64,000 nucleotides of DNA, taken from assembly GCA_028346125.1 (NCBI GenBank), contig JAOMEV010000001.1, positions 62,001-126,000 on the forward strand. The letters are read 5' to 3'. Positions 1 through 64,000 of this stretch are shown one piece after another. Numbering within the stretch: position 1 is the first letter of the stretch; each line of letters opens with the position of its first letter. Both the position numbers and the translations under genes were made by a program. The DNA comes from Bacteriovoracales bacterium (GTDB lineage Bacteria; Bdellovibrionota; Bacteriovoracia; Bacteriovoracales; Bacteriovoracaceae). Below the pieces are notes generated by a model. The model ran no database searches and had not been told where the DNA came from. It worked only from the letters and a program-made list of their open reading frames with translations.

Positions 1-600
1 TAAAATGGGGACATTGTAAAGAATCTTTCCTTTAAGGTTTCTGTCGTCATCAATCAGTCCAAGGACCTTTATCCCGAGTCCAGGGTTATTTCGGATTTCT
101 CTAAGAAGTTGGGCGCCGGCCGTACCTGCACCTATTATAAGGACTTTTTCCAGATTTTCATCCAGATTTCTCCAGGATATGTTATCTGCCCATATACGGT
201 AACCTAAGCGTCCTCCTCCAAGGCAGAGCACAAGAAGGGTCCAATCAATAAAAAAAGAGCTCCTTGGAATGTAGGCGGTTCTATTATAAAGGAAGTGAGT
301 CAAGAGGCCAACAAGTGTTCCCACGGTGGCACCCTTTATAACTCTCAAAAGATCGGGAGTGCTTGAAAACCTCCAAATGCCTCTATAGAGACCTAAAAAA
401 TAAAAACAAACGAGTTGAATAATAGGGACAATAAAGAGATAGAGGAAAAGTGTTTGTTTGTGGGGTATTTCCTGGATATTGAATGAGTCAAACCTGATGG
501 CCAAAGAAAGATAACAGCAGAGCCCTGCAGTTAAAAAGTCGTAAAAGGCAGCAATCGTTGTTTTTTTCCAAGATTCGAGTTCTTTAAGATACTTAACCAT
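1..600 (-). CDS. CapD/WbpM/PglF-type polysaccharide biosynthesis protein, N-terminal part (cut by window edge)
   Basis: The reading frame starts with ATG at 600 and stays open to base 1, giving 200 codons; the C-terminus lies outside the window. The N-terminal half has several hydrophobic segments, including the phrase FYFLGLYRGIWRFSSTPD and then PRSSFFIDW, both typical of the membrane part of the FlaA1/WbpM/CapD family. It is followed by a Rossmann-like segment (VLIIGAGTAGAQLLREI) at about residues 158-174. Family members are inner-membrane UDP-GlcNAc 4,6-dehydratases that feed amino-sugar or legionaminic acid pathways, which suits the neuB/neuD genes just upstream on the same strand. The catalytic dehydratase domain is not visible, so a polyprenyl-glycosylphosphotransferase with a similar N-terminus is not fully excluded. 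A GGAAGG ribosome binding site precedes the start. Confidence 0.75.
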   Translation of the reverse strand, partial: MVKYLKELESWKKTTIAAFYDFLTAGLCCYLSLAIRFDSFNIQEIPHKQTLFLYLFIVPIIQLVCFYFLGLYRGIWRFSSTPDLLRVIKGATVGTLVGLLTHFLYNRTAYIPRSSFFIDWTLLVLCLGGGRLGYRIWADNISWRNLDENLEKVLIIGAGTAGAQLLREIRNNPGLGIKVLGLIDDDRNLKGKILYNVPIL

Positions 601-694
601 AGGCCTTCCAAAAAATAAGGATGACTAAAGTTTAATCTATAAATTCAAAATTGACAGTTTTTAAATGAGTAAATTAGGCCAATGTCTTTTTCTT

Positions 695-1720
695 TTATGA
701 TAATGGAGTTTTTAAAAAGTTGGTGATTTGTTCGTCTTTTACATAATCTTTAGTAGCTTTTTTATTAATAAGGTTTTCCCAAGACATGGGACTGATACCG
801 TTACCAGGTCTCTTTATAGTAAGATTTTTTTCAGTAAAGACTTCACCCTTTTTAATATTTTTTGAAGCAACGATAGACTTTCTTGCAATGAGTAGGTTTT
901 TTAGTTCAGTTTTTGAGGGCTTTTTTAAGGGGCCTCCCAATACTTTTTGAGTTTTCCTTAAAGCATTGACCATATTTTTTAACTCCACAGGGGAAAGGCT
1001 TGCTTTATGATCTGGCCCTTGCATATTTTTATCCAAGGTGAAGTGTTTTTCTATAACACGGGCACCAAGGGCCACAGCTGCGATGGGAACTTCAATTCCT
1101 TCTGTGTGGTCAGAGTATCCAACATTGAGCTTAAAGTTATCTTTAATTGTTTTCATAGCGTTTAAATGGACGTTTTCAAATGGGGTAGGATATTCTGTGC
1201 TGCAATGAAGCATTGTTATCCTTGCTTTATCGACACCCGATTGCAAAAGTACCTGGAGAGCATCCTCGATTTCTTCTAGAGTAGACATACCTGTAGACAA
1301 AATGATTTCTTTTTTAAAACTGGCGATCCTTTTTAAATAAGGAAGGTTCGTAATTTCTCCAGATGGTATCTTAAAAATTTCCAAACCCAATTTGTTCAAA
1401 AAGTCAGCACTTTCCAAATCAAAAGGGCTTGAAAGAAACATAATTCCTTTTTCTTTGGTGTAATTAAAAAGTTCTTCCTGTTCAGAAAAAGTAAGCTCTA
1501 ATTTTTTTATCATTTCAAACTGAGATTCGGTGCTATCAGTTGTTTCTTTTTGGTACTCGGCCTTCTCTGCTGTTTTTGTAACGAGACTTTCCGCTTTAAA
1601 GCTTTGAAATTTTACAGCGTCGGCCTTTGCTTCTACGGCCTTATCGACAAGTTTTTTGGCCAAGTGAAGAGATCCATTGTGATTAACACCTGCCTCGGCA
1701 ATGATAAAAACGTCTTTCAT
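695..1720 (-). CDS. neuB: N-acetylneuraminate/legionaminate synthase (NeuB/LegI family) with SAF domain
   Basis: 341 aa. NeuB-family enzymes condense phosphoenolpyruvate with an N-acylated hexosamine to make a nine-carbon ulosonic acid. Family motifs are visible: EAGVNHNG at the N-terminus, AVKFQSFKAE, the STGMSTLEEI strand, HCSTEYPTP, GYSDHTEG and EKHFTLD. The last 65 residues (from about 276) form an antifreeze-like SAF domain (ARKSIVASKNIKKGE), so the protein is full length. The start overlaps the neuD stop as ATGA, with AGGAGG just upstream inside neuD, which indicates translational coupling. The KFQSFKAESLVTK stretch looks closer to legionaminate/neuraminate synthases than to pseudaminate synthases. 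The exact substrate is inferred. Confidence 0.92.
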   Translation of the reverse strand: MKDVFIIAEAGVNHNGSLHLAKKLVDKAVEAKADAVKFQSFKAESLVTKTAEKAEYQKETTDSTESQFEMIKKLELTFSEQEELFNYTKEKGIMFLSSPFDLESADFLNKLGLEIFKIPSGEITNLPYLKRIASFKKEIILSTGMSTLEEIEDALQVLLQSGVDKARITMLHCSTEYPTPFENVHLNAMKTIKDNFKLNVGYSDHTEGIEVPIAAVALGARVIEKHFTLDKNMQGPDHKASLSPVELKNMVNALRKTQKVLGGPLKKPSKTELKNLLIARKSIVASKNIKKGEVFTEKNLTIKRPGNGISPMSWENLINKKATKDYVKDEQITNFLKTPLS

Positions 1721-2319
1721 AATTCCTCCTGTAAGCTATTCATCATTCTTTCACCAGCGGGAATGACTCTCTTTTTACCAATTGTTATTCCTTGCTTTAA
1801 AACAGCATTGCTCCCTACAAAACTACCTTCAAAGACTTTAGCATCGCCATTAACGATGGCCCCAGTAGCTATATGACAGTGGCTTCCGACGAAAGCATCA
1901 TGCTCAATGAGTGCTTTTGTATTAATAATAGAATTATCCATGACCTTGGCATTAGCATTAATAATTGCGTCGTGCATAACTATTGTACCTTCACCAATCT
2001 GGGCGTGTGGAGAGACGTAGGCCCTTGGAGAAATAATTTTTGGAAAGTGTGCCCCCATATATTGGAGTTTTTGAAAAGTATTTATTCTTAAGGAGGGGTC
2101 TTTAATTTGTCCGAGGGAGATAAAAACATTTTTGTATTTTGAAACTAAGGACTCCAAATCTTTATCTCTATATTGAATCGTATACCCAAGAATTTTTTTT
2201 CCGATGTTTTCTGGCAAGTCAACAATGGCCTTTATTTTAAATTTATTTTCGAGTTCAATAACGTCAATACAAGAGCGGCAATGTCCTCCTCCGCCAATTA
2301 AAATCAAATTGTTTTTCAT
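1717..2319 (-). CDS. neuD: NeuD-family sugar O-/N-acyltransferase
   Basis: 200 aa. The N-terminal nucleotide-binding-like strand LILIGGGGHCRSCIDVIE and the C-terminal left-handed beta-helix hexapeptide repeats (from about residue 105: ISPRAYVSPHAQIGEGTIV, then ANAKVMDNSII, TGAIVNGDAKV) match the NeuD/PglD sialic acid or bacillosamine acetyltransferase family. It is expected to transfer acetyl from acetyl-CoA to an amino or hydroxyl group of the sugar handled by the adjacent synthase. Its stop overlaps the neuB start, so the two are co-translated. Whether the acceptor is a UDP-4-amino sugar (PglD-like) or the free sialic acid (NeuD-like) cannot be read from the sequence. Confidence 0.85.
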   Translation of the reverse strand: MKNNLILIGGGGHCRSCIDVIELENKFKIKAIVDLPENIGKKILGYTIQYRDKDLESLVSKYKNVFISLGQIKDPSLRINTFQKLQYMGAHFPKIISPRAYVSPHAQIGEGTIVMHDAIINANAKVMDNSIINTKALIEHDAFVGSHCHIATGAIVNGDAKVFEGSFVGSNAVLKQGITIGKKRVIPAGERMMNSLQEEL

Positions 2320-2359
2320 AGATAATGGCCCATTGGAATATCTTTTTTCTAGAGAAATA

Positions 2360-3595
2360 TCATAAGCTCGTGTTGTCGGATAGGGGTTTGTTATTAATAA
2401 AGTCGTAATAGTTTTGTGCCATGACTTTAGAAGTATAATATGAATGATATTTTATAGTACCGTTTGAGGATATCGTTTTTCTGAGCTCTTTTGACTCTAG
2501 TAGTTTATTGATGGAGTATGTTAATTTCTGAACATTCCCGGCCTCAAAAAGAATCCCATCTTTTTCATTTTCAATAAGTTCTGGCATGCCTCCAATGTTG
2601 GAAGCAATAATGGGCTTTCCAAAGGCCATGGCCTCTACAATGATTCGTCCAAAACTTTCAAAGTTTTTTGATGGCATGACAACAACGTCCAAAAATTTGT
2701 AGGCCTCCCCAATATTTTTCATAAATTCAAACCAAACAATGGAATGAGAAATATTGAGCTTCTTGGCAAGGTTAACAAGCTTTTTCTTGTCTCCGCTTTT
2801 GCTTGATGCGAAAACAAAGAGTTTCGCCTTTGGGTATTTGGTAATAATACTGGCCCACGCTTGAAATAATGTATCATGCCCTTTTCTTTCCTCGAGGTTT
2901 CCTATAATACCAACTTTATATTCGATAGAACTGAAGCTGGAAAAGGCATTTGACTGATAAGCGATTATTTTGTTTTCTATATTGATACCGTTATAAATTC
3001 TCTGGAGCATTGTTTCTTTAATATTGGCCTTTTCTTGAAGGCAATCTTTTAGTGAATTTGAAACCGTAATAATTTTGACAAGAGTTTTTTCAGAAAACCA
3101 TTTAAAAAAACGAATTCTTCTGCAGGTTTCATAGGTTTTTAAGGGGTAGTTTCTAACAATCATATACCTTTTTTTTATTCCTTTTAAAGTGGCCCAAAAT
3201 GCCATAATAAAATTGGAGAGTCCTCCAGGGTAACCACCATTATTTAAAATGAGGACATCACAATTTTTTTTTGAAATAAGGAAAAAAGAAGAGAGAAGAG
3301 AAAGTGGGCCGGCCAAAAGCCAAAGAGGAATTTTTCCACTTTGGCCGAACTTTTGGACAGTGAATTCAAAAGGTTTAAAGGTTCTTAGGTGAAGAACTCT
3401 TTCCATAAAGCTTTTATAGGTTTTAACTTCGGCCCTTCCTTTTGTTTTTTCTTTTACAAGGTTTAGTCCCTCATGGGTTTCATTTATATAGATTAGGAAG
3501 GAGTCATTTTTGTCAGGCCATGATTCTACAAGGTCAATAAGCGACCAATCTGCACCTCCAGAAGTGTAGCACTCATTCCAAACTAAAATTTTCAT
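2360..3595 (-). CDS. GT4-family glycosyltransferase
   Basis: 411 aa GT-B glycosyltransferase. The C-terminal donor-binding domain carries the GT4 signature around residues 315-350, including the E-x7-E motif: FESFGRIIVEAMAFGKPIIA, then SNIGGMPELI. The N-terminal domain begins KILVWNECYTSGGADWSL. It should add one sugar from a nucleotide-sugar donor to a lipid-linked glycan at the cytoplasmic face of the inner membrane. The start overlaps the stop of the upstream asparagine-synthetase-like gene by 4 bases, placing it in the same minus-strand operon. Donor and acceptor are unknown. Confidence 0.88.
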   Translation of the reverse strand: MKILVWNECYTSGGADWSLIDLVESWPDKNDSFLIYINETHEGLNLVKEKTKGRAEVKTYKSFMERVLHLRTFKPFEFTVQKFGQSGKIPLWLLAGPLSLLSSFFLISKKNCDVLILNNGGYPGGLSNFIMAFWATLKGIKKRYMIVRNYPLKTYETCRRIRFFKWFSEKTLVKIITVSNSLKDCLQEKANIKETMLQRIYNGINIENKIIAYQSNAFSSFSSIEYKVGIIGNLEERKGHDTLFQAWASIITKYPKAKLFVFASSKSGDKKKLVNLAKKLNISHSIVWFEFMKNIGEAYKFLDVVVMPSKNFESFGRIIVEAMAFGKPIIASNIGGMPELIENEKDGILFEAGNVQKLTYSINKLLESKELRKTISSNGTIKYHSYYTSKVMAQNYYDFINNKPLSDNTSL

Positions 3596-5490
3596 AAGGT
3601 TATATTATCCTTCTTTACTTCGAACCAGTTTTCAAAATTTACAAGAGTCCAAAGAAAATGTTTAAGTTTTGTTTCTTCATTCTTTGATTCCTTTAGGGCC
3701 TGGTCAAAAAGGTTAAGGACTTTTTTGGAATCGAAGTAGTTTTTATAAAAGGCCTTTTGTTGATTGAGTTTATCAAAAACATAATCTTTATAGTATTGGC
3801 CTATAAAAGCATAGGCCGGTACGGGAAAGCCTAACTTTTTTCTTGTAATGATTTCATGAGGAAGTTTTCCTTTACAGTACCTCCTAAGAAGAATTTTAGA
3901 TTCAAGTTTTTTTCCTTGAAAGCCGATTTTATATTTTCCAGGGGTTTTAAATAGAAACTCTGCCAATTGATGATCAAGAAAAGGGCATCGTACTTCTAAA
4001 GAAGAACTCATAGAGATTTTATCAGACTTCATGAGAACGTCTTCAATAAGCCAATCTCTACTAATAACATGAAGAACTTGATTGAGTACATCTTGGTCTT
4101 TATGCTCTTTGTATATTTCTTCAAGGAAGCGCACAGAATCCTTAAATTCGTTTTGTCCGTGGGGAGTCAAACCGAGTTTATTTTTTTGATCCATTTGAAA
4201 TGTAATATTATAATTCATCTCTTTTGCTAGAGAGTTTAAAGGAACTTTGAGGTAGTCCCAATTTTTTTTTGGAAAAAAAGTTTTTCCTGCAGAAAGTGCC
4301 AACTTTTTAAGAAGAGGATGCTGAAGCATCTCAAAAACTTTCACCATTTTGTAAAAGTGATGAAGTCCATACCCAGCAAGAATTTCATCACTTCCTTCTC
4401 CAGAAAGCACAACTTTTACTTCTTGTGAAGCAAGGTCACATACCTTTTTAAATGGGATTGTTGAAAGGTCAGAAAGTGGCTCATCAATTATTTTTCCCAG
4501 GCCCTCAACTTCATCTATAAATTGAGACTCTGAAATTTCGACTGTTTTTAGTTCTGAATTAACTGATTGGGCCATCATTTGAGCGTATTTGAGTTCGTTA
4601 TAGTTTTCTCCTACATCAAAAAAGACATGATAAGATTTAATTGGTTTGACCTTGGAAGCTTCATGAAGAACGGCACAAGAATCAAGTCCTCCACTTAAAA
4701 CGACTCCGACTTCCACATCTGAGGATACAAACCTTTTGGTAACTGCTGGGCCAAAAAGTTGGCCAAAATTCTTTTGAACTATGGATCTTTTTGGCGAGTC
4801 TTTTTCTTGCTTAGGGATACTCCAATATTTTTTGATTTCAATATTTTGATTTTTGATAAATGTAAAATGGGCAGGAGGTATTTTTTTTATAGATTTAAAA
4901 ATTGTTTGTTCGCCTGGAATATACCGATAGGTGAGAAAGTCCCAATAGGATTGGCCATCAATATCAAGCTTTTTATCAATACTTTTAAGAATACTATCGA
5001 CTTCTGAAGAAAAGATTAGTTTCTCTGAATCCTGATAGTAATAAAGTGGCTTTTTACCAAATCTATCTCTGGCCAAAAAAAGCTCATGATCTTTTGAGTT
5101 GTAGATGGCAATAGCGAACATGCCTTCTAGTTCATCGAGAATGGAAGGTCCTTTTTTTAAAAACCCTTTAAAAACGACTTCAGTATCAGAGGAAGTTTGA
5201 AATTTAATCCCTTGGTTTTCAAGTTTTCGCTTTATTGCTTTGTAATTGTAAATTTCACCATTATAGACGATAGCATATTGTTTTTGGTCGTCCCACAAAG
5301 GCTGCTGACCGCTTTTAAGATCAATGATGCTCAAGCGTTTCATCCCTATGGCCGCACGATCAAAAAAGGCATGGCCTTGGTCATCAGGTCCTCTATGGTG
5401 GATACGGTTTGTCAATTTGGGGAGAAGGTTTTTGAGAGTTTCTTTTTGTCTAGTTTCTTTAAAGTAAAAGACGCCTGAGATACCACACAT
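3592..5490 (-). CDS. AsnB-like glutamine-dependent amidotransferase (first copy)
   Basis: 632 aa. The N-terminal Ntn glutaminase domain starts MCGISGVFYF with the catalytic Cys2. The C-terminal ATP-pyrophosphatase domain has the PP-loop SGGLDS near residue 265 and the GEGSDEILAGY motif. Family members make asparagine, but copies inside polysaccharide loci (for example WbpS and WbtH) amidate uronic-acid sugars. The paralogue at 6513-8360, the interleaved glycosyltransferases and the heparinase-like gene favour glycan amidation here. It overlaps the downstream GT4 gene by 4 bases. No strong ribosome binding site is seen before the start. Confidence 0.9.
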   Translation of the reverse strand: MCGISGVFYFKETRQKETLKNLLPKLTNRIHHRGPDDQGHAFFDRAAIGMKRLSIIDLKSGQQPLWDDQKQYAIVYNGEIYNYKAIKRKLENQGIKFQTSSDTEVVFKGFLKKGPSILDELEGMFAIAIYNSKDHELFLARDRFGKKPLYYYQDSEKLIFSSEVDSILKSIDKKLDIDGQSYWDFLTYRYIPGEQTIFKSIKKIPPAHFTFIKNQNIEIKKYWSIPKQEKDSPKRSIVQKNFGQLFGPAVTKRFVSSDVEVGVVLSGGLDSCAVLHEASKVKPIKSYHVFFDVGENYNELKYAQMMAQSVNSELKTVEISESQFIDEVEGLGKIIDEPLSDLSTIPFKKVCDLASQEVKVVLSGEGSDEILAGYGLHHFYKMVKVFEMLQHPLLKKLALSAGKTFFPKKNWDYLKVPLNSLAKEMNYNITFQMDQKNKLGLTPHGQNEFKDSVRFLEEIYKEHKDQDVLNQVLHVISRDWLIEDVLMKSDKISMSSSLEVRCPFLDHQLAEFLFKTPGKYKIGFQGKKLESKILLRRYCKGKLPHEIITRKKLGFPVPAYAFIGQYYKDYVFDKLNQQKAFYKNYFDSKKVLNLFDQALKESKNEETKLKHFLWTLVNFENWFEVKKDNITL

Positions 5491-5611
5491 ATTGAAAAAC
5501 CACCCTAGATAGACATTTATAATCGCGTCAAAATATTATGATGAAAACCTATAAAGTACAAGGCTTTTTAGTTTTTCAATAAAATAGTTGCATGCGATAG
5601 GATGGGGACGC

Positions 5612-6526
5612 TTAGCTCATAAAATATCTGCGGTAGAGGCCCTTTAGAACTTTAATGGGCCAATCAAATCGGGGCCAGAGAAGTTGTCCCATCAAGAAAA
5701 ACCTTATACCACTGAAAAATTGCTTTCGGAAAAGGAGTTGGCGTCCTGCGACTGAATATGCTAGCCCTTTATAGCGAAGCGTTTCTAATAAGGGTGACCT
5801 AGAGTACTCTTGTATTCCTTCTTTGTATTTTTGAGCAATTATAAGCATACACCGGAGTCTTTTTAAAGGATTTGAGCTTATACTTCCTTCTCTAACGATA
5901 TATTCGCCTAAAGGTTTCTCCATATGATAAATTTTGAAATCTCTTAGTTGGGCCAACCTTAACCAAAGGTCAAAATCTTGGGCAGAGGGTAGATTTTTGT
6001 CAAAGCCTCCAACTTTAAGAAAAGTTTTCTTTTTTAAGGTTGTCGCTGAAGGGGAAAGAGAATTCGAGCGTAGAAGAGATATAAACGGATGAAGGTTTTT
6101 TAGGTGTTTTTTCTTATGATCAAGTAAGGTTTTTTTATTACCGTCAATCATATATTCATGGTGGCATACGAGGTCAAACTGTTTTTTTTCGATAACTTCT
6201 GAAGTTAGTTGAAGCTTGTTTTCTTTCCATAGGTCATCTGAGTCGAGAAAAGAAATCCATTCTCCACTGGACTTGGCAACACCTTTATTTCGGTTTTCTC
6301 CAGGCCCAGAATGCTTATTTTGCAAAATGGTAAGTTTTATTTGAGGGAACTTTGTGTGAAGGTTTTTAACCTTCTTGATTGTTTGATCACTTGACCCATC
6401 GTCAGACACGATAACTTCGAAGTTTTGATAGGTTTGTTTAAAAACTGAAAGGAGGGTTTCTTCAATGAAATTTTCAGAATTGAAAGTGGGAATGATAACT
6501 GAAATAAAAGGATTAGTTGATTTCAA
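5612..6526 (-). CDS. GT2-family glycosyltransferase
   Basis: 304 aa GT-A enzyme. The N-terminus has the GT2 fold signature FISVIIPTFNSENFIEETLL, a DDGSSD nucleotide-binding motif and the metal-binding DSDD (FLDSDDLWKENK), followed by the acceptor-side SAQDFDLWLRLA region. The start codon is TTG at 6526, inside the end of the upstream asnB-like gene (15-base overlap), so the two are coupled. There is one short hydrophobic stretch near the C-terminus but no clear membrane anchor. It probably adds one residue of the repeat unit; donor unknown. Confidence 0.9.
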   Translation of the reverse strand: MKSTNPFISVIIPTFNSENFIEETLLSVFKQTYQNFEVIVSDDGSSDQTIKKVKNLHTKFPQIKLTILQNKHSGPGENRNKGVAKSSGEWISFLDSDDLWKENKLQLTSEVIEKKQFDLVCHHEYMIDGNKKTLLDHKKKHLKNLHPFISLLRSNSLSPSATTLKKKTFLKVGGFDKNLPSAQDFDLWLRLAQLRDFKIYHMEKPLGEYIVREGSISSNPLKRLRCMLIIAQKYKEGIQEYSRSPLLETLRYKGLAYSVAGRQLLFRKQFFSGIRFFLMGQLLWPRFDWPIKVLKGLYRRYFMS

Positions 6527-8360
6527 GTTCTTCTCCTTCCATATGTCTTAGGGACCAAAGATTAAAAATAAAAAGAGCAAAGATCAGTTGGGAAACCCCA
6601 GGGTTTAAATCGTTATCCTTTATTTTTGAAATGAGACTGGTATTTAAGTTTTCTTTAAGGAAAAAAGAAGGTCGAAAAGAAAAGTTCTTTTGAATAACTT
6701 TTAGAAGACCATTTTTCATCCAGTGGTGAATTGGGCCAGCAAAGCCTTTCTTCTTTTGATTAAAGAGTTCCTGGGGGAGATAAGGTCTCATACTTTCTTT
6801 GAGAACAGGTTTTAATTGTTTCTTGTGAAAAAGAATATCTTGGGGGAGAGTAAAGCAAGTTTCGACAAGGTTGTGATCTAAAAATGGAGTTCTTCCTTCA
6901 ATGGATGCACCCATAGTTGTTTTGTCGAGGAGGGATAGGATATTTCCCGGAAGATAGTGTCCAAGATCAAGCTCCATGAGCTTTTTTGGCGTAGAGATAT
7001 CAACAACAGCGCTATAATCCTCACGAATTGTTTGAAAGAGAGGCCCTAGCGAACCCTTGTAAAAGCGTTTTAGCAAGGAGTGATCAATATTCGCGATATG
7101 AGAAAAAAACTGGTAGGCGGGGTATTGAATAAGATGTGCCCTTCTTGGGTCGACCCTTTTTAAGGTTTGGGAAAGAACTTTTCTTAGTAATAGAGGGGTC
7201 TTTTCTAGAACTTTTTCTTTCAGTCCAAGGGGTAGATAACGGTTATAGCCTCCGAGTACTTCATCTCCTCCTGTACCATTTAGAATAACTTTCACTCCTT
7301 GGGACAGGGCCTCTTGAGAGAGAATAAATGAAGGGATAAGTGCCGAGTCGAATTGGGGCTCGTCCATTTTATCGATCAGCTCTGGTAAAATTTTTATGAC
7401 GTCATCTAGAGTGATGAGTTTTTCAAAATGTTGAGTGCTGTATTTCTTTGAGACTAACCTGGCAAGGCCGAGTTCATTTTCTCCACCTTCAAAACCCACA
7501 GAAAAAGTATGATGGCCTTTCGGGTTATTATTGGCCATTAAGGCAACTATGGAGGAACTATCAATTCCACCTGATAGAAAGCTCCCTACGGGAACATCGC
7601 TTCTCATTCGCAGTTTTACAGCATGATTGAGTTTTTCTCTGACTAAATCTTTGTAGTCGTTGAAGTGATTAAACTGACGATGAGTTTTATTTTTTATTTT
7701 CCAATAATTAATTTTTTCAACCTTCTCATTATGAAATTTATAATAGTATCCAGGACTGACTTTATGAATATCCTGATAGATCGTAGAAGGGTGATTTATA
7801 TAGGAAAGACCTAAATACTTTAAGAAAGATGATTGAGATACAGAAGGATTTTTTTTTAGAACCTGGATAATTGAGTTGAGGTTTGAAGAAAAGATAAAAC
7901 GGTCAGGAGTCTGTTTGAAGTAAAGAGGTTTGATACCAAGTCGATCTCTGGCCAAAATAAGAGTTTCTTTTTTCAAATCGTAGAGTGCTAGAGCAAACAT
8001 GCCATTGAGATGGGTTAAAAAACCTTCTTTATATTCTTGGTAAAGGTGGGCGACAACCTCTGAATCACTTTTTGTTTTAAATTTGTGACCTAGCTTAATG
8101 AGCTTTTCTTTCAGCTCTATATAATTGTAGATTTCGCCATTGATAATGAGGGTAACAGTTCTATCTTCATTGAAGACAGGCTGGTTTCCACCATCAATAT
8201 CTATGATGGCGAGACGCCTCATGGCGAGACCTACATTTTTATGAAAGTAAAGGCCATCACTATCAGGGCCTCTGTGGATCATGGCCTGATTCATCTTGAG
8301 AAGCTCTGCTTCTTTTATAGGTTCATTTTTTAAACTAAGGATTCCATTTATTCCACACAT
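6513..8360 (-). CDS. AsnB-like glutamine-dependent amidotransferase (second copy)
   Basis: 615 aa, same architecture as the copy at 3592-5490: MCGINGILSL with Cys2 of the glutaminase domain, then the synthetase PP-loop SGGIDSSS near residue 264 and the NGTGGDEVLGGYNRY motif. The two copies are clearly diverged, so this is not a recent duplication. It is the first gene of the minus-strand operon that runs to the left edge, so it is probably read from a promoter in the divergent region 8361-8525. Two such enzymes in one operon suggest two amidated uronic-acid residues or two amidation positions; this is inference. Confidence 0.9.
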   Translation of the reverse strand: MCGINGILSLKNEPIKEAELLKMNQAMIHRGPDSDGLYFHKNVGLAMRRLAIIDIDGGNQPVFNEDRTVTLIINGEIYNYIELKEKLIKLGHKFKTKSDSEVVAHLYQEYKEGFLTHLNGMFALALYDLKKETLILARDRLGIKPLYFKQTPDRFIFSSNLNSIIQVLKKNPSVSQSSFLKYLGLSYINHPSTIYQDIHKVSPGYYYKFHNEKVEKINYWKIKNKTHRQFNHFNDYKDLVREKLNHAVKLRMRSDVPVGSFLSGGIDSSSIVALMANNNPKGHHTFSVGFEGGENELGLARLVSKKYSTQHFEKLITLDDVIKILPELIDKMDEPQFDSALIPSFILSQEALSQGVKVILNGTGGDEVLGGYNRYLPLGLKEKVLEKTPLLLRKVLSQTLKRVDPRRAHLIQYPAYQFFSHIANIDHSLLKRFYKGSLGPLFQTIREDYSAVVDISTPKKLMELDLGHYLPGNILSLLDKTTMGASIEGRTPFLDHNLVETCFTLPQDILFHKKQLKPVLKESMRPYLPQELFNQKKKGFAGPIHHWMKNGLLKVIQKNFSFRPSFFLKENLNTSLISKIKDNDLNPGVSQLIFALFIFNLWSLRHMEGEELEIN

Positions 8361-8436
8361 AACGAAACTCTTTTAGAGCGACTAGCTTTGATATAGGGTT
8401 CTAGACGGTCCTTGAAAAGGTTGGAACGACCATAAT

Positions 8437-8470
8437 TTAACAACTTGAATCAATCGAGTCAACTTGTTAA
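8437..8470. promoter_or_regulatory. Inverted repeat in the divergent asnB / heparinase promoter region
   Basis: Arms TTAACAACTTGA (8437-8448) and TCAACTTGTTAA (8459-8470) are complementary at 11 of 12 positions with a 10-base centre. The dyad lies between two divergently read operons, about 55 bases before the likely TTG start of the heparinase-like gene. The position suits an operator or a leader hairpin. There is no T-tract to suggest a terminator. Confidence 0.4.
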
Positions 8471-8525
8471 GGGAGTGATCTTGTGAGAGTGTTTTTATTG
8501 TAAGTTGGTCTCAGGGAGTTTTTAT

Positions 8526-10268
8526 TTGAATGTTGAACACCTTGCAAAAAATGCTTCAAAAGTTTTGAAGCTTTTTACTCAAAAAGAATTAAGAGGGTGG
8601 CTTTTTCATCAGGCCTTTCATTTAAATGACAGGGGCCCCCGAAGAGAGAGTGAAGGTCCTACCTATTTAGATGATTTCGATAAGAAAGAAATTTTTAAAT
8701 TTAAGATTCCAATTAGATTACCAAAATTAAGATCTTTGCCTTTTAAGGAAGATTATAAAATTGATTTAAAATTAGCGACAAAAGCTCAGACGTTGGATGT
8801 ATCAGATGATGAAAGTATTTTTAAATCAGATGGTAAGCTTTTCAATTCTTTACAAGATTCTGAAGATAGAGAATCTCTCTTTAGACTCTCAGGACTTTTA
8901 AGGTCTATTGAAAAAAAGAACTACTATAGTAACGCTGAGCTGAGAATATTTTTTGATTGGATTGATAATCAATCAGATTCTCCTGATTCTTGGGGGGCCT
9001 ATACAATTGGAGAAAGGGTTTCTAATATTTGTATTTTTTTAAGCAGGTCTCAATGTTTTGTTGAATGGGCTAAAGAAACTCAGACAAAAGTTCTCGATGT
9101 TTTGGCCAAGGAAGCAGAACTCTTATTTGATAAATTAGAGTACCTCGGTGAGGAGCTAACTTGTAATCACTTTTCAAATAATGGCAGGGGGTTAATGTGG
9201 GCCTCACTTCTTTTTGGGAATTATGATCTTTTTGTTTTAGGTTTTGAAATCATGCTCTCCGAATCTGAGAGAATTATTCAAAAAGAGTTTATGATGCGGG
9301 AGGGGTCAACTCATTACCATTTTTTAATTACAAGAAACTATTTTGAAGCACTGTGGATTTGTGAGCAATTTGGGGCCGACGAGAAGATTGAGAAATTAAA
9401 ACCCCTTGTAAAAAGGCTTTGTCAAAATTGTAAGTTTTTCTTCGTCGAAGGAAAAATTCCTTTATTTGGAGATGTTTCTCCAGATTTTGATCCAGGGTGG
9501 TTTTTTCAGGTGGCCTATGCTTATGATTCCTTTTATGGAGAAGGTGAAAAGTTAAAAGAAAGTTCATTTGGGTGGGCATCCCACTATTTTGAAAATGTTT
9601 TCATTGGCCAAGAATCATCTCGTATTAGCATTGATGAATATCAAAAATTGGAAAAAGAAAACTTTGTGGTCTTTTGCCGTCACAATAAAAGAGGCTTCCC
9701 CCTTATAAATGGTCATGTCCATTGCGACTCTGGGGCTCCTGTTATTTTTTATAAGGGGAAAGAAATTCTGGCCGACTTGGGGAGACCTAGTTATGAACCT
9801 GTTGATGATATTTATCTTAGGGCAGAGGCCCACAATTCTTTTTGGCTCAATTCTCGTTCTTTAGAAATTCCTCAAAGAGGGTTTTTTGGGAAAGATTTTC
9901 AAGAGAAGAGGTTTGGAAAAATTCAAATTGAAAGATCAAAGGATAAAATTACTTATCATTTTCTTAATTATTTTAATGGGAAAATTTCAATATCTAAAAC
10001 AATAGCTCTCCAGAAAGGAGAGGTGATTATCAGCTATAACCTTACCAAGGGTCCTAAGGCATGTTTGATAGACCTTTTTAACTTTTACTTAGAGGAAAAT
10101 ATTGAAATTGATTGGCCAATAGGAGGGGTGTTGATTAAAGACTCCTCAAAAATACCGTCTTTCCAAGCGAAAGAATATGGGCAGCTTAGTCCTATTAGGC
10201 GGCTGCATTGGAATGGTAAGATCATTAGAGGAAAAGCCTTAACCCAAAGGATAAGACCACTTTTTTAG
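8526..10268 (+). CDS. Heparinase II/III family protein
   Basis: About 580 aa. The C-terminal beta-sandwich part carries the heparinase II/III signature: NGHVHCDSGAPVIFYKGKEI near residue 394, then LADLGRP and AEAHNSFWLNSRS, equivalent to the HxHxD...AHN pattern of the family. The N-terminal part is helical, like the alginate-lyase-like toroid. Family members cleave uronic-acid polysaccharides by beta-elimination; copies in biosynthetic loci often act as quality control or release lyases. I chose TTG at 8526 because AGGGAG sits 8 bases upstream; a TTG at 8505 in the same frame is possible. No clear signal peptide is seen, so location is uncertain. It faces the amidotransferase operon divergently. 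Confidence 0.82.
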   Translation: MNVEHLAKNASKVLKLFTQKELRGWLFHQAFHLNDRGPRRESEGPTYLDDFDKKEIFKFKIPIRLPKLRSLPFKEDYKIDLKLATKAQTLDVSDDESIFKSDGKLFNSLQDSEDRESLFRLSGLLRSIEKKNYYSNAELRIFFDWIDNQSDSPDSWGAYTIGERVSNICIFLSRSQCFVEWAKETQTKVLDVLAKEAELLFDKLEYLGEELTCNHFSNNGRGLMWASLLFGNYDLFVLGFEIMLSESERIIQKEFMMREGSTHYHFLITRNYFEALWICEQFGADEKIEKLKPLVKRLCQNCKFFFVEGKIPLFGDVSPDFDPGWFFQVAYAYDSFYGEGEKLKESSFGWASHYFENVFIGQESSRISIDEYQKLEKENFVVFCRHNKRGFPLINGHVHCDSGAPVIFYKGKEILADLGRPSYEPVDDIYLRAEAHNSFWLNSRSLEIPQRGFFGKDFQEKRFGKIQIERSKDKITYHFLNYFNGKISISKTIALQKGEVIISYNLTKGPKACLIDLFNFYLEENIEIDWPIGGVLIKDSSKIPSFQAKEYGQLSPIRRLHWNGKIIRGKALTQRIRPLF

Positions 10269-10423
10269 TTTAGGACAATACGTTTGATGACTAGTTAATA
10301 TTTTGGACTGCCTGCCATTCACGCTGTGGTCCGTATTTAAGTATATTTTTAGGACGGCAAGTTGAACAACACTTTTAAAAATGTTAATCTTCATTTAAAG
10401 AGACACTATAGAGAGGGACCTAG

Positions 10424-11743
10424 TTGCTTTTTTACAAACTGATAGATTATTTAAATGACAAAGGCTGGTTTCCTTATTTTATTGTTACCCCATTATTTTA
10501 CTCTATTGGGAACGCCTCAGAAGAGCTTTATTTTGCAAACCTTAAGGCCCGTAGAGACAATAAGAAACTCATAGTCCTTTCACCTTTTCTTTTTACTGAA
10601 TTTTTAGGTTATAAATTTTGTAATAAAGGATTATTCGAACTTGAGTCTGAATATACTATAAGTAAAACCCATAAGTTCATTGAATTTGTCTTAAGGCTTC
10701 TCCTCACAATCTTTTTTATTCCCACGAGAGGGATGGCCGTTGTTCTAAGATCAAAGTTTCAGATAAATCTAATTGAAGATTATTACTTCCCGAGAATTGG
10801 GATCAGATCACTATGGATGCTACCAGGTGTCTCTGACTTTGAGTGGACAACTTCTGATAAAGTTTTATGGAAAAAGGAGTTTTCTGATCCATTAAGAATT
10901 TTTTTAGGTAAAAAACAAAAGTTACTGTCTTTAAAAAAATGTAAAGAATTTGGAATTCCAGAAGAGAGTAAGTTTGTTTGTATTCATGTGAGGGAAGGGG
11001 GCTTCAAAAATGATTTTGATCGAAGGCCTTACCGAAATGCGGATATTTTTAATTATATTCCTGCTATTGAAGAGCTAACAGCTCGGGGTTATTGGGTTAT
11101 TCGATTGGGGGATTCTTCAATGAAAAGACTCCCAAAAATGGAGAAAGTTATTGATTATCCTTTTACCCCACAAAAAAGCTCTTACATGGACATGTTTTTG
11201 ATCCAAGAATGTGATTTTTATATTGGAATGCACTCAGGGGTTTTAGATACAGCTTTTATGTTTCAAAAGCGAATTCTTATGGTGAATATGTATAATTGGA
11301 CTTTGGGTTATCCTTTAAAGTCTTGTGATAGAGGAATTTTAAAACATATTTTTTCAAAAAAGAAAGGTCGCTTTTTATCTGTCGAGGAGATATTGAATGG
11401 GTCATGGAAACTTCAAAATACAGAAGGAATGCTAGATGATAATTTTGAGATGCTAGAAAATACTAAAGATGAAATTAGATCTGCAGTTGTCGAATTTCTG
11501 GATGATTCAGGGATTGTTAATGATCTTCAGAAGAAGGCCAATTTGGCCAGAGTTCGAAATACTTATGTTCTTTTCGAATCTAGCGATTGTCCTCCGGGAG
11601 AAAATATCAAAGATTTACCGCTTCTTGAAAAATATCGATATGCTTCCAGAGTTAAAGCTGCAAGTGGGTTTTTGTGTCAAGGTTTTTTACACAAAAATTG
11701 GGAGATTAACGACCGTAAGACTTTAAATGAAGTAAGGCATTGA
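10424..11743 (+). CDS. TIGR04372-type putative glycosyltransferase
   Basis: 439 aa. The middle region reads KFVCIHVREGGF, then NADIFNYIPAIEELTARGYW, RLGDSSMKRLP and FYIGMHSGVLD, which I recognise as the TIGR04372 family of glycosyltransferase-like surface-carbohydrate proteins. A hydrophobic stretch lies at about residues 88-103. The start is TTG at 10424 with AGAGGGA 6 bases before it. It is followed after one base by the LA_1612-like gene, so the two form a unit. The transferred sugar is unknown. The assignment rests on remembered motif similarity and has not been checked against a profile. Confidence 0.75.
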   Translation: MLFYKLIDYLNDKGWFPYFIVTPLFYSIGNASEELYFANLKARRDNKKLIVLSPFLFTEFLGYKFCNKGLFELESEYTISKTHKFIEFVLRLLLTIFFIPTRGMAVVLRSKFQINLIEDYYFPRIGIRSLWMLPGVSDFEWTTSDKVLWKKEFSDPLRIFLGKKQKLLSLKKCKEFGIPEESKFVCIHVREGGFKNDFDRRPYRNADIFNYIPAIEELTARGYWVIRLGDSSMKRLPKMEKVIDYPFTPQKSSYMDMFLIQECDFYIGMHSGVLDTAFMFQKRILMVNMYNWTLGYPLKSCDRGILKHIFSKKKGRFLSVEEILNGSWKLQNTEGMLDDNFEMLENTKDEIRSAVVEFLDDSGIVNDLQKKANLARVRNTYVLFESSDCPPGENIKDLPLLEKYRYASRVKAASGFLCQGFLHKNWEINDRKTLNEVRH

Positions 11744-11744
11744 A

Positions 11745-12890
11745 GTGAAAAATTTAATTTTTAAAGATCCGAAAAAGTGTGACTTTCTCCTTTATGATCA
11801 AGAAAATGGGCGAGTGATTCTTGAAGAAATTTTAAAAGGGAGAGAAGTAGAAACTTTATACGTAAGGTTTGAAAAGCTTTTCCTTGGGCCAAAGGTCTTG
11901 TTTCAGATGCTTTTAAACTTGAAGTATTTCGAATTTTGGGTTTTTAGACACAACAAATTAACATCTTTCCCAAAAACAATCTTGGGAAGGTTTTATAAAA
12001 TTTATCTTTTATCCTTTATTAAGGTCGTTTCACCTAAAATAATAATTACTTATATTGATGATGATCATGGGTTTTCCTGGTTAACTCATCGTTATAAAAA
12101 GGCAGAATTTTTTGCCATCCAAAATGGTGTTCGAGACAAAAACTGTATTGGTAAATTTTTACCTCCGGCCCCTTTGCCGGGAAGTCAAATAAGTTTAACT
12201 CATTTTTTTTGTTTTGGTTCGCATGAAAAAGATATTTATGGTGAACTCGGTCACAAGGTTGAAAGGTTTATTCCAGTAGGATCTTTAAAGGCGAGTATTT
12301 TCCGTGAAAAAATATTGAAGGAAAATGAGCATCCAGATTTCGATGTCTGTACGGTATCTTGTTGGGATGAAAATGTGATGATCCATAATAAAACGAGACC
12401 TAGCTTTAAAATTGGTATGACCAGACAGCATAAGTATTTGGCCTATGCGGCCAAATTATTAAACTTAAAAGTTTGTATTGCTCTTAGAGGAAGTTCAAGG
12501 CTAGAAAGGGAGTTTTTCGAATCAATTTATGGTAAAGATGTTTTTTATCAGGCCTTTGATGAAAAAAAGTATTCGACCTATACTGCTATGAGTAGGTCAA
12601 AGGTAACAACAGCAACCTTGTCGACAACTTTGAGAGAACACTTTGGATTTGGAAAAAAAGTATTATTTTGTAATTTTACGGAAGATGAGACCTATGATTT
12701 TCCGGTCCAGGGGTTTTGGAGCTTCACGAAACTAGATAAAGACCAGTTTGTAGAGCATTTGAAGTCCCTGTTAGAAATGCCAGAGTTGACCTATACAGAA
12801 AAAACAAAGTCTGCGAGAGAGTACATTATGAATTATAGGTCAGTTCCAACACACCTTTTGATCAAGGAAGAAATTGAGCGTTTCTTATAA
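11745..12890 (+). CDS. LA_1612-like putative O-antigen biosynthesis protein
   Basis: 381 aa, no signal peptide. The pattern FAIQNGVRDKN, then a C-terminal ATLSTTLREHFGFGKKVLFC segment resembles GT-B-like capsule or O-antigen proteins of the LA_1612 (TIGR04396) type known from Leptospira O-antigen loci. It starts with GTG one base after the TIGR04372-type gene stop. Its stop is back-to-back with that of the convergent aminotransferase, the two stops sharing the palindrome TTATAA. Probably a glycosyltransferase or glycan-assembly protein; function inferred from context and weak similarity. Confidence 0.6.
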   Translation: MKNLIFKDPKKCDFLLYDQENGRVILEEILKGREVETLYVRFEKLFLGPKVLFQMLLNLKYFEFWVFRHNKLTSFPKTILGRFYKIYLLSFIKVVSPKIIITYIDDDHGFSWLTHRYKKAEFFAIQNGVRDKNCIGKFLPPAPLPGSQISLTHFFCFGSHEKDIYGELGHKVERFIPVGSLKASIFREKILKENEHPDFDVCTVSCWDENVMIHNKTRPSFKIGMTRQHKYLAYAAKLLNLKVCIALRGSSRLEREFFESIYGKDVFYQAFDEKKYSTYTAMSRSKVTTATLSTTLREHFGFGKKVLFCNFTEDETYDFPVQGFWSFTKLDKDQFVEHLKSLLEMPELTYTEKTKSAREYIMNYRSVPTHLLIKEEIERFL

Positions 12891-14045
12891 GGTATTCATT
12901 TTTGGGCGGACACTACTAGGTATGTTAACAAGCCTGTCTTCGAGCCATTGAGCATTACTTAGGTTAGTCGTTTGACAATTTTTGAAAGGGGGCAACTTAT
13001 TTAGAAGTGTCCAAACTGGCCTGCACATAACGCTATTTTTGTTGAGTTCTTCTAAAAATAGGTCTCTCTCTTTCCGGTCTTCTAAAATGAGAGCATTGAG
13101 CCAATAGTTGGACTTACAGTCTTCTTTCTCTTTAAAAAAAGAAAACCCTATTTTTTCAAAAAAGCTCTCATATTTTTGAGCGAGGTCCCTTTTATTTTCT
13201 AGAAAGTAATCAAGTGATTCTAACTGGGCACATGCAACGGCGGCATTTAAATTAGGCATCCTGTAGTTGAAACCTACTAAGTCGTGGAAGTATTCCCATT
13301 TATGAGGTTTCTTAGCAGTTGTTGAAATATGCTTTATGTATTCGGCAATTTTTTTATCATTAGTGACGACGATACCACCACCACCAGAGGTTACGGTTTT
13401 ATTCCCATTGAAACTAAAGACACCAACCTTTCCAAAGGTTCCAGTATGCTTTCCTTTGTAAAGGCTCCCTAGAGACTCTGCTGAGTCTTCGACAACAGGA
13501 ATATTAAAATCTGTGCATATATTAACAATTTCTTCAATTTTAGAAGGGTGTCCCAAAATATGAACTGGAAGACAGGCCTTAATTATTTTTTGGGAAGTTT
13601 TGTTAATAGCATGGCCATCCTTTTGGGTAGTGTTTTTTTCCAAGAAATCTTTGAGTTTAGTAGGACACATTCCGAGGTTTTCTTTATCAGAGTCGATGAA
13701 AATAGGCGAAGCATTACAGTATTTGATTGCATTTGTAGAGGCGACGAAAGAAAGGGCCTGGGTTAAGACTTCATCGTATTCTTTTACTCCCACACTTATT
13801 AAGGCAAGGTGAAGCGCTGAAGTACCACTAACAGTAGCAATTGAAAACCGAGCTTTTGTGTAATCACAAATCAAATCTTCTACTTGTCCAACGAACTTAC
13901 CTAGGTAGGAAACAAAGGTTGAGTCAATGCACTCATTGAGATATTTTTTTTCATTTCCTTGAAAGAATGGCTCATGCAAGGGGATGAAACCTGTGTTGTT
14001 AAAAGTGGTTTTTATAAAATCAATTGTCGAATTTATTTTTTGCAT
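12885..14045 (-). CDS. LegC-type PLP-dependent sugar aminotransferase
   Basis: 386 aa DegT/DnrJ/EryC1/StrS enzyme. The opening FIPLHEPFFQGNEKKYLNEC and SYLGKFVGQVE match the LegC/PglE branch, which aminates the C4 keto group of a UDP- or GDP-6-deoxy-4-keto-HexNAc. The PLP lysine is in FSFNGNKTVTSGGGG. SGTSALHLALI and VEDSAESLGS are further PLP-site segments. It is preceded on the minus strand by the epimerase/dehydratase at 14049-15026 with a 3-base gap, so the pair probably act in sequence. It could serve the NeuB/NeuD pathway at the left edge, giving a legionaminic-type acid. Confidence 0.85.
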   Translation of the reverse strand: MQKINSTIDFIKTTFNNTGFIPLHEPFFQGNEKKYLNECIDSTFVSYLGKFVGQVEDLICDYTKARFSIATVSGTSALHLALISVGVKEYDEVLTQALSFVASTNAIKYCNASPIFIDSDKENLGMCPTKLKDFLEKNTTQKDGHAINKTSQKIIKACLPVHILGHPSKIEEIVNICTDFNIPVVEDSAESLGSLYKGKHTGTFGKVGVFSFNGNKTVTSGGGGIVVTNDKKIAEYIKHISTTAKKPHKWEYFHDLVGFNYRMPNLNAAVACAQLESLDYFLENKRDLAQKYESFFEKIGFSFFKEKEDCKSNYWLNALILEDRKERDLFLEELNKNSVMCRPVWTLLNKLPPFKNCQTTNLSNAQWLEDRLVNIPSSVRPKMNTL

Positions 14046-14048
14046 ATC

Positions 14049-15026
14049 TTATCGTATGTTCTTGTATTTTGCGTCATAAGGGTCTTTGAAAAAGCCTAGT
14101 TGCACAGAAGAAATAATATCTCGAATACCCTCAGGGACAGTTTTTGTCGTTTTGTAGCCAAGTTTGGAAGAGATTTTTTCGAACGAAACCCTATAGTCCC
14201 TAGGATCCTCCTCCTTATGAACATATTTTATTTTTACATTAGGGATTTGTTTTGAAATCTCATCTACCAGCATTTTTTTCTGATAGTTTTCATCTGTATT
14301 TCCAACGTTAAAAACATCGAAGGCAACATCTTTTTCTGAGGATCCTATAACCGTAATAAAGGCGCGTGCTAAATCCACAACATGACAATACGGCCTCCAA
14401 AATTGTTCACCGAAAATAAGAAGCTCTTTGTCCAGTGCAAGATCTCTTGTGAATTCGTTTACCGTAAGGTCAAAGCGAGGACGTGGAGAAAGGCCGTAAA
14501 CTGTAGACAAACGAAGTATTGTGGGCTTGCATATGCTGCTCTTAGGCTGATCTAGAAGAAACCTTTCAGATTTAACTTTAGTTTCTGCATAAAGAGAAAT
14601 GGGGTTAAGTGGTGACTCTTCGTTGATTAAGGTTGATGGATCATCCATTTTACCGTAATTACTGCAAGTTGATGCGAACAAAAACTTTTTAACGCCCATT
14701 TCGTTGGCCAGATTATAAAAAAGCTTTGTACCCTCAAAGTTTGTTGATGTGGCCAACTCAGGCTCTTGAGCACATGCAGGGTCTCCAACAATAGACGCGA
14801 GATGAACGACGTAATCAATATCTTTCAGCGCTTTCTTTAAATCGTCCTTCTGTCTAATATCTCCTTTTATAAATTCAAAATCATTATTGTTCAGTAAGTC
14901 TACGATGGATTCACCGCCAAACTCTAGCTTGTCAATAACTCTCGTTTTATATCCTTTCTCTAGAAGCAGCCTAATCATAACGCTACCAATATACCCAGCT
15001 CCGCCGCTAACTAATACCTTTTTCAT
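14049..15026 (-). CDS. NAD-dependent nucleotide-sugar epimerase/dehydratase (extended SDR)
   Basis: 325 aa. Rossmann motif VSGGAGYIGS at the N-terminus, the SxnxxY region ASTCSNYG and the catalytic YxxxK in LYAETKVKSE. The C-terminal substrate domain includes FWRPYCHVVDLARAF. The sequence layout (IDKLEFGGES, GDIRQKDDL, SIVGDPACA) closely parallels the epimerase at 55304-56302, so they are paralogues in one subfamily. It probably makes the keto-sugar for the aminotransferase that follows directly. Exact activity (4-epimerase, 4,6-dehydratase or reductase) cannot be decided from motifs. Confidence 0.85.
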   Translation of the reverse strand: MKKVLVSGGAGYIGSVMIRLLLEKGYKTRVIDKLEFGGESIVDLLNNNDFEFIKGDIRQKDDLKKALKDIDYVVHLASIVGDPACAQEPELATSTNFEGTKLFYNLANEMGVKKFLFASTCSNYGKMDDPSTLINEESPLNPISLYAETKVKSERFLLDQPKSSICKPTILRLSTVYGLSPRPRFDLTVNEFTRDLALDKELLIFGEQFWRPYCHVVDLARAFITVIGSSEKDVAFDVFNVGNTDENYQKKMLVDEISKQIPNVKIKYVHKEEDPRDYRVSFEKISSKLGYKTTKTVPEGIRDIISSVQLGFFKDPYDAKYKNIR

Positions 15027-15053
15027 GGTGAAGTCCTTTTTGAATTAATAATC

Positions 15054-15066
15054 AAGGATTATCCTT
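15054..15066. promoter_or_regulatory. Short palindrome in divergent intergenic region
   Basis: AAGGATTATCCTT is a perfect 6-bp dyad around a single central base. It lies in the 173-base region between the minus-strand epimerase start and the plus-strand CMP-sugar synthetase. It could be a regulator site for the divergent operons. It is short and AT-rich, so chance is possible. Confidence 0.25.
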
Positions 15067-15199
15067 CATAGATAGTTTCCTGGTCAATAAGTTACTTGGT
15101 TTTTTTCCAATATGATAATTTTTATTGAAAGTGTTGGTAATGGACAATTCGATCCTGGCAACCTATGATTTTCTTGATTTAAAGCTTTGGGGAAAGAGG

Positions 15200-15928
15200 A
15201 TGAAAAAAAACTGTGTCGCTATTATTTTTGCCAGGGGCGGCTCAAAAGGTGTTCCGGGAAAAAATATACGCAAGCTCGGGGACCTTCCTCTAATAGCTTA
15301 TTCAATAAATATAGCAAAAAAATCCAATCTAATAGATCGTGTTATTGTTTCAACTGATGATAGTGATATAGCTCAAATATCAAGAGAGTATGGCGCAGAG
15401 GTTCCTTTCTTGAGACCTAAGGAATTGGCCACAGATGTTTCTCCTGAATGGGACTCTTGGAGGCATGCGCTTAAAAGCTTAAAAAACGACCCCAAGTTTC
15501 CTGAAGTTCATACATTTGTTACTTTACCCCCAACGTCTCCTTTCCGCTCGGTTATTGATGTTGACCAATGTATAGAAACTTTCCAAGAAAATTCTGCAGA
15601 TATTGTTATTACTGGGACTTCGAGCGAAAGAAACCCTTATTTCAATATGGTAAAGCTTGATTCCCATGGTTATGCTGAAGTTGTTATCGATCCTGAAAAA
15701 AAAATTTGTAGAAGGCAAGATGCTCCAACCGTTTATGATATGACAACGGTTGCCTATGTGACATCTCCTGAGTTTATTTTTAAGCACGAGTCGCTCTTTT
15801 CGGGTAAAGTTAAAATGGTATCTATCCCCAAAGAGCGGGCCATCGATATAGATACAAAATTGGATTTTTTCATTGCCGAGCAAATGTTGAAGAATGGAAT
15901 GATTAATCAGGACATGTATCGGGAGTAA
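15200..15928 (+). CDS. CMP-N-acylneuraminate synthetase-like cytidylyltransferase (NeuA/PtmB type)
   Basis: 242 aa from the ATG at 15200. That start is preferred because GGGG lies 7 bases upstream and the protein then begins MKKNCVAIIFARGGSKGVPG like its relatives; an in-frame TTG at 15125 would add an unsupported tail. The CTP-binding loop ARGGSKGVPGKN and the LPPTSPFR motif identify the family, which activates nonulosonic acids or Kdo as CMP-sugars. It is the first gene of the plus-strand operon and is followed after 5 bases by an SDR, the same pair as ptmB/ptmA of Campylobacter flagellin glycosylation. It is a paralogue of the enzyme at 28032-28757. Confidence 0.88.
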   Translation: MKKNCVAIIFARGGSKGVPGKNIRKLGDLPLIAYSINIAKKSNLIDRVIVSTDDSDIAQISREYGAEVPFLRPKELATDVSPEWDSWRHALKSLKNDPKFPEVHTFVTLPPTSPFRSVIDVDQCIETFQENSADIVITGTSSERNPYFNMVKLDSHGYAEVVIDPEKKICRRQDAPTVYDMTTVAYVTSPEFIFKHESLFSGKVKMVSIPKERAIDIDTKLDFFIAEQMLKNGMINQDMYRE

Positions 15929-15933
15929 AGAAC

Positions 15934-16737
15934 TTGAGAAGTATAAAAGAACTAAGTGATTTGACGGGAAGAGTTGCCCTTATAACAGGAGGGGCTGGTC
16001 ATATAGGGAGAACGATTGCTGAGGGTCTTGCGGAGTTAGGGGCGTCAATTGCTATTGTGGACATTAATGCTGATGCAATGAGAGAAGTTACATCTGTGAT
16101 TTCAGAAAAGTATGGCACAAAATGTGAAGGCCTCAAAGTTGATTTGGAGAACGAAGCTGAAATTAAGGAAATCCCTAGAAGGATTGAAGAAAGGTTTGGT
16201 AGTTTAAACATTGTTATAAATAATGCGGCATTTGTAGGGGAAAATAAGCTTGAAGGTTGGGTAACGTCCTTTTCAGAACAAAGCATTGAAACTTGGAGAA
16301 GGGCCGTGGAAGTGAATTTAACAGCGGCCTTTGCACTTACTCAAGCCTGTACAGACCTGTTAAAGAAATCAAAAAGAGGATCGGTGATAAATATAGGCTC
16401 AACTTATGGATTAGTTGGCCCTGATATGAGTATTTATAAAGGGACCGAAATGGGGAATCCTGCTGCTTATGCGGCAAGCAAGGGAGGGCTAATTCAACTT
16501 ACCAGATGGTTGAGTACTGTTTTGGCCCCAGAGGTTCGTGTCAACTCTCTTTCTCCTGGAGGAGTTGAGAGAGGACAGCCTAAAACTTTTCAATCTGAAT
16601 ATGTAAAAAGGACACCGTTGAAAAGAATGGCCAGTGAAGAGGACTATAAAGGAGCCGCGTTATATTTGGCGAGTGACTTATCTTCTTACGTAACAGGACA
16701 TAATTTAGTTGTGGATGGTGGTTGGACAGCTTGGTAG
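15934..16737 (+). CDS. SDR-family oxidoreductase (PtmA-like)
   Basis: 267 aa classical short-chain dehydrogenase. It has the NAD(P) motif TGGAGHIG, INNAA, the catalytic Ser in INIGSTYG and YAASK. It ends VVDGGWTAW. TTG start at 15934 with GGGAGTAAAG upstream. It sits between a CMP-sugar synthetase and an unknown gene, like ptmA next to ptmB in Campylobacter. Likely an oxidation or reduction on the sugar acid or its precursor. The SDR at 33374-34210 has the same C-terminal style (GGRSAW), so the two may be functional cousins. Confidence 0.85.
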   Translation: MRSIKELSDLTGRVALITGGAGHIGRTIAEGLAELGASIAIVDINADAMREVTSVISEKYGTKCEGLKVDLENEAEIKEIPRRIEERFGSLNIVINNAAFVGENKLEGWVTSFSEQSIETWRRAVEVNLTAAFALTQACTDLLKKSKRGSVINIGSTYGLVGPDMSIYKGTEMGNPAAYAASKGGLIQLTRWLSTVLAPEVRVNSLSPGGVERGQPKTFQSEYVKRTPLKRMASEEDYKGAALYLASDLSSYVTGHNLVVDGGWTAW

Positions 16738-16765
16738 GTATTGAAATTTTTGGAGGAGACTTTTT

Positions 16766-17863
16766 GTGAACATTGTTAGCTATGAGAGCCTAGTAAGAGA
16801 TTATAATGAGAGCATTAATAATATTTTGAGAGGTTTTAAGCCAAAATATGAATATCTTGAAATGTGGGTTCCTGATAGTGACCCTTATAAAAGTATTTTA
16901 AATTTGTTTGATGCGGCCCAAATTGCTGGGGAAGAAAAGATTTGTCTGCACGTTGGGAAAGAATCCCTCGAAAGTATCGATTGTAAAAACTTAAAAGCTG
17001 AAGTTGAAAAGCTTGGCGCACTCAAAGTTTCTAAAAATGATGATGGAGAAATTTTTGAATTATTTTATGGAAGTAGCGATTATCAAAATGAATTGAAAAC
17101 TAGGGAAAAGTTAGTTTTAAGTGATTATAATGAGCTTTATCGAGATGGGTTGCTAGGTTTAGCGGATAGTCCGACTTATGAAGGATCTGTTCAAGAAGTG
17201 AATAAAGGGGGAGTTTTAATCAGATCTAACATGGATGGCATGAGTCTTTTTACCGAAGTTGATCCAGAAAAAACTATAATTAGGAATGTTTCTTATGCGG
17301 GAGTAAATAATAACGTCTACCGAGGGCTTTTAGAGGGGTTGTGTCGAATCATAGATGGACTACCTATTCAAGAAGCATCTGACCATGGTGTTATAAAATT
17401 GGAGTATAAGCTTCGAGATTCGTCTAAGACCAGTTCAGTCCCAGGAATTGTAACTCTCTTTAATATGCCTGATGAGTTTCAGAAAGTTAATAGTATGGTA
17501 AGAAGTCTTCTCTCAATTTTTAGGGAAAAAGTGGGTTATAATAAAACAAAAAACTTTTATGATCATGGCCCCTCAAAAGATTGGAGAGCATTAAGCCAAG
17601 ATGAAAGGATAAAAACTCTCATTGATTGCATCAAAAATTTTCGCTCAGGTTTTTGCGATAAGAAATATAAAATAGAATTAACTGACCTTCAAAAAGGGGT
17701 TAAAGTTTATGTCTCAACTTCCGGAGATGTTCTTACGGGAGAAAAGCCAATTTTGTTAAGAGAGTTTGAAGATTACCTTCAAAAGAATGTTGATACAAGG
17801 TTGGAGCTTTATCATGAAGAAATTAAAGATTTAAATAAAAAAAGAATTACGGGTAGATTCTAG
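16766..17863 (+). CDS. Protein of unknown function in the radical SAM operon
   Basis: 365 aa, GTG start behind a strong GGAGGAGA. I do not recognise the family. It is soluble-looking, with no signal peptide or membrane segment and few cysteines. A central block (about residues 175-220: NVSYAGVNNNVYRGLLEGL, then a DHGVIKLEYKLRD segment) looks like an ordered alpha/beta domain vaguely reminiscent of the NifU N-terminal fold, but without its cysteines. It lies 14 bases upstream of the radical SAM gene and is almost certainly co-expressed, so a substrate-handling partner or companion enzyme is possible. No function can be assigned. Confidence 0.75.
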   Translation: MNIVSYESLVRDYNESINNILRGFKPKYEYLEMWVPDSDPYKSILNLFDAAQIAGEEKICLHVGKESLESIDCKNLKAEVEKLGALKVSKNDDGEIFELFYGSSDYQNELKTREKLVLSDYNELYRDGLLGLADSPTYEGSVQEVNKGGVLIRSNMDGMSLFTEVDPEKTIIRNVSYAGVNNNVYRGLLEGLCRIIDGLPIQEASDHGVIKLEYKLRDSSKTSSVPGIVTLFNMPDEFQKVNSMVRSLLSIFREKVGYNKTKNFYDHGPSKDWRALSQDERIKTLIDCIKNFRSGFCDKKYKIELTDLQKGVKVYVSTSGDVLTGEKPILLREFEDYLQKNVDTRLELYHEEIKDLNKKRITGRF

Positions 17864-17877
17864 GAAAGGAAAAAATT

Positions 17878-19023
17878 ATGGACTCCGTAAAAGAAGATGA
17901 TGTTTTAGGTGAGCAAAGAGAAGGACTTCTTCTTGATGGTACTAAAATAGCGTGGCATCGAGAAAGGATAGAGGCTTGGTTAAGGGGAGAAAAAGTGGCC
18001 CCTATTACGGTTGATATGTCCTTAACAAGAGCATGTAATTTTGCTTGCCACTTTTGTTATGCGATGTTGCAGGAAAATGATAGGCAAATAATTAATCAAA
18101 AGGTCATTTACGACTTTTTAGAAGACTGTGCTGATATTGGGGTTAAGGCAATAAGTCTCGTTTCTGACGGTGAAAGTACCATTTCACCTGTTTTTATAAA
18201 CACAGTAGTAAGGGGAAGTGAGCTGGGAATTAACATGGCCGTAGGGACCAATGCTTTCACTCTTACAGAAAGAAAACTTGAGGAAATCCTCCCTCATTTG
18301 ACTTATTTAAGAGTTAATTTTTCAGCAGGAGAGCCAAAGAGATATGCTGAAATAATGGGTGTCAAAGAAGATTGGTTTTTCAGAGTTTGCGAAAATATTA
18401 AGACAATGATGAAAATTAAAAAGAGGGATAACCTTGATGTTACAATTGGTATGCAAATGGTTCTTATGCCTGAATATGAGGACCAAATCATTCCTATTGC
18501 AAAGCTGGGTCAAGAGCTTCAACCAGACTATCTTGTAATAAAGCACTGCTCTGATAACGAGGAAGGTAGTTTAGGGGTCCAATATGGAAAATATAAAGGT
18601 ATGTACGAAAAGTTGAAAGAGGTCGAAACTTATTCTGAAGAAGGTGGCTATCAAGTTGTTGTGAAGTGGTCAAAAATTAAAGCTGAAGGGACGAGGAGTT
18701 ATCAGAGATGTTATGGCGCTCCCCTAATGTTGCAAATGTCAGGATCAGGCCTCGTGGCACCTTGTGGAGGGCTTTTCAACGAAAAATATAAAAAGTTTCA
18801 TATAGGAAATATTGCGACAAAGAGATTTAAAGATATTTTCAATTCTAAAGAGTATTGGGACGTCATGAACTACCTTGCTTCTCCAAAGTTTAATGCACAG
18901 AAAATGTGCGCTTCCCTTTGTCTGCAGCATAAAGTTAATGAATATTTAGATGCCATTGTGAAAGGACAAATTGTTTTAAGAGATCCTGCTGGAGAACCTC
19001 CTCAACATTTAAACTTCATATAA
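17878..19023 (+). CDS. Radical SAM/SPASM-type enzyme
   Basis: 381 aa. The canonical CxxxCxxC iron-sulfur motif is present at C53, C57 and C60 (RACNFACHFCY). The C-terminal third has further cysteines (CYGAP, APCGG, KMCASLC) in a SPASM/twitch-like arrangement, with the HIGNIATKRFKDIFNS phrase typical of that domain. Such enzymes use S-adenosylmethionine to make a 5-deoxyadenosyl radical; in glycan loci they do dehydrogenation, epimerisation or dehydration of sugars, while other SPASM enzymes act on peptides. Neighbours are CMP-sugar synthetase, SDR and GNAT genes, so a sugar substrate is more likely here. The reaction is unknown. Confidence 0.85.
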   Translation: MDSVKEDDVLGEQREGLLLDGTKIAWHRERIEAWLRGEKVAPITVDMSLTRACNFACHFCYAMLQENDRQIINQKVIYDFLEDCADIGVKAISLVSDGESTISPVFINTVVRGSELGINMAVGTNAFTLTERKLEEILPHLTYLRVNFSAGEPKRYAEIMGVKEDWFFRVCENIKTMMKIKKRDNLDVTIGMQMVLMPEYEDQIIPIAKLGQELQPDYLVIKHCSDNEEGSLGVQYGKYKGMYEKLKEVETYSEEGGYQVVVKWSKIKAEGTRSYQRCYGAPLMLQMSGSGLVAPCGGLFNEKYKKFHIGNIATKRFKDIFNSKEYWDVMNYLASPKFNAQKMCASLCLQHKVNEYLDAIVKGQIVLRDPAGEPPQHLNFI

Positions 19024-19034
19024 GAGGATTCTTT

Positions 19035-19544
19035 GTGGGTAATTTAGAAATACGCCAGGCGCTTCTCGTTGACTCAGAAATGATTTCAAAACTTCATTAT
19101 AAATCTTGGATTAGGGCCTATAAAGAAATTTTGCCTGAGCAATATTTTGATCAAATAAGCTTGGAAAAAACGAATGAACATTGGTTCAGAATTCTTGCCG
19201 AGCAAGGCCAGGAATCAGTATTTTTATTGGCCTTTAATGGTGATGAATTTGTCGGCTTTATAAATGGTGGGCCTTCTCGTGATAGGGAATCACAGGGAGC
19301 AGAGCTTTACGGGCTTTTTGTTAAAAATGAAAATAAAGGAATTGGGACATTTTTGTTGAAAAATTTTGTATCGGACTTGCGAAAAATAAATTACGAATCT
19401 TTTCATGCTTGGGTTTTGAACGAATCTAGGGCCTTTGGGTTTTTTACGAAAATGGGGGGAGTTTCAACCAAATTTATACAAGAAGAAACTGGTGTTCCTC
19501 ACGTCACTTTTAAAGAAACAATGCTTTCTTGGAAGCGTATATAA
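19035..19544 (+). CDS. GNAT-family N-acetyltransferase
   Basis: 169 aa. GNAT fold signatures: IRQALLVDSEMISKLH at the N-terminus, AELYGLFVKNENKGIGTFLL as the acetyl-CoA pyrophosphate-binding loop (variant of Q/RxxGxG/A), and the HAWVLNESRAFGFFTKMGG beta-bulge region. GTG start with AGAGGA upstream. Co-directional with the radical SAM gene (11-base gap). It may acetylate or otherwise acylate an amino sugar produced by the operon. It could also be a peptide or protein acetyltransferase; the context favours sugar. Confidence 0.8.
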   Translation: MGNLEIRQALLVDSEMISKLHYKSWIRAYKEILPEQYFDQISLEKTNEHWFRILAEQGQESVFLLAFNGDEFVGFINGGPSRDRESQGAELYGLFVKNENKGIGTFLLKNFVSDLRKINYESFHAWVLNESRAFGFFTKMGGVSTKFIQEETGVPHVTFKETMLSWKRI

Positions 19545-19657
19545 CTTAAGTTAAGTCTTTCTCGTGGTTATAAATGTTTGAGAGATATAGTTGTCTTTTT
19601 AAATAAAATCTGAAAGACTTGGTGTACTAAACCTAATAGTAGTGCGAGAGAATTAAC

Positions 19658-20659
19658 ATGTCTGAACCCCTTTCGAAGAGAAAAAAAGTTCATGTAAAAA
19701 CACTAAATAAAATGAAAAATGGAGGGGAACCCTTAAGCTGGATTACGGCCTACGACTATCCTATGAGCAGTGCAGTGGAAGAGGCAGGGATAGATATGAT
19801 TCTTGTTGGTGATTCTGGTGGAATGGTTCAATTAGGTTATACAACAACAAATCCTGTCACAATGGATGAAATGATCACGATGACTAAGGCCGTGAGGAGA
19901 GGTGCTCCAAACACTTTTATAGTGGGTGACATGCCTCAGGGGTCTTATGAGATTGGTGATAAAGAAGCAGTTCAGAGTGCTTTAAGGTTTGCTAAAGAAA
20001 GCCTTTGTGATGCGGTTAAATTGGAAGGTGGCAGGAGGGTTCGCTCTCAAATAAAGTCCATTGTTGATGCAGGAATTCTGACAATTGGCCATCTAGGGCT
20101 AACTCCACAGAGTGCCTCATCTTTTGGTGGCTATAGTGTACAAGGAAAAACTCAGGAAAGTTTTGAAGAAATTTTTGAAGACGCTTTGGCGGTTCAAGAT
20201 GCAGGAGCATGTGCATTGTTATTGGAGGCCATGCCTTCAGAGCCGGCAGGCCAAATTGCGAGGCAGTTAAAAATACCAGTTTATGGAATTGGTGCAGGTA
20301 ATTGTGTTGATGGGCAACTCATTATTCTCCATGATATGATAGGACTATACCCAGTTTTTAGACCATATTTCGCCAAAAATTATATCCCTACCATAATGGA
20401 TGATTTTTCAAAGTATATTAATTCTTTTGAAGATATAAAGAAGCTTGGTCGAGAATCTCAAAGAGATGGGCTTTTTGTTATGGTTAAGATGGCGGTTGAA
20501 TCTTATATTAAGGATGTAAAGTCTAAAAAGTTTCCTTCGGTGGAATTTTCATATCCTATCAAAGATGAGCACTTGAAAGATTTAAGAAAGTCCAAGTTTT
20601 GGTCGAGCGCTAGGTCACATGAAAGAGGAATCTTGAGCGATCAAAGTTTAACTTGCTGA
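19658..20659 (+). CDS. PanB homologue (ketopantoate hydroxymethyltransferase family)
   Basis: 333 aa TIM-barrel protein. PanB motifs are complete: VGDSGGMVQLGY with metal Asp52, VGDMPQGSY with Asp91, KLEGG with Lys121 and Glu123, LLLEAMP with Glu190, and GIGAGNCVDGQ. These match in spacing the metal and catalytic residues of E. coli PanB. It is about 70 residues longer than usual, with an added C-terminal tail from about residue 285. PanB uses methylene-tetrahydrofolate to hydroxymethylate a branched 2-keto acid for pantothenate synthesis. No panC, panD or panE is nearby; the next gene is an acetolactate-synthase-like enzyme. A role in making a hydroxymethylated keto acid for glycan decoration is inference. 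Confidence 0.85.
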   Translation: MSEPLSKRKKVHVKTLNKMKNGGEPLSWITAYDYPMSSAVEEAGIDMILVGDSGGMVQLGYTTTNPVTMDEMITMTKAVRRGAPNTFIVGDMPQGSYEIGDKEAVQSALRFAKESLCDAVKLEGGRRVRSQIKSIVDAGILTIGHLGLTPQSASSFGGYSVQGKTQESFEEIFEDALAVQDAGACALLLEAMPSEPAGQIARQLKIPVYGIGAGNCVDGQLIILHDMIGLYPVFRPYFAKNYIPTIMDDFSKYINSFEDIKKLGRESQRDGLFVMVKMAVESYIKDVKSKKFPSVEFSYPIKDEHLKDLRKSKFWSSARSHERGILSDQSLTC

Positions 20660-20721
20660 ATATATATAATTCTTTATATTCATCTCATGGATTGGGACTC
20701 AATAGAAAAATTATTTAACTT

Positions 20722-20742
20722 TTATGAACCAGCGGTTCATAA
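20722..20742. promoter_or_regulatory. Perfect 9-bp dyad before the TPP-enzyme gene
   Basis: TTATGAACC (20722-20730) and GGTTCATAA (20734-20742) are perfectly complementary around AGC. The dyad ends 27 bases before the ATG at 20770. It is followed by CGTATTTTTG, a poor T-tract, so either a weak terminator after the PanB-like gene or an operator/leader hairpin fits. Confidence 0.45.
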
Positions 20743-20769
20743 CGTATTTTTGATATTTGGAGAGGAAAG

Positions 20770-22539
20770 ATGAAAGTTTCAGATTATATAGCAGAGTTTT
20801 TTGCAAAAAAAGGCATTGGCCATGCTTTTGTTGTGACCGGAGGGTGCATCGTCCATTGTATAGACTCATTGGCCAAAACAGATGGAATTCAATATATCCC
20901 TGTTCAACACGAGCAAGCTGGAGCAATGGCAGCTGATTCCTACGCAAGGGTCAAAAATAGTGTTGGGTTGGCCATGGCGACGAGTGGGCCGGGGGCGACA
21001 AACTTATTGACTGGAGTATGCTGCTCCTATTATGACTCTATTCCAGTTTTTCTTGTGACCGGACAAGTTCCTGCTGGTCAATTGAAAAGGGACAGTAAAA
21101 GTAGACAGATAGGTTTTCAGGAAACCGATGTTGTAAGTATCTTCGAATCGGTAACAAAGTATAGTGCTCTCATTGATGATGCTAAAAATATTAGATACGA
21201 ATTAGAAAAAGCTTATCATTTGGCCACAGAAGGAAGACCTGGTCCAGTTCTCTTAGATATTTGTGATGATGTTCAAAGGGCCAATATTGATCCTAAGGAA
21301 CTGAAGTCCTTTGTTCCTCCCAAGGAAGAAGGGAAGAGGGACTATATCCTTGATAAAATGGGTGAAGTTTTGGAATTGTTAAAGAATTCTGAGAGACCGA
21401 TTTTAATACCTGGTCAAGGAATAAGACATGGAAACGCAATAGAATCATTTTTAAAACTGGCCGATATGTTACAAGTGCCTATTGCTCCAACTTGGGGGGC
21501 CATGGACTTTCTTTCTTTTGATCACCCTCTTGTTGTAGGAAACTTTGGTGTTACTTCTGGGAGGAGTGGAAATTTTGCAGTCCAAAACTCCGATCTTGTG
21601 TTGGCCATTGGAACAAGGCTAGACACTCATGAAACGGGACCTCGCGTGAATACTTTTGCCAGGGGGGCCAAAAGAGTCATGGTGGACATTGATGAGTCAG
21701 AGCTGGAAAAATTTAAAAAAATGGATTACAAAATCAATGTCCCAATACAGGCAGATGCCAAAGAGTTTATTTCTGTTTTTATAGAAAGCATTAAAGATTT
21801 TCCAAAGAAGGATATCTCTCCGTGGAGAGAGCGAGTAAATAACTGGAAAGAAAAATATACATGTTGCTTGGGTGAATACTATGATCAGAAGGAAAAGGTT
21901 AATCCTTACGTTTTTATGCGTGAACTCTCTAAGCTTTCTCCTGATGAATCCTATATAATTCCTGATTGCGGAGGAAATCTTATTTGGACGATGCAAGGCT
22001 ATGAAATAAAAAGTGGACAGAGATTACTTACATCTTTTAATCATTCTCCAATGGGTTATGCTGTTCCAGGTGCAATGGGTGCCGCATTAGCTACTGACAA
22101 ACCCATTATTTGCATTACTGGTGATGGTGGTTGTCAAATGAATATTCAAGATTTGGCCACTATTGTTTATTATCAGTTGCCTGTTAAAATTTTTCTTATG
22201 AATAATCATGGGCATGGAATCATACGACAGACCCTGAATACGTGGCTAGACAAAAGACATAATGCTATTGGAAAAGATAGTGGGCTTGCTGAGCCAGACC
22301 TGGTAAAGGTGGCAGAGGCCTATGGACTTCGCACGATTTCGATATATGACCATAGCGAAATTAAAGATAAAGTGAATGAAGTTTTTAACTTTGAGGGACC
22401 GATTTTTTGCAATGTGGAAATGAAACCTGACCAGGTTCTTGAGCCCAAACTTGTTTTTGGAAAGCCTATTGAAGATTCTGCACCTTTGCTGAATCGAGAA
22501 GAGTTTAATGCGAATATGATTGTGCCTCCGGTTGATTAA
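20770..22539 (+). CDS. Thiamine-diphosphate enzyme, acetolactate synthase large-subunit-like
   Basis: 589 aa with the three-domain TPP fold: N-terminal catalytic Glu in VQHEQAGAMAADSYAR, TSGPGATNLLTGV, a central Rossmann-like domain, and the ThDP-binding GDGGCQMNIQDLATI ending in NN (about residues 450-477). Length and motifs match acetolactate synthase, yet no regulatory small subunit or other ilv gene is present. Within glycan loci, relatives such as YerE transfer a two-carbon unit from pyruvate to a keto-sugar to make branched sugars. Placed after a PanB homologue, it may instead build a branched keto acid. Both are inference. Confidence 0.85.
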   Translation: MKVSDYIAEFFAKKGIGHAFVVTGGCIVHCIDSLAKTDGIQYIPVQHEQAGAMAADSYARVKNSVGLAMATSGPGATNLLTGVCCSYYDSIPVFLVTGQVPAGQLKRDSKSRQIGFQETDVVSIFESVTKYSALIDDAKNIRYELEKAYHLATEGRPGPVLLDICDDVQRANIDPKELKSFVPPKEEGKRDYILDKMGEVLELLKNSERPILIPGQGIRHGNAIESFLKLADMLQVPIAPTWGAMDFLSFDHPLVVGNFGVTSGRSGNFAVQNSDLVLAIGTRLDTHETGPRVNTFARGAKRVMVDIDESELEKFKKMDYKINVPIQADAKEFISVFIESIKDFPKKDISPWRERVNNWKEKYTCCLGEYYDQKEKVNPYVFMRELSKLSPDESYIIPDCGGNLIWTMQGYEIKSGQRLLTSFNHSPMGYAVPGAMGAALATDKPIICITGDGGCQMNIQDLATIVYYQLPVKIFLMNNHGHGIIRQTLNTWLDKRHNAIGKDSGLAEPDLVKVAEAYGLRTISIYDHSEIKDKVNEVFNFEGPIFCNVEMKPDQVLEPKLVFGKPIEDSAPLLNREEFNANMIVPPVD

Positions 22540-22584
22540 GGGTAATGGCATTAAGGAAAATTTTTTGAAAAGGGAAAAGCTTGT

Positions 22585-24300
22585 ATGGGGAGAAATAAAT
22601 CAGCGTTATTAGTTTCTCATGAGAACGATTTACCTTTTCTAAAGAAGAACTTTCCAGGTCATGAATTTATCGCTCAACAAGAGTTTCTACTTGACCTTAA
22701 GGATATTAAGTTTGAGACCTGCTTAAACTTTTTTTGTGTGAGTGATGGAAGTTCTAAAGAGTTATCTGAAATTGTTTATTTAATAAAAAACTGGTTTAGG
22801 GATGAATCAGGGCAGGATATTAGGCAAAATGAGGGTATTTCTATTGGCCCAAGTTTAGGTCAAATTTTTTTGGTTGCCTTTGCCTATTTTCATAAGAATT
22901 TTTTTGCAATCCAGCGAGTTTTGGAGAAATACGAAAAGTTATATATTTCAGAAAATGTGACTTTTTCTGTTAAGGTAGCGGCCAGTTTTTTTTCGAATCG
23001 AGTTTCTTTTTTTAACCCTGGGCATACTGAAACCTATTTTCAGAAGTCATCCTATAAAGAAGGGTTAATGTTTCAGTATCCTAATGAACATAAATTTTCG
23101 AAATGGGGGAGACTTATTCAAAAGCCTTTTCTTTTTGTTACAAGGAGAAAAAAGCATCTCAATTTATTCGACTGGACGACTAAGGAGATTTCAAAAAGGG
23201 ATGATGTATTGGCCCAGAACAGTATTTATCCTTGGAAGGGCTACTACTTTAGGAAGAAAAAAAGGACATTTGAAGAAGCAGAAAAAATTTTTCCATCTAT
23301 CCTTGATGAAAACTATATAAATGTTGCATTTGTTAAAAGCAGTTTAGAAAGGAAAGGCATTTTTTGGGATCAACGCTTAATAGAAGGTTGTGTAAAGATC
23401 TTTAAATATTATTATGAAAAAAATAGGTCATTTTTAATACATAGTTATAGTCTCTATAAAGAACTTTTTAGTTACTATAGGCCAAAGCTTGTTAGTATTC
23501 CTGGAGAAGCACACTATGCTTACGTTTTGGCCTTGCAAATTGCACGTAAAATGGGGATTAAGAGCATTCTTATTGTTGATGGCTATCCAACTGTTTGGGC
23601 GCCTCATATCATTTATAAAGATGAAACTGGGAAAAAAACTCTTTTTGATTACTATGCTGGCTTCGGTCCAGGTGGGGTTGATCATTTTGCCTCTATGGGC
23701 ATATTAAAAAGACAGATTTTCCAGATGGCACCGCCCTTGATTTCAAGTTTGAAAAATTTAAAGGTTAACCAAGAAAATAATAAAGCACTTATTATGTTTC
23801 CATACCCAAAAAATGGAAACCCCCAAACTTTTTGGGACCGCAGGAGAGAGTACGTCAAAGAGGTTTATAAGGTTTTAGACAAGGGTCACTTTGATCAAAT
23901 AGGAATAAAAATTAAACCAGGTATGCCTAATGAGGCCAATGAGGATAAAGATGCACTTCTAAATATCTTTGAAAAAGAGATAGCGGAAGGCCTTGTTATT
24001 CTAGAGGAAGGCCCTATGTATAAATGTATTGCACGTTATAGAGTTTTAGTTAGCGGTCTTTCGACAACTCTTTTTGAAGCAAAGTTTTTAGATATTCCCT
24101 TTTACATTTATGAACCTTCTTATGGTGGGGTTACGGACAAAGAAATTAGTATGGGTTGTTTTTATTCGAGAGATGAAGTCGCTAGAAATATTGTTGAATT
24201 AGAAGAAAATATAAATAAGAACAGGTCTGTTAAAGTTCAAAAGACCTATCTTTTGGAAGGGGATGATCTTTTATCCTTTGATTTCGGAAAACTTTATTAA
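22585..24300 (+). CDS. Putative surface-carbohydrate biosynthesis protein, GT-B-like
   Basis: 571 aa, no confident family. The C-terminal half contains KALIMFPYPKNG, IKPGMPNE, and VSGLSTTLFEAKFLDIPFYI, a layout seen in GT-B capsule or sialyl-type transferases where a conserved Ser-Thr pair and a Glu line the donor site. The N-terminal half has short hydrophobic patches only. It lies between the TPP enzyme and an ABC exporter. Its size and setting recall the long TIGR-type surface carbohydrate proteins of Leptospira, but I cannot confirm this. Likely a glycosyltransferase; substrate unknown. Confidence 0.6.
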   Translation: MGRNKSALLVSHENDLPFLKKNFPGHEFIAQQEFLLDLKDIKFETCLNFFCVSDGSSKELSEIVYLIKNWFRDESGQDIRQNEGISIGPSLGQIFLVAFAYFHKNFFAIQRVLEKYEKLYISENVTFSVKVAASFFSNRVSFFNPGHTETYFQKSSYKEGLMFQYPNEHKFSKWGRLIQKPFLFVTRRKKHLNLFDWTTKEISKRDDVLAQNSIYPWKGYYFRKKKRTFEEAEKIFPSILDENYINVAFVKSSLERKGIFWDQRLIEGCVKIFKYYYEKNRSFLIHSYSLYKELFSYYRPKLVSIPGEAHYAYVLALQIARKMGIKSILIVDGYPTVWAPHIIYKDETGKKTLFDYYAGFGPGGVDHFASMGILKRQIFQMAPPLISSLKNLKVNQENNKALIMFPYPKNGNPQTFWDRRREYVKEVYKVLDKGHFDQIGIKIKPGMPNEANEDKDALLNIFEKEIAEGLVILEEGPMYKCIARYRVLVSGLSTTLFEAKFLDIPFYIYEPSYGGVTDKEISMGCFYSRDEVARNIVELEENINKNRSVKVQKTYLLEGDDLLSFDFGKLY

Positions 24301-24321
24301 TTTTTAAGGCAAACAAACTTA

Positions 24322-26010
24322 ATGGAAATAGTAAAAAAAATAGCAGAATTTAAAGACTTTATAGGAAAAAACGTTTGGTATTTATTGAAGCTGTCTATTT
24401 TTTTAGGCCTTATGTGGTTTATTGTAGAACTTCTCTTTATTTATGTTTTGCAGTCCTTTTTTAAATCAATAGGTCTTGCTGGTGAAAACGAGCTTTTTGT
24501 ACCAGAGTTTTTTCCAAACTCTGCTTCAGGCTCTCTTATTCTTTTAGCAGGTTTTGGACTTTTCCGTTCAGTTGTTTATATTTTTAAGGATTATTATACG
24601 GGCCTTACGAACCAGGCCTTTATGAGAGGACAAAGGGATAGACTGTTAACATACTGTTTAAATAATGCGGCGGTAGTGAGTAAGCATGAGGTTATAACTG
24701 TTTTCAATGAGAGGGTGAGTCACTGTGGAGGTACGATCCTGCAACTTGCTATCATCATCCATACTGTGACTACCTCTGCTCTCCTTTTTTTTTACGGCTT
24801 TAGCATTGCTCCTTTGGAACTGATTTTGGGACTCTTTCTTATATCGCTCCTTATTTGGCCTTTAAAAATACTGGATAAAAAAATAGCCCTTTATGGACAG
24901 GGAGTTGTCAAAGAGTCTCAGAATTCAAATAAAATATTGATGCTAGGTCTCCAGAATAACTTCTTTCTTAAGCTTTACAACTTGTTAGGTGGTGAAATTA
25001 AAAAAGGGAGGGACTCTCTCGAAAAATATGAACACTATTTTAAGATGCACTACTTGGTCTTGTCGTTAAAAAATGCCGTTCCTATGTTTGGTGGGCTTCT
25101 AATTATTGCTATTATTGCTTGGATTAGCCTGAACTATACGCTAACTCCTAAAATGAAATTGCTCTCATTTTTTTATATTTTTATGAGAATTACCCAATCA
25201 GTGGGACTTTTGGCCCAAACGATTGCTAATATTAGGCTCCATTGGAAAGGCCTTGAAGATCTCTTAGAATGGCATTCACTTATGAAAAATTCCAATAAAG
25301 ACGAGCTCGTAAAAGAGAAGAGCTTGAATCCACATTGTGATGAACTATCCAAAGTTTTGAAAAGTGATTCTATTCACCTTTCTGGGGATGATATTTCTTT
25401 TGGCTTTACTTCAAAAAGACCTCTGATGAGTGGGCTAAGCTTCAAAGTTGAACAAGGGGAAACCCTTCTTATTAAAGGGCCCTCTGGTTCTGGAAAAAGT
25501 ACTTTATTAACTTTAATTACAGGGCTTAATAAATTGGATAGTGGAAGGATTTCGGTTAACGGTCATGATGTAAATACTATTTATCCTTTTTTAAGGAAAA
25601 AAATAGCATATGTCGGCCCAGAGCCTTTTCTTATTCCAGGGTCGGTAAGAGAAAATTTGCTTTATGGAAACGAAGATAAGGATTGTTTGGGTGAAAAGGA
25701 TATATGGGATGCTTTAAAACATGCGGAAATTGATGATGCTGTAAAAAACTTGCCTTTAAAGCTTGAAGAGGAGCTTAATGAAATCACGCAACTTTCAACG
25801 GGACAAAAACAGAGGCTTTCTTTGGCAAGAGCATTTTTGAAAAACCCCAAAATATTAATATTAGACGAGGCCACTGCTAATTTAGACTCCAAGACTGAGG
25901 AGAAAATTATTAACAGGTTGGAGCATTTTAAGGATGACAAAATTACAATAATTATAAGTCATAAAGATAGCTTTAATAATATGGGCTCTGAAATCATCGC
26001 TTTAGGGTAA
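24322..26010 (+). CDS. ABC exporter, fused permease and ATPase (MsbA/PglK type)
   Basis: 562 aa half-transporter. About five or six transmembrane segments fill residues 20-330. The ATPase has Walker A GPSGSGKST near residue 389, signature QLSTGQKQRLSLARA (LSTGQ in place of LSGGQ), Walker B ILILDEATANLD and switch ISHKD. It should act as a homodimer in the inner membrane. In this setting a flippase for a lipid-linked oligosaccharide, as PglK/WlaB, is the most likely role, since no Wzx-type flippase is recognisable in the window. Confidence 0.88.
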   Translation: MEIVKKIAEFKDFIGKNVWYLLKLSIFLGLMWFIVELLFIYVLQSFFKSIGLAGENELFVPEFFPNSASGSLILLAGFGLFRSVVYIFKDYYTGLTNQAFMRGQRDRLLTYCLNNAAVVSKHEVITVFNERVSHCGGTILQLAIIIHTVTTSALLFFYGFSIAPLELILGLFLISLLIWPLKILDKKIALYGQGVVKESQNSNKILMLGLQNNFFLKLYNLLGGEIKKGRDSLEKYEHYFKMHYLVLSLKNAVPMFGGLLIIAIIAWISLNYTLTPKMKLLSFFYIFMRITQSVGLLAQTIANIRLHWKGLEDLLEWHSLMKNSNKDELVKEKSLNPHCDELSKVLKSDSIHLSGDDISFGFTSKRPLMSGLSFKVEQGETLLIKGPSGSGKSTLLTLITGLNKLDSGRISVNGHDVNTIYPFLRKKIAYVGPEPFLIPGSVRENLLYGNEDKDCLGEKDIWDALKHAEIDDAVKNLPLKLEEELNEITQLSTGQKQRLSLARAFLKNPKILILDEATANLDSKTEEKIINRLEHFKDDKITIIISHKDSFNNMGSEIIALG

Positions 26011-26014
26011 AAGT

Positions 26015-27199
26015 ATGAACAATAAATTTTTTAATGATATTTTTAGAAGGTATCCAGTTTTAGAAAATGTTAGAGAACCTATCTATAACTCTTTTATTCA
26101 CATGGTTAAAACATTTGAAGGGGGAGGAAAACTATTGGTTTGCGGTAATGGTGGAAGTGCAGCTGATGCCGATCATATAGTAGGGGAATTATTAAAGGGC
26201 TTTATAAGCAAAAGAAAATTAACTAGGAAGCAATTGGAACCTTTTAAAAATAACTTTCCTGGAGAAGAGTCTTTTTTTTACGATAATCTCCAAGGGGGAA
26301 TTCCGGCGATTTCTTTAACATCAAATGGTTCAATTAACACTGCTATTGCCAACGATACAAATCCTGAGTTTATTTTTGCTCAACAAGTTTATGCTTTGGG
26401 TAAGGAGGGAGATACCTTTTTGGGAATTTCAACATCAGGAAACTCCAAAAATGTTGTCCATGCGGCTAAAGTTGCGAAGGCCCTTAATATGAAGACGATT
26501 GCTTTGACGGGAAAGGGGGGAGGACTTCTTAGGGAGCACTGTGATTATACAATAAATGTTGGAGCAAATTTGGTTCATGAAGTTCAAGAATTGCATCTTC
26601 CTGTATATCACGGCCTTTGTGCTGCTTTGGAAGACTACTTTTTTGAAGAATGTGCTGGAGACTTGGGAAGTATGAAAATATCTTCTGGGCCTTTAGAAAA
26701 ATATGGCAAGCAAAAAAATAAGTTAGGTGATGTAGAGCTTATAGTTTTTGACTTTGATGGAGTCTTTACTAATAACAAAGTCATTGTTAACCAAGAAGGA
26801 GTTGAAAGTGTGGTCTGTGATAGGTCAGATGGGCTTCTTTTAAAAGAGATAACTAAACTTAGAATTCCCATGTTCATTTTATCAACGGAAACAAATAAAG
26901 TTGTTAAAGCGAGGGCATCTAAGCTCAATATTGAATGTAAATCTGGATGCAATGACAAAGAATCTTTCCTGAAATCATTTTGTGCGGAGAAAAATATAGA
27001 CCTTGAAAATGTGGTCTATCTAGGTAATGATGTTAACGATTTGAAGGCCATGGAGTCTGTTGGTTTCAGTATTGCACCACAAGATGCTAATCCAGAAATT
27101 AAAAGCATGGCCTCATTTGTTTTAAAATCAAAAGGTGGGGATGGTGCTATTAGAGAATTTTGTGAATTGATTTTAAAAAATAACAAACACTGGAGTTGA
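26015..27199 (+). CDS. Fusion of GmhA-like SIS sugar isomerase and KdsC-like HAD phosphatase
   Basis: 394 aa. Residues 1-225 form a SIS domain with GmhA hallmarks: LLVCGNGGSAADADHIVGEL, ISTSGNSKNV, and the active-site VQELHLPVYHGLC. Residues 240-394 form a C0-type HAD phosphatase like KdsC: VFDFDGVFTNN with the two catalytic Asp, the ILSTETN motif II and YLGNDVNDLKAM motif IV. KdsC-type enzymes dephosphorylate Kdo-8-P or N-acylneuraminate-9-P. It is translationally linked to the following NeuB gene. The fusion joins the step before and the step after an ulosonic-acid-phosphate synthase, suggesting NeuB here acts on a sugar phosphate. Substrate inferred, not known. Confidence 0.88.
   Translation: MNNKFFNDIFRRYPVLENVREPIYNSFIHMVKTFEGGGKLLVCGNGGSAADADHIVGELLKGFISKRKLTRKQLEPFKNNFPGEESFFYDNLQGGIPAISLTSNGSINTAIANDTNPEFIFAQQVYALGKEGDTFLGISTSGNSKNVVHAAKVAKALNMKTIALTGKGGGLLREHCDYTINVGANLVHEVQELHLPVYHGLCAALEDYFFEECAGDLGSMKISSGPLEKYGKQKNKLGDVELIVFDFDGVFTNNKVIVNQEGVESVVCDRSDGLLLKEITKLRIPMFILSTETNKVVKARASKLNIECKSGCNDKESFLKSFCAEKNIDLENVVYLGNDVNDLKAMESVGFSIAPQDANPEIKSMASFVLKSKGGDGAIREFCELILKNNKHWS
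27192..27195 (+). promoter_or_regulatory. Ribosome binding site fixing the second NeuB start
   Basis: GGAG lies 6 bases before the ATG at 27202 and directly abuts the in-frame TTG at 27196. Spacing therefore favours ATG 27202. The site is inside the end of the SIS-KdsC gene, so the two genes are probably coupled. Confidence 0.55.
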
Positions 27200-27201
27200 A
27201 A

Positions 27202-28029
27202 ATGTCTGTTTTTATTATTGCTGAAATTGGAATTAATCATAATGGGGATGTTGATCAGGCGAAAAAGCTTATTGACGTGGCAAGTGTCTCTGGGGCCAAT
27301 GCTGTAAAATTTCAAAAAAGAACTCTGGATATTGTTTATACTAAGGAAGAGCTTGCGAAGGCGAGGAAGCATCCTTATGGAACAACGAACGGTGATTTAA
27401 AAAAGAGACTTGAATTTGACAAAGATGACTACAAAGAAATAGATAGATATTGCAAAGAGAAAAAAATTCATTGGTTTGCTTCGGCCTGGGATCTTGAAAG
27501 CCAAAAATTCTTAAGAGAGTTTGATTGTAAATATAATAAAGTGGCCTCTGCTATGCTTACTGATTTAGACCTTTTAGAATTAATCGCGGAAGAAAAAAGA
27601 CATACATTTATATCAACGGGGATGTCGACGATAGAGGAAATTGAAAGGGCGGTGGCCGTTTTCGAAAAACATAACTGTCCTTATGAGTTGATGCATTGTA
27701 ATAGCACTTACCCTATGCCTGTTGAAGAGGCGAATTTAAGAACGATGGAAACTTTAAGGAAAAAATTTAATTGTGGTGTCGGCTACAGTGGTCATGAGAC
27801 TGGACTTGCTGTGTCTTATGCAGCTGCGGCTTTAGGTGCAACTTCATTAGAAAGGCATATTACCTTAGATAGAGCGATGTTTGGTTCTGATCAATCAGCT
27901 TCTATTGAGCCTATGGGATTTATGCAACTTTGTGGTGCCGTAAGAAATATTGAAAAGTCTTTGGGGGATGGTGTAAAACGAGTTTATTCTGGTGAAGAAG
28001 CCGCAAAGGCAAAATTAAGAAAGCAATAA
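27202..28029 (+). CDS. Short NeuB-family synthase lacking the SAF domain
   Basis: About 275 aa. NeuB barrel motifs are present: FIIAEIGINHNGDVDQAKKL, AVKFQKR, STGMSTIEE, HCNSTYPMP, GYSGHETG and ERHITLDRAM. The protein stops where the SAF (antifreeze-like) domain should begin, about 65 residues shorter than the NeuB at 695-1720. In dimeric NeuB, the SAF domain caps the partner active site over the N-acetyl group, so its loss implies a different acceptor or a separate cap. Following a SIS-KdsC fusion, it may use a phosphorylated aldose (Kdo- or KDN-like chemistry). A perfect hairpin terminator starts within 10 bases after its stop. Confidence 0.88.
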   Translation: MSVFIIAEIGINHNGDVDQAKKLIDVASVSGANAVKFQKRTLDIVYTKEELAKARKHPYGTTNGDLKKRLEFDKDDYKEIDRYCKEKKIHWFASAWDLESQKFLREFDCKYNKVASAMLTDLDLLELIAEEKRHTFISTGMSTIEEIERAVAVFEKHNCPYELMHCNSTYPMPVEEANLRTMETLRKKFNCGVGYSGHETGLAVSYAAAALGATSLERHITLDRAMFGSDQSASIEPMGFMQLCGAVRNIEKSLGDGVKRVYSGEEAAKAKLRKQ

Positions 28030-28031
28030 TA

Positions 28032-28757
28032 TTAGAAGGAAGGAAGTTCTTGAGGGCTTCCTTCCTTTTTTAAAATATATTTTTCCATTAAAACTTCGCA
28101 GAACCTAAGATCGTCTAAGTTATCAATTTCAAACATTTGCCAGAAATCCATAAGAGTCATTCCGATCCTCCCTCCAAGCCGATTGTTTAGAGTTCTCAAA
28201 ATGGAGGGTTTAAATATATAGAAGGAGCCATTTTCTACAAACTGTGGTGAAAAGTCCTGTCTTCTTTTCCTATTTTTGTGATCGTAGTTGATGCTCTCAA
28301 GCTCTCCCTTATTATTTTTTTCCCAGAGAAACATATCATCTATTTTTGAAGCAGAAAAAAGGGAATCATATCTATTTTTAATAAAGTCTGAAATTCCTTT
28401 AGAGAGGTCATTCTTTCCTCTTAAGGGAGAAGTTACTTGCATTGCTACGACGATATCAACTGGGCCAGTTTGCTTCTCAATCATATCGAGAGCATGCTGC
28501 CAAGCTGATTCAGAGGTAGCTTTATCTCCAGAAATGTCATCAGGTCTTTTTATACAATTAGCACCGAACCGGTTGGCCGTTTCCAAAACTTTGGAAGAGT
28601 CTGAAGAGACCCAGACTGAGCTAATTTCTTTGGTTTGAAGAGCTCTCTCCGTTGTCCAAGATAAAAGAGGTCTACCACAAAAATCAACAATATTTTTATC
28701 AGGAATTCCTTTAGAGCCACCTCTTGCAGGGATAATGGCAACAATATTTTTTTTCAT
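28032..28757 (-). CDS. CMP-sugar synthetase (NeuA family), second copy
   Basis: 241 aa from the ATG at 28757, chosen because AAGAGGA precedes it and the protein begins MKKNIVAIIPARGGSKGIPD; a start at 28784 would overlap the upstream methyltransferase end. Motifs: CTP loop PARGGSKGIPDKN, QVTSPLRG and RRQDFSPQFVENGSFY. It should activate an ulosonic acid as its CMP derivative. It converges with the short NeuB gene, with 2 bases between stops, and its last codons contain the terminator hairpin used by the other strand. It is the likely partner of the 26015-28029 genes though on the opposite strand. Confidence 0.9.
   Translation of the reverse strand: MKKNIVAIIPARGGSKGIPDKNIVDFCGRPLLSWTTERALQTKEISSVWVSSDSSKVLETANRFGANCIKRPDDISGDKATSESAWQHALDMIEKQTGPVDIVVAMQVTSPLRGKNDLSKGISDFIKNRYDSLFSASKIDDMFLWEKNNKGELESINYDHKNRKRRQDFSPQFVENGSFYIFKPSILRTLNNRLGGRIGMTLMDFWQMFEIDNLDDLRFCEVLMEKYILKKEGSPQELPSF
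28036..28071 (+). terminator. Rho-independent terminator for the 15200-28029 operon
   Basis: AAGGAAGGAAG (28036-28046) and CTTCCTTCCTT (28057-28067) form a perfect 11-bp stem with a 10-base loop, followed by a run of T to 28071. It ends the plus-strand operon right after the short NeuB gene. It lies wholly inside the 3' coding end of the minus-strand NeuA gene. On the minus strand no T-run follows the stem. Confidence 0.85.
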
Positions 28758-28765
28758 AAATCCTC

Positions 28766-29632
28766 TTAATACTTGATGCCCCAATCATCAAATTTCGAAA
28801 CAACAGAATCATCTTTGAGGAGTGATTTCGCATATCTATTGTAATTTTTCTTTGAATAATTGAAGAGCTCATCAGCTTTATTTTGGGTCACAAAGGTTTC
28901 TTTTTTGCACTCCACAATAAGAGAGGTCAGGGGGTCTCTGTCAAAGCCAGTGATTTTGAAGTTTATTTCATACTTTCCATCAACAAGTCTGTGGATTAGT
29001 CCATGCTTGTTATAGAGCTCATCGTTGAGGTCTTGCCAAACAGGGGGAAGACTATCTATGTGGAGGGGTTCTTTCATTTCTTTTATCGAAGAACCATTAA
29101 AGGGACTTTTGACAATATTGGTAAACCCTAACTTATCAAAGAGAACCCGCATCATTTCAAAATCATACGAATAAAGGTGGGCGTAACCTCCAATAAATTC
29201 ATTAAGCCCTCTGTCAAAAAGAATGGTGTCTTGGCCTGGAGAAACGATAAAGTTCATAAACATACCGCCAAACCCTAGATCCTGCCTAATATTAACGTCT
29301 TCACTTTTAGCGGCCTTAAAAAAATTTTCATCTTTTTCAACATAGGCCTTGGCAATAACCTCAAGATCTGGAGTAAGCATTCTAAATATTCCGCCCGGCC
29401 TTAAGACTCTATTTATTTCCGAAATAACCATCGGTAGCTTGATATGGGGAATATGTTCAAAGACATGAGAGCAAAAAACAATTTCACACGAGTTATCAGG
29501 GAGGTCCATTTTTGAGGCGTCACCGGCAATTTTGTCTCCGGTCGTTTTTTCAATTTTGTGGTCGAGAACATGCCACCCTTCTTTGTACCAAATAGGACTA
29601 GCACCTAAGCATAATTTTATATTTTGACTCAT
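28766..29632 (-). CDS. Class I SAM-dependent methyltransferase (type 11)
   Basis: 288 aa. The protein starts KLCLGASPIWYKEGWHVLDH, an SAM-binding motif variant, followed by KIAGDASKMDLPDNSCEIVF and FCSHVFEHIPH, then EINRVLRPGGIFRMLTPDLE. This is the predicted SAM-dependent methyltransferase type seen in many glycan loci with the substituted first glycine-rich loop. It precedes the CMP-sugar synthetase on the same strand by 8 bases. It probably methylates a sugar hydroxyl or carboxyl in the polymer; acceptor unknown. Confidence 0.82.
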   Translation of the reverse strand: MSQNIKLCLGASPIWYKEGWHVLDHKIEKTTGDKIAGDASKMDLPDNSCEIVFCSHVFEHIPHIKLPMVISEINRVLRPGGIFRMLTPDLEVIAKAYVEKDENFFKAAKSEDVNIRQDLGFGGMFMNFIVSPGQDTILFDRGLNEFIGGYAHLYSYDFEMMRVLFDKLGFTNIVKSPFNGSSIKEMKEPLHIDSLPPVWQDLNDELYNKHGLIHRLVDGKYEINFKITGFDRDPLTSLIVECKKETFVTQNKADELFNYSKKNYNRYAKSLLKDDSVVSKFDDWGIKY

Positions 29633-29696
29633 TTTTATTCCTTAAGGTCTTTTATGAAATTAATTCGATATAAAATCCTATCCCAATAGAAAAAAC

Positions 29697-30662
29697 TTAG
29701 CAAATGGGGTTAGGAACAAATATTTTCTCTAGAAGAACTCTTAGCTCACCACCATCAGCGCATTTTAGAGGGTCAAGCTTTTCGTCTTTTTCTAAAACCT
29801 TTCCTTGGTATATTTCATGAATACTCAAAACTTTGAAGTAATGCTGTTTGGCCAATTTTGAAATTGATTGAGAATTAAAAAAGTAAGTATGGGGAATATC
29901 GGTTTTATAATTTAGAAAATAAGACTCATTGCAATTTGGGACTTCAATAAAAAGAAGCCCCTCATCATTTAAGATGTCATGAAATTTAGAAAGAACGTTA
30001 TGGATATTTGTAACGTGTTCTAAGGAATGGGAAGCTGTAATCAGGTCATATCCACTGGTTACTTCATTTAAATTTGAAAATATGGAATGAACAACCCCTT
30101 TTTCTTTATGAGCATTGCAGAATTTTTTATCAGGTTCGAGAAGGTTGACTTGGATGTTGGGAAGTCTGGCCATCAAATAAGAAATTTCACCATGTCCTGC
30201 ACCAAACTCCAACGTTTTTTTTATGCGATGTTTTAGATCCGGAACAGTATTTGTTATCATTTTTATTTGGTGGGTCGCTCGACAGTTTTCATCTAAATTT
30301 TTTCCAATAATTTCGTAAGATACAGCTTTATTGTCCCAGAAGAGGCCTTGATAATAGCTTTTGAGATCCTGATCACTAGGCATAGGGTGCAGCCAACTTA
30401 AATGGGTTTCAGGACATTTGACAATTTTTTTTCCTTTAAAGATTTTTTCTGAATTTTGGATCTGTTGAAATACTTTGACCTTATTTTTTATTTTTTGAGG
30501 AAGTGGAAAACCTTTAAGGTGGAGTGAAGACAGAAGCTCTTTAAATTTAATTTTAATTTTTGTTCGTCTGGAAAGGTTCTTAACTGTTATGTAATCCGTC
30601 ATTATTTGCGCTTTTGGTAATAACAATGAATGAGGGCTGGTTTCTGTATCAACAGTTTTCAA
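29697..30662 (-). CDS. Class I SAM-dependent methyltransferase (type 12)
   Basis: 321 aa. After an N-terminal region of about 125 residues, a methyltransferase core shows LEFGAGHGEISYLMARL (motif I), NLLEPDKKF, DLITASHSLEHVTN (motif II/acidic) and FIEVPNCNESYF. The N-terminal part resembles the substrate module of C-methyltransferase-like proteins (KCPETHLSWLHPMPSD) but has no cysteine pairs. I kept the TTG at 30662; an ATG at 30602 would remove 20 poorly structured residues and is an alternative. Likely glycan O-methylation. It starts the minus-strand operon in the divergent region 30663-30803. Confidence 0.78.
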   Translation of the reverse strand: MKTVDTETSPHSLLLPKAQIMTDYITVKNLSRRTKIKIKFKELLSSLHLKGFPLPQKIKNKVKVFQQIQNSEKIFKGKKIVKCPETHLSWLHPMPSDQDLKSYYQGLFWDNKAVSYEIIGKNLDENCRATHQIKMITNTVPDLKHRIKKTLEFGAGHGEISYLMARLPNIQVNLLEPDKKFCNAHKEKGVVHSIFSNLNEVTSGYDLITASHSLEHVTNIHNVLSKFHDILNDEGLLFIEVPNCNESYFLNYKTDIPHTYFFNSQSISKLAKQHYFKVLSIHEIYQGKVLEKDEKLDPLKCADGGELRVLLEKIFVPNPIC

Positions 30663-30803
30663 TGAAGGTCCCCTTTATGAAAAAATTAAAATTATTATGG
30701 CCGATTTTATCACGATAATCAAAAAGTCCTTAGGTTGAATTGCCAACAAGGATGGGCAAATGCTAGGCTTTTGGCTTTGTATACCCTATTTAAAGGAATT
30801 TAG

Positions 30804-31778
30804 ATGGAGCGTTTAATTTACTTTAATGGAAAATTTGTTCCAGAAATCGAGGCCAAGGTCTCAATTTTTGACTCTGCCTTAATGTTCGGAGATATGGTCT
30901 TTGAAATGACAAGATCTTTTAATGGCAAGCAATTTAAACTAAGAGAGCATCTTGAGAGACTTTATAAATCGATTAAGTACGTAAGAATCCCTTTGGAAAT
31001 GACAATCGATGAAATGGAAGAAAAATGTCATGAAACAATTAAGGTTAACCAAAAGGCCTTTATGCCACATGATGAGCATCGACTTATGATTAATGTAAGC
31101 CGAGGCCCCTTGTCTATTTACCATGAGATCTTTCCTCAAGCTGAAAGAGGGCCCAATGTTATTATCGCCGATTTTCCCTTAAAGTGGACTGTTGCTGGGA
31201 TGGGGGAATTATATGATAGAGGCATTAATGCTGTGATTCCAAGCCAAAGGGCCATTCCTGCATCTTTGCTTGACCCTAAAATAAAAAATAGAAGCCGGCT
31301 TCATTATCAAATGGCCAATATTGAAGTCTCTAATTGGAAAGGAGATAATAATTGGGCACTCCTCTTGGACCCTGATGGTTATATTGCTGAAGGAACAGGT
31401 GATAATTTTTTTATCGTTAAAGACGGTATCATTATAACCCCAGAAGGAAGAAATATTTTAAGAGGGGTTAGCCGAGATACTATTTTTGAAATTGCTAAAG
31501 AATTAAAACTCCAGTGTATTGAAAAAAATATTGACCCCTACGATGTTTACAACGCAGACGAAGCTTTTATGACGGGGACACCCTTTTCCATTTTACCTGT
31601 GACCGGTCTTAATGGGGAGGTTATAGGTAGTGGAAAAATGGGGCAAATAACTAAAACTCTTATCAAAAAATGGGGGCAAAATGTCGGAGTTGATTTGATC
31701 GAGCAAATCAAATCATTCAACGAAGAAACCCAAGGGACAAACGCTTCAGCTCCATCCCCCTATTCTTTTAAAAAGTGA
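30804..31778 (+). CDS. Class IV (branched-chain type) PLP aminotransferase
   Basis: 324 aa, fold-type IV. Motifs: FDSALMFGDMVFEMTRSF near the N-terminus, the PLP lysine in DPKIKNRSRLHYQMAN, EGTGDNFFIVKDG and the FMTGTPFSILPV cofactor-phosphate loop. The family includes IlvE and D-amino acid aminotransferases that interconvert branched keto acids or D-amino acids. Its presence in a sugar locus, next to a TIM-barrel isomerase and two SDRs, is unusual. It may transaminate a keto acid destined to be an N-acyl substituent, or a sugar-derived keto acid. Substrate unknown. Confidence 0.88.
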   Translation: MERLIYFNGKFVPEIEAKVSIFDSALMFGDMVFEMTRSFNGKQFKLREHLERLYKSIKYVRIPLEMTIDEMEEKCHETIKVNQKAFMPHDEHRLMINVSRGPLSIYHEIFPQAERGPNVIIADFPLKWTVAGMGELYDRGINAVIPSQRAIPASLLDPKIKNRSRLHYQMANIEVSNWKGDNNWALLLDPDGYIAEGTGDNFFIVKDGIIITPEGRNILRGVSRDTIFEIAKELKLQCIEKNIDPYDVYNADEAFMTGTPFSILPVTGLNGEVIGSGKMGQITKTLIKKWGQNVGVDLIEQIKSFNEETQGTNASAPSPYSFKK

Positions 31779-31785
31779 GTTCTAA

Positions 31786-32616
31786 ATGAATAGATTAGGT
31801 TTTATGCAGGGAAGGTTGTCTCCTGTCATCAATGGTAAAATTCAGTGTTTTCCATGGTCAAATTGGAAAGATGAGTTTCCAATTGCTTCAGAGGGTGGTT
31901 TTTACCTTATGGAGTGGACTCTTGATCAGGAAAACCTTTATGAAAACCCATTGATGACTGAAAAAGGTCGTACGCTAATTAAAGGCCTAAAAGAAAAATA
32001 TAATATCAAAATTGAGTCATTAACAGGTGATTGCTTTATGCAATCACCCTTCTATAAAAGTGAAGGGCCCCAAAGAGAAGAACTTTTAAAAGATTTGATA
32101 AATATTTTAAAAAGTTGTGCTTTGGTTAATATTAGGTATGTGGTCATACCGCTTGTTGATAATGGAAGGCCTGAAAATAAAAAGCAAGAAGCTCTTCTGT
32201 TTGAAGCGTTACTGAAATTAAATGAGTTTCTAGATGCAAATGAGATGAGTATTGTTTTTGAGTCAGAACTTCCTCCTCAAGAACTTAAAAACTTTATTAG
32301 AAAGTTTCCTAAGAAAACTTTTGGTATTAATTATGATAGTGGTAATAGTTCTTCCTTGGGCTTTGATCCTGCGGAGGAGTTTGATGCCTATGGAGAAAGA
32401 ATATTAAATATTCATATCAAAGATAGAATTCTTGGTGGGACAACAGTCCCTCTCGGGACAGGGAATACAGACTTTAAAATAGTTTTCAAAAAAATTTCAG
32501 AAATAGATTATAAGGGGAATCTTATTCTTCAAACTGCCAGGGCCGATGACGAAAACCACATAGGTGCTTTAAAAAAATATAAAAAGTTTGTTCACAATAT
32601 TATGGACCGTTTATGA
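31786..32616 (+). CDS. Sugar phosphate isomerase/epimerase-like TIM-barrel protein
   Basis: 276 aa, xylose-isomerase-like (AP endonuclease 2 superfamily). It opens LGFMQGRLSPVINGKIQCFP, a phrase common in homologues from glycan loci. Metal-site segments are visible: VFESELPP, GINYDSGNS, NIHIKDR. The final acidic ligand position reads LILQTAR with Gln where many relatives have Glu. Seven bases after the class IV aminotransferase stop and overlapping the next SDR by 4 bases, so one operon. Likely isomerises or epimerises a small sugar or keto acid; unknown substrate. Confidence 0.8.
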   Translation: MNRLGFMQGRLSPVINGKIQCFPWSNWKDEFPIASEGGFYLMEWTLDQENLYENPLMTEKGRTLIKGLKEKYNIKIESLTGDCFMQSPFYKSEGPQREELLKDLINILKSCALVNIRYVVIPLVDNGRPENKKQEALLFEALLKLNEFLDANEMSIVFESELPPQELKNFIRKFPKKTFGINYDSGNSSSLGFDPAEEFDAYGERILNIHIKDRILGGTTVPLGTGNTDFKIVFKKISEIDYKGNLILQTARADDENHIGALKKYKKFVHNIMDRL

Positions 32617-33365
32617 ATTTGAATTTAGAGGGAAAAACATTTTTCGTATCAGGATCTACACAGGGGATAGGCCTAGGAATTGCGAAAGGACTTCTGGAGG
32701 AAGGGGCCAATGTAATTCTCAATGGTCGAGATCAAGAAAAGTATGAAAGTATAAAAATAAATTTAATAGGAAATCACGAGTTTATCTCTGGAGATGTTTC
32801 TGAGCAGGAAGGTTCCATACGAGTTTTTTCTTTTTTGGAAGAAAAAGAGTCTTTAGATGGACTCGTCTGTAATGTTGGAAGCGGATCTTCTGTGCCACCG
32901 GGCCAAGAGACTCAGAGTGAATGGGAAAGAGTGCTTAAAACAAATTTTTTTAGTGCCACTAACCTTATTGAGAAATGTCTTCCTCTTTTGAAAAAATCTG
33001 GAGGAAATATCATTTGCATTTCTTCTATTTGTGGTCAAGCTGCCTTGGGCGCCCCTTTAACTTATTCGGCTTCAAAAGCTGCGCTCAACTCTTATATTAA
33101 AGGTCTTGCAAGAGTCGTTGGAAAAGATGGGATTCGGGTTAATGCTATTGCTCCTGGAAATATTATTTTCCCGGGGTCTGTTTGGGAAAGAAAAACAAGA
33201 GAAGATAATGTGTCCGTCCAGAAAATGTTAGAGAAAGAAGTCGCCTTAAAAAGACTGGGCGGGCCAGAAGAAATTGCTCATCTTGCTTGCTTTCTCTCTT
33301 CAGCTAAGGCCTCATTTATTACGGGGTCTTTAGTGGTTGCTGATGGTGGACAACTTAGAAGCTAG
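32613..33365 (+). CDS. SDR-family oxidoreductase
   Basis: 250 aa classical SDR. NAD(P)-binding VSGSTQGIGLGIAKGL, catalytic Ser in ICISSICG and Tyr-Lys in TYSASKAALN, C-terminal ITGSLVVADGGQL. The start overlaps the TIM-barrel gene stop (ATGA). With the following SDR it forms a tandem pair in the aminotransferase operon. Probably reduces or oxidises a keto intermediate of a sugar or acyl-group pathway. It resembles FabG-type proteins, but the setting argues against fatty acid synthesis. Confidence 0.85.
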   Translation: MNLNLEGKTFFVSGSTQGIGLGIAKGLLEEGANVILNGRDQEKYESIKINLIGNHEFISGDVSEQEGSIRVFSFLEEKESLDGLVCNVGSGSSVPPGQETQSEWERVLKTNFFSATNLIEKCLPLLKKSGGNIICISSICGQAALGAPLTYSASKAALNSYIKGLARVVGKDGIRVNAIAPGNIIFPGSVWERKTREDNVSVQKMLEKEVALKRLGGPEEIAHLACFLSSAKASFITGSLVVADGGQLRS

Positions 33366-33373
33366 GGGAAATA

Positions 33374-34210
33374 ATGGCCTTTTTACAGAAATTTAATTTA
33401 GAAGAAAAGGTAGGCCTAATTACGGGTGCTGCGGGCCTTTTGGGAAAAGAACATGCCTATGCTTTGGGTGAAGCGGGTGCGACAGTTTATATCACAGATC
33501 TAAACCAAGAGGTTTGTGAGAAGGCATGTGTTGAAATAAAAAAAAATTGCTTAAACCCTAAGTCAGTATATATACCTTTAGTGTTGGATGTGACTCAAGA
33601 AGACTCCGTTAAAAAGGCATTAGGCCATGTGATTGAAACCTCTGGAAAGATAGATATTCTGATCAATAATGCTGCGATCGATCCAAAGATAAAGAATAAT
33701 CAATTAGAAAATACAAGCCGTTTAGAGAACTTTCCCCTTGAGTCTTGGCTTTTTCAAATAAATGTAGGCCTTACGGGAGCATTTTTATGTGCCAAGCACT
33801 TTGGAAATTGGATGGCTGAAAATGGGGGAGGGGTTATTCTTAATATGGCATCTGACCTTTCTGTAATGGCCCCAGATCAGCGGATTTATCAATTGGATGG
33901 TATTGGTGAAAAACAACAGCCTGTTAAACCAGTTACTTATTCCGTCATTAAGTCCGGGTTGGTTGGTTTGACTAAATATCTCTCAACTTATTGGGCCCAT
34001 AAAAATGTAAGGGCCAACGCTATATCTCCTGGAGGCGTTTTTAACCAACAATCGGATGAGTTTGTGAAAAAGCTGACACCTCTTATTCCTTTAGGACGAA
34101 TGGCAAATGCTGATGAGTACAGAGGCTGTATTCAGTTCCTTTGCTCTGATGCTTCAAGTTATGTTAATGGAATCAATTTGCTCGCGGAAGGGGGTCGTTC
34201 TGCTTGGTAA
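33374..34210 (+). CDS. SDR-family oxidoreductase with insertion (PtmA-like)
   Basis: 278 aa. NAD(P) motif ITGAAGLLGKEHA, INNAA, Ser in LNMASDLS and catalytic YSVIK. An insertion of about 15 residues sits between the Ser and Tyr motifs (DQRIYQLDGIGEKQQPVKPV). The C-terminal INLLAEGGRSAW parallels the SDR at 15934-16737. Its last 38 bases overlap the convergent methyltransferase gene, an unusually long coding overlap. RBS GGGGAAAT precedes the ATG. Likely acts with the previous SDR on the same precursor. Confidence 0.85.
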   Translation: MAFLQKFNLEEKVGLITGAAGLLGKEHAYALGEAGATVYITDLNQEVCEKACVEIKKNCLNPKSVYIPLVLDVTQEDSVKKALGHVIETSGKIDILINNAAIDPKIKNNQLENTSRLENFPLESWLFQINVGLTGAFLCAKHFGNWMAENGGGVILNMASDLSVMAPDQRIYQLDGIGEKQQPVKPVTYSVIKSGLVGLTKYLSTYWAHKNVRANAISPGGVFNQQSDEFVKKLTPLIPLGRMANADEYRGCIQFLCSDASSYVNGINLLAEGGRSAW

Positions 34211-34934
34211 TCTTTTTTGCAAGAATCGTAAACCCCGTCGTGAAGAGGGTCGGGCTTAATTTCATAAGAACTTTGTCTATTTTAATTTTTTTCATAGAAC
34301 TTACGAAGTAAGGGGCCGAGTAAAAAAACTCTGAAGAAAAATCTTCGACCTTCTCGAGTGAGCATGAATGAATCATTTCGAGGAATCCCTTATGAGTAAA
34401 ATATTTTATGTGAGGGTTCTCCCACTCTTTCCTATCAATAAAAAACTTTTGAGTATCGAGGTCACCAGTGAATAAAAATTTGAAACGGAAATAAAGGGGA
34501 AAATGGTTGGGGACGTGTATTAAGATATGTCCATTTTTTTTTAATTTTCTTTCAAGAGTTTTGAGGAGTTTATCTGGGTAAAGAAGATGTTCGAGTAAAT
34601 CTTTACATATAATGAGATCGTAGGTTTCATTTACTTGTGAAAGGTTATCTTCATCTATATTTTTTGTATAAAAACAATTTCTAAAACCCAAGGATTGACA
34701 CTTTTTGAGTGCGCCCTTGTGGCCATCAACCCCGTCTATTGTAAATTTTCTATCGATAAAAAATTGTGAAAAATGTCCGTTACCACACCCAACATCAAGA
34801 ATCGATTCGATATTGATTTTTTTAATAAGTTTTTTATAAATATTGGTCATATAATTGGGGCGCTCTGAAATGGCCTCATAGTCGATGTCTTTAAAGTTTA
34901 GGTCATTATTTTGCTCTGTTTTCATTAGACCCAC
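34173..34934 (-). CDS. Class I SAM-dependent methyltransferase
   Basis: 253 aa. Motif I ILDVGCGNGHFSQFFI, acidic VDGHKG, YDLIICKDLLEHLLYP and NGHILIHVPNHFP define a UbiG/type 11 methyltransferase. It is downstream of the HisH/HisF pair on the minus strand (13-base gap) and converges with the SDR, sharing 38 bases of coding sequence in opposite frames. Probable O- or N-methylation of the sugar; no evidence for quinone methylation in context. Confidence 0.82.
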   Translation of the reverse strand: MGLMKTEQNNDLNFKDIDYEAISERPNYMTNIYKKLIKKINIESILDVGCGNGHFSQFFIDRKFTIDGVDGHKGALKKCQSLGFRNCFYTKNIDEDNLSQVNETYDLIICKDLLEHLLYPDKLLKTLERKLKKNGHILIHVPNHFPLYFRFKFLFTGDLDTQKFFIDRKEWENPHIKYFTHKGFLEMIHSCSLEKVEDFSSEFFYSAPYFVSSMKKIKIDKVLMKLSPTLFTTGFTILAKKITKQNDPLPRAN

Positions 34935-34947
34935 CTCAATGTGTTCT

Positions 34948-35580
34948 TTACATTTTTAAAAAATTTGAGAGAACTTTTAACCCAATAGATCCACTTTTTT
35001 CTGGGTGAAACTGCGTGGCCAAAAAGTTATTTCGTCCAGCGATAGCAGGTATCTGAATGCCGTTGTAATTTGTTTTAGCAATGATGTCAGAAGAATTTTC
35101 AGGAACTGCCATAAAGGAATGCACAAAATAAAAGAAGGGCCTTTGAGGAAGTCCCTTTAAAATGGGATGGAGGTTTGGTGATTGATTGATAATGTTGTTC
35201 CATCCAATATGGGGAATTTTATGAGTAAGGCCTTCACTCCCTTGGGATGGAATTTCTTTGATTGAACCTTTTAAAAGTGAAAGACCTACATGATTACCAA
35301 ATTCACAGCTATTTTCAAAAAGAAGTTGAAGACCTAAACAGATACCTAGAAATGGCCTTTCTAAGGAATTGAACTCTTTTATGGCATCTATAAGTTCTCT
35401 TTGACGAAGTTCTTCCATTGCATTGTGAAATGCGCCTACGCCAGGAAAAATAAGATAGTCAGAAGAGAGTATATTTTTAGCATTTTGTGCCAAACCAACT
35501 TTACAGTTGAGAGATTTAAAAGCATTGGCCACACTTTTAAGATTTCCGACCCCATAATCTACTATCGTTACCTCTTTCAT
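34948..35580 (-). CDS. HisH-type glutamine amidotransferase for amino-sugar amidation
   Basis: 210 aa class I glutamine amidotransferase. Catalytic Cys81 in FLGICLGLQLLFE, and the His-Glu pair in TQFHPEKSG near the C-terminus; VDYGVGNLKSV at the start is typical. It supplies ammonia to its HisF partner, encoded just upstream with a 4-base overlap. No other histidine gene is present, while an N-acetyl-sugar amidotransferase gene lies at 38266-39561. This recalls HisH2/HisF2/WbpG of Pseudomonas and PseA systems that form acetamidino groups, so a sugar role is far more likely than histidine synthesis. Confidence 0.88.
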   Translation of the reverse strand: MKEVTIVDYGVGNLKSVANAFKSLNCKVGLAQNAKNILSSDYLIFPGVGAFHNAMEELRQRELIDAIKEFNSLERPFLGICLGLQLLFENSCEFGNHVGLSLLKGSIKEIPSQGSEGLTHKIPHIGWNNIINQSPNLHPILKGLPQRPFFYFVHSFMAVPENSSDIIAKTNYNGIQIPAIAGRNNFLATQFHPEKSGSIGLKVLSNFLKM

Positions 35581-36341
35581 AAATCTCTCACATTTATTTG
35601 CTGGTCGATGGCATATTTTTTAATATCTCTAAGAGTGTGCTTTGAGTAATGAAGGACATGGGCCATGGAAACAGCGTCAGCTTTTCCTTCGACTACAACG
35701 TCTCTGACATTTTCTAAACGGCCCATACCGCCGCTTGCAATAACAGGGACAGGGACTGACGTTGAGATTGTTTTTATAAGATCAATATCAAACCCTTTTT
35801 GGGTACCTTCTTTATCAATAGAAGTTAAGAGAATTTCCCCAACTCCTAGTTCGACAGCTTTCTTTGCCCATTCAACAGCGTCTAGGCCAGTTTTTTCTCT
35901 ACCATTATCTGTATAGGACTCCCACTTAGATTCAGATTTCCTTTTGGCCTCTATAGAAAGAACAATGCATTGAGAACCAAATTTTCTTGAGGCCTGTTTG
36001 ATTAGCTCCGGACTATGGATCGCAGCTGTGTTAATTGCTACTTTATCAGCTCCAGAACGCAGTAATTCCTGTATATCATCAATACTTCTTACGCCACCAC
36101 CTACGGTGATTGGAATATAAATATCCTCAACAGTTTTTTTTACAATATCAGAGAGGTTATTTCTGCCATACAGACTGGCCACAATATCCATATAGATAAT
36201 TTCATCAGCTCCACCCTCATAGTACTTTTTCGCAAATACATTAGGGTCGCCGACAACTCTAAGTCCTTCAAGGTGGATACCTTTAATAAGATTTGGTCCT
36301 TTTATATCAAGACGAGGAATAATTCTTATTCGGTTTGTCAT
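35577..36341 (-). CDS. HisF-type cyclase/ammonia-channel paralogue with altered catalytic residue
   Basis: 254 aa (beta/alpha)8 barrel. It keeps the Asp12 region [15 protein letters not shown] and the phosphate-binding segments TVGGGVRS and [10 protein letters not shown]. The second catalytic acid, Asp130 in true HisF, is Glu131 here (VLSIEAKR). That change suggests it is not an imidazole glycerol phosphate cyclase. In O-antigen loci HisF2 with HisH2 delivers ammonia for amidine formation by a WbpG/PseA-type enzyme. RBS AGGAAG before the ATG. It starts the minus-strand operon. Confidence 0.88.
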
Positions 36342-36533
36342 TATTCTTCCTACATAAAAACAAGTTTGAACGTATTTTAATCATATAATCTTTATAAGTA
36401 TATCGATGTTCTAAAAATTGATGCTTTTGTTTGAAAGAGCTATTAGAGGAGTGAGCGGTCATTGAATTTTCTTTTTTAGTTTGATAGTCTCAACTGGTTT
36501 TAAGGTTCTTTCGTTCAGGTTAGGGGAAAAAGC

Positions 36534-37490
36534 TTGTCCTTGGGAGTTATGTTTCACCATTTTTATGATGATATTCATCCAAAGGGACAAGGTGCCATAT
36601 CCGAAAAAGAATTTGAGTCCATCCTCGATTATTACCAAAAAAACTATAACCTTCTTAGAGCGAATGATTGGCTTTTAAAAGCTAAGGCAAGATCTTTATC
36701 CGAAAGGGATGTCTGTATTACTTTTGACGATTGTTTAAAATGTCAATTTGATGTTGCCTTTCCCGTTTTAGAAAAAAGAAATCTAACGGCCTTTTGGTTT
36801 GTTTATTCTTCTGTTTTAGAAGGGGGTGCCGAAGTCTTAGAGGTGTATAGGTATTTTAGAACGGTTTGCTACAAAGATGACATCGAGGATTTTTACAAAG
36901 ACTTTTTTCCATTTTTATACCAGTCAGAGAATTCTGAACTTATTAAAGAAGGGTTGAAGGGGTTTATTCCTGAAGATTATTTAAAGTCCCAAGGTTTTTA
37001 TTCAAGGAACGATAGAATATTCCGATATTTAAGGGATCGTGTTCTAGGGAAGGATCTCTATAATAATTCAATGGACCTTTTTATTGAGCTAAAAGGATTT
37101 AATAGAGAAGAAGTCCTTGATCTTTTGTGGATGGATAATGAAAATCTAAAAACATTAAAAAGCTTAGACCATATCGTTGGTTTACACTCTCACTCACACC
37201 CTACTTGTATAGCAAATTTATCTTACGAAAAGCAAAAAGAGGAATATAGGAAAAATTATAACTATTTGAAAGATTTACTGGGAGTAGTACCTGAAACAGT
37301 TGCTCATCCTTGTGGATCTTACAATGAGGATACTCTGGAAGTTTTGAAAAGCTTAGGGGTTAATATAGGCTTTAGAGCAAACATGTCTTTCCCGGATAGG
37401 GGTGGACTTGAATTTCCAAGGGAAGATCATATTAATGTTTTACGGAGGATCGAAGGTGAAAATAACAGTTTTTACCAGCAACCATACTAG
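36534..37490 (+). CDS. Polysaccharide deacetylase (NodB-homology) family protein
   Basis: 318 aa. NodB motifs: MT1 CITFDDCLKCQF, MT2 HSHSHP with the H-x3-H metal pair, MT3 HPCGSYNEDTLEVL. These metal-dependent hydrolases remove N-acetyl groups from sugars, either in polymer or as precursors. TTG start at 36534 with AGGGGA 6 bases upstream; an ATG at 36549 behind GGGAG is an alternative. It overlaps the following formyltransferase by 35 bases. Deacetylation followed by formylation would be a logical sequence and is inferred. No signal peptide, so probably cytoplasmic. Confidence 0.85.
   Translation: MSLGVMFHHFYDDIHPKGQGAISEKEFESILDYYQKNYNLLRANDWLLKAKARSLSERDVCITFDDCLKCQFDVAFPVLEKRNLTAFWFVYSSVLEGGAEVLEVYRYFRTVCYKDDIEDFYKDFFPFLYQSENSELIKEGLKGFIPEDYLKSQGFYSRNDRIFRYLRDRVLGKDLYNNSMDLFIELKGFNREEVLDLLWMDNENLKTLKSLDHIVGLHSHSHPTCIANLSYEKQKEEYRKNYNYLKDLLGVVPETVAHPCGSYNEDTLEVLKSLGVNIGFRANMSFPDRGGLEFPREDHINVLRRIEGENNSFYQQPY
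37444..37448 (+). promoter_or_regulatory. Ribosome binding site fixing the formyltransferase start
   Basis: GGAGG lies 7 bases before GTG 37456 and inside the deacetylase coding region. This selects GTG 37456 over an upstream in-frame ATG at 37402 that lacks such a site. Confidence 0.6.
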
Positions 37491-38250
37491 GCATCTTAGC
37501 TTGATTAATAGTTTGAGCGCGATTAGTAATGAGGTTTTTGCGATTCAAGAAAGTACGACTGTCTTCACGGGAAAAGTTGATGATTTTTATGAAAAGTCTC
37601 AAGTGATGCAAGAATACTTTTTGAATGTGATGGCCGCTGAAAAAAAAATGTTCGGTAATATTGGGTTTTTACCTCAAAACGTAAAACAAATTTCTCTTAA
37701 AATGGGGGATTTGAACCATTTGCCCTTAAAGGTTATACAAGAGGCCCTAAATTCTGATGTTTATGTGGTTTTTGGAGCAAGCTATATAAAAGGTGAGTTA
37801 GTAGATTTTCTTGTTAAAAATAAGTGTTTTAATATTCATATGGGGATTTCACCTTTTTATAAAGGTAACTCTACAAACTTTTGGCCCTTATACGACGAAA
37901 GGCCAGAGATGGTGGGTGCGACGATACATTTTTTGACTAAAGGGCTCGATTCCGGGCCGATGTTATTTCATGCTTTACCCAGTACTGATAATCTGGGCCC
38001 TTTTGATTTGGGAATGAAGGCCGTGAAGGTGGCCCAAGAAGGTCTGTGTGAAAAAATAGGATCAGGTAGAATTTTTGAAATGAAACCTGAGCTTCAAGAT
38101 AAAAATAAAGTTATAAGGTACACCAAAAGAGCTGATTTCACTGATAAGGTGGCCTCTGGTTATCTAGAGAGGCTTTTGTCACCGAATGAAATTAAAGATA
38201 AATTAGAAAGTAGAAATATGGGCTTATTTTATAATCCTTATTTAGGCTAA
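37456..38250 (+). CDS. Formyltransferase-family protein (sugar N-formyltransferase-like)
   Basis: About 264 aa from GTG 37456. The catalytic formyltransferase signature is present: FNIHMGISPFYKGN with Asn and His, and GLDSGPMLFH with the essential Asp. The family uses N10-formyl-tetrahydrofolate; in glycan loci it N-formylates 3- or 4-amino sugars. It is translationally coupled to the deacetylase, which could provide the free amino group. Residues 1-110 are less conserved, so a relative acting on another amine is possible. Confidence 0.82.
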   Translation: MKITVFTSNHTRHLSLINSLSAISNEVFAIQESTTVFTGKVDDFYEKSQVMQEYFLNVMAAEKKMFGNIGFLPQNVKQISLKMGDLNHLPLKVIQEALNSDVYVVFGASYIKGELVDFLVKNKCFNIHMGISPFYKGNSTNFWPLYDERPEMVGATIHFLTKGLDSGPMLFHALPSTDNLGPFDLGMKAVKVAQEGLCEKIGSGRIFEMKPELQDKNKVIRYTKRADFTDKVASGYLERLLSPNEIKDKLESRNMGLFYNPYLG

Positions 38251-38265
38251 AACCAGGGTAATCAC

Positions 38266-39561
38266 ATGTTTAAATTTAGAGAAGTTGATTATGACAAGTA
38301 TAAAAATGATGAAAGTCGAGAAGCCTATTATGGGCTTCCTTCTGAGGTTAAATACTGTAAAAAATGCGTTATTTCAAATCAAAGACCTAACTCAACCCAA
38401 GAATATAAAAATAAGACGGGGGATAAGAAAACCGTCATAAATTTTGATGAAAATGGAATTTGTGATGCTTGTAATTTTGCAGAAATAAAGCATGAAAAGA
38501 TCGACTGGGATGAAAGGGAAAGAATGCTTGTCGATCTTTGTGATAAACATAGAAGAAATGATGGACGTTACGATTGCATAGTACCGGGGTCAGGAGGGAA
38601 GGATAGTGTTTATACTTCTCACCTTCTAAAGTATAAATATGGAATGAATCCACTCACAGTAACTTGGGCCCCTCATATGTATACTTCTTGGGGGTGGGAT
38701 AACTTTCAAAACTGGATTCATTCTGGCCTTGATAATCATCTTCACACGCCTAACGGTAAAGTTCACAGACTTTTGACAAGACTTGCAATGGAGACTTTAT
38801 TTCACCCATTTCAGCCTTTCTTTTTTGGCCAAAAATCTCTTGCCCCTAAGCTTGCTGACCTTTTTGACATTCCACTTATTTTTTACGGAGAAAATGAAGC
38901 GGAATATGGTAACAAAAAAGAAAGTGCCAATTCTCCTCTCCAAGAGAATAAATACTTTGCTCTTTCCAATGATGACCTTTATTTAAGTGGGGTTTCTATG
39001 GGAGAGCTTCAGGAAAAATATAAAATAACCAAAAACGAACTTTTGCCTTATTTGCCTATAGATCAAAATATTGTTCAGGAAAAAAATATAGAGGTTCATT
39101 ATTTTGGGTACTATAAAAAATGGCATCCACAGAGCTGCTACTACTACTCTGTTGAAAATGCTAATTTTGTTGCATGCCCTGAAAGAAACCCAGGAACTTA
39201 CAGTAAATATGCAAGTCTAGATGATAAAATCGATGATTATCATTTTTATACAACCTTTATTAAATTTGGAATAGGCCGTTGTACTCATGATGCCTCTCAG
39301 GAAGTTCGTTCGAGAGATATTACTAGGGATGAAGCTGTTTCTCTTGTAAGGCGTTATGATGGTGAATATCCTGAACGATTTAAGAAAGATATTCATCAGT
39401 ATCTTAGTCTAGACAAAAAGGATTTTGGGAATATAACGGACCTTTTTGAAAGCCCGGAATTTACGGACAAATATTTTAAAAACTTAGTTGACTATCATCG
39501 CTCTCCTCATATTTGGAGATTGAAAGAAAATGATAATTGGGAACTTAGGCAAAGTTTGTAA
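38266..39561 (+). CDS. N-acetyl-sugar amidotransferase (PseA/WbpG family)
   Basis: 431 aa. A four-cysteine zinc-finger-like unit (YCKKCVISNQRPN and GICDACNFAE) precedes the ATP-binding PP-loop VPGSGGKDSVY near residue 105, then NPLTVTWAPHMYT. This matches the N-acetyl sugar amidotransferase family (WbpG, LegX-associated, PseA), which converts an N-acetyl group to an acetamidino group using ammonia supplied by HisH/HisF. Both partners are encoded at 34948-36341. So the locus very probably makes an acetamidino sugar. Confidence 0.92.
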   Translation: MFKFREVDYDKYKNDESREAYYGLPSEVKYCKKCVISNQRPNSTQEYKNKTGDKKTVINFDENGICDACNFAEIKHEKIDWDERERMLVDLCDKHRRNDGRYDCIVPGSGGKDSVYTSHLLKYKYGMNPLTVTWAPHMYTSWGWDNFQNWIHSGLDNHLHTPNGKVHRLLTRLAMETLFHPFQPFFFGQKSLAPKLADLFDIPLIFYGENEAEYGNKKESANSPLQENKYFALSNDDLYLSGVSMGELQEKYKITKNELLPYLPIDQNIVQEKNIEVHYFGYYKKWHPQSCYYYSVENANFVACPERNPGTYSKYASLDDKIDDYHFYTTFIKFGIGRCTHDASQEVRSRDITRDEAVSLVRRYDGEYPERFKKDIHQYLSLDKKDFGNITDLFESPEFTDKYFKNLVDYHRSPHIWRLKENDNWELRQSL

Positions 39562-39574
39562 AGGATCTCATGAT

Positions 39575-40615
39575 ATGGAGATGATTTCAAAAAGAGAGTG
39601 TTTGATCTCTTATGTTTTTATGTTTGGGCTCTCTCTTGTTCTGATGATTGGTCACCTAGGAAAAGTTGGTGGAGGACATGCAGGAATTACTAAAAGTCTT
39701 TTGAATCCTGGCGATTATGATTATTTTTTCGTAAGGACTTGTGATCGGCTTAAAGTAGAAAATAGTTTAGGAAATTTAGAGTTAAGAAAAAGGATGAGAT
39801 GGGTTTGGAAAAGTTTTGAAATTAATTTTTACAAGTTTATCCATTTGAATTTTGGTAATCGCGTCTTGAGTTTCTTTCATCAATTTTTTTATGCTAGTCT
39901 GATTTTTTTCAATTTTCTTTTTATTAAGAAGGCCAATTTTTTAATTTTTAAAGATAAGGACAAAAAATATTTTTATTATATATTTTTTTCTTTTTTCATT
40001 TTTGCACTTTATACTCTCGGTCCGGGAACTCCTGAAATTTACTTTTCAATAATTGAGTCGCTATGTATTTCTGCTTGCATTTATGCTATTTTGAAGAAAA
40101 ATGTGTTTCTCTATTTAGTTGCCTGCCTTTTTGCTACCCTAAATCGTGAAAGCGGTGCTCTTCTGGGGTTATTTTGGTTTCTTTTTTATCCAAAAGACGT
40201 GAAGTCATTTTTTTATATAATAATTCCTCCGTCAGTCCTTTTCCTCGTCAACCTTGATATAATGGGTTGTATGCTGGATTACAATTCTCTTTTTGCAATA
40301 AGTCCTCAGGAGGGGCAGTTAATTATTACGGATCCGACTAGTTATACCATGGCCTCTTTAACCCAGGTTTTCTTTAAAAATTTTTTGGTTTTTCTCGTTC
40401 CTGTATTTGCGTTACGAGAATTTGTGAATGACAAATTTCTTAAGAAAATTTTATATATTTTTTTATTTTATCAGTTCGTTTTTTTCATAGGGACGACCTT
40501 AGATCATTTATCAAGCAAATTTATGCTGGCCCCTCTAATGATTACACTTTGTATACAGGCCATTCAAAAGTATGACATTAATATTGCACTTAAGGCCCAA
40601 AATGTGAGTTCATAG
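39575..40615 (+). CDS. Polytopic membrane protein (possible polymerase or GT-C)
   Basis: About 346 aa from ATG 39575, which has AAAGGA 10 bases before it; an upstream ATG at 39530 would overlap the amidotransferase and has no site. About eight hydrophobic segments are visible (for example FFYASLIFFNFLFI, YYIFFSFFIFALY, FLYLVACLFATL, VFFIGTTLDHL). The NRESGALLGLFWF phrase resembles the conserved loop of GT-C or EpsG/Wzy-like proteins. Role as Wzy-type polymerase or lipid-linked glycosyltransferase is speculative. It sits between the amidotransferase and a convergent methyltransferase. Confidence 0.75.
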   Translation: MEMISKRECLISYVFMFGLSLVLMIGHLGKVGGGHAGITKSLLNPGDYDYFFVRTCDRLKVENSLGNLELRKRMRWVWKSFEINFYKFIHLNFGNRVLSFFHQFFYASLIFFNFLFIKKANFLIFKDKDKKYFYYIFFSFFIFALYTLGPGTPEIYFSIIESLCISACIYAILKKNVFLYLVACLFATLNRESGALLGLFWFLFYPKDVKSFFYIIIPPSVLFLVNLDIMGCMLDYNSLFAISPQEGQLIITDPTSYTMASLTQVFFKNFLVFLVPVFALREFVNDKFLKKILYIFLFYQFVFFIGTTLDHLSSKFMLAPLMITLCIQAIQKYDINIALKAQNVSS

Positions 40616-40655
40616 AAAAATACTAGTTTTGGAAAAAAATAAAAGAGGTCTTTAA

Positions 40656-41549
40656 TTAAAGCAGGCCTTTGACTAATTTAATTTCCATATACCAGCCCCA
40701 CTTTCTTGCTAGAAAATGTTCGAATTTGTTTTTTATCCTTGCGGGTAAAAATTTTAATAATCTCGAAAATGGGCCCATTAGATAGCCGGAAGTGGTCTTG
40801 ACTTCATCAGAGTAAGAGAAGCTTACTTTTTTAAAGCCATTAGATAGCTTCTTAAATTCGTCTTCTGTCAAATGTCTTGCTATGTGTCCATCAGTAATGC
40901 TTCCAGCAATTTCTGATAAATTCATTTTAAAAAATTTGCCTCTCATAATACCAAGCCAAAGCGGGCAATAAACTTTGTAGCGTAGGCTATTCTTATTATA
41001 AACCATTAAGTAGGCTTCTCCATTTGGTTTTAATATTCTTCGTATCTCATCAATAATTTTTTTCATATTTCCAGAATGGTGAATGACGCCCCAAGATACA
41101 ACGATATCAAAAGAGTTTTCCTCAAAGTTCATGGATTCGGCATCCATTTGGAGGATATCGCCCTTTAGGTTTTGGGATGAAAACCTATGTTTCGTTAAAT
41201 TAATGGCATTTTTTGTCAAATCGATTGCCGTGAGCTCGGCGCCGTTAATAGAAATATGTGATGAGACAAGTCCTGCTCCACATCCAATTTCAAGAACTTT
41301 TTTACTTTTCATCTTATGATAGGGAATAAAGTTTTCTAAAATAAATCCCTCGGGCCAATTAGGGTTGTTTATTAGAGAGTGACCTTGTCCAAAAATATTA
41401 TCAATATTTTTAAAATATTCATTCGAATGTTTTATTTCACCAAGGTTTTTATCCCAATCGTAGATCATTGGGTTATCCTCCCACCATTCTTTATTTGCAG
41501 TGTTTTCTTCTGAGTCCTTAGAGGATAGTATTTTGCTTTCAAATTCCAT
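40656..41549 (-). CDS. Class I SAM-dependent methyltransferase (UbiE-like)
   Basis: 297 aa. Motif I KVLEIGCGAGLVSSHISING, LTAIDLTKN, IVVSWGVIHHSGNMKK and RILKPNGEAYLMVYNK are typical. The N-terminal WWEDNPMIYDWDKN is common to a methyltransferase group found in O-antigen loci. It is a single minus-strand gene bounded by a convergent membrane protein gene and the long intergenic region. Acceptor unknown, likely sugar. Confidence 0.82.
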   Translation of the reverse strand: MEFESKILSSKDSEENTANKEWWEDNPMIYDWDKNLGEIKHSNEYFKNIDNIFGQGHSLINNPNWPEGFILENFIPYHKMKSKKVLEIGCGAGLVSSHISINGAELTAIDLTKNAINLTKHRFSSQNLKGDILQMDAESMNFEENSFDIVVSWGVIHHSGNMKKIIDEIRRILKPNGEAYLMVYNKNSLRYKVYCPLWLGIMRGKFFKMNLSEIAGSITDGHIARHLTEDEFKKLSNGFKKVSFSYSDEVKTTSGYLMGPFSRLLKFLPARIKNKFEHFLARKWGWYMEIKLVKGLL

Positions 41550-41852
41550 ATAAACCTCAAATATTTTGCTATTGACTTCGAATATAATTAAATCAGACTT
41601 TTGATTAAAATACGATTGGAAATAAAGGTTATAAAGTTCTTTTTGAATAAAAAAATGATGCTAACTTAAATTAGAAAGTGGTCTTGATGATAATTGGCGG
41701 TCATTTTTTATAGAGAAATTTTCTATCCTTTTTCATTTAAATATTTCTCACTAAGGAAAAGATTACTAGATATAAATTCAAGTTTAATTAAAATCATCTC
41801 TCTTGAAATAAGTTCCTAAATATAATTGTGGCTATTATATCTTCTTTTCAAA

Positions 41853-41896
41853 ACTTCAAAATAATTTTTATTACTTTAAAAAAATTATTTTGAAGT
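41853..41896. repeat. Perfect 17-bp inverted repeat
   Basis: Arms 41853-41869 (ACTTCAAAATAATTTTT) and 41880-41896 are exactly complementary, with a 10-base loop. The stem is A/T-rich apart from three G-C pairs at the outer end. It could be a bidirectional terminator, a protein-binding site or a cruciform-prone element. It sits about 60 bases upstream of the -35 box of the 42036 promoter. Confidence 0.65.
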
Positions 41897-41954
41897 AAAT
41901 TAAACTCTATTTCTTCTTAAATACATGTTTAGAATTGATTTCAACAATTAGCAC

Positions 41955-42011
41955 TTGAAAACTCAAATGCGAGTATTATATAATATTCCCTAGGGTTACC
42001 CATTAGGGAAT
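41955..42011 (+). promoter_or_regulatory. Sigma70-like promoter with dyad at the start site
   Basis: TTGAAA (41955-41960) and TATAAT (41979-41984) are separated by 18 bases. Immediately after the -10 box, ATTCCCTA (41985-41992) pairs perfectly with TAGGGAAT (42004-42011) across an 11-base loop. The dyad covers the expected +1, consistent with an operator or a 5' leader hairpin. It reads toward the CotH/VTC/DUF4956 module. Confidence 0.6.
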
Positions 42012-42035
42012 GGTAAAATTATTTAAAAAGAAAAG

Positions 42036-43040
42036 ATGGCCAAAAAAGCTTTAATTTTTGTTATTATTCTTATCATGTCTTCGCCTATATTTTTGGCCGT
42101 AAATTCTTCTGTTCGAAGAAGCCTATATTTTTTGGTGACAAAAGTTGTTCCTAAATCCTTTTTTATTACAAACGTAAAAAGGAATTTGATCCATCGTGAT
42201 TTTGATGCAGTAAATGTTTGGCTTTCACGTTATCTTGCTATGACGAAATCTTTTTCAAAAGGAAACAATACTCTTTTACCTGGTCTCATTGATGTTGCAG
42301 AGTTTGCAATTAAAAGAGTGAGATTTAATGGTGAAATGGAATCATTATTACCATTCCTGTCAGAAATGGTAAAAAACTGGCCAGAATTAGTTGAGAGCAG
42401 AGTTTGGCTGGCCCGTTCGTTGGGGTCATTAAGGCCAAAGGAAGCATTAAAAAATTTAAAAATAGCTGAAGAAATTTCATCAGTAGATGAAAGGATTTAT
42501 CGCGAGGCAATTAATATTTCTTTAAAGAATGGCCTTGGTCATGAAGTTGAAAAATGGTGTGCAAAATATAAATCTTCTCAGCTTGGAGGTCCACATAACT
42601 TCCATTATGACACAATTTTCGAAGGAACAGGTTTGAGAGATTTAGCACTAGAAATTATTAATGAGCAAGGAGTATCTAAAGTTTTTCCTAATTCGGGGCT
42701 TCAATTAAATGAGACTCGAGACTATAGCTTTTCTACAGATAGATTAGTCCTTGTGAATAACCTGAAATTGCATTTAGGCATTGTACCAGGAGTTAAAGTT
42801 TCTTTAAAAGAGATGAGGTTTTTTCAAGCGGGCAAACTAAAAAAAGTTTTTGCTATTAAAGATCTTCTTCTTTCAAGTTCCCATGGGTTTTTATCTTCTC
42901 CAGGAACAATTTTATCTGTTGACAGGAATCCTGAAACAGTTCGCATATTTACTAAGGAAAAAGAAAAGATTGGAGTTGATAAAGTTATCATGAAAATACG
43001 CTTTGAAAAACTTCCTATGACTAATGCAGCCGGTTGCTAG
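42036..43040 (+). CDS. Membrane-anchored protein of unknown function, first gene of CotH module
   Basis: 334 aa. Residues 4-24 (KKALIFVIILIMSSPIFLAV) form a signal anchor. The rest looks extracytoplasmic, with a helical middle portion (LPGLIDVAEF... WPELVESRVWLARSLGSLRPKEAL) that could be TPR-like, and a beta-rich C-terminal domain from about residue 235. I do not recognise a family. It is 15 bases upstream of the CotH-like gene and read from the promoter at 41955-41984, so it probably works with CotH/VTC/DUF4956 at the cell envelope. Confidence 0.75.
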   Translation: MAKKALIFVIILIMSSPIFLAVNSSVRRSLYFLVTKVVPKSFFITNVKRNLIHRDFDAVNVWLSRYLAMTKSFSKGNNTLLPGLIDVAEFAIKRVRFNGEMESLLPFLSEMVKNWPELVESRVWLARSLGSLRPKEALKNLKIAEEISSVDERIYREAINISLKNGLGHEVEKWCAKYKSSQLGGPHNFHYDTIFEGTGLRDLALEIINEQGVSKVFPNSGLQLNETRDYSFSTDRLVLVNNLKLHLGIVPGVKVSLKEMRFFQAGKLKKVFAIKDLLLSSSHGFLSSPGTILSVDRNPETVRIFTKEKEKIGVDKVIMKIRFEKLPMTNAAGC

Positions 43041-43055
43041 GCGAGAAGGCCATAA

Positions 43056-45791
43056 ATGTTTCATTTCCGCAGGGTTTATTTTTTTTTATTTTTTCTAATG
43101 TCCTTATTTTCTCTTATTTTTGTTTCTGGTAAGCTTATTTATAAAGAGTTTCGTTCTGGTTATACAAACCCTTTCCAGTCGACTTATTCGATTTATTCAG
43201 AACATGGAAATTTACTTAAAAACTGGTCTCTTGAACATTTGGAAAGATTTTTTGGTCCATTTAGGGAAAGAAAAGAAGTCGGTTTGCCTATTGAAAAAAT
43301 ATATATACCAGAAAAATCTATCACCCATTTAATGGAAAAAGTACCAGATTCAATAAAGAATTGGAAAAAGGCTTATGTTCTAAATAATAAAGGATCCCTT
43401 GAGAAGGTTAAAGTAAGAGCGAGAGGGGATAATCCTCTTAATTGGGCCAATGAAAAAAAATCTTGGAGGCTCAAAAGAAAAAAAAGGTTATTGAAAGAAA
43501 GAGTGAGAATTGTAAATTATATCGTGCCCCAGGAAGCTCAGCTGATTAGTTATCATTTGGGTTTAAAGCTTGCAAAAACAATCGGACTTTTGTCGGCAGA
43601 TACATCACTGGTTGAACTTTTTATTAATGACAAAAATTATGGATTGTATACTAAGGCAGAACATTTTGATGAAAATTTTTTAAGAAATAATGGTCGTATG
43701 CCAGTAAATTTTTATAAAGGAGAGCAATATAATTCCGAAAGAAAAATGATGCTTAACCCGAATCTTTTTAATAACCCATGGCTTTGGAGAAAGGTATCAA
43801 CCTTTAATCAACTAAAAAAAGAGGATTTTTCAGATTTAGAAAGCTTTTTTGACCTTGTGAGGAAGGCAGAATCTGGTAAAAAGGATTTCACATTATTAAA
43901 AGAAACTGCAAGATTTGAAGACTGGGCACTTTTTTCTGCGTATCAAACCTTAGCGCAAAATTGGAGTGGAGACAATCACCATAATAATCGAGTGGTTATC
44001 GATCCATGGAAAGGTAATGTTATTCCTGTACCTATAGATAGTGCTTTAAACGCGAGTTTTAAAGATCCTATAATTGATTATGGAACAAATTCTATTTTAA
44101 AGATATATAATCAGTCGAGCGAGTTTCTTTTTACTAAGCATAAAATATTACTCGATCTTCTTAGGAAGGATGTTATTGGAAAATTTATTAAGAGTGAATC
44201 TAAGGAGCTTTCGAAGGTAAAAAATACCTGGTCGAGAGATCATCATAAGCAGCAATTCCTTTTCTCTAATTACATAGATTCAAGATCTTTTGAAGAGAAA
44301 GAGTTAGAGAAGGAGTGGGAGGATTATTTTAAAAAAATAAATTTTACGAAAAAAGAAATTCAAAAAAAACTCGAAATGAGTCCCGTGGCCTCTTGGTACT
44401 CAAAAAGAAAAAAACTTTCTCTCGTGGTCGGTGGAGTTCAGCCGGTTAAAGATATTGAAATTTTATTAAAAGATAACATGAGGTCCTTAAAAGTAGTTTA
44501 TTGGGATAAGGATGGTGATGGTGTTATCTCTAAAGAAGATTTAAAGATTCCCTTTGATGTTGTGGGTAAGAGAGTTATTATACGTGGGCTTTTTTATGCA
44601 AATCGAATTATTGAGTCCTTTTATCCAAAGTCCCTTAAAAATGGCAATAATCTTGCCAATGGGTCTTTTGAAATTGTCCCAACCCAGTTCAACTTAATTT
44701 TTGATCAGCATATTTCTGTAAAGGAGGTCCTGGCCAGAAATGGGTTAACGGGGATAAGAACTAGTATTGTTAATAATTCGAAAAATGGAGTTTCTCCCAG
44801 TTTATTTAATGAACCACTATTTAGTAAGGATGCTTCTAGTATATGGATGACATTACCATTAAGTTTAAAAGTTCAAGAAACAACTATTTTTGATCGGCCG
44901 GTTAAAATTTTGCCGGGAACAATAATAGAGATGGCCCCTGGAGTTAGTCTTCTTTTTAAGAATAAATTAATTGTGGGTGGAAATAAAGAATTGCCAGTCC
45001 TAGTTAAAGAGCTTGAAAAAGGTAAACCTTGGGGAACATTTGCAATTCATGGTAACAAGACAAAAGGGTCGAAATTTTCTCACTTGCATATAAAGGGTGG
45101 TAGTGGAGCCTTGATAAAAAATGTTCGCTACACTTCAATGCTGTCCATTCATGAGGTCCAAGGTTTGGAGATGGACAATTTGAAATTGAGTCATAATCAT
45201 ATTTATGATGATATGGTTCATATAATATATAGCAAAAATATAAAAATAAGGGACTCAGAATTTTTTAACTCTTTCTTAGATACGATTGATATCGACATTT
45301 CAAAAGCAAATATAAAAAATGTAAAAATTTATAACTCTGGGAATGACGGGATTGATTTAATGTCATCAGACATTATTGTTGAAAACTCGGAAATAAAAAA
45401 TTCTAAAGATAAAGGTATTTCGGTTGGTGAAGGCTCTTTATCAAAAGTAGTAAAAACAATTTTAAGAAATAATGGCATTGGAATAGAATCTAAAGATGGG
45501 TCTATTGCGACAATCAACGATAGTCAGTTCATTGGGAATAAAGTCCAACTAAATGCATATTTAAAGAATTGGCGATATAGTAATGGTGGTAATATTATTG
45601 TTAGAAAATCATTATTTGAATCTGGTAACAATATTATTTCTTCTGATCATTGGTCTAAAATTAAAGTTATAAATTCTAAAATTGACCAAAATAAAATTAA
45701 AAAGTCTAAAAATGTAAAAATCCTGACAAATATTTTAGGGACGTTATCTTTTGTCGGGGATAAAACCATGAAACCAAGCGAGTTTTTTTGA
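43056..45791 (+). CDS. CotH-kinase-family protein with C-terminal parallel beta-helix
   Basis: 911 aa. Residues 8-28 are a signal anchor. A CotH-like atypical kinase domain spans about 115-450: KVRARGDNPLNW (about 119-130), ELFINDKNYGLYTKAEHFDE (187-206), NWSGDNHHNNRVVIDPW (302-318) and PVPIDSALN with Asp328. An EF-hand-like DKDGDG occurs at 484-489. From about residue 690, short repeats such as HNHIYDDMVHIIYSKNIKI and NSEIKNSKDKGISVGEG indicate a right-handed beta-helix. CotH proteins phosphorylate secreted proteins in Bacillus. The link to a carbohydrate-binding helix suggests action on an envelope glycan or glycoprotein. Function inferred. Confidence 0.85.
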   Translation: MFHFRRVYFFLFFLMSLFSLIFVSGKLIYKEFRSGYTNPFQSTYSIYSEHGNLLKNWSLEHLERFFGPFRERKEVGLPIEKIYIPEKSITHLMEKVPDSIKNWKKAYVLNNKGSLEKVKVRARGDNPLNWANEKKSWRLKRKKRLLKERVRIVNYIVPQEAQLISYHLGLKLAKTIGLLSADTSLVELFINDKNYGLYTKAEHFDENFLRNNGRMPVNFYKGEQYNSERKMMLNPNLFNNPWLWRKVSTFNQLKKEDFSDLESFFDLVRKAESGKKDFTLLKETARFEDWALFSAYQTLAQNWSGDNHHNNRVVIDPWKGNVIPVPIDSALNASFKDPIIDYGTNSILKIYNQSSEFLFTKHKILLDLLRKDVIGKFIKSESKELSKVKNTWSRDHHKQQFLFSNYIDSRSFEEKELEKEWEDYFKKINFTKKEIQKKLEMSPVASWYSKRKKLSLVVGGVQPVKDIEILLKDNMRSLKVVYWDKDGDGVISKEDLKIPFDVVGKRVIIRGLFYANRIIESFYPKSLKNGNNLANGSFEIVPTQFNLIFDQHISVKEVLARNGLTGIRTSIVNNSKNGVSPSLFNEPLFSKDASSIWMTLPLSLKVQETTIFDRPVKILPGTIIEMAPGVSLLFKNKLIVGGNKELPVLVKELEKGKPWGTFAIHGNKTKGSKFSHLHIKGGSGALIKNVRYTSMLSIHEVQGLEMDNLKLSHNHIYDDMVHIIYSKNIKIRDSEFFNSFLDTIDIDISKANIKNVKIYNSGNDGIDLMSSDIIVENSEIKNSKDKGISVGEGSLSKVVKTILRNNGIGIESKDGSIATINDSQFIGNKVQLNAYLKNWRYSNGGNIIVRKSLFESGNNIISSDHWSKIKVINSKIDQNKIKKSKNVKILTNILGTLSFVGDKTMKPSEFF

Positions 45792-46555
45792 TGATGGAGC
45801 ATTCGATAACTCCTATGGCGGTAAAAAAAGAGAATTTTGCTCGCTATGAATTTAAATTTCTTCTTAGAGCGGAGAAGCGAATAAGGGTCGAGAATGAAGT
45901 TAAAAACTTTATGCGATTTGATGGTTATTGTCATGAAAGTTTAGATAATTCTTATTATGTTAATTCTCTTTACTTTGATGATCCTAAAGGCGCAAGCTTT
46001 TATGAGAAAGTTGATGGGATTAAAACAAGAAAAAAATATAGAATTCGCTCCTACGGAGAGACTTACGAGGAAGGGATTCCTATCTTTTTTGAGGAGAAGG
46101 TTCGTTATAATAATAGAACTCTAAAATATCGGATCCCCATTTTAGAGGAACATATTCCACTTTTTTGTGATGAAAGAAAAATTTTGCAGGTCGGTAAATA
46201 CTATCCAGGAATTGATTTCGTTGATAGATTTATTTATCAGAAATTGAAAAACAGGATTAGGCCTAGAGTGAAAGTTCTTTATATAAGGCGGCCTTATGTT
46301 AGTGATTATGATATGAACTTTAGAATTACTTTTGACGATTCAATTAAAGGGCTAAAAACGGATTCGATTTTTAGTCATAAAAAAGATTTTTGGAAGCTGA
46401 GTGCTCCGGGTTATACAATTCTTGAAGTCAAGTTTTTTAGGAGAATACCTGCCTGGTTCCATCGAATTTTGCAAAAAAATAATTTGGAGCGAGTTTCAAT
46501 TTCAAAGTTCTGTTTAGGAATGGAAGCAACGGGCCAGGAACTAGATTTGTCTTGA
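45791..46555 (+). CDS. VTC-domain (polyphosphate polymerase-like) protein
   Basis: About 254 aa. VTC/triphosphate-tunnel motifs: ARYEFKFLLRAEKR (ExK-like), YYVNSLYFDDPKGASFYEKV, KKYRIRSYG, FFEEKVRYNN, RPRVKVLYIRRPY, FRITFDDSI and ILEVKFF. The domain binds ATP and basic or acidic residues line a tunnel that synthesises polyphosphate in yeast Vtc4. The start ATG overlaps the CotH stop as TGATG; alternative starts lie at 45788 and 45794. VTC plus DUF4956 plus CotH is a recurrent bacterial trio, so this gene is securely placed. Product in bacteria of this type not established. Confidence 0.88.
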   Translation: MMEHSITPMAVKKENFARYEFKFLLRAEKRIRVENEVKNFMRFDGYCHESLDNSYYVNSLYFDDPKGASFYEKVDGIKTRKKYRIRSYGETYEEGIPIFFEEKVRYNNRTLKYRIPILEEHIPLFCDERKILQVGKYYPGIDFVDRFIYQKLKNRIRPRVKVLYIRRPYVSDYDMNFRITFDDSIKGLKTDSIFSHKKDFWKLSAPGYTILEVKFFRRIPAWFHRILQKNNLERVSISKFCLGMEATGQELDLS

Positions 46556-46577
46556 TGTTTTCAAAAAGGGAGACTTA

Positions 46578-47267
46578 ATGAAAAACTTAGAAAACTTTGC
46601 AAAGAGCGAAATGCTTGCCCATATCTATGGGCCCAATGAAATCTTACTTAACCTAGCTCTGGCCTTTATTTTGGGGATGTTAATTAGTTCTCTTTATAAG
46701 ACCACCCATAAAGGGCTTAGTTATTCTCAGTCTTTTATGCTTACCATTATTTTTGTCTCAGTTATCGTTTCAATGGTGATTATGACAATAGGAAATAATT
46801 TGGCCAGGGCCTTTGCTCTTGTAGGAGCTCTTTCCATTATTCGATTTAGGACAGTTATTAAGGATACGAAAGATACAGCTTATATTTTTATGGGCCTGGC
46901 GGTTGGAATGGCGGCAGGAACCTCAAGCTACTTTCTGGCCATCGTTGGCACATTATTCTTTTTTGTCGTCTCTCTTGTTTTACACAAAACAAATTATGGA
47001 GCTTTTTATAAAAGTGAGTTCATTTTGACCTTTAGAAGGACTTCTGAGAGTCAAAAGGCCCTTCACTCTGAAGTTATCAATAAATATTCAAGAAACTCTA
47101 GCCTACTTCATGTTGAAAGTTTGGGAGAGAACCAGGCAACAAAACTGACTTATGATATTACGATGAACAAAAATAATGACCCCCAAGATTTTAGTCAAGA
47201 AATTGCAAGTTTGGAGGGAGTTTCCGAAGTGATGTTGGTGGCATCAAACTCAGACCTTGATTATTAG
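46578..47267 (+). CDS. DUF4956 membrane protein
   Basis: 229 aa. Four hydrophobic segments: NLALAFILGMLISSLY, SFMLTIIFVSVIVSMVIMTI, AYIFMGLAVGMAAGTS and FLAIVGTLFFFVVSLVL, with the hallmark RAFALVGALSIIRFRTVIKD between the second and third. The C-terminal 80 residues are soluble. DUF4956 proteins occur next to VTC-domain and CotH proteins in many bacteria. Possibly the membrane channel or anchor for the VTC enzyme, analogous to the membrane part of the yeast VTC complex; that is inference. Stop overlaps the convergent oxidoreductase by 4 bases. Confidence 0.9.
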   Translation: MKNLENFAKSEMLAHIYGPNEILLNLALAFILGMLISSLYKTTHKGLSYSQSFMLTIIFVSVIVSMVIMTIGNNLARAFALVGALSIIRFRTVIKDTKDTAYIFMGLAVGMAAGTSSYFLAIVGTLFFFVVSLVLHKTNYGAFYKSEFILTFRRTSESQKALHSEVINKYSRNSSLLHVESLGENQATKLTYDITMNKNNDPQDFSQEIASLEGVSEVMLVASNSDLDY

Positions 47268-48205
47268 GGAGAAGTGGAGTTTATTATGTCCTCTTGGTAA
47301 TGGAAAGGTAGCCACTTCTTTTGTTTCATACTCTCTTCGGCCTTCTCAATGACTTTGAGAACGTCATAACCTTCTTTGTATGAACAGAGAGGCCCTTTTT
47401 CAGATATAAATGATTCATGCATCTTTTGATAGGTAAAGTCTTTTTCTAGGGTCAAATGTTCCACATTTGAGTTAACTTTTAATGTACCATTGACGAGATC
47501 ACAAAAAATAGTTTCTTTGTTTGTATGGATTGTGATTTCCCGCCTTCCAATCTTATCAATATAATTCATAGAGACATTAACACAGGGACAATTTTGTGAG
47601 GTCCATAAAATATTAGCACAATCTTCGGAGTTAATGTTCAATTCTCCAGCTTTTTCAATTTGGGCCACTAAGGATGTTGGAGGGCCGAAGAACCACATCA
47701 GGTAGTCCAGCTCATGGCTTAAATCTCTAAGAACTCCACCACCTAATTCTTTTTTCGACGAATAGCAGTCTGTATAATTTCTTTTGCGCCAGGAACTAAG
47801 GTCTTGTCCAACATAAATATGAGCAGAAATAACTTTTCTTTCGTCCTTTAAAATATCTTTAATTTTTTGAATAAAAGGGTGGAACCTAAGATTGTAGCCA
47901 ACGCAAATGTCAAAAGAGAACACTTTTTTCTTTTCGATTTTATGAAAGAGAGGTTTCTCAACGAGAACTTTCTTTCTATAATTAAGGTTTTCTAGCTCAA
48001 GGAGCTGTTCGTAGTGCTTTGATGTTTCGTTGCTGATGACAATGTATTCTGGCGAAAAATTTTTTAGTAGGTCTTTAATACTTTGATACTTTTGGGCCTT
48101 TAAATCATTTCTTTTGGTGACAACGGCCACGGTATAACCAGCTTTTTCCAAAAGTCGAGTATGTCTTTCTCCGATTGAACCATAGCCCAAAATGGCACAT
48201 TTCAT
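47264..48205 (-). CDS. Gfo/Idh/MocA-family oxidoreductase
   Basis: 313 aa. Rossmann start CAILGYGSIGERHTRLLEKA, the EKP motif (VLVEKPL) and GGGVLRDLSHELDYLMWFFG in the C-terminal dimerisation domain. NAD(P)-dependent oxidation/reduction of a sugar or sugar acid is expected. It overlaps the upstream PtmE-type gene by 4 bases. The two, with NeuC/LegG just upstream, form a block also seen in legionaminic/sialic acid loci. Precise substrate unknown. Confidence 0.85.
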   Translation of the reverse strand: MKCAILGYGSIGERHTRLLEKAGYTVAVVTKRNDLKAQKYQSIKDLLKNFSPEYIVISNETSKHYEQLLELENLNYRKKVLVEKPLFHKIEKKKVFSFDICVGYNLRFHPFIQKIKDILKDERKVISAHIYVGQDLSSWRKRNYTDCYSSKKELGGGVLRDLSHELDYLMWFFGPPTSLVAQIEKAGELNINSEDCANILWTSQNCPCVNVSMNYIDKIGRREITIHTNKETIFCDLVNGTLKVNSNVEHLTLEKDFTYQKMHESFISEKGPLCSYKEGYDVLKVIEKAEESMKQKKWLPFHYQEDIINSTSP

Positions 48206-49263
48206 ATAAATTCCCTTGAAAATTCTATTTGGGCCTTTTTAAAGTCATTTTGGTGACCTATATCAATCCAATATTCACTAATTGGGTAGGCAGAAGTCTT
48301 TTCATTATTTTGGATGAATAAGTTAAAAACTTCATTCATATCGAAATAGGTATTAAAAGGAATATAATCAAAGGCCTCTGGAGAGAATACATAAGAACCC
48401 GCATTCACATTGAAAGAATGGACGGGTTTCTCATCAACTTTAGCAATATTTCCGTTATCAACGTCAATAACTCCGTAGGGTATCTGAACTTCGTATTCCT
48501 TAGTGCACATAGTTGCGATAGTTTTCTTTTCGTTGTGAAATTGTAGCAAGTTAGAGAAGTTTACCTTCGTTAGAAGGTCTCCATTGACAATAATGACGGG
48601 GAGCTTGTTGGTTAAAAAACTTTTTTTAAATAAAGAGAGGGCGCCAGCAGTTCCCAGTTTTTTTTCTTCCTCAATATATTTAATATTGACGCCTAAGTGA
48701 ACTCCATCTTTAAAATAGTTTTGTATAACCTCGGAAAGGTAGTTAACAGAAATAAAAAAGTTTTTAAATCCATGGCCTTTTAGGTTTGAAATGATAATTT
48801 CTAGGATAGGCTTGTCTTCAATCTTTAGCATGGGCTTAGGGCACAATTTTGTGAGTTCTCCAAGTCTTGAGCCAATGCCCCCGGCCATAATAATAACGGG
48901 GTTTTCGAAGTCGGATTTATTGAAATATTCCGTGTCTAAAATATCTAAGATTTTTCCATCATCATCTATTTGTGGGATATACTTTATTTCCTTTTCTTTT
49001 GCTTTTAGAAAAATGAGTCCTTTTTCATCTTGAGGCGTTATAATTAGAGGTGTAGAGTTCATTATCGTTTGAACTGAGGAATTTGCAGTCTCTTTTTTCA
49101 AAAGTCCTCTTCTTACATCCCCATCAGTTATAGTTCCCTTAAGTTTAAACTTTGCATCGGTGACGAAAACCATACCAAGGCCACCTTGATTTATAAGCTT
49201 GAGCGCATTGACGAGAGGTTCATCTAATTGGACTGTATATTTTTTCCAATTTATTTTTTTCAA
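48202..49263 (-). CDS. CBS-domain sugar nucleotidyltransferase (PtmE type)
   Basis: 353 aa. Residues 1-110 hold two CBS motifs (GMVFVTDAKFKLKGTITDGD and YIPQIDDDGKILDILD). Residues 118-345 form a nucleotidyltransferase: IIMAGGIGSRLGELTKLCPK with the PKPML signature, LGTAGALSLF and VNGDLLTK. In Campylobacter, PtmE makes GDP-glucosamine as the first step of the GDP-legionaminic pathway, and its architecture is the same. TTG start at 49263 with a weak RBS. It is related to the nucleotidyltransferase at 57194-57958, which lacks CBS domains. GDP specificity is inferred. Confidence 0.88.
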   Translation of the reverse strand: MKKINWKKYTVQLDEPLVNALKLINQGGLGMVFVTDAKFKLKGTITDGDVRRGLLKKETANSSVQTIMNSTPLIITPQDEKGLIFLKAKEKEIKYIPQIDDDGKILDILDTEYFNKSDFENPVIIMAGGIGSRLGELTKLCPKPMLKIEDKPILEIIISNLKGHGFKNFFISVNYLSEVIQNYFKDGVHLGVNIKYIEEEKKLGTAGALSLFKKSFLTNKLPVIIVNGDLLTKVNFSNLLQFHNEKKTIATMCTKEYEVQIPYGVIDVDNGNIAKVDEKPVHSFNVNAGSYVFSPEAFDYIPFNTYFDMNEVFNLFIQNNEKTSAYPISEYWIDIGHQNDFKKAQIEFSREFI

Positions 49264-49341
49264 AAGAGTTTAACCTTTTAAAGACCTCTATAATAATCTT
49301 TGATGAAGTAGGGTTTGTAAAATAATGAGAAAACAGACTAT

Positions 49342-50454
49342 TTATTGTGCCTTTTGTTCAAGAAAAGTAAAGAGCTCATCAGAAGCTTTACGGTTTTTAT
49401 TTTTGTAAATATTAAAAAATATTTGACCTCCAAAATCCTGAACCTTTTTAATTGCTTTGAGAATTGAGTTTTTATCTTCCTTTACGTGGAGAGTATTTTG
49501 AGAGGATTCTCTTCCCTTTTGACGTATTCCTATATTTATAACAGGTAAATTAAAGCTTGCTGCTTCAATTATGCCTGAAGAGCTATTTCCAATCATAAAG
49601 TCTGCAAAAGTTAACGCATTAAAGTAATAATCTGCCCCTAGGCTCTCAACAATAAAATATTTGGAAGGGTTTTTTTTGTTTAAATTGATGAATGCCTTGC
49701 GGTAGTAGTCACCATAGGTATCTGCGTTGGGAAGTGTAATCAAATAATTTTTTTGTGAAAGAATAAGGGCCTCAATAAACTCTTCGACATCTTTTTTATT
49801 TTTTGTAAAACTTTCCAATGTCGTTGGGTGAAATGTGACAAGGCCAAAGTTGATCTTACTGGAAAAACCGACTCTTTTTTGAAAATCGTTGTAATCAACC
49901 TTTCTAAAGCTATCTAGCTTGTCTAGTGAAAGAGATCCTATATTAAAAACTTTTTGAGGGAAGCCTTTCATTTGGATAACTCTTTCTTTATATTTTTCAC
50001 AGCTGACAAAGTGATAGTCACAAAGTTGGGTTAGAGCATGACGAAATTTATTGTCAATGGCACCCTCAGTTTCTTCACCGCCGTGAATGTGCGCCAGAGG
50101 AATGTTAAAGGGGATAAGTGCTAAGACGTAGGCCATCATTTCGTAGCGGTCGCCTAAGCAGATAACAAAGTCAGCAGGGTTCTCTGAAAAAGCTTGGGCA
50201 AAGGTCTTGAGACTATTTCCCATATTATTTGAAATTCCAAGCGGTGAGAAGCTTTGTCCAAAAACAGGGGGAAGGATAATGGGCCGAAATCCCTTCTCAA
50301 TAATTTCATCGACGGTGTATCCAAGTGATTTTTCAACATGGGATCCACCAGCATACAGTTTTAGTTCAAACAACTTTTTACTTTTGATTTTTTCCAAAAG
50401 GGGCAGGTAGATACCAAAGTCTGCTCGGGAAGTTGTGATAACACCAATTTTCAT
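49342..50454 (-). CDS. Hydrolysing UDP/GDP-GlcNAc 2-epimerase (NeuC/LegG family)
   Basis: 370 aa. Family signature VITTSRADFGIYLPLLEKI, ICLGDRYEMMAYVLA, HIHGGEETEGAIDNKFRHA, VTFHPTTLES and GNSSSGIIEAASFNLPVINI. It should hydrolyse the nucleotide from an N-acetylated amino sugar while inverting C2, giving ManNAc or the 6-deoxy-diacetamido sugar used by NeuB. It provides the missing substrate step for the NeuB enzymes at 695-1720 or 27202-28029. Same strand and close to the PtmE-type gene, so both likely belong to one nonulosonate pathway. Confidence 0.92.
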   Translation of the reverse strand: MKIGVITTSRADFGIYLPLLEKIKSKKLFELKLYAGGSHVEKSLGYTVDEIIEKGFRPIILPPVFGQSFSPLGISNNMGNSLKTFAQAFSENPADFVICLGDRYEMMAYVLALIPFNIPLAHIHGGEETEGAIDNKFRHALTQLCDYHFVSCEKYKERVIQMKGFPQKVFNIGSLSLDKLDSFRKVDYNDFQKRVGFSSKINFGLVTFHPTTLESFTKNKKDVEEFIEALILSQKNYLITLPNADTYGDYYRKAFINLNKKNPSKYFIVESLGADYYFNALTFADFMIGNSSSGIIEAASFNLPVINIGIRQKGRESSQNTLHVKEDKNSILKAIKKVQDFGGQIFFNIYKNKNRKASDELFTFLEQKAQ

Positions 50455-50467
50455 AAGTTATTCTTTT

Positions 50468-51460
50468 TTAGGATAGGGCATTGAACCATGATTTTGTTTC
50501 TTCAGCTATAGATTCAGGAGTCCAAATGGGGGCCTCTTTCCAATAGTCTATATTTTCAAGCATTTTTCTTACACCAATCTCTAGAGAGATTTGCGGTTTC
50601 CATCCTAAAAGGCTTTTGATTTTTGAAATATCCGCAAAAGTGCAGTCCGGCTCCCCTGGTCTTTTGGGGATATAAGTTTTTTTTCCACCGAGTAAATCGA
50701 CTAAGTGGTTGATGCTATAATGATTGCCGCTACCAACATTAAACACTTCATTACTAATAGACGCTTTCGCAGCTGACCAGAGTGCGTCTGCTATATCAGT
50801 GACATAGGTAAAGTCTCTGGTTTGATTTCCATCTCCGACAACGGTAAAGGGAGTGCCAGCAATTTTTTGGGCCAAAAATACACCAAATACTGCTCCATAG
50901 GTACCTGATGTTCGGGATCGAGGTCCGTAGACGTTGAAAAACCGCAGTGAAACCACGGGTAACTTATAAAGTTTTCCCCAATGGAGAAGTAGCTCCTCTC
51001 CCATTCTTTTTGTGAGGGCGTAAGGGTATTCTGGCCTTATTTCAGAGTTTTCTTTCGTTGGATAATGATCAGGAATACCGTAGCAAGAACTAGATGCGGA
51101 GTAGACAAACTTCTTAAGGCCTTTGATTTTTTTTGCGGCCTGCAGGACACGAAATGTGCCATGAACATTAGACTTATAATAGGTATCGGGGTTCTCTATA
51201 GAGGGGACAATATCTGCTAAAGCGGCAAGGTGAAAAATATAATCCGCATTTTTAAAGTAGGTTTCTAATTTTACTCTTTCATCAGAAATATCAACATGGC
51301 AAATTTTTACGGGAGCTTCTTTGTCAAGGTGGCCAAGGTTTTCAGGCCTTCCAGTTGACATGTTATCAAGAACAACTATTTCTTTAAAATTTTCTTTTAG
51401 TAGGTGGTCAATTAAATGACTTCCAATAAAGCCTGCTCCACCAGTAACAATTGCTTTCAT
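50468..51460 (-). CDS. NAD-dependent UDP-sugar 4-epimerase/dehydratase (extended SDR)
   Basis: 330 aa. TGGAGFIGSHLIDHLL, LDNMSTGRPEN, ASSSCYG, catalytic YALTKRMGEELL and RDFTYVTDIADALW. These match WbpP/GalE-type UDP-HexNAc 4-epimerases and some dehydratases. It precedes the LegG gene by 13 bases and follows the two DegT aminotransferases, suggesting an amino-sugar precursor path. GGAGCAACAT supplies the RBS. Choice between epimerase and dehydratase is not decidable from motifs alone. Confidence 0.85.
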   Translation of the reverse strand: MKAIVTGGAGFIGSHLIDHLLKENFKEIVVLDNMSTGRPENLGHLDKEAPVKICHVDISDERVKLETYFKNADYIFHLAALADIVPSIENPDTYYKSNVHGTFRVLQAAKKIKGLKKFVYSASSSCYGIPDHYPTKENSEIRPEYPYALTKRMGEELLLHWGKLYKLPVVSLRFFNVYGPRSRTSGTYGAVFGVFLAQKIAGTPFTVVGDGNQTRDFTYVTDIADALWSAAKASISNEVFNVGSGNHYSINHLVDLLGGKKTYIPKRPGEPDCTFADISKIKSLLGWKPQISLEIGVRKMLENIDYWKEAPIWTPESIAEETKSWFNALS

Positions 51461-51474
51461 ATGTTGCTCCTTTT

Positions 51475-52569
51475 TTAGGAAAAAAATTGGATAATCTTAT
51501 TTGCTGTATATTCAATTTGTTCTTGAGTTAAATGTTGATGGATGGGGAGAGAGAGAATCCTTTTTGACTGGGCCTCTACTTTAGGAAAATCACCTTCTTT
51601 GTGGCCGAGTCTTTTACAGCATTCAAAAAGATGAATGGGTGTTGGGTAATGGATTGATGTTTCAATATCAAATTTTTTTAAAAACTTTTGGAGTTGATCC
51701 CTATGGTCTGTTTGAATGACAAAAAGGTGGTAAATATCAAAACAATTATCTTCATCATTGGGACACTGTACGATATTTTTAAGAAGGTTTCTATAAAGTG
51801 AGGCATTTTTGCGTCGTTTTATATTTACTTCCTCTAAAAACTTTATTTTAACGTTTAAGATTGAGGCCTGAAGGCAGTCAAGCCTTGAGTTATAACCCCA
51901 GCTTGGTATTGTCTCACGATCTATCATTCCGTGATTTCTAATAAGCCTTAATTTTTTTGCAATGGAATCGTCTTGAGTAGTGATGATTCCTCCATCTCCT
52001 GCACCATTGAGATTTTTGAGCGGATGAAGGCTAAAGCAGCCTGTTATACCCATTGAGCCAGACTTTTTCCCATGGTAAAGTGCGCCAGCAGATTGGGCCG
52101 CATCTTCAATGACGTGAATGCCTTTTTCCCTGGCCAATTCTAAAATAGGATTCATATCAGCGATTTTTCCTGTAAGGTGTACCGGCATGATGGCCTTTGT
52201 TTTTTTTGTTATATGCTTTTCAATTTCCTGTGGATCTATATTTTGATCCTCTTTGACATCGCAAAATACTGGTTGTGCCCCAGTATGAATAATACTTGAA
52301 GCACTGGAGAAAAAGGAGTTAGGTGCTGTAATAACCTCATCTCCTTCTCCAATCCCAAGTACCCTCATTGAAAGGCTGAGGGCCGAAGTACCGTTGTCTA
52401 CACCAATCGCATGGGTCGTATCGGAGAGTTTTGCAAAGTTATCTTCAAACGTTTTAAGCTCAGGGCCCATTATATACTGTCCTGATTCCATTACTGAATT
52501 GATGGAATCTAAGATTTCTTTTTTGTGGTCAAGATATTGTGCTTTTAAATCAACGTAGGGTACTTTCAA
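51475..52569 (-). CDS. DegT/DnrJ-family sugar aminotransferase (copy A)
   Basis: 364 aa. Starts VPYVDLKAQYLDHKKEILDS with YIMGPELKTFE, the PLP region IEDAAQSAGALYHGK and the PLP lysine in FSLHPLKNLNGAGDGG. It transfers an amino group to a keto sugar nucleotide. TTG start. It is the immediate tandem neighbour and paralogue of copy B (52585-53700); both end with QHLT then an E and YT. A 29-base block at 52184-52212 matches 53303-53331 at 28 positions, showing residual DNA-level duplication. The product sugar (3- or 4-amino) is unknown. Confidence 0.88.
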   Translation of the reverse strand: MKVPYVDLKAQYLDHKKEILDSINSVMESGQYIMGPELKTFEDNFAKLSDTTHAIGVDNGTSALSLSMRVLGIGEGDEVITAPNSFFSSASSIIHTGAQPVFCDVKEDQNIDPQEIEKHITKKTKAIMPVHLTGKIADMNPILELAREKGIHVIEDAAQSAGALYHGKKSGSMGITGCFSLHPLKNLNGAGDGGIITTQDDSIAKKLRLIRNHGMIDRETIPSWGYNSRLDCLQASILNVKIKFLEEVNIKRRKNASLYRNLLKNIVQCPNDEDNCFDIYHLFVIQTDHRDQLQKFLKKFDIETSIHYPTPIHLFECCKRLGHKEGDFPKVEAQSKRILSLPIHQHLTQEQIEYTANKIIQFFS

Positions 52570-52584
52570 AACAAAAACCTTTTT

Positions 52585-53700
52585 TTAGAGATAAAACTTT
52601 CTTACCATTTCTATTGTATAATCAACTTCCTCATCTGTGAGGTGTTGGTGGGCAGGTAGGGAAATAATATTTTTTGCTTGATATTCAGCAGTGGGAAAGT
52701 CCCCTTCTTGATAATTAAGGTGTTTGCTTGCCTCTTGGAGGTGAAGTGGAATCGGGTAGTGAATTTTTGCATCGACTCCATTTTTCAATAAGTAATTGTA
52801 GAGTTTATCTCTATCTTGCACGAGTAGCATGTACATATGATAAACTCTTCTCTCATTTAGGGGCCTGTTTGGTATCTGAATATATTCTTTGAGGTCTTCC
52901 AGACCTTTATCAATTTTTTGAGCAATTTCAATTCGCTTATTAGTGATCCATTTGACGTCAGGAAGAAGGTGGCTTCCAACAATTGCTTGGAGTGGGTCCA
53001 ACCTGCTGTTATAAGCATAAAAAGCGTAATGATCACGATCTTTCATTCCGTGATTTCTCAATAGATGAAGCTTTTCTTTCATTTTAGAATCATTTGTTAC
53101 GATAACTCCCCCATCACTCCATACATTGAGGTTTTTTTGAGGGTGGAGGCTAAAGGCACCTGTGATTCCAATTGTTCCGCATCTTTTTCCATCAACTTCG
53201 GCATCAATAGCGCAACAGGCGTCTTCAATAATGTAGAGGTTGTATTTGTTAGCTATTTTTAGAAGTTTATCCATCTCTACTGGTTGTCCGGAATAATGGA
53301 CAGGCATGATGGCCTTTGTTTTTTCTGTTATCGCTTCCTCAACTTTATTGACATCCATAACATATTTTTCATTACAGTCTACGAATCGAGTTCTTGCTCC
53401 TGCTGTTTCAATAGAGCCTACTGTCGCAACAAAAGTGTTGGCAGTGGTGATAACTTCATCCTTTTTGTAGCCCTTCCCATCACCAATGCCTAAGGCCTTG
53501 AGGCTTAAAAAGAGTGCATCGGTTCCTGACCCAACACCAATGGCATATTTGGACCCTATAAAATTGGAAAATTCATTTTCGAATTTTTCAAGCTTTTTTC
53601 CCAGAGTAAAATCTCCCTCAGATACGAGTTCTTTGATTTGATCCAGGATAGGGGTTGGGTTTGAAAATTGTCTTGATAAATAGCCGTAGGGTACTTTCAT
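52585..53700 (-). CDS. DegT/DnrJ-family sugar aminotransferase (copy B)
   Basis: 371 aa. Starts VPYGYLSRQFSNPTPILDQI, with GDFTLGKKLEKFE, IEDACCAIDAEVDGKRCG and the PLP lysine in FSLHPQKNLNVWSDGG. Same family as copy A and directly upstream of it (15-base gap), diverged in sequence so that the two probably act on different keto sugars or at different carbons. VWSDGG replaces the usual GDGG after the lysine, a hint of altered substrate pocket. It follows the HldE-like fusion gene by 11 bases, so all lie in one minus-strand operon. Confidence 0.88.
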   Translation of the reverse strand: MKVPYGYLSRQFSNPTPILDQIKELVSEGDFTLGKKLEKFENEFSNFIGSKYAIGVGSGTDALFLSLKALGIGDGKGYKKDEVITTANTFVATVGSIETAGARTRFVDCNEKYVMDVNKVEEAITEKTKAIMPVHYSGQPVEMDKLLKIANKYNLYIIEDACCAIDAEVDGKRCGTIGITGAFSLHPQKNLNVWSDGGVIVTNDSKMKEKLHLLRNHGMKDRDHYAFYAYNSRLDPLQAIVGSHLLPDVKWITNKRIEIAQKIDKGLEDLKEYIQIPNRPLNERRVYHMYMLLVQDRDKLYNYLLKNGVDAKIHYPIPLHLQEASKHLNYQEGDFPTAEYQAKNIISLPAHQHLTDEEVDYTIEMVRKFYL

Positions 53701-53711
53701 GGTTTCCTCTT

Positions 53712-55304
53712 TTATAATAGCAGCATGTCTGAAGTCTTGCGTTTATTTGTCTGAGTATGAGTATTAAGTTCTTTATAACGAATAAGCTTATCAATGTAAT
53801 TCGTAAGCTCTTCTGACTTTATAGAAATATTTCCGATTCTCATGACTGAGAGGGCCGACATACAGGAGGCGATAACTGCGCTTTCTAGAATCGTAAGTCC
53901 AAGAGAAAGACCAAGAGAAAAACCAGTAAGCATTGCATCTCCAGCTCCTGCAACATCTTTGGGGTCAGAGACAAGAGCAGGGAAAAACTCTGAACTGAAG
54001 TATTTGGTATTAGTCTTACTATAAACGAGGAGTCCTTGCTCCCCTAGTGTGATGACGATATTTTTATTATTAGTTTTATCAATCAAAGATTGGGCCAGCT
54101 TTTCAAGCCCACTTGATGGATCAGATAAAGAAATTCTCGCTTCTTTCTCTGTTGGTGTGATGAGATCAATACCTTTAAATTTACTGACATCACCAACCTG
54201 GCTACTGCACTGAGTGTCTCCAAAAATTTTAACTTTGTATTTTGCGGCTGCTCTTTTTATTGCTTCAATTATTTGAGGCGTAATAAGACCGTACACGAAA
54301 TCGCTAATAATAATACCATCTAGGCCTGGAATTATCTCATAAATGTTTTTAAGAAAAACCTTTTCTTGATTTTTGCTAATCGGATGGTCTTTTAGTCGAC
54401 TTACTCGGAAAAGTTTTTGATTATTTGATACATATCTTATTTTGAAGGTTGTTGGTCTTGAATCGTCCTTGAGAAGAAAGGATTGGATGTTGTGGGTATT
54501 GAGTTCCTTTTGAACAAAAAGGGAGGGATCATCATCTCCTAAAATGCTAAAGAAGTGAGTCTCAGCGCCTAAAGAGCTGATATGTTGAGCTATAATGGCA
54601 GCACCACCAATAAAAGTCTTTTCTTCAAGCTCTTTTACAACAATAACGGGTGCTTCGGCACTAACCCCGAGGGGGTCACAGGCCACAAACTGGTCAACAA
54701 TGGTGTCACCAACGACAAGGATATTAAGCTTGTTGAATTCGAGTAAGGATTTTTTAATTTTTATAAGGTCAATATTATTTCTTAGGCAAATATTAATAAA
54801 GTTTGAGAGCTTTCTTTCATGATCATTGCCAATGCTATCATTCATGAAAGAAGTAGTGGTATATTTTACTTCCCCAGAAGAAAAAATGACCCTACCTCCA
54901 ATGTTTTCTACAGCGTTGATTTCTTCCTTTATGGAAAGTTGACGGTCTTCAAACTCTTTGCCTTTAAGATAGAAGTCTGGTCTAAGTTCGTTTATGAGCT
55001 CAATGATATCTGAATTAACTTGAATAACCGCATCTATGACCTCAAGGTTCGCGACTCCACTGGCCCGGTCTTCTTGAGTATAAAAGAGTCCTCTGTTTAT
55101 AGGATCAAGTTCTTCTTGCTTACATATTGAGACTATAAGGAAGTCGCCTTTTTGTTTTGCAAAGTTCAAAAACCTCATATGCCCGGGATGAATGACGTTA
55201 AAATGCCCATGGCAAAGAATGATCTCTTTCCCTTCATTTTTTAGCGCATTTATTTTTTCTACCAAAGCATTGCTTGTGTAGATTTTTGATTGGATGTTTT
55301 TCAC
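53712..55304 (-). CDS. HldE-like heptose bifunctional enzyme with inverted domain order
   Basis: 530 aa, GTG start overlapping the upstream epimerase stop by one base. Residues 1-150 form a nucleotidyltransferase (LCHGHFNVIHPGHMRFL, the HxGH motif) and residues 190-510 a PfkB/ribokinase-type kinase (VVGDTIVDQFV, FIGGAAIIAQ, DVAGAGDAMLTGF). E. coli HldE has kinase first and adenylyltransferase second, so the order is reversed here. It should phosphorylate heptose-7-P at C1 and then transfer a nucleotide. With GmhA-, HddC- and GmhB-like genes nearby it belongs to a heptose pathway. Nucleotide specificity not known. Confidence 0.88.
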   Translation of the reverse strand: MKNIQSKIYTSNALVEKINALKNEGKEIILCHGHFNVIHPGHMRFLNFAKQKGDFLIVSICKQEELDPINRGLFYTQEDRASGVANLEVIDAVIQVNSDIIELINELRPDFYLKGKEFEDRQLSIKEEINAVENIGGRVIFSSGEVKYTTTSFMNDSIGNDHERKLSNFINICLRNNIDLIKIKKSLLEFNKLNILVVGDTIVDQFVACDPLGVSAEAPVIVVKELEEKTFIGGAAIIAQHISSLGAETHFFSILGDDDPSLFVQKELNTHNIQSFLLKDDSRPTTFKIRYVSNNQKLFRVSRLKDHPISKNQEKVFLKNIYEIIPGLDGIIISDFVYGLITPQIIEAIKRAAAKYKVKIFGDTQCSSQVGDVSKFKGIDLITPTEKEARISLSDPSSGLEKLAQSLIDKTNNKNIVITLGEQGLLVYSKTNTKYFSSEFFPALVSDPKDVAGAGDAMLTGFSLGLSLGLTILESAVIASCMSALSVMRIGNISIKSEELTNYIDKLIRYKELNTHTQTNKRKTSDMLLL

Positions 55305-56302
55305 TATACTAGGTTGATTGATTTCATTGTTTTAATATTATAGTACCGGGGGTCTTCCATAGCATTAGGGAGTTTCCCTGCTTCAAAGGCCTTTTTGAGT
55401 TCTTTAACCGCTTCTTCTATAGAATGTGTTGGTTTGAAACCGATATCTTTTGAAATTTTTTCTGAAGACACATGATAAGATCGATTATCATCTGTTTCAG
55501 TTTTCTGAATTTCAATAGAGTCTCCAAAAATATTGTGGATACTTTCTGCGAGCTCATTAACAGTATGGTTTTCATAACCAGCGTTCCAGGTTTTTCCTGA
55601 AATTTTCTTTTTATCCTCCACCATCAGTTTAACGTAAAGGTCAGTCATATCTTGGATATGGATGTTTGGCCTTTTTTGTTCTCCACCGAAAACTTTAATT
55701 TTCTTATTATGATGGGCATGATTGGTTAGTATATTGACGATCACATCAAGCCTTTGTCTAGGTGAATAGCCGCAAACCGTGGCAGGTCTTATGATTGTTG
55801 TAGTGAAGTTTTCTGATTCATATTCAAGAAGAATTTTTTCGCACTCGGCTTTGAATCTAGAATAATCCGTTAAAGGCTCAAGGGTCATGTCTTCATGGAC
55901 ATTGGGTTCATCTTTGACACCATAAACACTTGAAGATGAAGCATAAACAAACCTGTTAACCCCAGCATCAATAGAGGCTTCGACAAGAGGTCTGAAGCAA
56001 GACAGGTTAATTGACTTTCCCAAAGAAGGGTTCAAATCAAAAGAAGGATCATTAGAAATACAGGCCAGATGAATGACAGTATCGATACCCTCTAGTGACT
56101 TTTTTATAAGGCCAAGGTCTCTAATATCCCCTTTGACTATATCAAGGTTTGTTTTATCGCAATTAGACTCATTAAAGACATCTTCTCCATACATGAAAAG
56201 ATCAACTACTCTCACACTGTGCCCTGCATTGATTAGTTTTGGAATAAGAACGGCTCCGACATAGCCAGCTCCACCGGTAACCAGTATATTTCGTTTCAAC
56301 AT
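55304..56302 (-). CDS. NAD-dependent nucleotide-sugar epimerase (extended SDR), heptose-associated
   Basis: 333 aa from ATG 56302, chosen because AAAGGATGTGAAAT precedes it and the protein then starts LKRNILVTGGAGYVGAVLIP; an upstream in-frame start at 56365 adds an unlikely leader. SDR motifs SSSVYG and YSRFK, and GGEQKRPNIHIQDM. Subfamily shared with 14049-15026. Situated before the HldE-like gene, it may modify the activated heptose (epimerisation or dehydration), as in Campylobacter and Yersinia deoxy-heptose paths; inferred. Confidence 0.83.
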   Translation of the reverse strand: MLKRNILVTGGAGYVGAVLIPKLINAGHSVRVVDLFMYGEDVFNESNCDKTNLDIVKGDIRDLGLIKKSLEGIDTVIHLACISNDPSFDLNPSLGKSINLSCFRPLVEASIDAGVNRFVYASSSSVYGVKDEPNVHEDMTLEPLTDYSRFKAECEKILLEYESENFTTTIIRPATVCGYSPRQRLDVIVNILTNHAHHNKKIKVFGGEQKRPNIHIQDMTDLYVKLMVEDKKKISGKTWNAGYENHTVNELAESIHNIFGDSIEIQKTETDDNRSYHVSSEKISKDIGFKPTHSIEEAVKELKKAFEAGKLPNAMEDPRYYNIKTMKSINLV

Positions 56303-56444
56303 GATTTCACATCCTTTGAAGGGAAGATTTATTTTCAGAGAGATAATAACCCCATATCTTATCATTTTAAAGGATAAATTTGAGAGCGGTAACAGTAGTA
56401 TTCTCGAGGTTACAAACCGCGTTTAAGGTAGCAGGGCGTTTATT

Positions 56445-56462
56445 TAAATTTTAAAATTTAAG
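56445..56462. repeat. 18-bp palindrome in divergent promoter region
   Basis: TTAAATTTTAAAATTTAA is a perfect palindrome in the 256-base region between the epimerase (minus) and the SIS gene (plus). A second inverted pair, TTTATTTAAA (56440-56449) and TTTAAATAAA (56476-56485), overlaps and encloses it. The region probably holds both promoters. All A/T, so a regulatory role is uncertain. Confidence 0.3.
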
Positions 56463-56558
56463 GTTCGCTTTTGTTTTAAATAAATGGCCCTTACTTAATC
56501 TGTAGGAGACCATTGATACTTTGAGTATAAGATTTCTTATTTGACAGAACTTATTTAA

Positions 56559-57191
56559 ATGGATGAAAATTTCATAATGGAAAAAAATACGATTGACGAC
56601 ATTTATGACAAAACACCCAACGCCAAAGACTTTGCAAGATCCTACTGTAAATATTTAGGAGAGCTTTTACTAAAACTAGATTATGAGGCCATAGAGGGAA
56701 TGATTGATTATATTCTTTCCGCAAGGGCAAACGATAAAAAAGTCTATATTATAGGTAATGGTGGGAGCGCTGCAACATCATCTCACATGGCCAATGACTT
56801 TGCTATAGGAACAACCAGAGTTACCAAAAAGCCTTTTCAATTTATTTCTCTCACGGATAATAATGCGGTCATAACTGCTATTGCTAATGACTTCGGCTAT
56901 GAGCTAATTTTTACAAAGCAACTTGAAGTGTTGATGAAAAGGGGAGATCTCTTAATTGCAATTTCTGCTTCAGGAAACTCTGAAAATATTATTCAGGCCG
57001 TTGAGTATGCAACTTCGTTGGGGAATAAAGTGATCGGGCTCACGGGGTTTGATGGTGGAAAGTTAAGCAAAATCTCGAATGTTTGCATTAATGTTGAGAC
57101 TCCTAAGGGGGAATATGGCCCTGTTGAGGATATTCATATGGTGTTGGACCATCTAATTTCAAACTATCTCAATAAACACGTTAAAGATTAA
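56559..57191 (+). CDS. gmhA: GmhA-like phosphoheptose isomerase (SIS domain)
   Basis: 210 aa. IIGNGGSAATSSHMANDFAIG and ISASGNSENIIQAVEYA are the SIS phosphosugar motifs; GPVEDIHMVLDHLI matches the GmhA active-site helix with Glu and two His. GmhA turns sedoheptulose 7-phosphate into glycero-manno-heptose 7-phosphate. Together with HldE-like, GmhB-like and HddC-like genes it gives a near-complete activated-heptose pathway. It is the only plus-strand gene in this block and converges with the nucleotidyltransferase (2 bases between stops). ATG 56559 or 56577 could be the start. Confidence 0.82.
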   Translation: MDENFIMEKNTIDDIYDKTPNAKDFARSYCKYLGELLLKLDYEAIEGMIDYILSARANDKKVYIIGNGGSAATSSHMANDFAIGTTRVTKKPFQFISLTDNNAVITAIANDFGYELIFTKQLEVLMKRGDLLIAISASGNSENIIQAVEYATSLGNKVIGLTGFDGGKLSKISNVCINVETPKGEYGPVEDIHMVLDHLISNYLNKHVKD

Positions 57192-57193
57192 AA

Positions 57194-57958
57194 TTACTGG
57201 CCGTTTAGTTCCCAATATTCATTTAATGACTTAAACTTTCCTAGTTTCTCTCTTGCTTGTTGAAGTCTATCAGAACCATCAATGGCCAAACGATGCCCTT
57301 CAAGAGGAAAGCTAAATAGGCCATCTTTCTTAATAAGAGCGGGAAAAATGTTTTTTGGAAAGTCGACTACTTTGTTGGAGGGAATATGGTTTAAAACTTC
57401 CCTATCCATACAGTAAATGGCCGAGTTAACTTGAAAAGGAGGGGCAATTTTCAGCTTTTCGACTTCTTCGTTTGAGGGTCTTTCCAAGAACTTAATGACT
57501 TTTCCTTTTTTATTTGACAGAGCTATGCTGTTAGATTTTTGTCTTTCATGGCTGACGAAGGTTAATAGCGCCTTAGAGGATTTATGGAAATGAAGAACAT
57601 CTATTAAGTTTTGATTTGTAAGTATGTCTCCATAAATACAAAAGATATTCTCAAAATTGGTTAATTTATGCTTCAAAGGAACAAGGGCCCCAGCAGTTCC
57701 TAGAGGTGAGTCTTCATAAGAATACTCTATTTGCAGCCCAAATTTTTTGCCATCTCCAAAATAAGAGGTAATTTGGTCACTGAGGTAATGGAGATTAATA
57801 AAAATTTGGGTTATGCCGACTCTTTTAAGGTTCATAATTATATAGTACAGCAGCGGGTAACCTGAAATTTCTAGCATCGGCTTAGGGCAAGCTTTTGTAA
57901 GTTCTCCAAGCCTTGTTCCAAACCCTGCGCACAAAATCATGGCCGCTACTTTATTCAT
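57194..57958 (-). CDS. Sugar-1-phosphate nucleotidyltransferase (HddC-like)
   Basis: 254 aa. MILCAGFGTRLGELTKACPK with PKPMLEI, GTAGALVPLK and IYGDILTNQN define the nucleotidyltransferase fold. Short length and the VNSAIYCMDREVLNHIP region resemble HddC, which makes GDP-D-glycero-alpha-D-manno-heptose. GmhB-like is directly upstream (4-base overlap). Since an HldE-like nucleotidyltransferase is also present, the locus has two candidate heptose activators; this one may serve another hexose. Related to the catalytic part of the PtmE-type gene at 48202. Confidence 0.83.
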   Translation of the reverse strand: MNKVAAMILCAGFGTRLGELTKACPKPMLEISGYPLLYYIIMNLKRVGITQIFINLHYLSDQITSYFGDGKKFGLQIEYSYEDSPLGTAGALVPLKHKLTNFENIFCIYGDILTNQNLIDVLHFHKSSKALLTFVSHERQKSNSIALSNKKGKVIKFLERPSNEEVEKLKIAPPFQVNSAIYCMDREVLNHIPSNKVVDFPKNIFPALIKKDGLFSFPLEGHRLAIDGSDRLQQAREKLGKFKSLNEYWELNGQ

Positions 57959-58545
57959 AAATCCTCATTGATAATTTTTAAAATCATTTTGGGGTTTTTT
58001 ATTTTATAGTTAGGGATAAGGTCTTGTTCTTTATAGGACAACCCTGATTTTATAAGAGGCTTTTCGTGCATTCCACTTTCGACCAGGATGGTTTTACATC
58101 CCGCTCTATTACCTGCAATAACATCGGAAGTTCTATCCCCGACCATAAAAGATCTTGATAGGTCAAGACCATAATCTTTTTGGGCTTTAAGAAGCATTCC
58201 AGGCCGGGGTTTTCTTAAATTTGAATCTTTTCTGTATTTTTGAATTTGGGCATCTGGATGGTAGGGGCACATGTAAAAGTCGTCGATAAAAGCGTTCTGG
58301 TTTGCTTCAAGTAACTTGTTGGCCAAAAATTGATTTATTGATTGGGCCTCTTCAAAGGTAATAAGACCTCTAGAGACAACTGTCTGATTTGTAACCACAA
58401 AAATCTTGAACCCAATTCGTTTTGCGTAAGCAATAATTTCTGCCATCTCTTCAATGATGACTAATTCATCTATGTTACATATAAGGTGAGAGTCTTCATT
58501 TAATACCCCATCTCTATCCAGAAAAAGTGCTTTTTGTTTCATCAT
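57955..58545 (-). CDS. GmhB-like heptose-bisphosphate phosphatase (HAD)
   Basis: 196 aa HAD of the histidinol-phosphatase/GmhB class: ALFLDRDGVLNED with both catalytic Asp, VVTNQT motif II, RKPRPGM and MVGDRTSDVIAG motif IV. It should remove the C7 phosphate of heptose-1,7-bisphosphate. The GmhB zinc site is incomplete: CPYHPDA keeps Cys and His, but the second pair of cysteines (CxC before RKP) is absent; KDSNLRKP stands there. It is first in the minus-strand operon. Confidence 0.85.
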   Translation of the reverse strand: MMKQKALFLDRDGVLNEDSHLICNIDELVIIEEMAEIIAYAKRIGFKIFVVTNQTVVSRGLITFEEAQSINQFLANKLLEANQNAFIDDFYMCPYHPDAQIQKYRKDSNLRKPRPGMLLKAQKDYGLDLSRSFMVGDRTSDVIAGNRAGCKTILVESGMHEKPLIKSGLSYKEQDLIPNYKIKNPKMILKIINEDL

Positions 58546-58769
58546 ACTCTTTAACTTCTTGAAAAAATTTGTTTCTTTTTATCATGAAATTTAAAAAAAA
58601 TAATATGCTATGCATCTTTGAACTATCGATCTTAATTTTTTCAAGGAAACTTTAGAAGTCTTATCACAAATAATAAAGCTTAAAACCTTTAGGCCTTGGG
58701 AGGGATTTATATTGCCATGAAAAAATAACTTTTGTAACCTTTCATCTAACCTAAGGCTCTTGTGAAACG

Positions 58770-60860
58770 ATGTATCTAGAAAAAAAAGAAAGATTTTATT
58801 TCTTGTCCCTGGTCTTGATCAAAGTTTTATTATGCTTAGTGTTCTCTTCTGATTATCAAGACAAGATCTTTTTTCCTTTTGTTAAGTTTTTCGTCCAAAG
58901 TGGAAAAAACCCTTGGGACCACTTCCTAGTATCTAATCCAGAGGTCGCTTTTCCTTATCAACCTTTAATGCTTTATATTTTAAGTCCCTTTACGTGGATT
59001 ATTTCTTATTTTGGGTTGGAGCAGAATATTGTAAAATCCCTCCTATTCAAAGCTCCTCTTATTGTTGCTGATTGCTTAATTTATTTTTCACTAAGAAAGA
59101 TTTGCCCAAAGGATTACAAAAAAATTCTTCTCTATTATTTTTGTTCTCCCATTGTTATTTATGCGAGTTTTGTTCATTCTCAGCTTGATATTATTCCAAC
59201 GGCCTTCCTTACATTGGCAGTTGTGTTGGTCACTCGTGGAAAAATAGGACTATCAAGTTTATTTTTTGGAATTGCTTTAAGCACGAAAACTCATGTTCTT
59301 ATAGCGTTTCCCTTCATAGTCATCTTTTTATTCAAAAAAGGAAAAATTAAGGAAACTATAAACTATGCCTTAGTTTCGGGTTCATTTTACTTAGCTATGT
59401 CGTATCCCCATCTTCAAAGCTTGGGGTTTCAGCATTTTGTTCTTGATAATCCGGAGCAATATCTTGTTTTTAAAACTTTTCAAATGATTGGCCCTTTAAA
59501 ACTCTACTTACCCATTTTTGCAATGTTTCTACTTGTGTCAAGGTTTCTTCTTTATCAGAGTATTAATGCAAACCTTTTTTATACCTTTTTGGGAGTGGCA
59601 TTTTCTGTTTTTATTTTTTTCATTCCTCCTCACCCAGGTTGGTTCTTGTGGAGTATTCCCTTTTTTACAATTTTCTTTGTGAGGTATTCTGAAAAAAGGT
59701 TTGAAATAAACTTTCCTTATTTGTGTCTGTTTTCATGCTATTTGGTCTATTTTATCTTTTTTTATGAGCACCCATTTAATAACTTTAGTGGCTTAAGCAT
59801 TTTTGATGAAAAGGTTAAGTTAAAATTTCATCATTTAAGGGATTGGAGAGACATATTTTTTACATTTATGCAGGCCCTTCTTTTTGGGACTATCTACATG
59901 CTTTATAAGTATGGAGTTAAAAGTAACTCCGTTTATAGTAAGGCGAAAGCAACTTTGATTGGAATTGGCGGAGATAGCGGGTCAGGAAAAAGTACTTTCT
60001 TAAAGGATCTAAACTATATTTTAGGGAAGTCCAATTTAACCACGCTTGAGGGCGACGGGGACCATAAATGGGAAAGAAATGATGAAAATTGGAGGAATTT
60101 TTCCCATCTCAATCCTAAGGCAAATCATCTTTATAGGCAGTTTTCCCAACTAAATTCATTAAAGAAGGGTCTAGGGACAAAGCGGTTTGAGTATAACCAT
60201 GAAACTGGAAAATTTTCCAAACTAAAAAAAATAAACTCTAAGAATTTTGTTGCTGTTGCTGGACTTCATCCTTTTTATTTACCCAAGGCCAGGAGAATAA
60301 TTGATTTAAAAGTATTCTTGGATACAGACGAAAGTTTAAGACGATTTTGGAAAATTTCAAGAGATAAGAAGGATCGAGGTTATTCTTATGAAAAGGTCGT
60401 AAAGCAATTAGAGGTACGTCATAACGATGCAAGAAAGTATATAAAACCTCAAAGAGAATACTCGGACCTTTCAATAAAGTATTTCCCTGTATGTAACGAG
60501 GAAATTGAAAGAGAGTTAAAAAAGTTAAGAAAAGAAAATAGTAATTTTGAGCCAGAGATCGGAGTTTCTATTTCAATAGATGCCAATATTAACTTGGATC
60601 CCGTGTTAGGGCATTTGGAAGAAGTCTCAACTCTTGAGTTAAGTCATGATTTTACTTTGGATCTTCAAAGACAGGAAATTAAAATTGCAGGAAATATATT
60701 AAGTGATCAAATTTGTGATATAGCTTCAGAGGTTATCCCGAATTTGGATGAATTAGTTGTACATAATGTTAAATGGGCCCAAGGCTTAAGAGGAATAACT
60801 CAATTACTCACAATCATTTCTTTGAGTGAAAGATTAATGGAGAAGGAAGTTGACTTTTAA
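58770..60860 (+). CDS. Fusion of polytopic GT-C-like membrane protein with P-loop (uridine-kinase-like) kinase
   Basis: 696 aa. Residues 10-380 contain about ten hydrophobic segments; SPIVIYASFVHSQLDIIP and a following THVLIAFPFIVIFLF resemble GT-C polyprenyl-phosphate-dependent glycosyltransferases. Residues 395-600 form a cytoplasmic P-loop kinase: LIGIGGDSGSGKSTFL with Walker A near 400-409, LEGDGDHKWERND, AGLHPFYLPKARR and LRRFWKISRDKKDRGYS, like uridine kinase/phosphoribulokinase. The tail (about 610-696) is an extra alpha/beta unit. I know no characterised protein with this layout. The next genes are HAD phosphatase, class II aldolase and a sugar nucleotidyltransferase, so it may phosphorylate a sugar or lipid at the membrane. 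Confidence 0.85.
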   Translation: MYLEKKERFYFLSLVLIKVLLCLVFSSDYQDKIFFPFVKFFVQSGKNPWDHFLVSNPEVAFPYQPLMLYILSPFTWIISYFGLEQNIVKSLLFKAPLIVADCLIYFSLRKICPKDYKKILLYYFCSPIVIYASFVHSQLDIIPTAFLTLAVVLVTRGKIGLSSLFFGIALSTKTHVLIAFPFIVIFLFKKGKIKETINYALVSGSFYLAMSYPHLQSLGFQHFVLDNPEQYLVFKTFQMIGPLKLYLPIFAMFLLVSRFLLYQSINANLFYTFLGVAFSVFIFFIPPHPGWFLWSIPFFTIFFVRYSEKRFEINFPYLCLFSCYLVYFIFFYEHPFNNFSGLSIFDEKVKLKFHHLRDWRDIFFTFMQALLFGTIYMLYKYGVKSNSVYSKAKATLIGIGGDSGSGKSTFLKDLNYILGKSNLTTLEGDGDHKWERNDENWRNFSHLNPKANHLYRQFSQLNSLKKGLGTKRFEYNHETGKFSKLKKINSKNFVAVAGLHPFYLPKARRIIDLKVFLDTDESLRRFWKISRDKKDRGYSYEKVVKQLEVRHNDARKYIKPQREYSDLSIKYFPVCNEEIERELKKLRKENSNFEPEIGVSISIDANINLDPVLGHLEEVSTLELSHDFTLDLQRQEIKIAGNILSDQICDIASEVIPNLDELVVHNVKWAQGLRGITQLLTIISLSERLMEKEVDF
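60839..60842 (+). promoter_or_regulatory. Ribosome binding site supporting a TTG start
   Basis: GGAG lies 7 bases before TTG 60850, inside the end of the fusion gene. An in-frame stop (TAA at 60835-60837) precedes it, so TTG 60850 is the only plausible start of the HAD gene. Confidence 0.6.
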
Positions 60861-61533
60861 AGGCTTAATTTTTGATCTCGATAATACATTTTACTCTTAC
60901 AAGGATAGGCATAAAGAGTCTTTGGAGGAAGTATTCAAATATTGTAAAAAAGAGTTTGGTCTCGAAGAAACTCACCTTCTGGAGTGTTTTCAAAAGGCAA
61001 GAAAAGAAATCCATAAAAACTTGAAATTTACAGCTTCTTCTCACAATAGATTGCTCTACTTTCAACGAATGCTTGAAATATTAAAGTTAAACTCTATGAA
61101 ATACGGCCTAACTTTATACAATATTTATTGGAATACTTTTTTAGAAAACTTAGCACCTTTTTTGAATGTTAAAAGTTGCTTAAATAATTTTAAAGACCGG
61201 AAAATATGTATTCTCACAGATCTTACTTCACATATTCAATATAGAAAAATCTTGAAATTAGGCTTAGAAAGATATGTGGACTATGTTGTAACGAGTGAAG
61301 AAACTGGTGTGGACAAACCTGATAAGAAGATGTTTATGACTGCATTAAAAAAAATGGAACTTCTTCCAAATGAGGTTTGTATGGTGGGTGATAACTTTGA
61401 AAAAGATATAATGGGTGGAAATGAATGTGGCATTTTTGGATTTTGGTTTAACCCTGACCAGGAGAATGCTTCTCAGGAAGGCGCATATATTTCGGTTTCA
61501 AGTTTTGACGAATTACAAGGGCATTTGAAATGA
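60850..61533 (+). CDS. HAD-superfamily phosphatase (HAD-IA)
   Basis: 227 aa. GLIFDLDNTFYSY with catalytic Asp pair, ILTDLTSHIQ motif II, DKPDKKMF lysine motif III and MVGDNFEKDIMGG motif IV. Cap type C1 by the helical insert of about 80 residues. Likely dephosphorylates the product of the aldolase or kinase of this operon. The start is TTG 60850, overlapping the previous gene by 11 bases; its stop overlaps the aldolase start as ATGA, so three genes are tightly coupled. Confidence 0.83.
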   Translation: MTFKGLIFDLDNTFYSYKDRHKESLEEVFKYCKKEFGLEETHLLECFQKARKEIHKNLKFTASSHNRLLYFQRMLEILKLNSMKYGLTLYNIYWNTFLENLAPFLNVKSCLNNFKDRKICILTDLTSHIQYRKILKLGLERYVDYVVTSEETGVDKPDKKMFMTALKKMELLPNEVCMVGDNFEKDIMGGNECGIFGFWFNPDQENASQEGAYISVSSFDELQGHLK

Positions 61534-62603
61534 CAGAAGAGAAAGAAGCTTTTTTAAAGATGTCAAAAATGATTGGAGAGCGATTTGATCTTATTCAGGC
61601 CGCGGGAGGAAATACATCTGTAAAATTAAGTGATGGAAGCATGCTTATCAAAGCTTCAGGGCATGCACTTTCGGACATGGACTATGAAAAAGGCTTCGCA
61701 AAAATTAACTATAAAAAACTGGAAAATATCTTTGAAAATGAGGAGATCAAAAGGATTGATAGTAAAAGGGAAAAAGAAAAAAAGGCGAAACTTTTCTTAA
61801 GTGAAGTTGTTGCGGAAAACTCACCTCGACCCTCAATTGAAACTTTTATGCATTGTCTTCTATTTAAATATACTCTTCATGCACATCCAATTCTTGTAAA
61901 TTCCCTGGCATGTCGTTCCGATGCAGAGTTAATATTTTCTGAACTCTTTCCTGAATCTCTTTTTATCGAATATAAAACACCTGGGATTGAATTATCCTTG
62001 GAAATTTTTAAAAAGATTGAAAGCTATAGAGGGGAGAAAAATAAATTACCTCACCTTGTTTTTTTAAAAAATCATGGAGTCATTATAAGTAATGATAATC
62101 CAGATATTTTATTGGAAACTTGTGATTACGTGAATAAAAGAGTTGAGGACTATTTATCTGTTGATTTTTCCAGGTACAGGATGACCAACTACGTTTCGGA
62201 GAAGATCAATAAATTTTCTGAAGGGCACATGGTCTCAATGATTTCAGATGATAAAGTAATAATAGATCTTTTGAGCAGTAATCCAGGTCTCATCAACGAA
62301 CCTCCTTTTTGTCCAGATGATTATGTTTATTTTGGCTTTAGGCCTCTCAAAGTTTTAGAAGATTTGAACGAGGAAATTGAAAATTATCTAAGGCTTTATA
62401 AAGAAGTTCCTAAAGTTCTTTATTTTCAAGGAGAAGTTTATTGTATTGCTAAAAATGTAAAAAAGGCGAAAGAGGTCGAAGAGGTGTTCAAGTTTCACCT
62501 TCTCGCGTTGCTACACGCTAAGAAGAACATTGAATTTCTTAATAAAGAAGAGCTTCACTATTTGGCGAATTGGGAAGCCGAAAAATTTCGAAAAAACTTA
62601 TAA
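61530..62603 (+). CDS. Class II aldolase/adducin-family protein
   Basis: 357 aa. FDLIQAAGGNTSVKLSDGSM and IKASGHALSDM are the class II aldolase entry motifs; RPSIETFMHCLL holds the catalytic Glu, HAHPI the metal His pair and LKNHGVI the third His. Relatives include RhaD and FucA and the N-terminal half of bifunctional aldolase/SDR proteins. The extra C-terminal 120 residues are like those relatives. It could cleave or build a ketose phosphate as the sugar-forming step. Reaction not known. Confidence 0.85.
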   Translation: MTEEKEAFLKMSKMIGERFDLIQAAGGNTSVKLSDGSMLIKASGHALSDMDYEKGFAKINYKKLENIFENEEIKRIDSKREKEKKAKLFLSEVVAENSPRPSIETFMHCLLFKYTLHAHPILVNSLACRSDAELIFSELFPESLFIEYKTPGIELSLEIFKKIESYRGEKNKLPHLVFLKNHGVIISNDNPDILLETCDYVNKRVEDYLSVDFSRYRMTNYVSEKINKFSEGHMVSMISDDKVIIDLLSSNPGLINEPPFCPDDYVYFGFRPLKVLEDLNEEIENYLRLYKEVPKVLYFQGEVYCIAKNVKKAKEVEEVFKFHLLALLHAKKNIEFLNKEELHYLANWEAEKFRKNL

Positions 62604-62614
62604 AGGAAAATAAA

Positions 62615-64000
62615 ATGAAAATAATCATTCCAATGTCTGGAATAGGAAAAAGGTTTCTTGATAGCGGCTATAAAGAGCCAAAATTTCTTATTAATGTAGA
62701 TGGTAAGCCAATTATTGAACATATTATTGACCTTTTTCCTGGTGAGGAAGATTTCATTTTTATTTGTAACAAAGATCACCTTCGATTTAGCAATCTTGAG
62801 GACATTCTTAGAAAAAAGGCACCAAAGGCACGAATTGTTTCGATTGAGCCTCATAAGCTTGGACCTGTTTATGCGGTTTCTAAGGTATTTGAAGAAATTG
62901 ATGATGATAAAGAGGTCATCGTAAATTATTGTGATTTTGGAACCTATTGGGATTATCGTGATTTTCTTAAACATACTCGTGAAAGAGGTGCTGATGGAGC
63001 TGTCCCCTCTTATAAAGGCTTTCATCCGCATATGCTTGGTATAAAAAATTATGCCTTTATTAAGGAAGAAGGGCAATGGATGAAGGCCATTCAGGAGAAA
63101 AGGCCTTTTACAGAAAATCGAATGAATGAATATGCTTCAAATGGAACTTATTATTTTAAAAAAGGTTCCTATGTGAAGAAGTACTTTAAAGAGATTATGG
63201 ACAAGGGAATTACCGTTTCGGATGAGTATTATGTGAGTATGGTTTATAATCTTTTGACTCGGGATAATTTAAAAATCTCCGTTTATGAAATTCAGCATAT
63301 GCTTCAATGGGGGACGCCTGATGACCTTGCTGAATATGTTAAATGGTCAGAATATTTTAAAAAACAAGTTCTAGACAATAAGGATTTAAAGGACACTTTT
63401 TTAGATGAAAATTTAGTTAAGCTTATTCCAATGGCAGGAGAAGGGCTACGCTTCAAAAAAGAAGGATTTGATCTTCCTAAACCACTCATTGAAGTGAGTG
63501 GGTATCCTATGGTCATTCAGGCCAGTAAATGTCTACCTGAAAAAGGCCGTTTTGTTTTTGCTTGTTTAAAAAACCACCTTGATAACTATCCCCTAAAAAA
63601 TACAATCAAAGGTTCATTTTCAAATTCAACTTTTATAGAAATTGATGAATTGACGCAGGGCCAGGCATCAACTTGTGAAATGGCCCTTAAAGATGTGGAC
63701 CCAGAGGCTCCTCTGCTTATTTCAGCTTGTGATAATGGTGTTATTTGGGATCAACAGAAATTTTATGAAATTATAGAAGAAGATGATCCGGAAGCCATTT
63801 TTTGGACCTTCCGGAACCATCCTTGCACAAATGATTCACCGGAAATGTATGGTTGGCTAAGGACAGATGAGAATGACTATGTGACGGGTGCTTCTGTGAA
63901 AAAGCCAATCAGTAGAACACCTGAAAAAGATCACGCCATTGTAGGCACCTTTTATTTTAAAAAGACTAAATATTTTCTTGATAGTGTCAAGTCTCTTTAT
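62615..64000 (+). CDS. Tandem sugar nucleotidyltransferase-domain protein (cut by window edge)
   Basis: 462 codons from ATG 62615 to the last base with no stop, so the C-terminus lies outside. An AAAGGAAAA RBS precedes it. Two nucleotidyltransferase-like domains occur in line: residues 1-240 (IIPMSGIGKRF, EPKFLINVDG, VNYCDFGTYWDY) and from about 267 (LIPMAGEGLRFKKEGFDLPK with PKPLIEV, ISACDNGVIWD). The first domain keeps a weaker signature loop. Following the aldolase, it should activate the sugar made by the operon as an NDP-sugar, or regulate one domain by the other. Unusual architecture. Confidence 0.85.
   Translation, partial: MKIIIPMSGIGKRFLDSGYKEPKFLINVDGKPIIEHIIDLFPGEEDFIFICNKDHLRFSNLEDILRKKAPKARIVSIEPHKLGPVYAVSKVFEEIDDDKEVIVNYCDFGTYWDYRDFLKHTRERGADGAVPSYKGFHPHMLGIKNYAFIKEEGQWMKAIQEKRPFTENRMNEYASNGTYYFKKGSYVKKYFKEIMDKGITVSDEYYVSMVYNLLTRDNLKISVYEIQHMLQWGTPDDLAEYVKWSEYFKKQVLDNKDLKDTFLDENLVKLIPMAGEGLRFKKEGFDLPKPLIEVSGYPMVIQASKCLPEKGRFVFACLKNHLDNYPLKNTIKGSFSNSTFIEIDELTQGQASTCEMALKDVDPEAPLLISACDNGVIWDQQKFYEIIEEDDPEAIFWTFRNHPCTNDSPEMYGWLRTDENDYVTGASVKKPISRTPEKDHAIVGTFYFKKTKYFLDSVKSLY

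Follow-up and report, generated by a model that had tools for sequence, protein, structure and literature searches.

A seven-gene run in a bacterium of the Bacteriovoracales was found to consist of two overlapping pieces and not of one conserved seven-gene pathway. The first piece comprises a radical SAM enzyme (rSAM) and an adjacent 365-residue protein (C1), and the second a PanB-family enzyme and a TPP-dependent enzyme. Neither is a chance association: C1 and rSAM genes recur jointly in 41-42 of 45 rSAM loci, and the placement of aldolase genes beside TPP genes of this kind has a Fisher P of 1.7e-6. We give even chances to the reading that the locus directs synthesis of a C-branched, aminated nucleotide sugar for a cell-surface polysaccharide, with PanB supplying the donor of the branch.

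Layout of the seven-gene run

The window (the whole stretch of DNA analysed, 64,000 nucleotides) contains the following seven open reading frames, all on the plus strand. Both their order and the family assignments made in an earlier note on this DNA were upheld, the latter by Pfam and NCBIfam profile searches.

15200..15928, plus strand, CMP-ulosonate cytidylyltransferase-type protein (CTP_transf_3, Pfam 4.7e-23)
15934..16737, plus strand, short-chain dehydrogenase (SDR; adh_short_C2, 4e-50)
16766..17863, plus strand, C1, 365-aa unknown protein, rSAM partner (adjacency, predicted fold)
17878..19023, plus strand, radical SAM enzyme with SPASM/Twitch-like C-terminus (Radical_SAM 1.3e-13, SPASM 2.4e-5)
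19035..19544, plus strand, GNAT acetyltransferase (Acetyltransf_1, 1.3e-7)
19658..20659, plus strand, PanB-family enzyme, putatively of a second type (TIGR00222, 270 bits, above the cut-off of 207.6)
20770..22539, plus strand, YerE-like TPP-dependent C-branching carboligase by best solved relative (JanthE, 8rph); annotated type, acetolactate synthase

For the CMP-synthetase gene, 15200 was used as the start; the TTG at 15125 merely gives the longest open reading frame. The mostly short gaps described earlier were confirmed, with 5-28 bp separating the first five genes. Gaps of ~110 bp lie 5' of the PanB gene and 5' of the TPP gene, and a weak terminator-like hairpin was found between these two genes (20722-20742); a single transcript across all seven genes is thus not certain. 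The complete set was not encountered a second time anywhere that we looked.

Conserved partners of the rSAM gene

Conservation was assessed in 45 loci from several phyla, with rSAM identities of 61-77%; many of the contigs bearing them are truncated. Family members occur in alphaproteobacteria, myxobacteria, nitrospinae, acidobacteria and further groups, with SAR116 and Pelagibacter represented by single cells; Azospirillum oryzae and Nisaea denitrificans are culturable carriers of the module. In 37 of 44 loci, the gene immediately 5' of rSAM encodes C1; C1 is missing from 3 of the 44 and was also not found in G059-G061, which tells against our preferred reading. A long open reading frame fused to rSAM in G059 and G060 was considered as a C1 fusion and rejected, given that its extra part is a GT2-type glycosyltransferase domain. 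From this gene arrangement, C1 appears to be an obligate-looking, dedicated partner of rSAM, and the co-occurrence elsewhere that the earlier note had proposed to look for was found for these two genes. For the PanB gene it was not found (0 of 45 loci); PanB was also dismissed as a conserved rSAM partner on the basis of its single close paralogue in 369 genomes.

The content of the rSAM module is an HldE-like kinase/nucleotidyltransferase, a GmhA-like isomerase, two sugar SDRs, two DegT aminotransferases and a TPP enzyme. Among the 45 loci, DegT genes were counted in 24, and PDH-type E1 alpha and beta genes in 29 each. In the window, the rest of the module is located at 50468-57191, 31-38 kb downstream of the rSAM pair, a separation that counts against our preferred reading. 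The genes in this region are as follows.

50468..51460, minus strand, SDR_A, GalE-like NDP-sugar SDR with SSSCYG...YxxxK (63% to the L007 copy; homologues in 21 of 45 rSAM loci)
51475..52569, minus strand, DegT aminotransferase 1 (DegT 1e-107; ~50% to rSAM-adjacent copies in many loci)
52585..53700, minus strand, DegT aminotransferase 2 (DegT 1.8e-102; 50-56% to rSAM-adjacent copies)
53712..55304, minus strand, HldE-like bifunctional protein (rfaE_dom_I 2e-62, rfaE_dom_II 6e-20; 30 of 45 rSAM loci)
55304..56365, minus strand, SDR_B, NDP-sugar SDR (52-60% to copies in rSAM loci; 25 of 45)
56559..57191, plus strand, GmhA-like sugar-phosphate isomerase (SIS; gmhA 6.1e-36; 22 of 45 rSAM loci)
57194..58545, minus strand, NTP_transferase (HddC-like) and HAD phosphatase in a GmhB-like position (profile and neighbourhood)

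The HldE-like protein has a reversed domain order, nucleotidyltransferase then PfkB kinase. The NTP_transferase and HAD phosphatase genes also adjoin rSAM in G061, G059 and G060. The conserved partners of the pair are heptose-nucleotide-type (HldE/GmhA-type) genes; a heptose scaffold is suggested by family resemblance, with scores below the equivalog cut-offs, which counts against our preferred reading. Moreover, no 4,6-dehydratase (DE) motif was seen in SDR_A or SDR_B, which speaks against our preferred reading with respect to the source of the keto acceptor.

These data bear on the earlier proposal of a single operon for CMP-ulosonate tailoring, with NeuA activating a sugar acid that the products of the other six genes modify. 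The common strand and short gaps among the first five genes, the NeuA- and SDR-like genes also present in the Herbaspirillum rSAM locus L028, and the many nonulosonate genes in the window are consistent with such an operon. However, homologues of the CMP-synthetase were found in 1 of 45 rSAM loci (L028), of the SDR at 15934..16737 in 2, and of the GNAT in none, and the conserved partners are of the HldE/GmhA type; we therefore consider a single operon of this kind unlikely. The CMP-synthetase, SDR and GNAT genes are in the run but are not conserved partners of the rSAM pair. In addition, the CMP-synthetase scored 157.4 bits against PseF, below the cut-off of 205.7 bits, which does not place it in the PseF/PtmB group. 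Of the CMP-activated branched sugar that had been envisaged, the branched chain from a hydroxymethylated keto acid is retained and the CMP-sugar frame is not.

The TPP enzyme resembles YerE-type carboligases

When the TPP enzyme was compared with solved proteins, JanthE (8rph) was the best match at 332.8 bits; the next scored 304.9 bits, no acetolactate synthase scored higher than that, and E. coli AHAS I reached 261.5 bits. JanthE was likewise the best solved relative of the TPP copy in L020 (414 versus 273 bits). Against acolac_lg, the profile for biosynthetic acetolactate synthase, the window enzyme scored 412.7 bits, below the cut-off of 538.35 bits. The protein is intact, with PF02776, PF00205 and PF02775, the catalytic Glu (QHEQAG) and the GDG motif (GDGG). 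By these similarities, it is predicted to be of the YerE-like C-branching type and is closest to JanthE.

As with the genes for yersiniose synthesis, those of the enzyme's relatives are found in CDP-dideoxysugar clusters with RfbF/RfbH; examples of such settings are L131, with an RfbH match of 626 bits, and L145 and L147, with cytidylyltransferases. In the window module no RfbH-type gene was recognised, and the CDP-3,6-dideoxy-ketosugar setting (RfbF, RfbG, RfbH) was not found there. This lowers just the claim of a yersiniose-type pathway, as it concerns the setting and not a property of the enzyme.

The genes adjoining 32 TPP relatives were also surveyed. Among the 60 immediate neighbours, 13 encoded HpcH/HpaI (8) or NeuB (5) proteins, compared with 5 of 227 genes further away, and the TPP sub-clades agreed with the type of the adjacent aldolase. 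In the window, PanB would occupy this 2-oxo-acid aldolase slot. PanB and HpcH are both class II aldolases acting on 2-oxo acids, PanB using formaldehyde (PMC7610986). ErwE, a YerE-like enzyme, accepts 4-hydroxy-2-oxo acids (PMC12247030), and this donor type is the product type of PanB. PanB and the TPP enzyme are best read as building a branched carbon chain from a hydroxymethylated keto acid; the JanthE-like sequence, the aldolase-adjacent pattern and the ErwE donors all support this half of the earlier inference.

Alternatively, the product of PanB and the TPP enzyme could be a free acid, branched or hydroxymethylated, or an aldehyde, and would be attached as an acyl group to an amino sugar, for example by the GNAT, with no C-C branch on the ring. 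The adjoining GNAT and PanB genes and the hydroxymethyl 2-oxo acids that PanB gives fit this scheme. Nevertheless, the TPP enzyme is closest to a ketone-branching YerE-like enzyme, its own relatives lie in dideoxy-ketosugar clusters, and the GNAT is not conserved, making an acyl modification improbable.

An acetolactate-synthase-like TPP gene lies beside, or one gene from, rSAM in L020 and G061, and the two proteins form one group (88/82). The PDH-like AviB1/AviB2 and YerE represent the two known routes to two-carbon-branched sugars (PMC4425429), and both of these branching TPP classes are the classes seen near rSAM. The idea that rSAM has either E1 alpha/beta or a YerE-like enzyme beside it, and never both, was weakened by G248 and G062, which carry the two classes together.

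Features of the rSAM enzyme and C1

The rSAM enzyme carries a CX3CX2C motif and four further invariant cysteines (278, 296, 344 and 348; 29 of 29 sequences). We know of no assigned function for this family, and a literature search found no prior description of the module. The tungsten-cofactor maturase and SkfB were among its best family scores; two sugar-nucleotide enzymes, DesII (4e-6) and cytosylglucuronate decarboxylase, were among its next best solved relatives.

C1 had no Pfam or NCBIfam match, and a single-sequence scan of genome contigs and phages yielded no relatives. Its architecture comprises an N-terminal domain of ~100 aa, an IscU/SufU/NifU_N-like middle domain and a C-terminal domain. 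With an AF2 model (pLDDT 85), nearly all of the top 48 Foldseek matches were IscU, SufU or NifU proteins (best E 2e-4, probability 1.00, target TM up to 0.73), covering the middle domain only; NifU and IscU also led the weak profile matches. The middle part (about residues 115-250) is accordingly predicted by modelling to have an IscU fold. The three conserved cluster-ligand cysteines are absent from C1; its best cysteine column, C193, is occupied in 16 of 21 sequences and all others in 5 or fewer. By eye, the N-terminal domain had suggested a TusA-like protein and the C-terminal domain an Nfu-like one. Neither idea was borne out: PDB profile searches gave no significant match for either domain, nor did Foldseek for the N-terminal domain, of which the model was good.

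One could suppose that rSAM has nothing to do with sugars and is a SPASM-type peptide or protein maturase for which C1 serves as substrate or carrier. The family scores and the predicted scaffold-protein fold of C1 are compatible with such a role, but the association with NDP-sugar genes is constant in at least 30 rSAM loci, no precursor peptide family was seen, and sugar-nucleotide enzymes stand among the relatives of rSAM; we regard a maturase as quite improbable.

PanB is very probably not a housekeeping copy

The PanB-family protein conserves the motifs GDS, GDMP, KLEG, GHLGLTPQS and LLEAMP. Its close paralogue (57%) occurs in G108, in an IclR/DctP context, and G108 holds both panB types. 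The panB genes of relatives are 38-43% identical to the window gene and lie within a few kb of panC (linkage in 6 of 6 relatives). PanB beside a YerE-like TPP gene was found in the window alone; this, the context of the G108 paralogue, and the 110-bp gap and hairpin between the two window genes count against our preferred reading. The earlier note had held that the lack of any other panB or ilvB would mark these genes as the housekeeping copies; the assembly yielded neither a further panB nor an acetolactate synthase above the cut-off, but it is only 68% complete and lacks panC as well, leaving this result ambiguous. That the two enzymes simply serve the cell's synthesis of pantothenate and branched-chain amino acids, and lie in a sugar locus by chance, agrees with their being the sole such matches and with the PanB score, but is very unlikely in view of the incomplete assembly, the panC-linked genes of relatives, the two types in G108, the resemblance of the TPP enzyme to JanthE and the lack of any such TPP enzyme in most family members. 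Judged by these comparisons, a housekeeping role of PanB and the TPP enzyme is very improbable, in line with the earlier note.

Proposed pathway and comparison with known systems

We infer a heptose-type scaffold, the individual reactions, their order and the role of PanB as aldolase as follows. The GmhA-like isomerase and HldE-like kinase/nucleotidyltransferase would activate a heptose-type sugar, which the two SDRs and two DegT aminotransferases would remodel. One radical step on the sugar, most likely an oxidation or deamination creating or moving a keto group, would fall to rSAM together with its dedicated, IscU-like partner C1. PanB, as the proposed donor synthase, would convert a 2-oxo acid and methylene-tetrahydrofolate (CH2-THF) to a 4-hydroxy-2-oxo acid. 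The YerE-like enzyme would then decarboxylate this product and attach the remaining hydroxyacyl group to the keto-sugar to form the branch.

YerE, ErwE and JanthE branch CDP-3,6-dideoxy-4-ketosugars (yersiniose, erwiniose). The window TPP enzyme is like them in sequence, domain set and polysaccharide setting, whereas its module has no RfbF/G/H set of its own and its gene lies with those of PanB and rSAM; its acceptor is probably not a CDP-dideoxyhexose. The PDH-like AviB1/AviB2 and Pau11/Pau12 form two-carbon branches in avilamycin and paulomycin; a like E1 alpha/beta pair is found in the rSAM loci, but is absent from the window, and in relatives it is coupled to rSAM and HldE/GmhA genes. The desosamine branch (DesI, DesII and DesV: aminotransferase, rSAM deaminase and aminotransferase) likewise combines an rSAM with two aminotransferases. 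DesII has a single cluster (PMC11434129), whereas the window family has its four additional invariant cysteines; the window rSAM scored 47 of 450 bits, far below the DesII cut-off, and the module has no 4,6-dehydratase. A strict desosamine-type pathway was rejected, given that both SDRs lack a dehydratase motif and that the rSAM cysteines are not DesII-like. Finally, the middle part of C1 resembles the IscU/SufU/NifU N-terminal domain in predicted fold, but C1 has extra N- and C-terminal domains, and is tied to one rSAM and not to a cysteine desulfurase.

Put forward tentatively, a broader proposal is that these genes may represent a widespread, undescribed class of sugar-modifying rSAM enzymes with a dedicated, IscU-derived partner devoid of cluster ligands, at the centre of a pathway to C-branched amino-heptoses; in the version of the pathway seen here, PanB may have been co-opted from vitamin synthesis to provide the YerE-like enzyme with its hydroxyacyl donor. 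The C1 family is absent from Pfam and its predicted core resembles an iron-sulfur scaffold, which raises the question of how radical enzymes are assisted or directed. The pairing of YerE-like enzymes with an adjacent 2-oxo-acid aldolase offers a simple rule for predicting the branch that a bacterium puts on the sugars of its surface; by this rule, PanB would be a new kind of enzyme for making the donor.

Gene content of the seven-gene run

In the earlier note, seven plus-strand genes were read as a possible operon for a CMP-activated sugar acid that bears a branched or hydroxymethylated group derived from a keto acid, or a branched carbon chain. All seven were found in the window as described, and their family assignments stand: CTP_transf_3, SDR, a 365-aa protein (C1), radical SAM plus SPASM (rSAM), GNAT, PanB and a three-domain thiamine-diphosphate (TPP) enzyme. 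The features on which the analysis centers are as follows.

15200-15928 (+), CMP-synthetase
16766-17863 (+), C1, with zero Pfam or NCBIfam matches, even at E = 10
17878-19023 (+), rSAM
19658-20659 (+), PanB
20770-22539 (+), TPP enzyme

Spacers through the GNAT gene were 5-28 bp, and about 110 bp preceded each of the PanB and TPP genes. The CMP-synthetase, SDR and GNAT genes were not conserved; they may belong functionally with the window's many nonulosonate genes.

26015-34210, nonulosonate-type block: SIS+HAD fusion, 277-aa NeuB without SAF domain, class IV aminotransferase, second CMP-synthetase (-), xylose-isomerase-like TIM barrel and two SDRs
47264-50454 (-), NeuC-type epimerase (366 bits vs an NCBIfam cut-off of 236), CBS plus nucleotidyltransferase protein and GFO/IDH oxidoreductase, resembling the legionaminate (ptm) set
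58770-60860, 696-aa ORF: phosphoribulokinase/uridine-kinase domain at 396-573, N-terminal half weakly matching GT87 (E = 0.016)

Homologues (49-52%) of the NeuB, TIM barrel and SDR of the first block occurred together in a Caulobacterales MAG (L029).

C1 and rSAM form a recurrent pair

When C1 was used as a tblastn query against plasmids, a single relative was recovered, from Azospirillum oryzae (28% over 98%), where it immediately precedes an rSAM gene that shares 73% identity with the window's. Scanning of species genomes with a two-sequence rSAM alignment yielded 45 loci (61-77% identity), in many cases from MAGs or single cells, labelled Alphaproteobacteria (Azospirillum, Nisaea, SAR116, Pelagibacter), Oligoflexia, Myxococcales, Nitrospinaceae, Nitrospiraceae, Acidobacteria, Elusimicrobia and others. 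As determined by gene clustering and a C1 profile, C1 was present in 41-42 of the 45 loci; it lay immediately upstream of rSAM in 37/44 (36 by strict script, plus L016, where the rSAM ORF is over-extended). Because rSAM was found in neither same-genus genome and was strong in just three other genomes of the family, the module is accessory.

The module was also seen on contigs labelled Helicobacter cetorum and Flavobacteriales (L036, L040), MAG labels that look doubtful. In two same-family genomes, rSAM was fused behind a GT2-type glycosyltransferase domain (L089, 2-1852; L090, 11450-13381); C1 was not found in either region. A second, distant rSAM (24-28% identical) was located beside or near an HldE-like gene (L087, 7458-8561; L089, 5874-7031; L090, 6805-7992; L091, 4214-5173), and other family genomes carried tandem rSAM pairs (L066-L069).

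The AF2 model of C1 (20 homologues) had a pLDDT of 85, and IscU, SufU or NifU_N made up nearly all of its 48 best Foldseek matches in the PDB (best E 2e-4, probability 1.00, target TM up to 0.73). Weak sequence signals agreed independently with this fold: a profile search was headed by NifU (E = 0.11) and IscU (E = 1.2), and the split C1 of L014 matched NifU_N at E = 0.097. Since no cysteine was conserved throughout the alignment of homologues, the modeled C1 is considered IscU-like in fold but not an Fe-S scaffold. Foldseek found no significant structural match for the N-terminal domain of the model. In about one third of the rSAM loci, C1 appeared as two ORFs (~100 plus 216-284 aa; L014, L017, L021, L028, L030, L043, L044, L046, L049 and others) or only as its C-terminal part; the split indicates that the N-terminal region is a separate domain.

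A sugar-nucleotide module surrounds rSAM

Within 10 kb of rSAM, and despite truncated contigs, the 45 loci contained an HldE-like protein (30), PDH-type E1 alpha and E1 beta (29 each; family assignment made on L045), two SDRs (25 and 21), DegT aminotransferases (24, often two copies) and a GmhA-like isomerase (22). The module was complete in, for example, L007, L024, L038, L045 and L050. When all window proteins were compared with these loci by blast, homologues were found at 50468-57191, 31-38 kb from rSAM.

Window homologues (50468-57191) and their identity to rSAM-locus copies
SDR_A: up to 63%
SDR_B: up to 60%
Two DegTs: up to 52% and 56%
GmhA-like: 44%
HldE-like, 53712-55304 (-): 39%

The HldE-like fusion has a reversed domain order, nucleotidyltransferase then PfkB kinase. 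E1 alpha/beta were not found in this block, nor was a close form found in the genome (best long match 26%). One contig of the same-family genome G061 carried GmhB-like phosphatase, HddC-like transferase, GmhA, rSAM (57%), SDR, acetolactate-synthase (ALS)-like TPP, class I/II aminotransferase, second rSAM and HldE-like genes; in L020, a single cell labelled Pelagibacter, DegT, C1, rSAM and an ALS-like TPP gene were consecutive. Taken with the E1 pairs, these loci make a TPP enzyme of either class a regular rSAM neighbor.

The TPP enzyme is YerE-like, and PanB may supply its donor

The window TPP enzyme scored 413 bits, below the acetolactate synthase equivalog cut-off of 538. Its best solved relative was 8rph, which is JanthE, a YerE-like enzyme (PMC12188165); the L020 copy favored JanthE by a wider margin (414 vs 273 bits). 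YerE-like enzymes use a 2-oxo acid as the source of an acyl unit, which they attach to a ketosugar (PMC12247030). Two-carbon-branched sugars arise by two known routes, PDH-like AviB1/AviB2 and YerE (PMC4425429), the same two TPP classes seen near rSAM. A YerE-like gene was present in 32/369 genomes of the phylum (E <= 1e-90), and several such contexts contained RfbH and glucose-1-phosphate cytidylyltransferase, matching the CDP-dideoxysugar setting of yersiniose.

That PanB is the housekeeping copy was also considered. The assembly (68% complete) contained one panB, and neither panC nor an acetolactate synthase over cut-off was found in it. In six relatives, panC lay ~2-5 kb from a panB 38-43% identical to the window's. 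G108 carried two panB genes: one, of the relatives' type, was close to panC, and the other, which had IclR and DctP genes nearby, matched the window's panB at 57% identity. The absence of a housekeeping panB-panC pair is best explained by an assembly gap.

Of 60 genes adjoining YerE-like TPP genes, eight encoded HpcH/HpaI aldolases and five NeuB-type proteins, compared with 5/227 of either type at distance 2-6 (Fisher P = 1.7e-6, which overstates independence, the loci being related). In the TPP protein tree, a NeuB-neighbor clade (4/4 with a NeuB gene <=2 places away) and an HpaI-neighbor clade (3/3) were both strongly supported, which argues for at least two origins. NeuB with a C-terminal cupin was seen beside or near YerE-like TPP genes in L096 (7774-9330), L093 (10979-12529), L133 (7831-9396) and L152 (4537-6048), the fusion being Pfam-checked for L096 and L093 only. 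With 2-oxo acids as substrates, HpcH/HpaI and PanB enzymes both behave as class II aldolases, formaldehyde being the partner used by PanB (PMC7610986). ErwE shows a preference for 4-hydroxy-2-oxo acids relative to pyruvate (PMC12247030). Given this chemistry and donor preference, and because PanB retains its conserved motifs and is encoded just upstream of the TPP enzyme, we infer that it makes the donor for this neighbor. Among the YerE-like TPP loci examined, no PanB-TPP pair other than the window's was found.

A proposed route to a branched sugar

DesII and cytosylglucuronate decarboxylase were among the nearest solved relatives of rSAM; identity with DesII, which carries one cluster (PMC11434129), was ruled out by four extra invariant Cys in rSAM. 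The note's idea of a branched-chain sugar was supported and sharpened; its CMP-sugar frame was not supported. Product and reactions are put forward as proposals. A heptose-type sugar would be activated first and then modified by SDRs and aminotransferases. Radical chemistry by rSAM and C1 would be followed by C-branching by the YerE-like TPP enzyme, with a donor that PanB would make.
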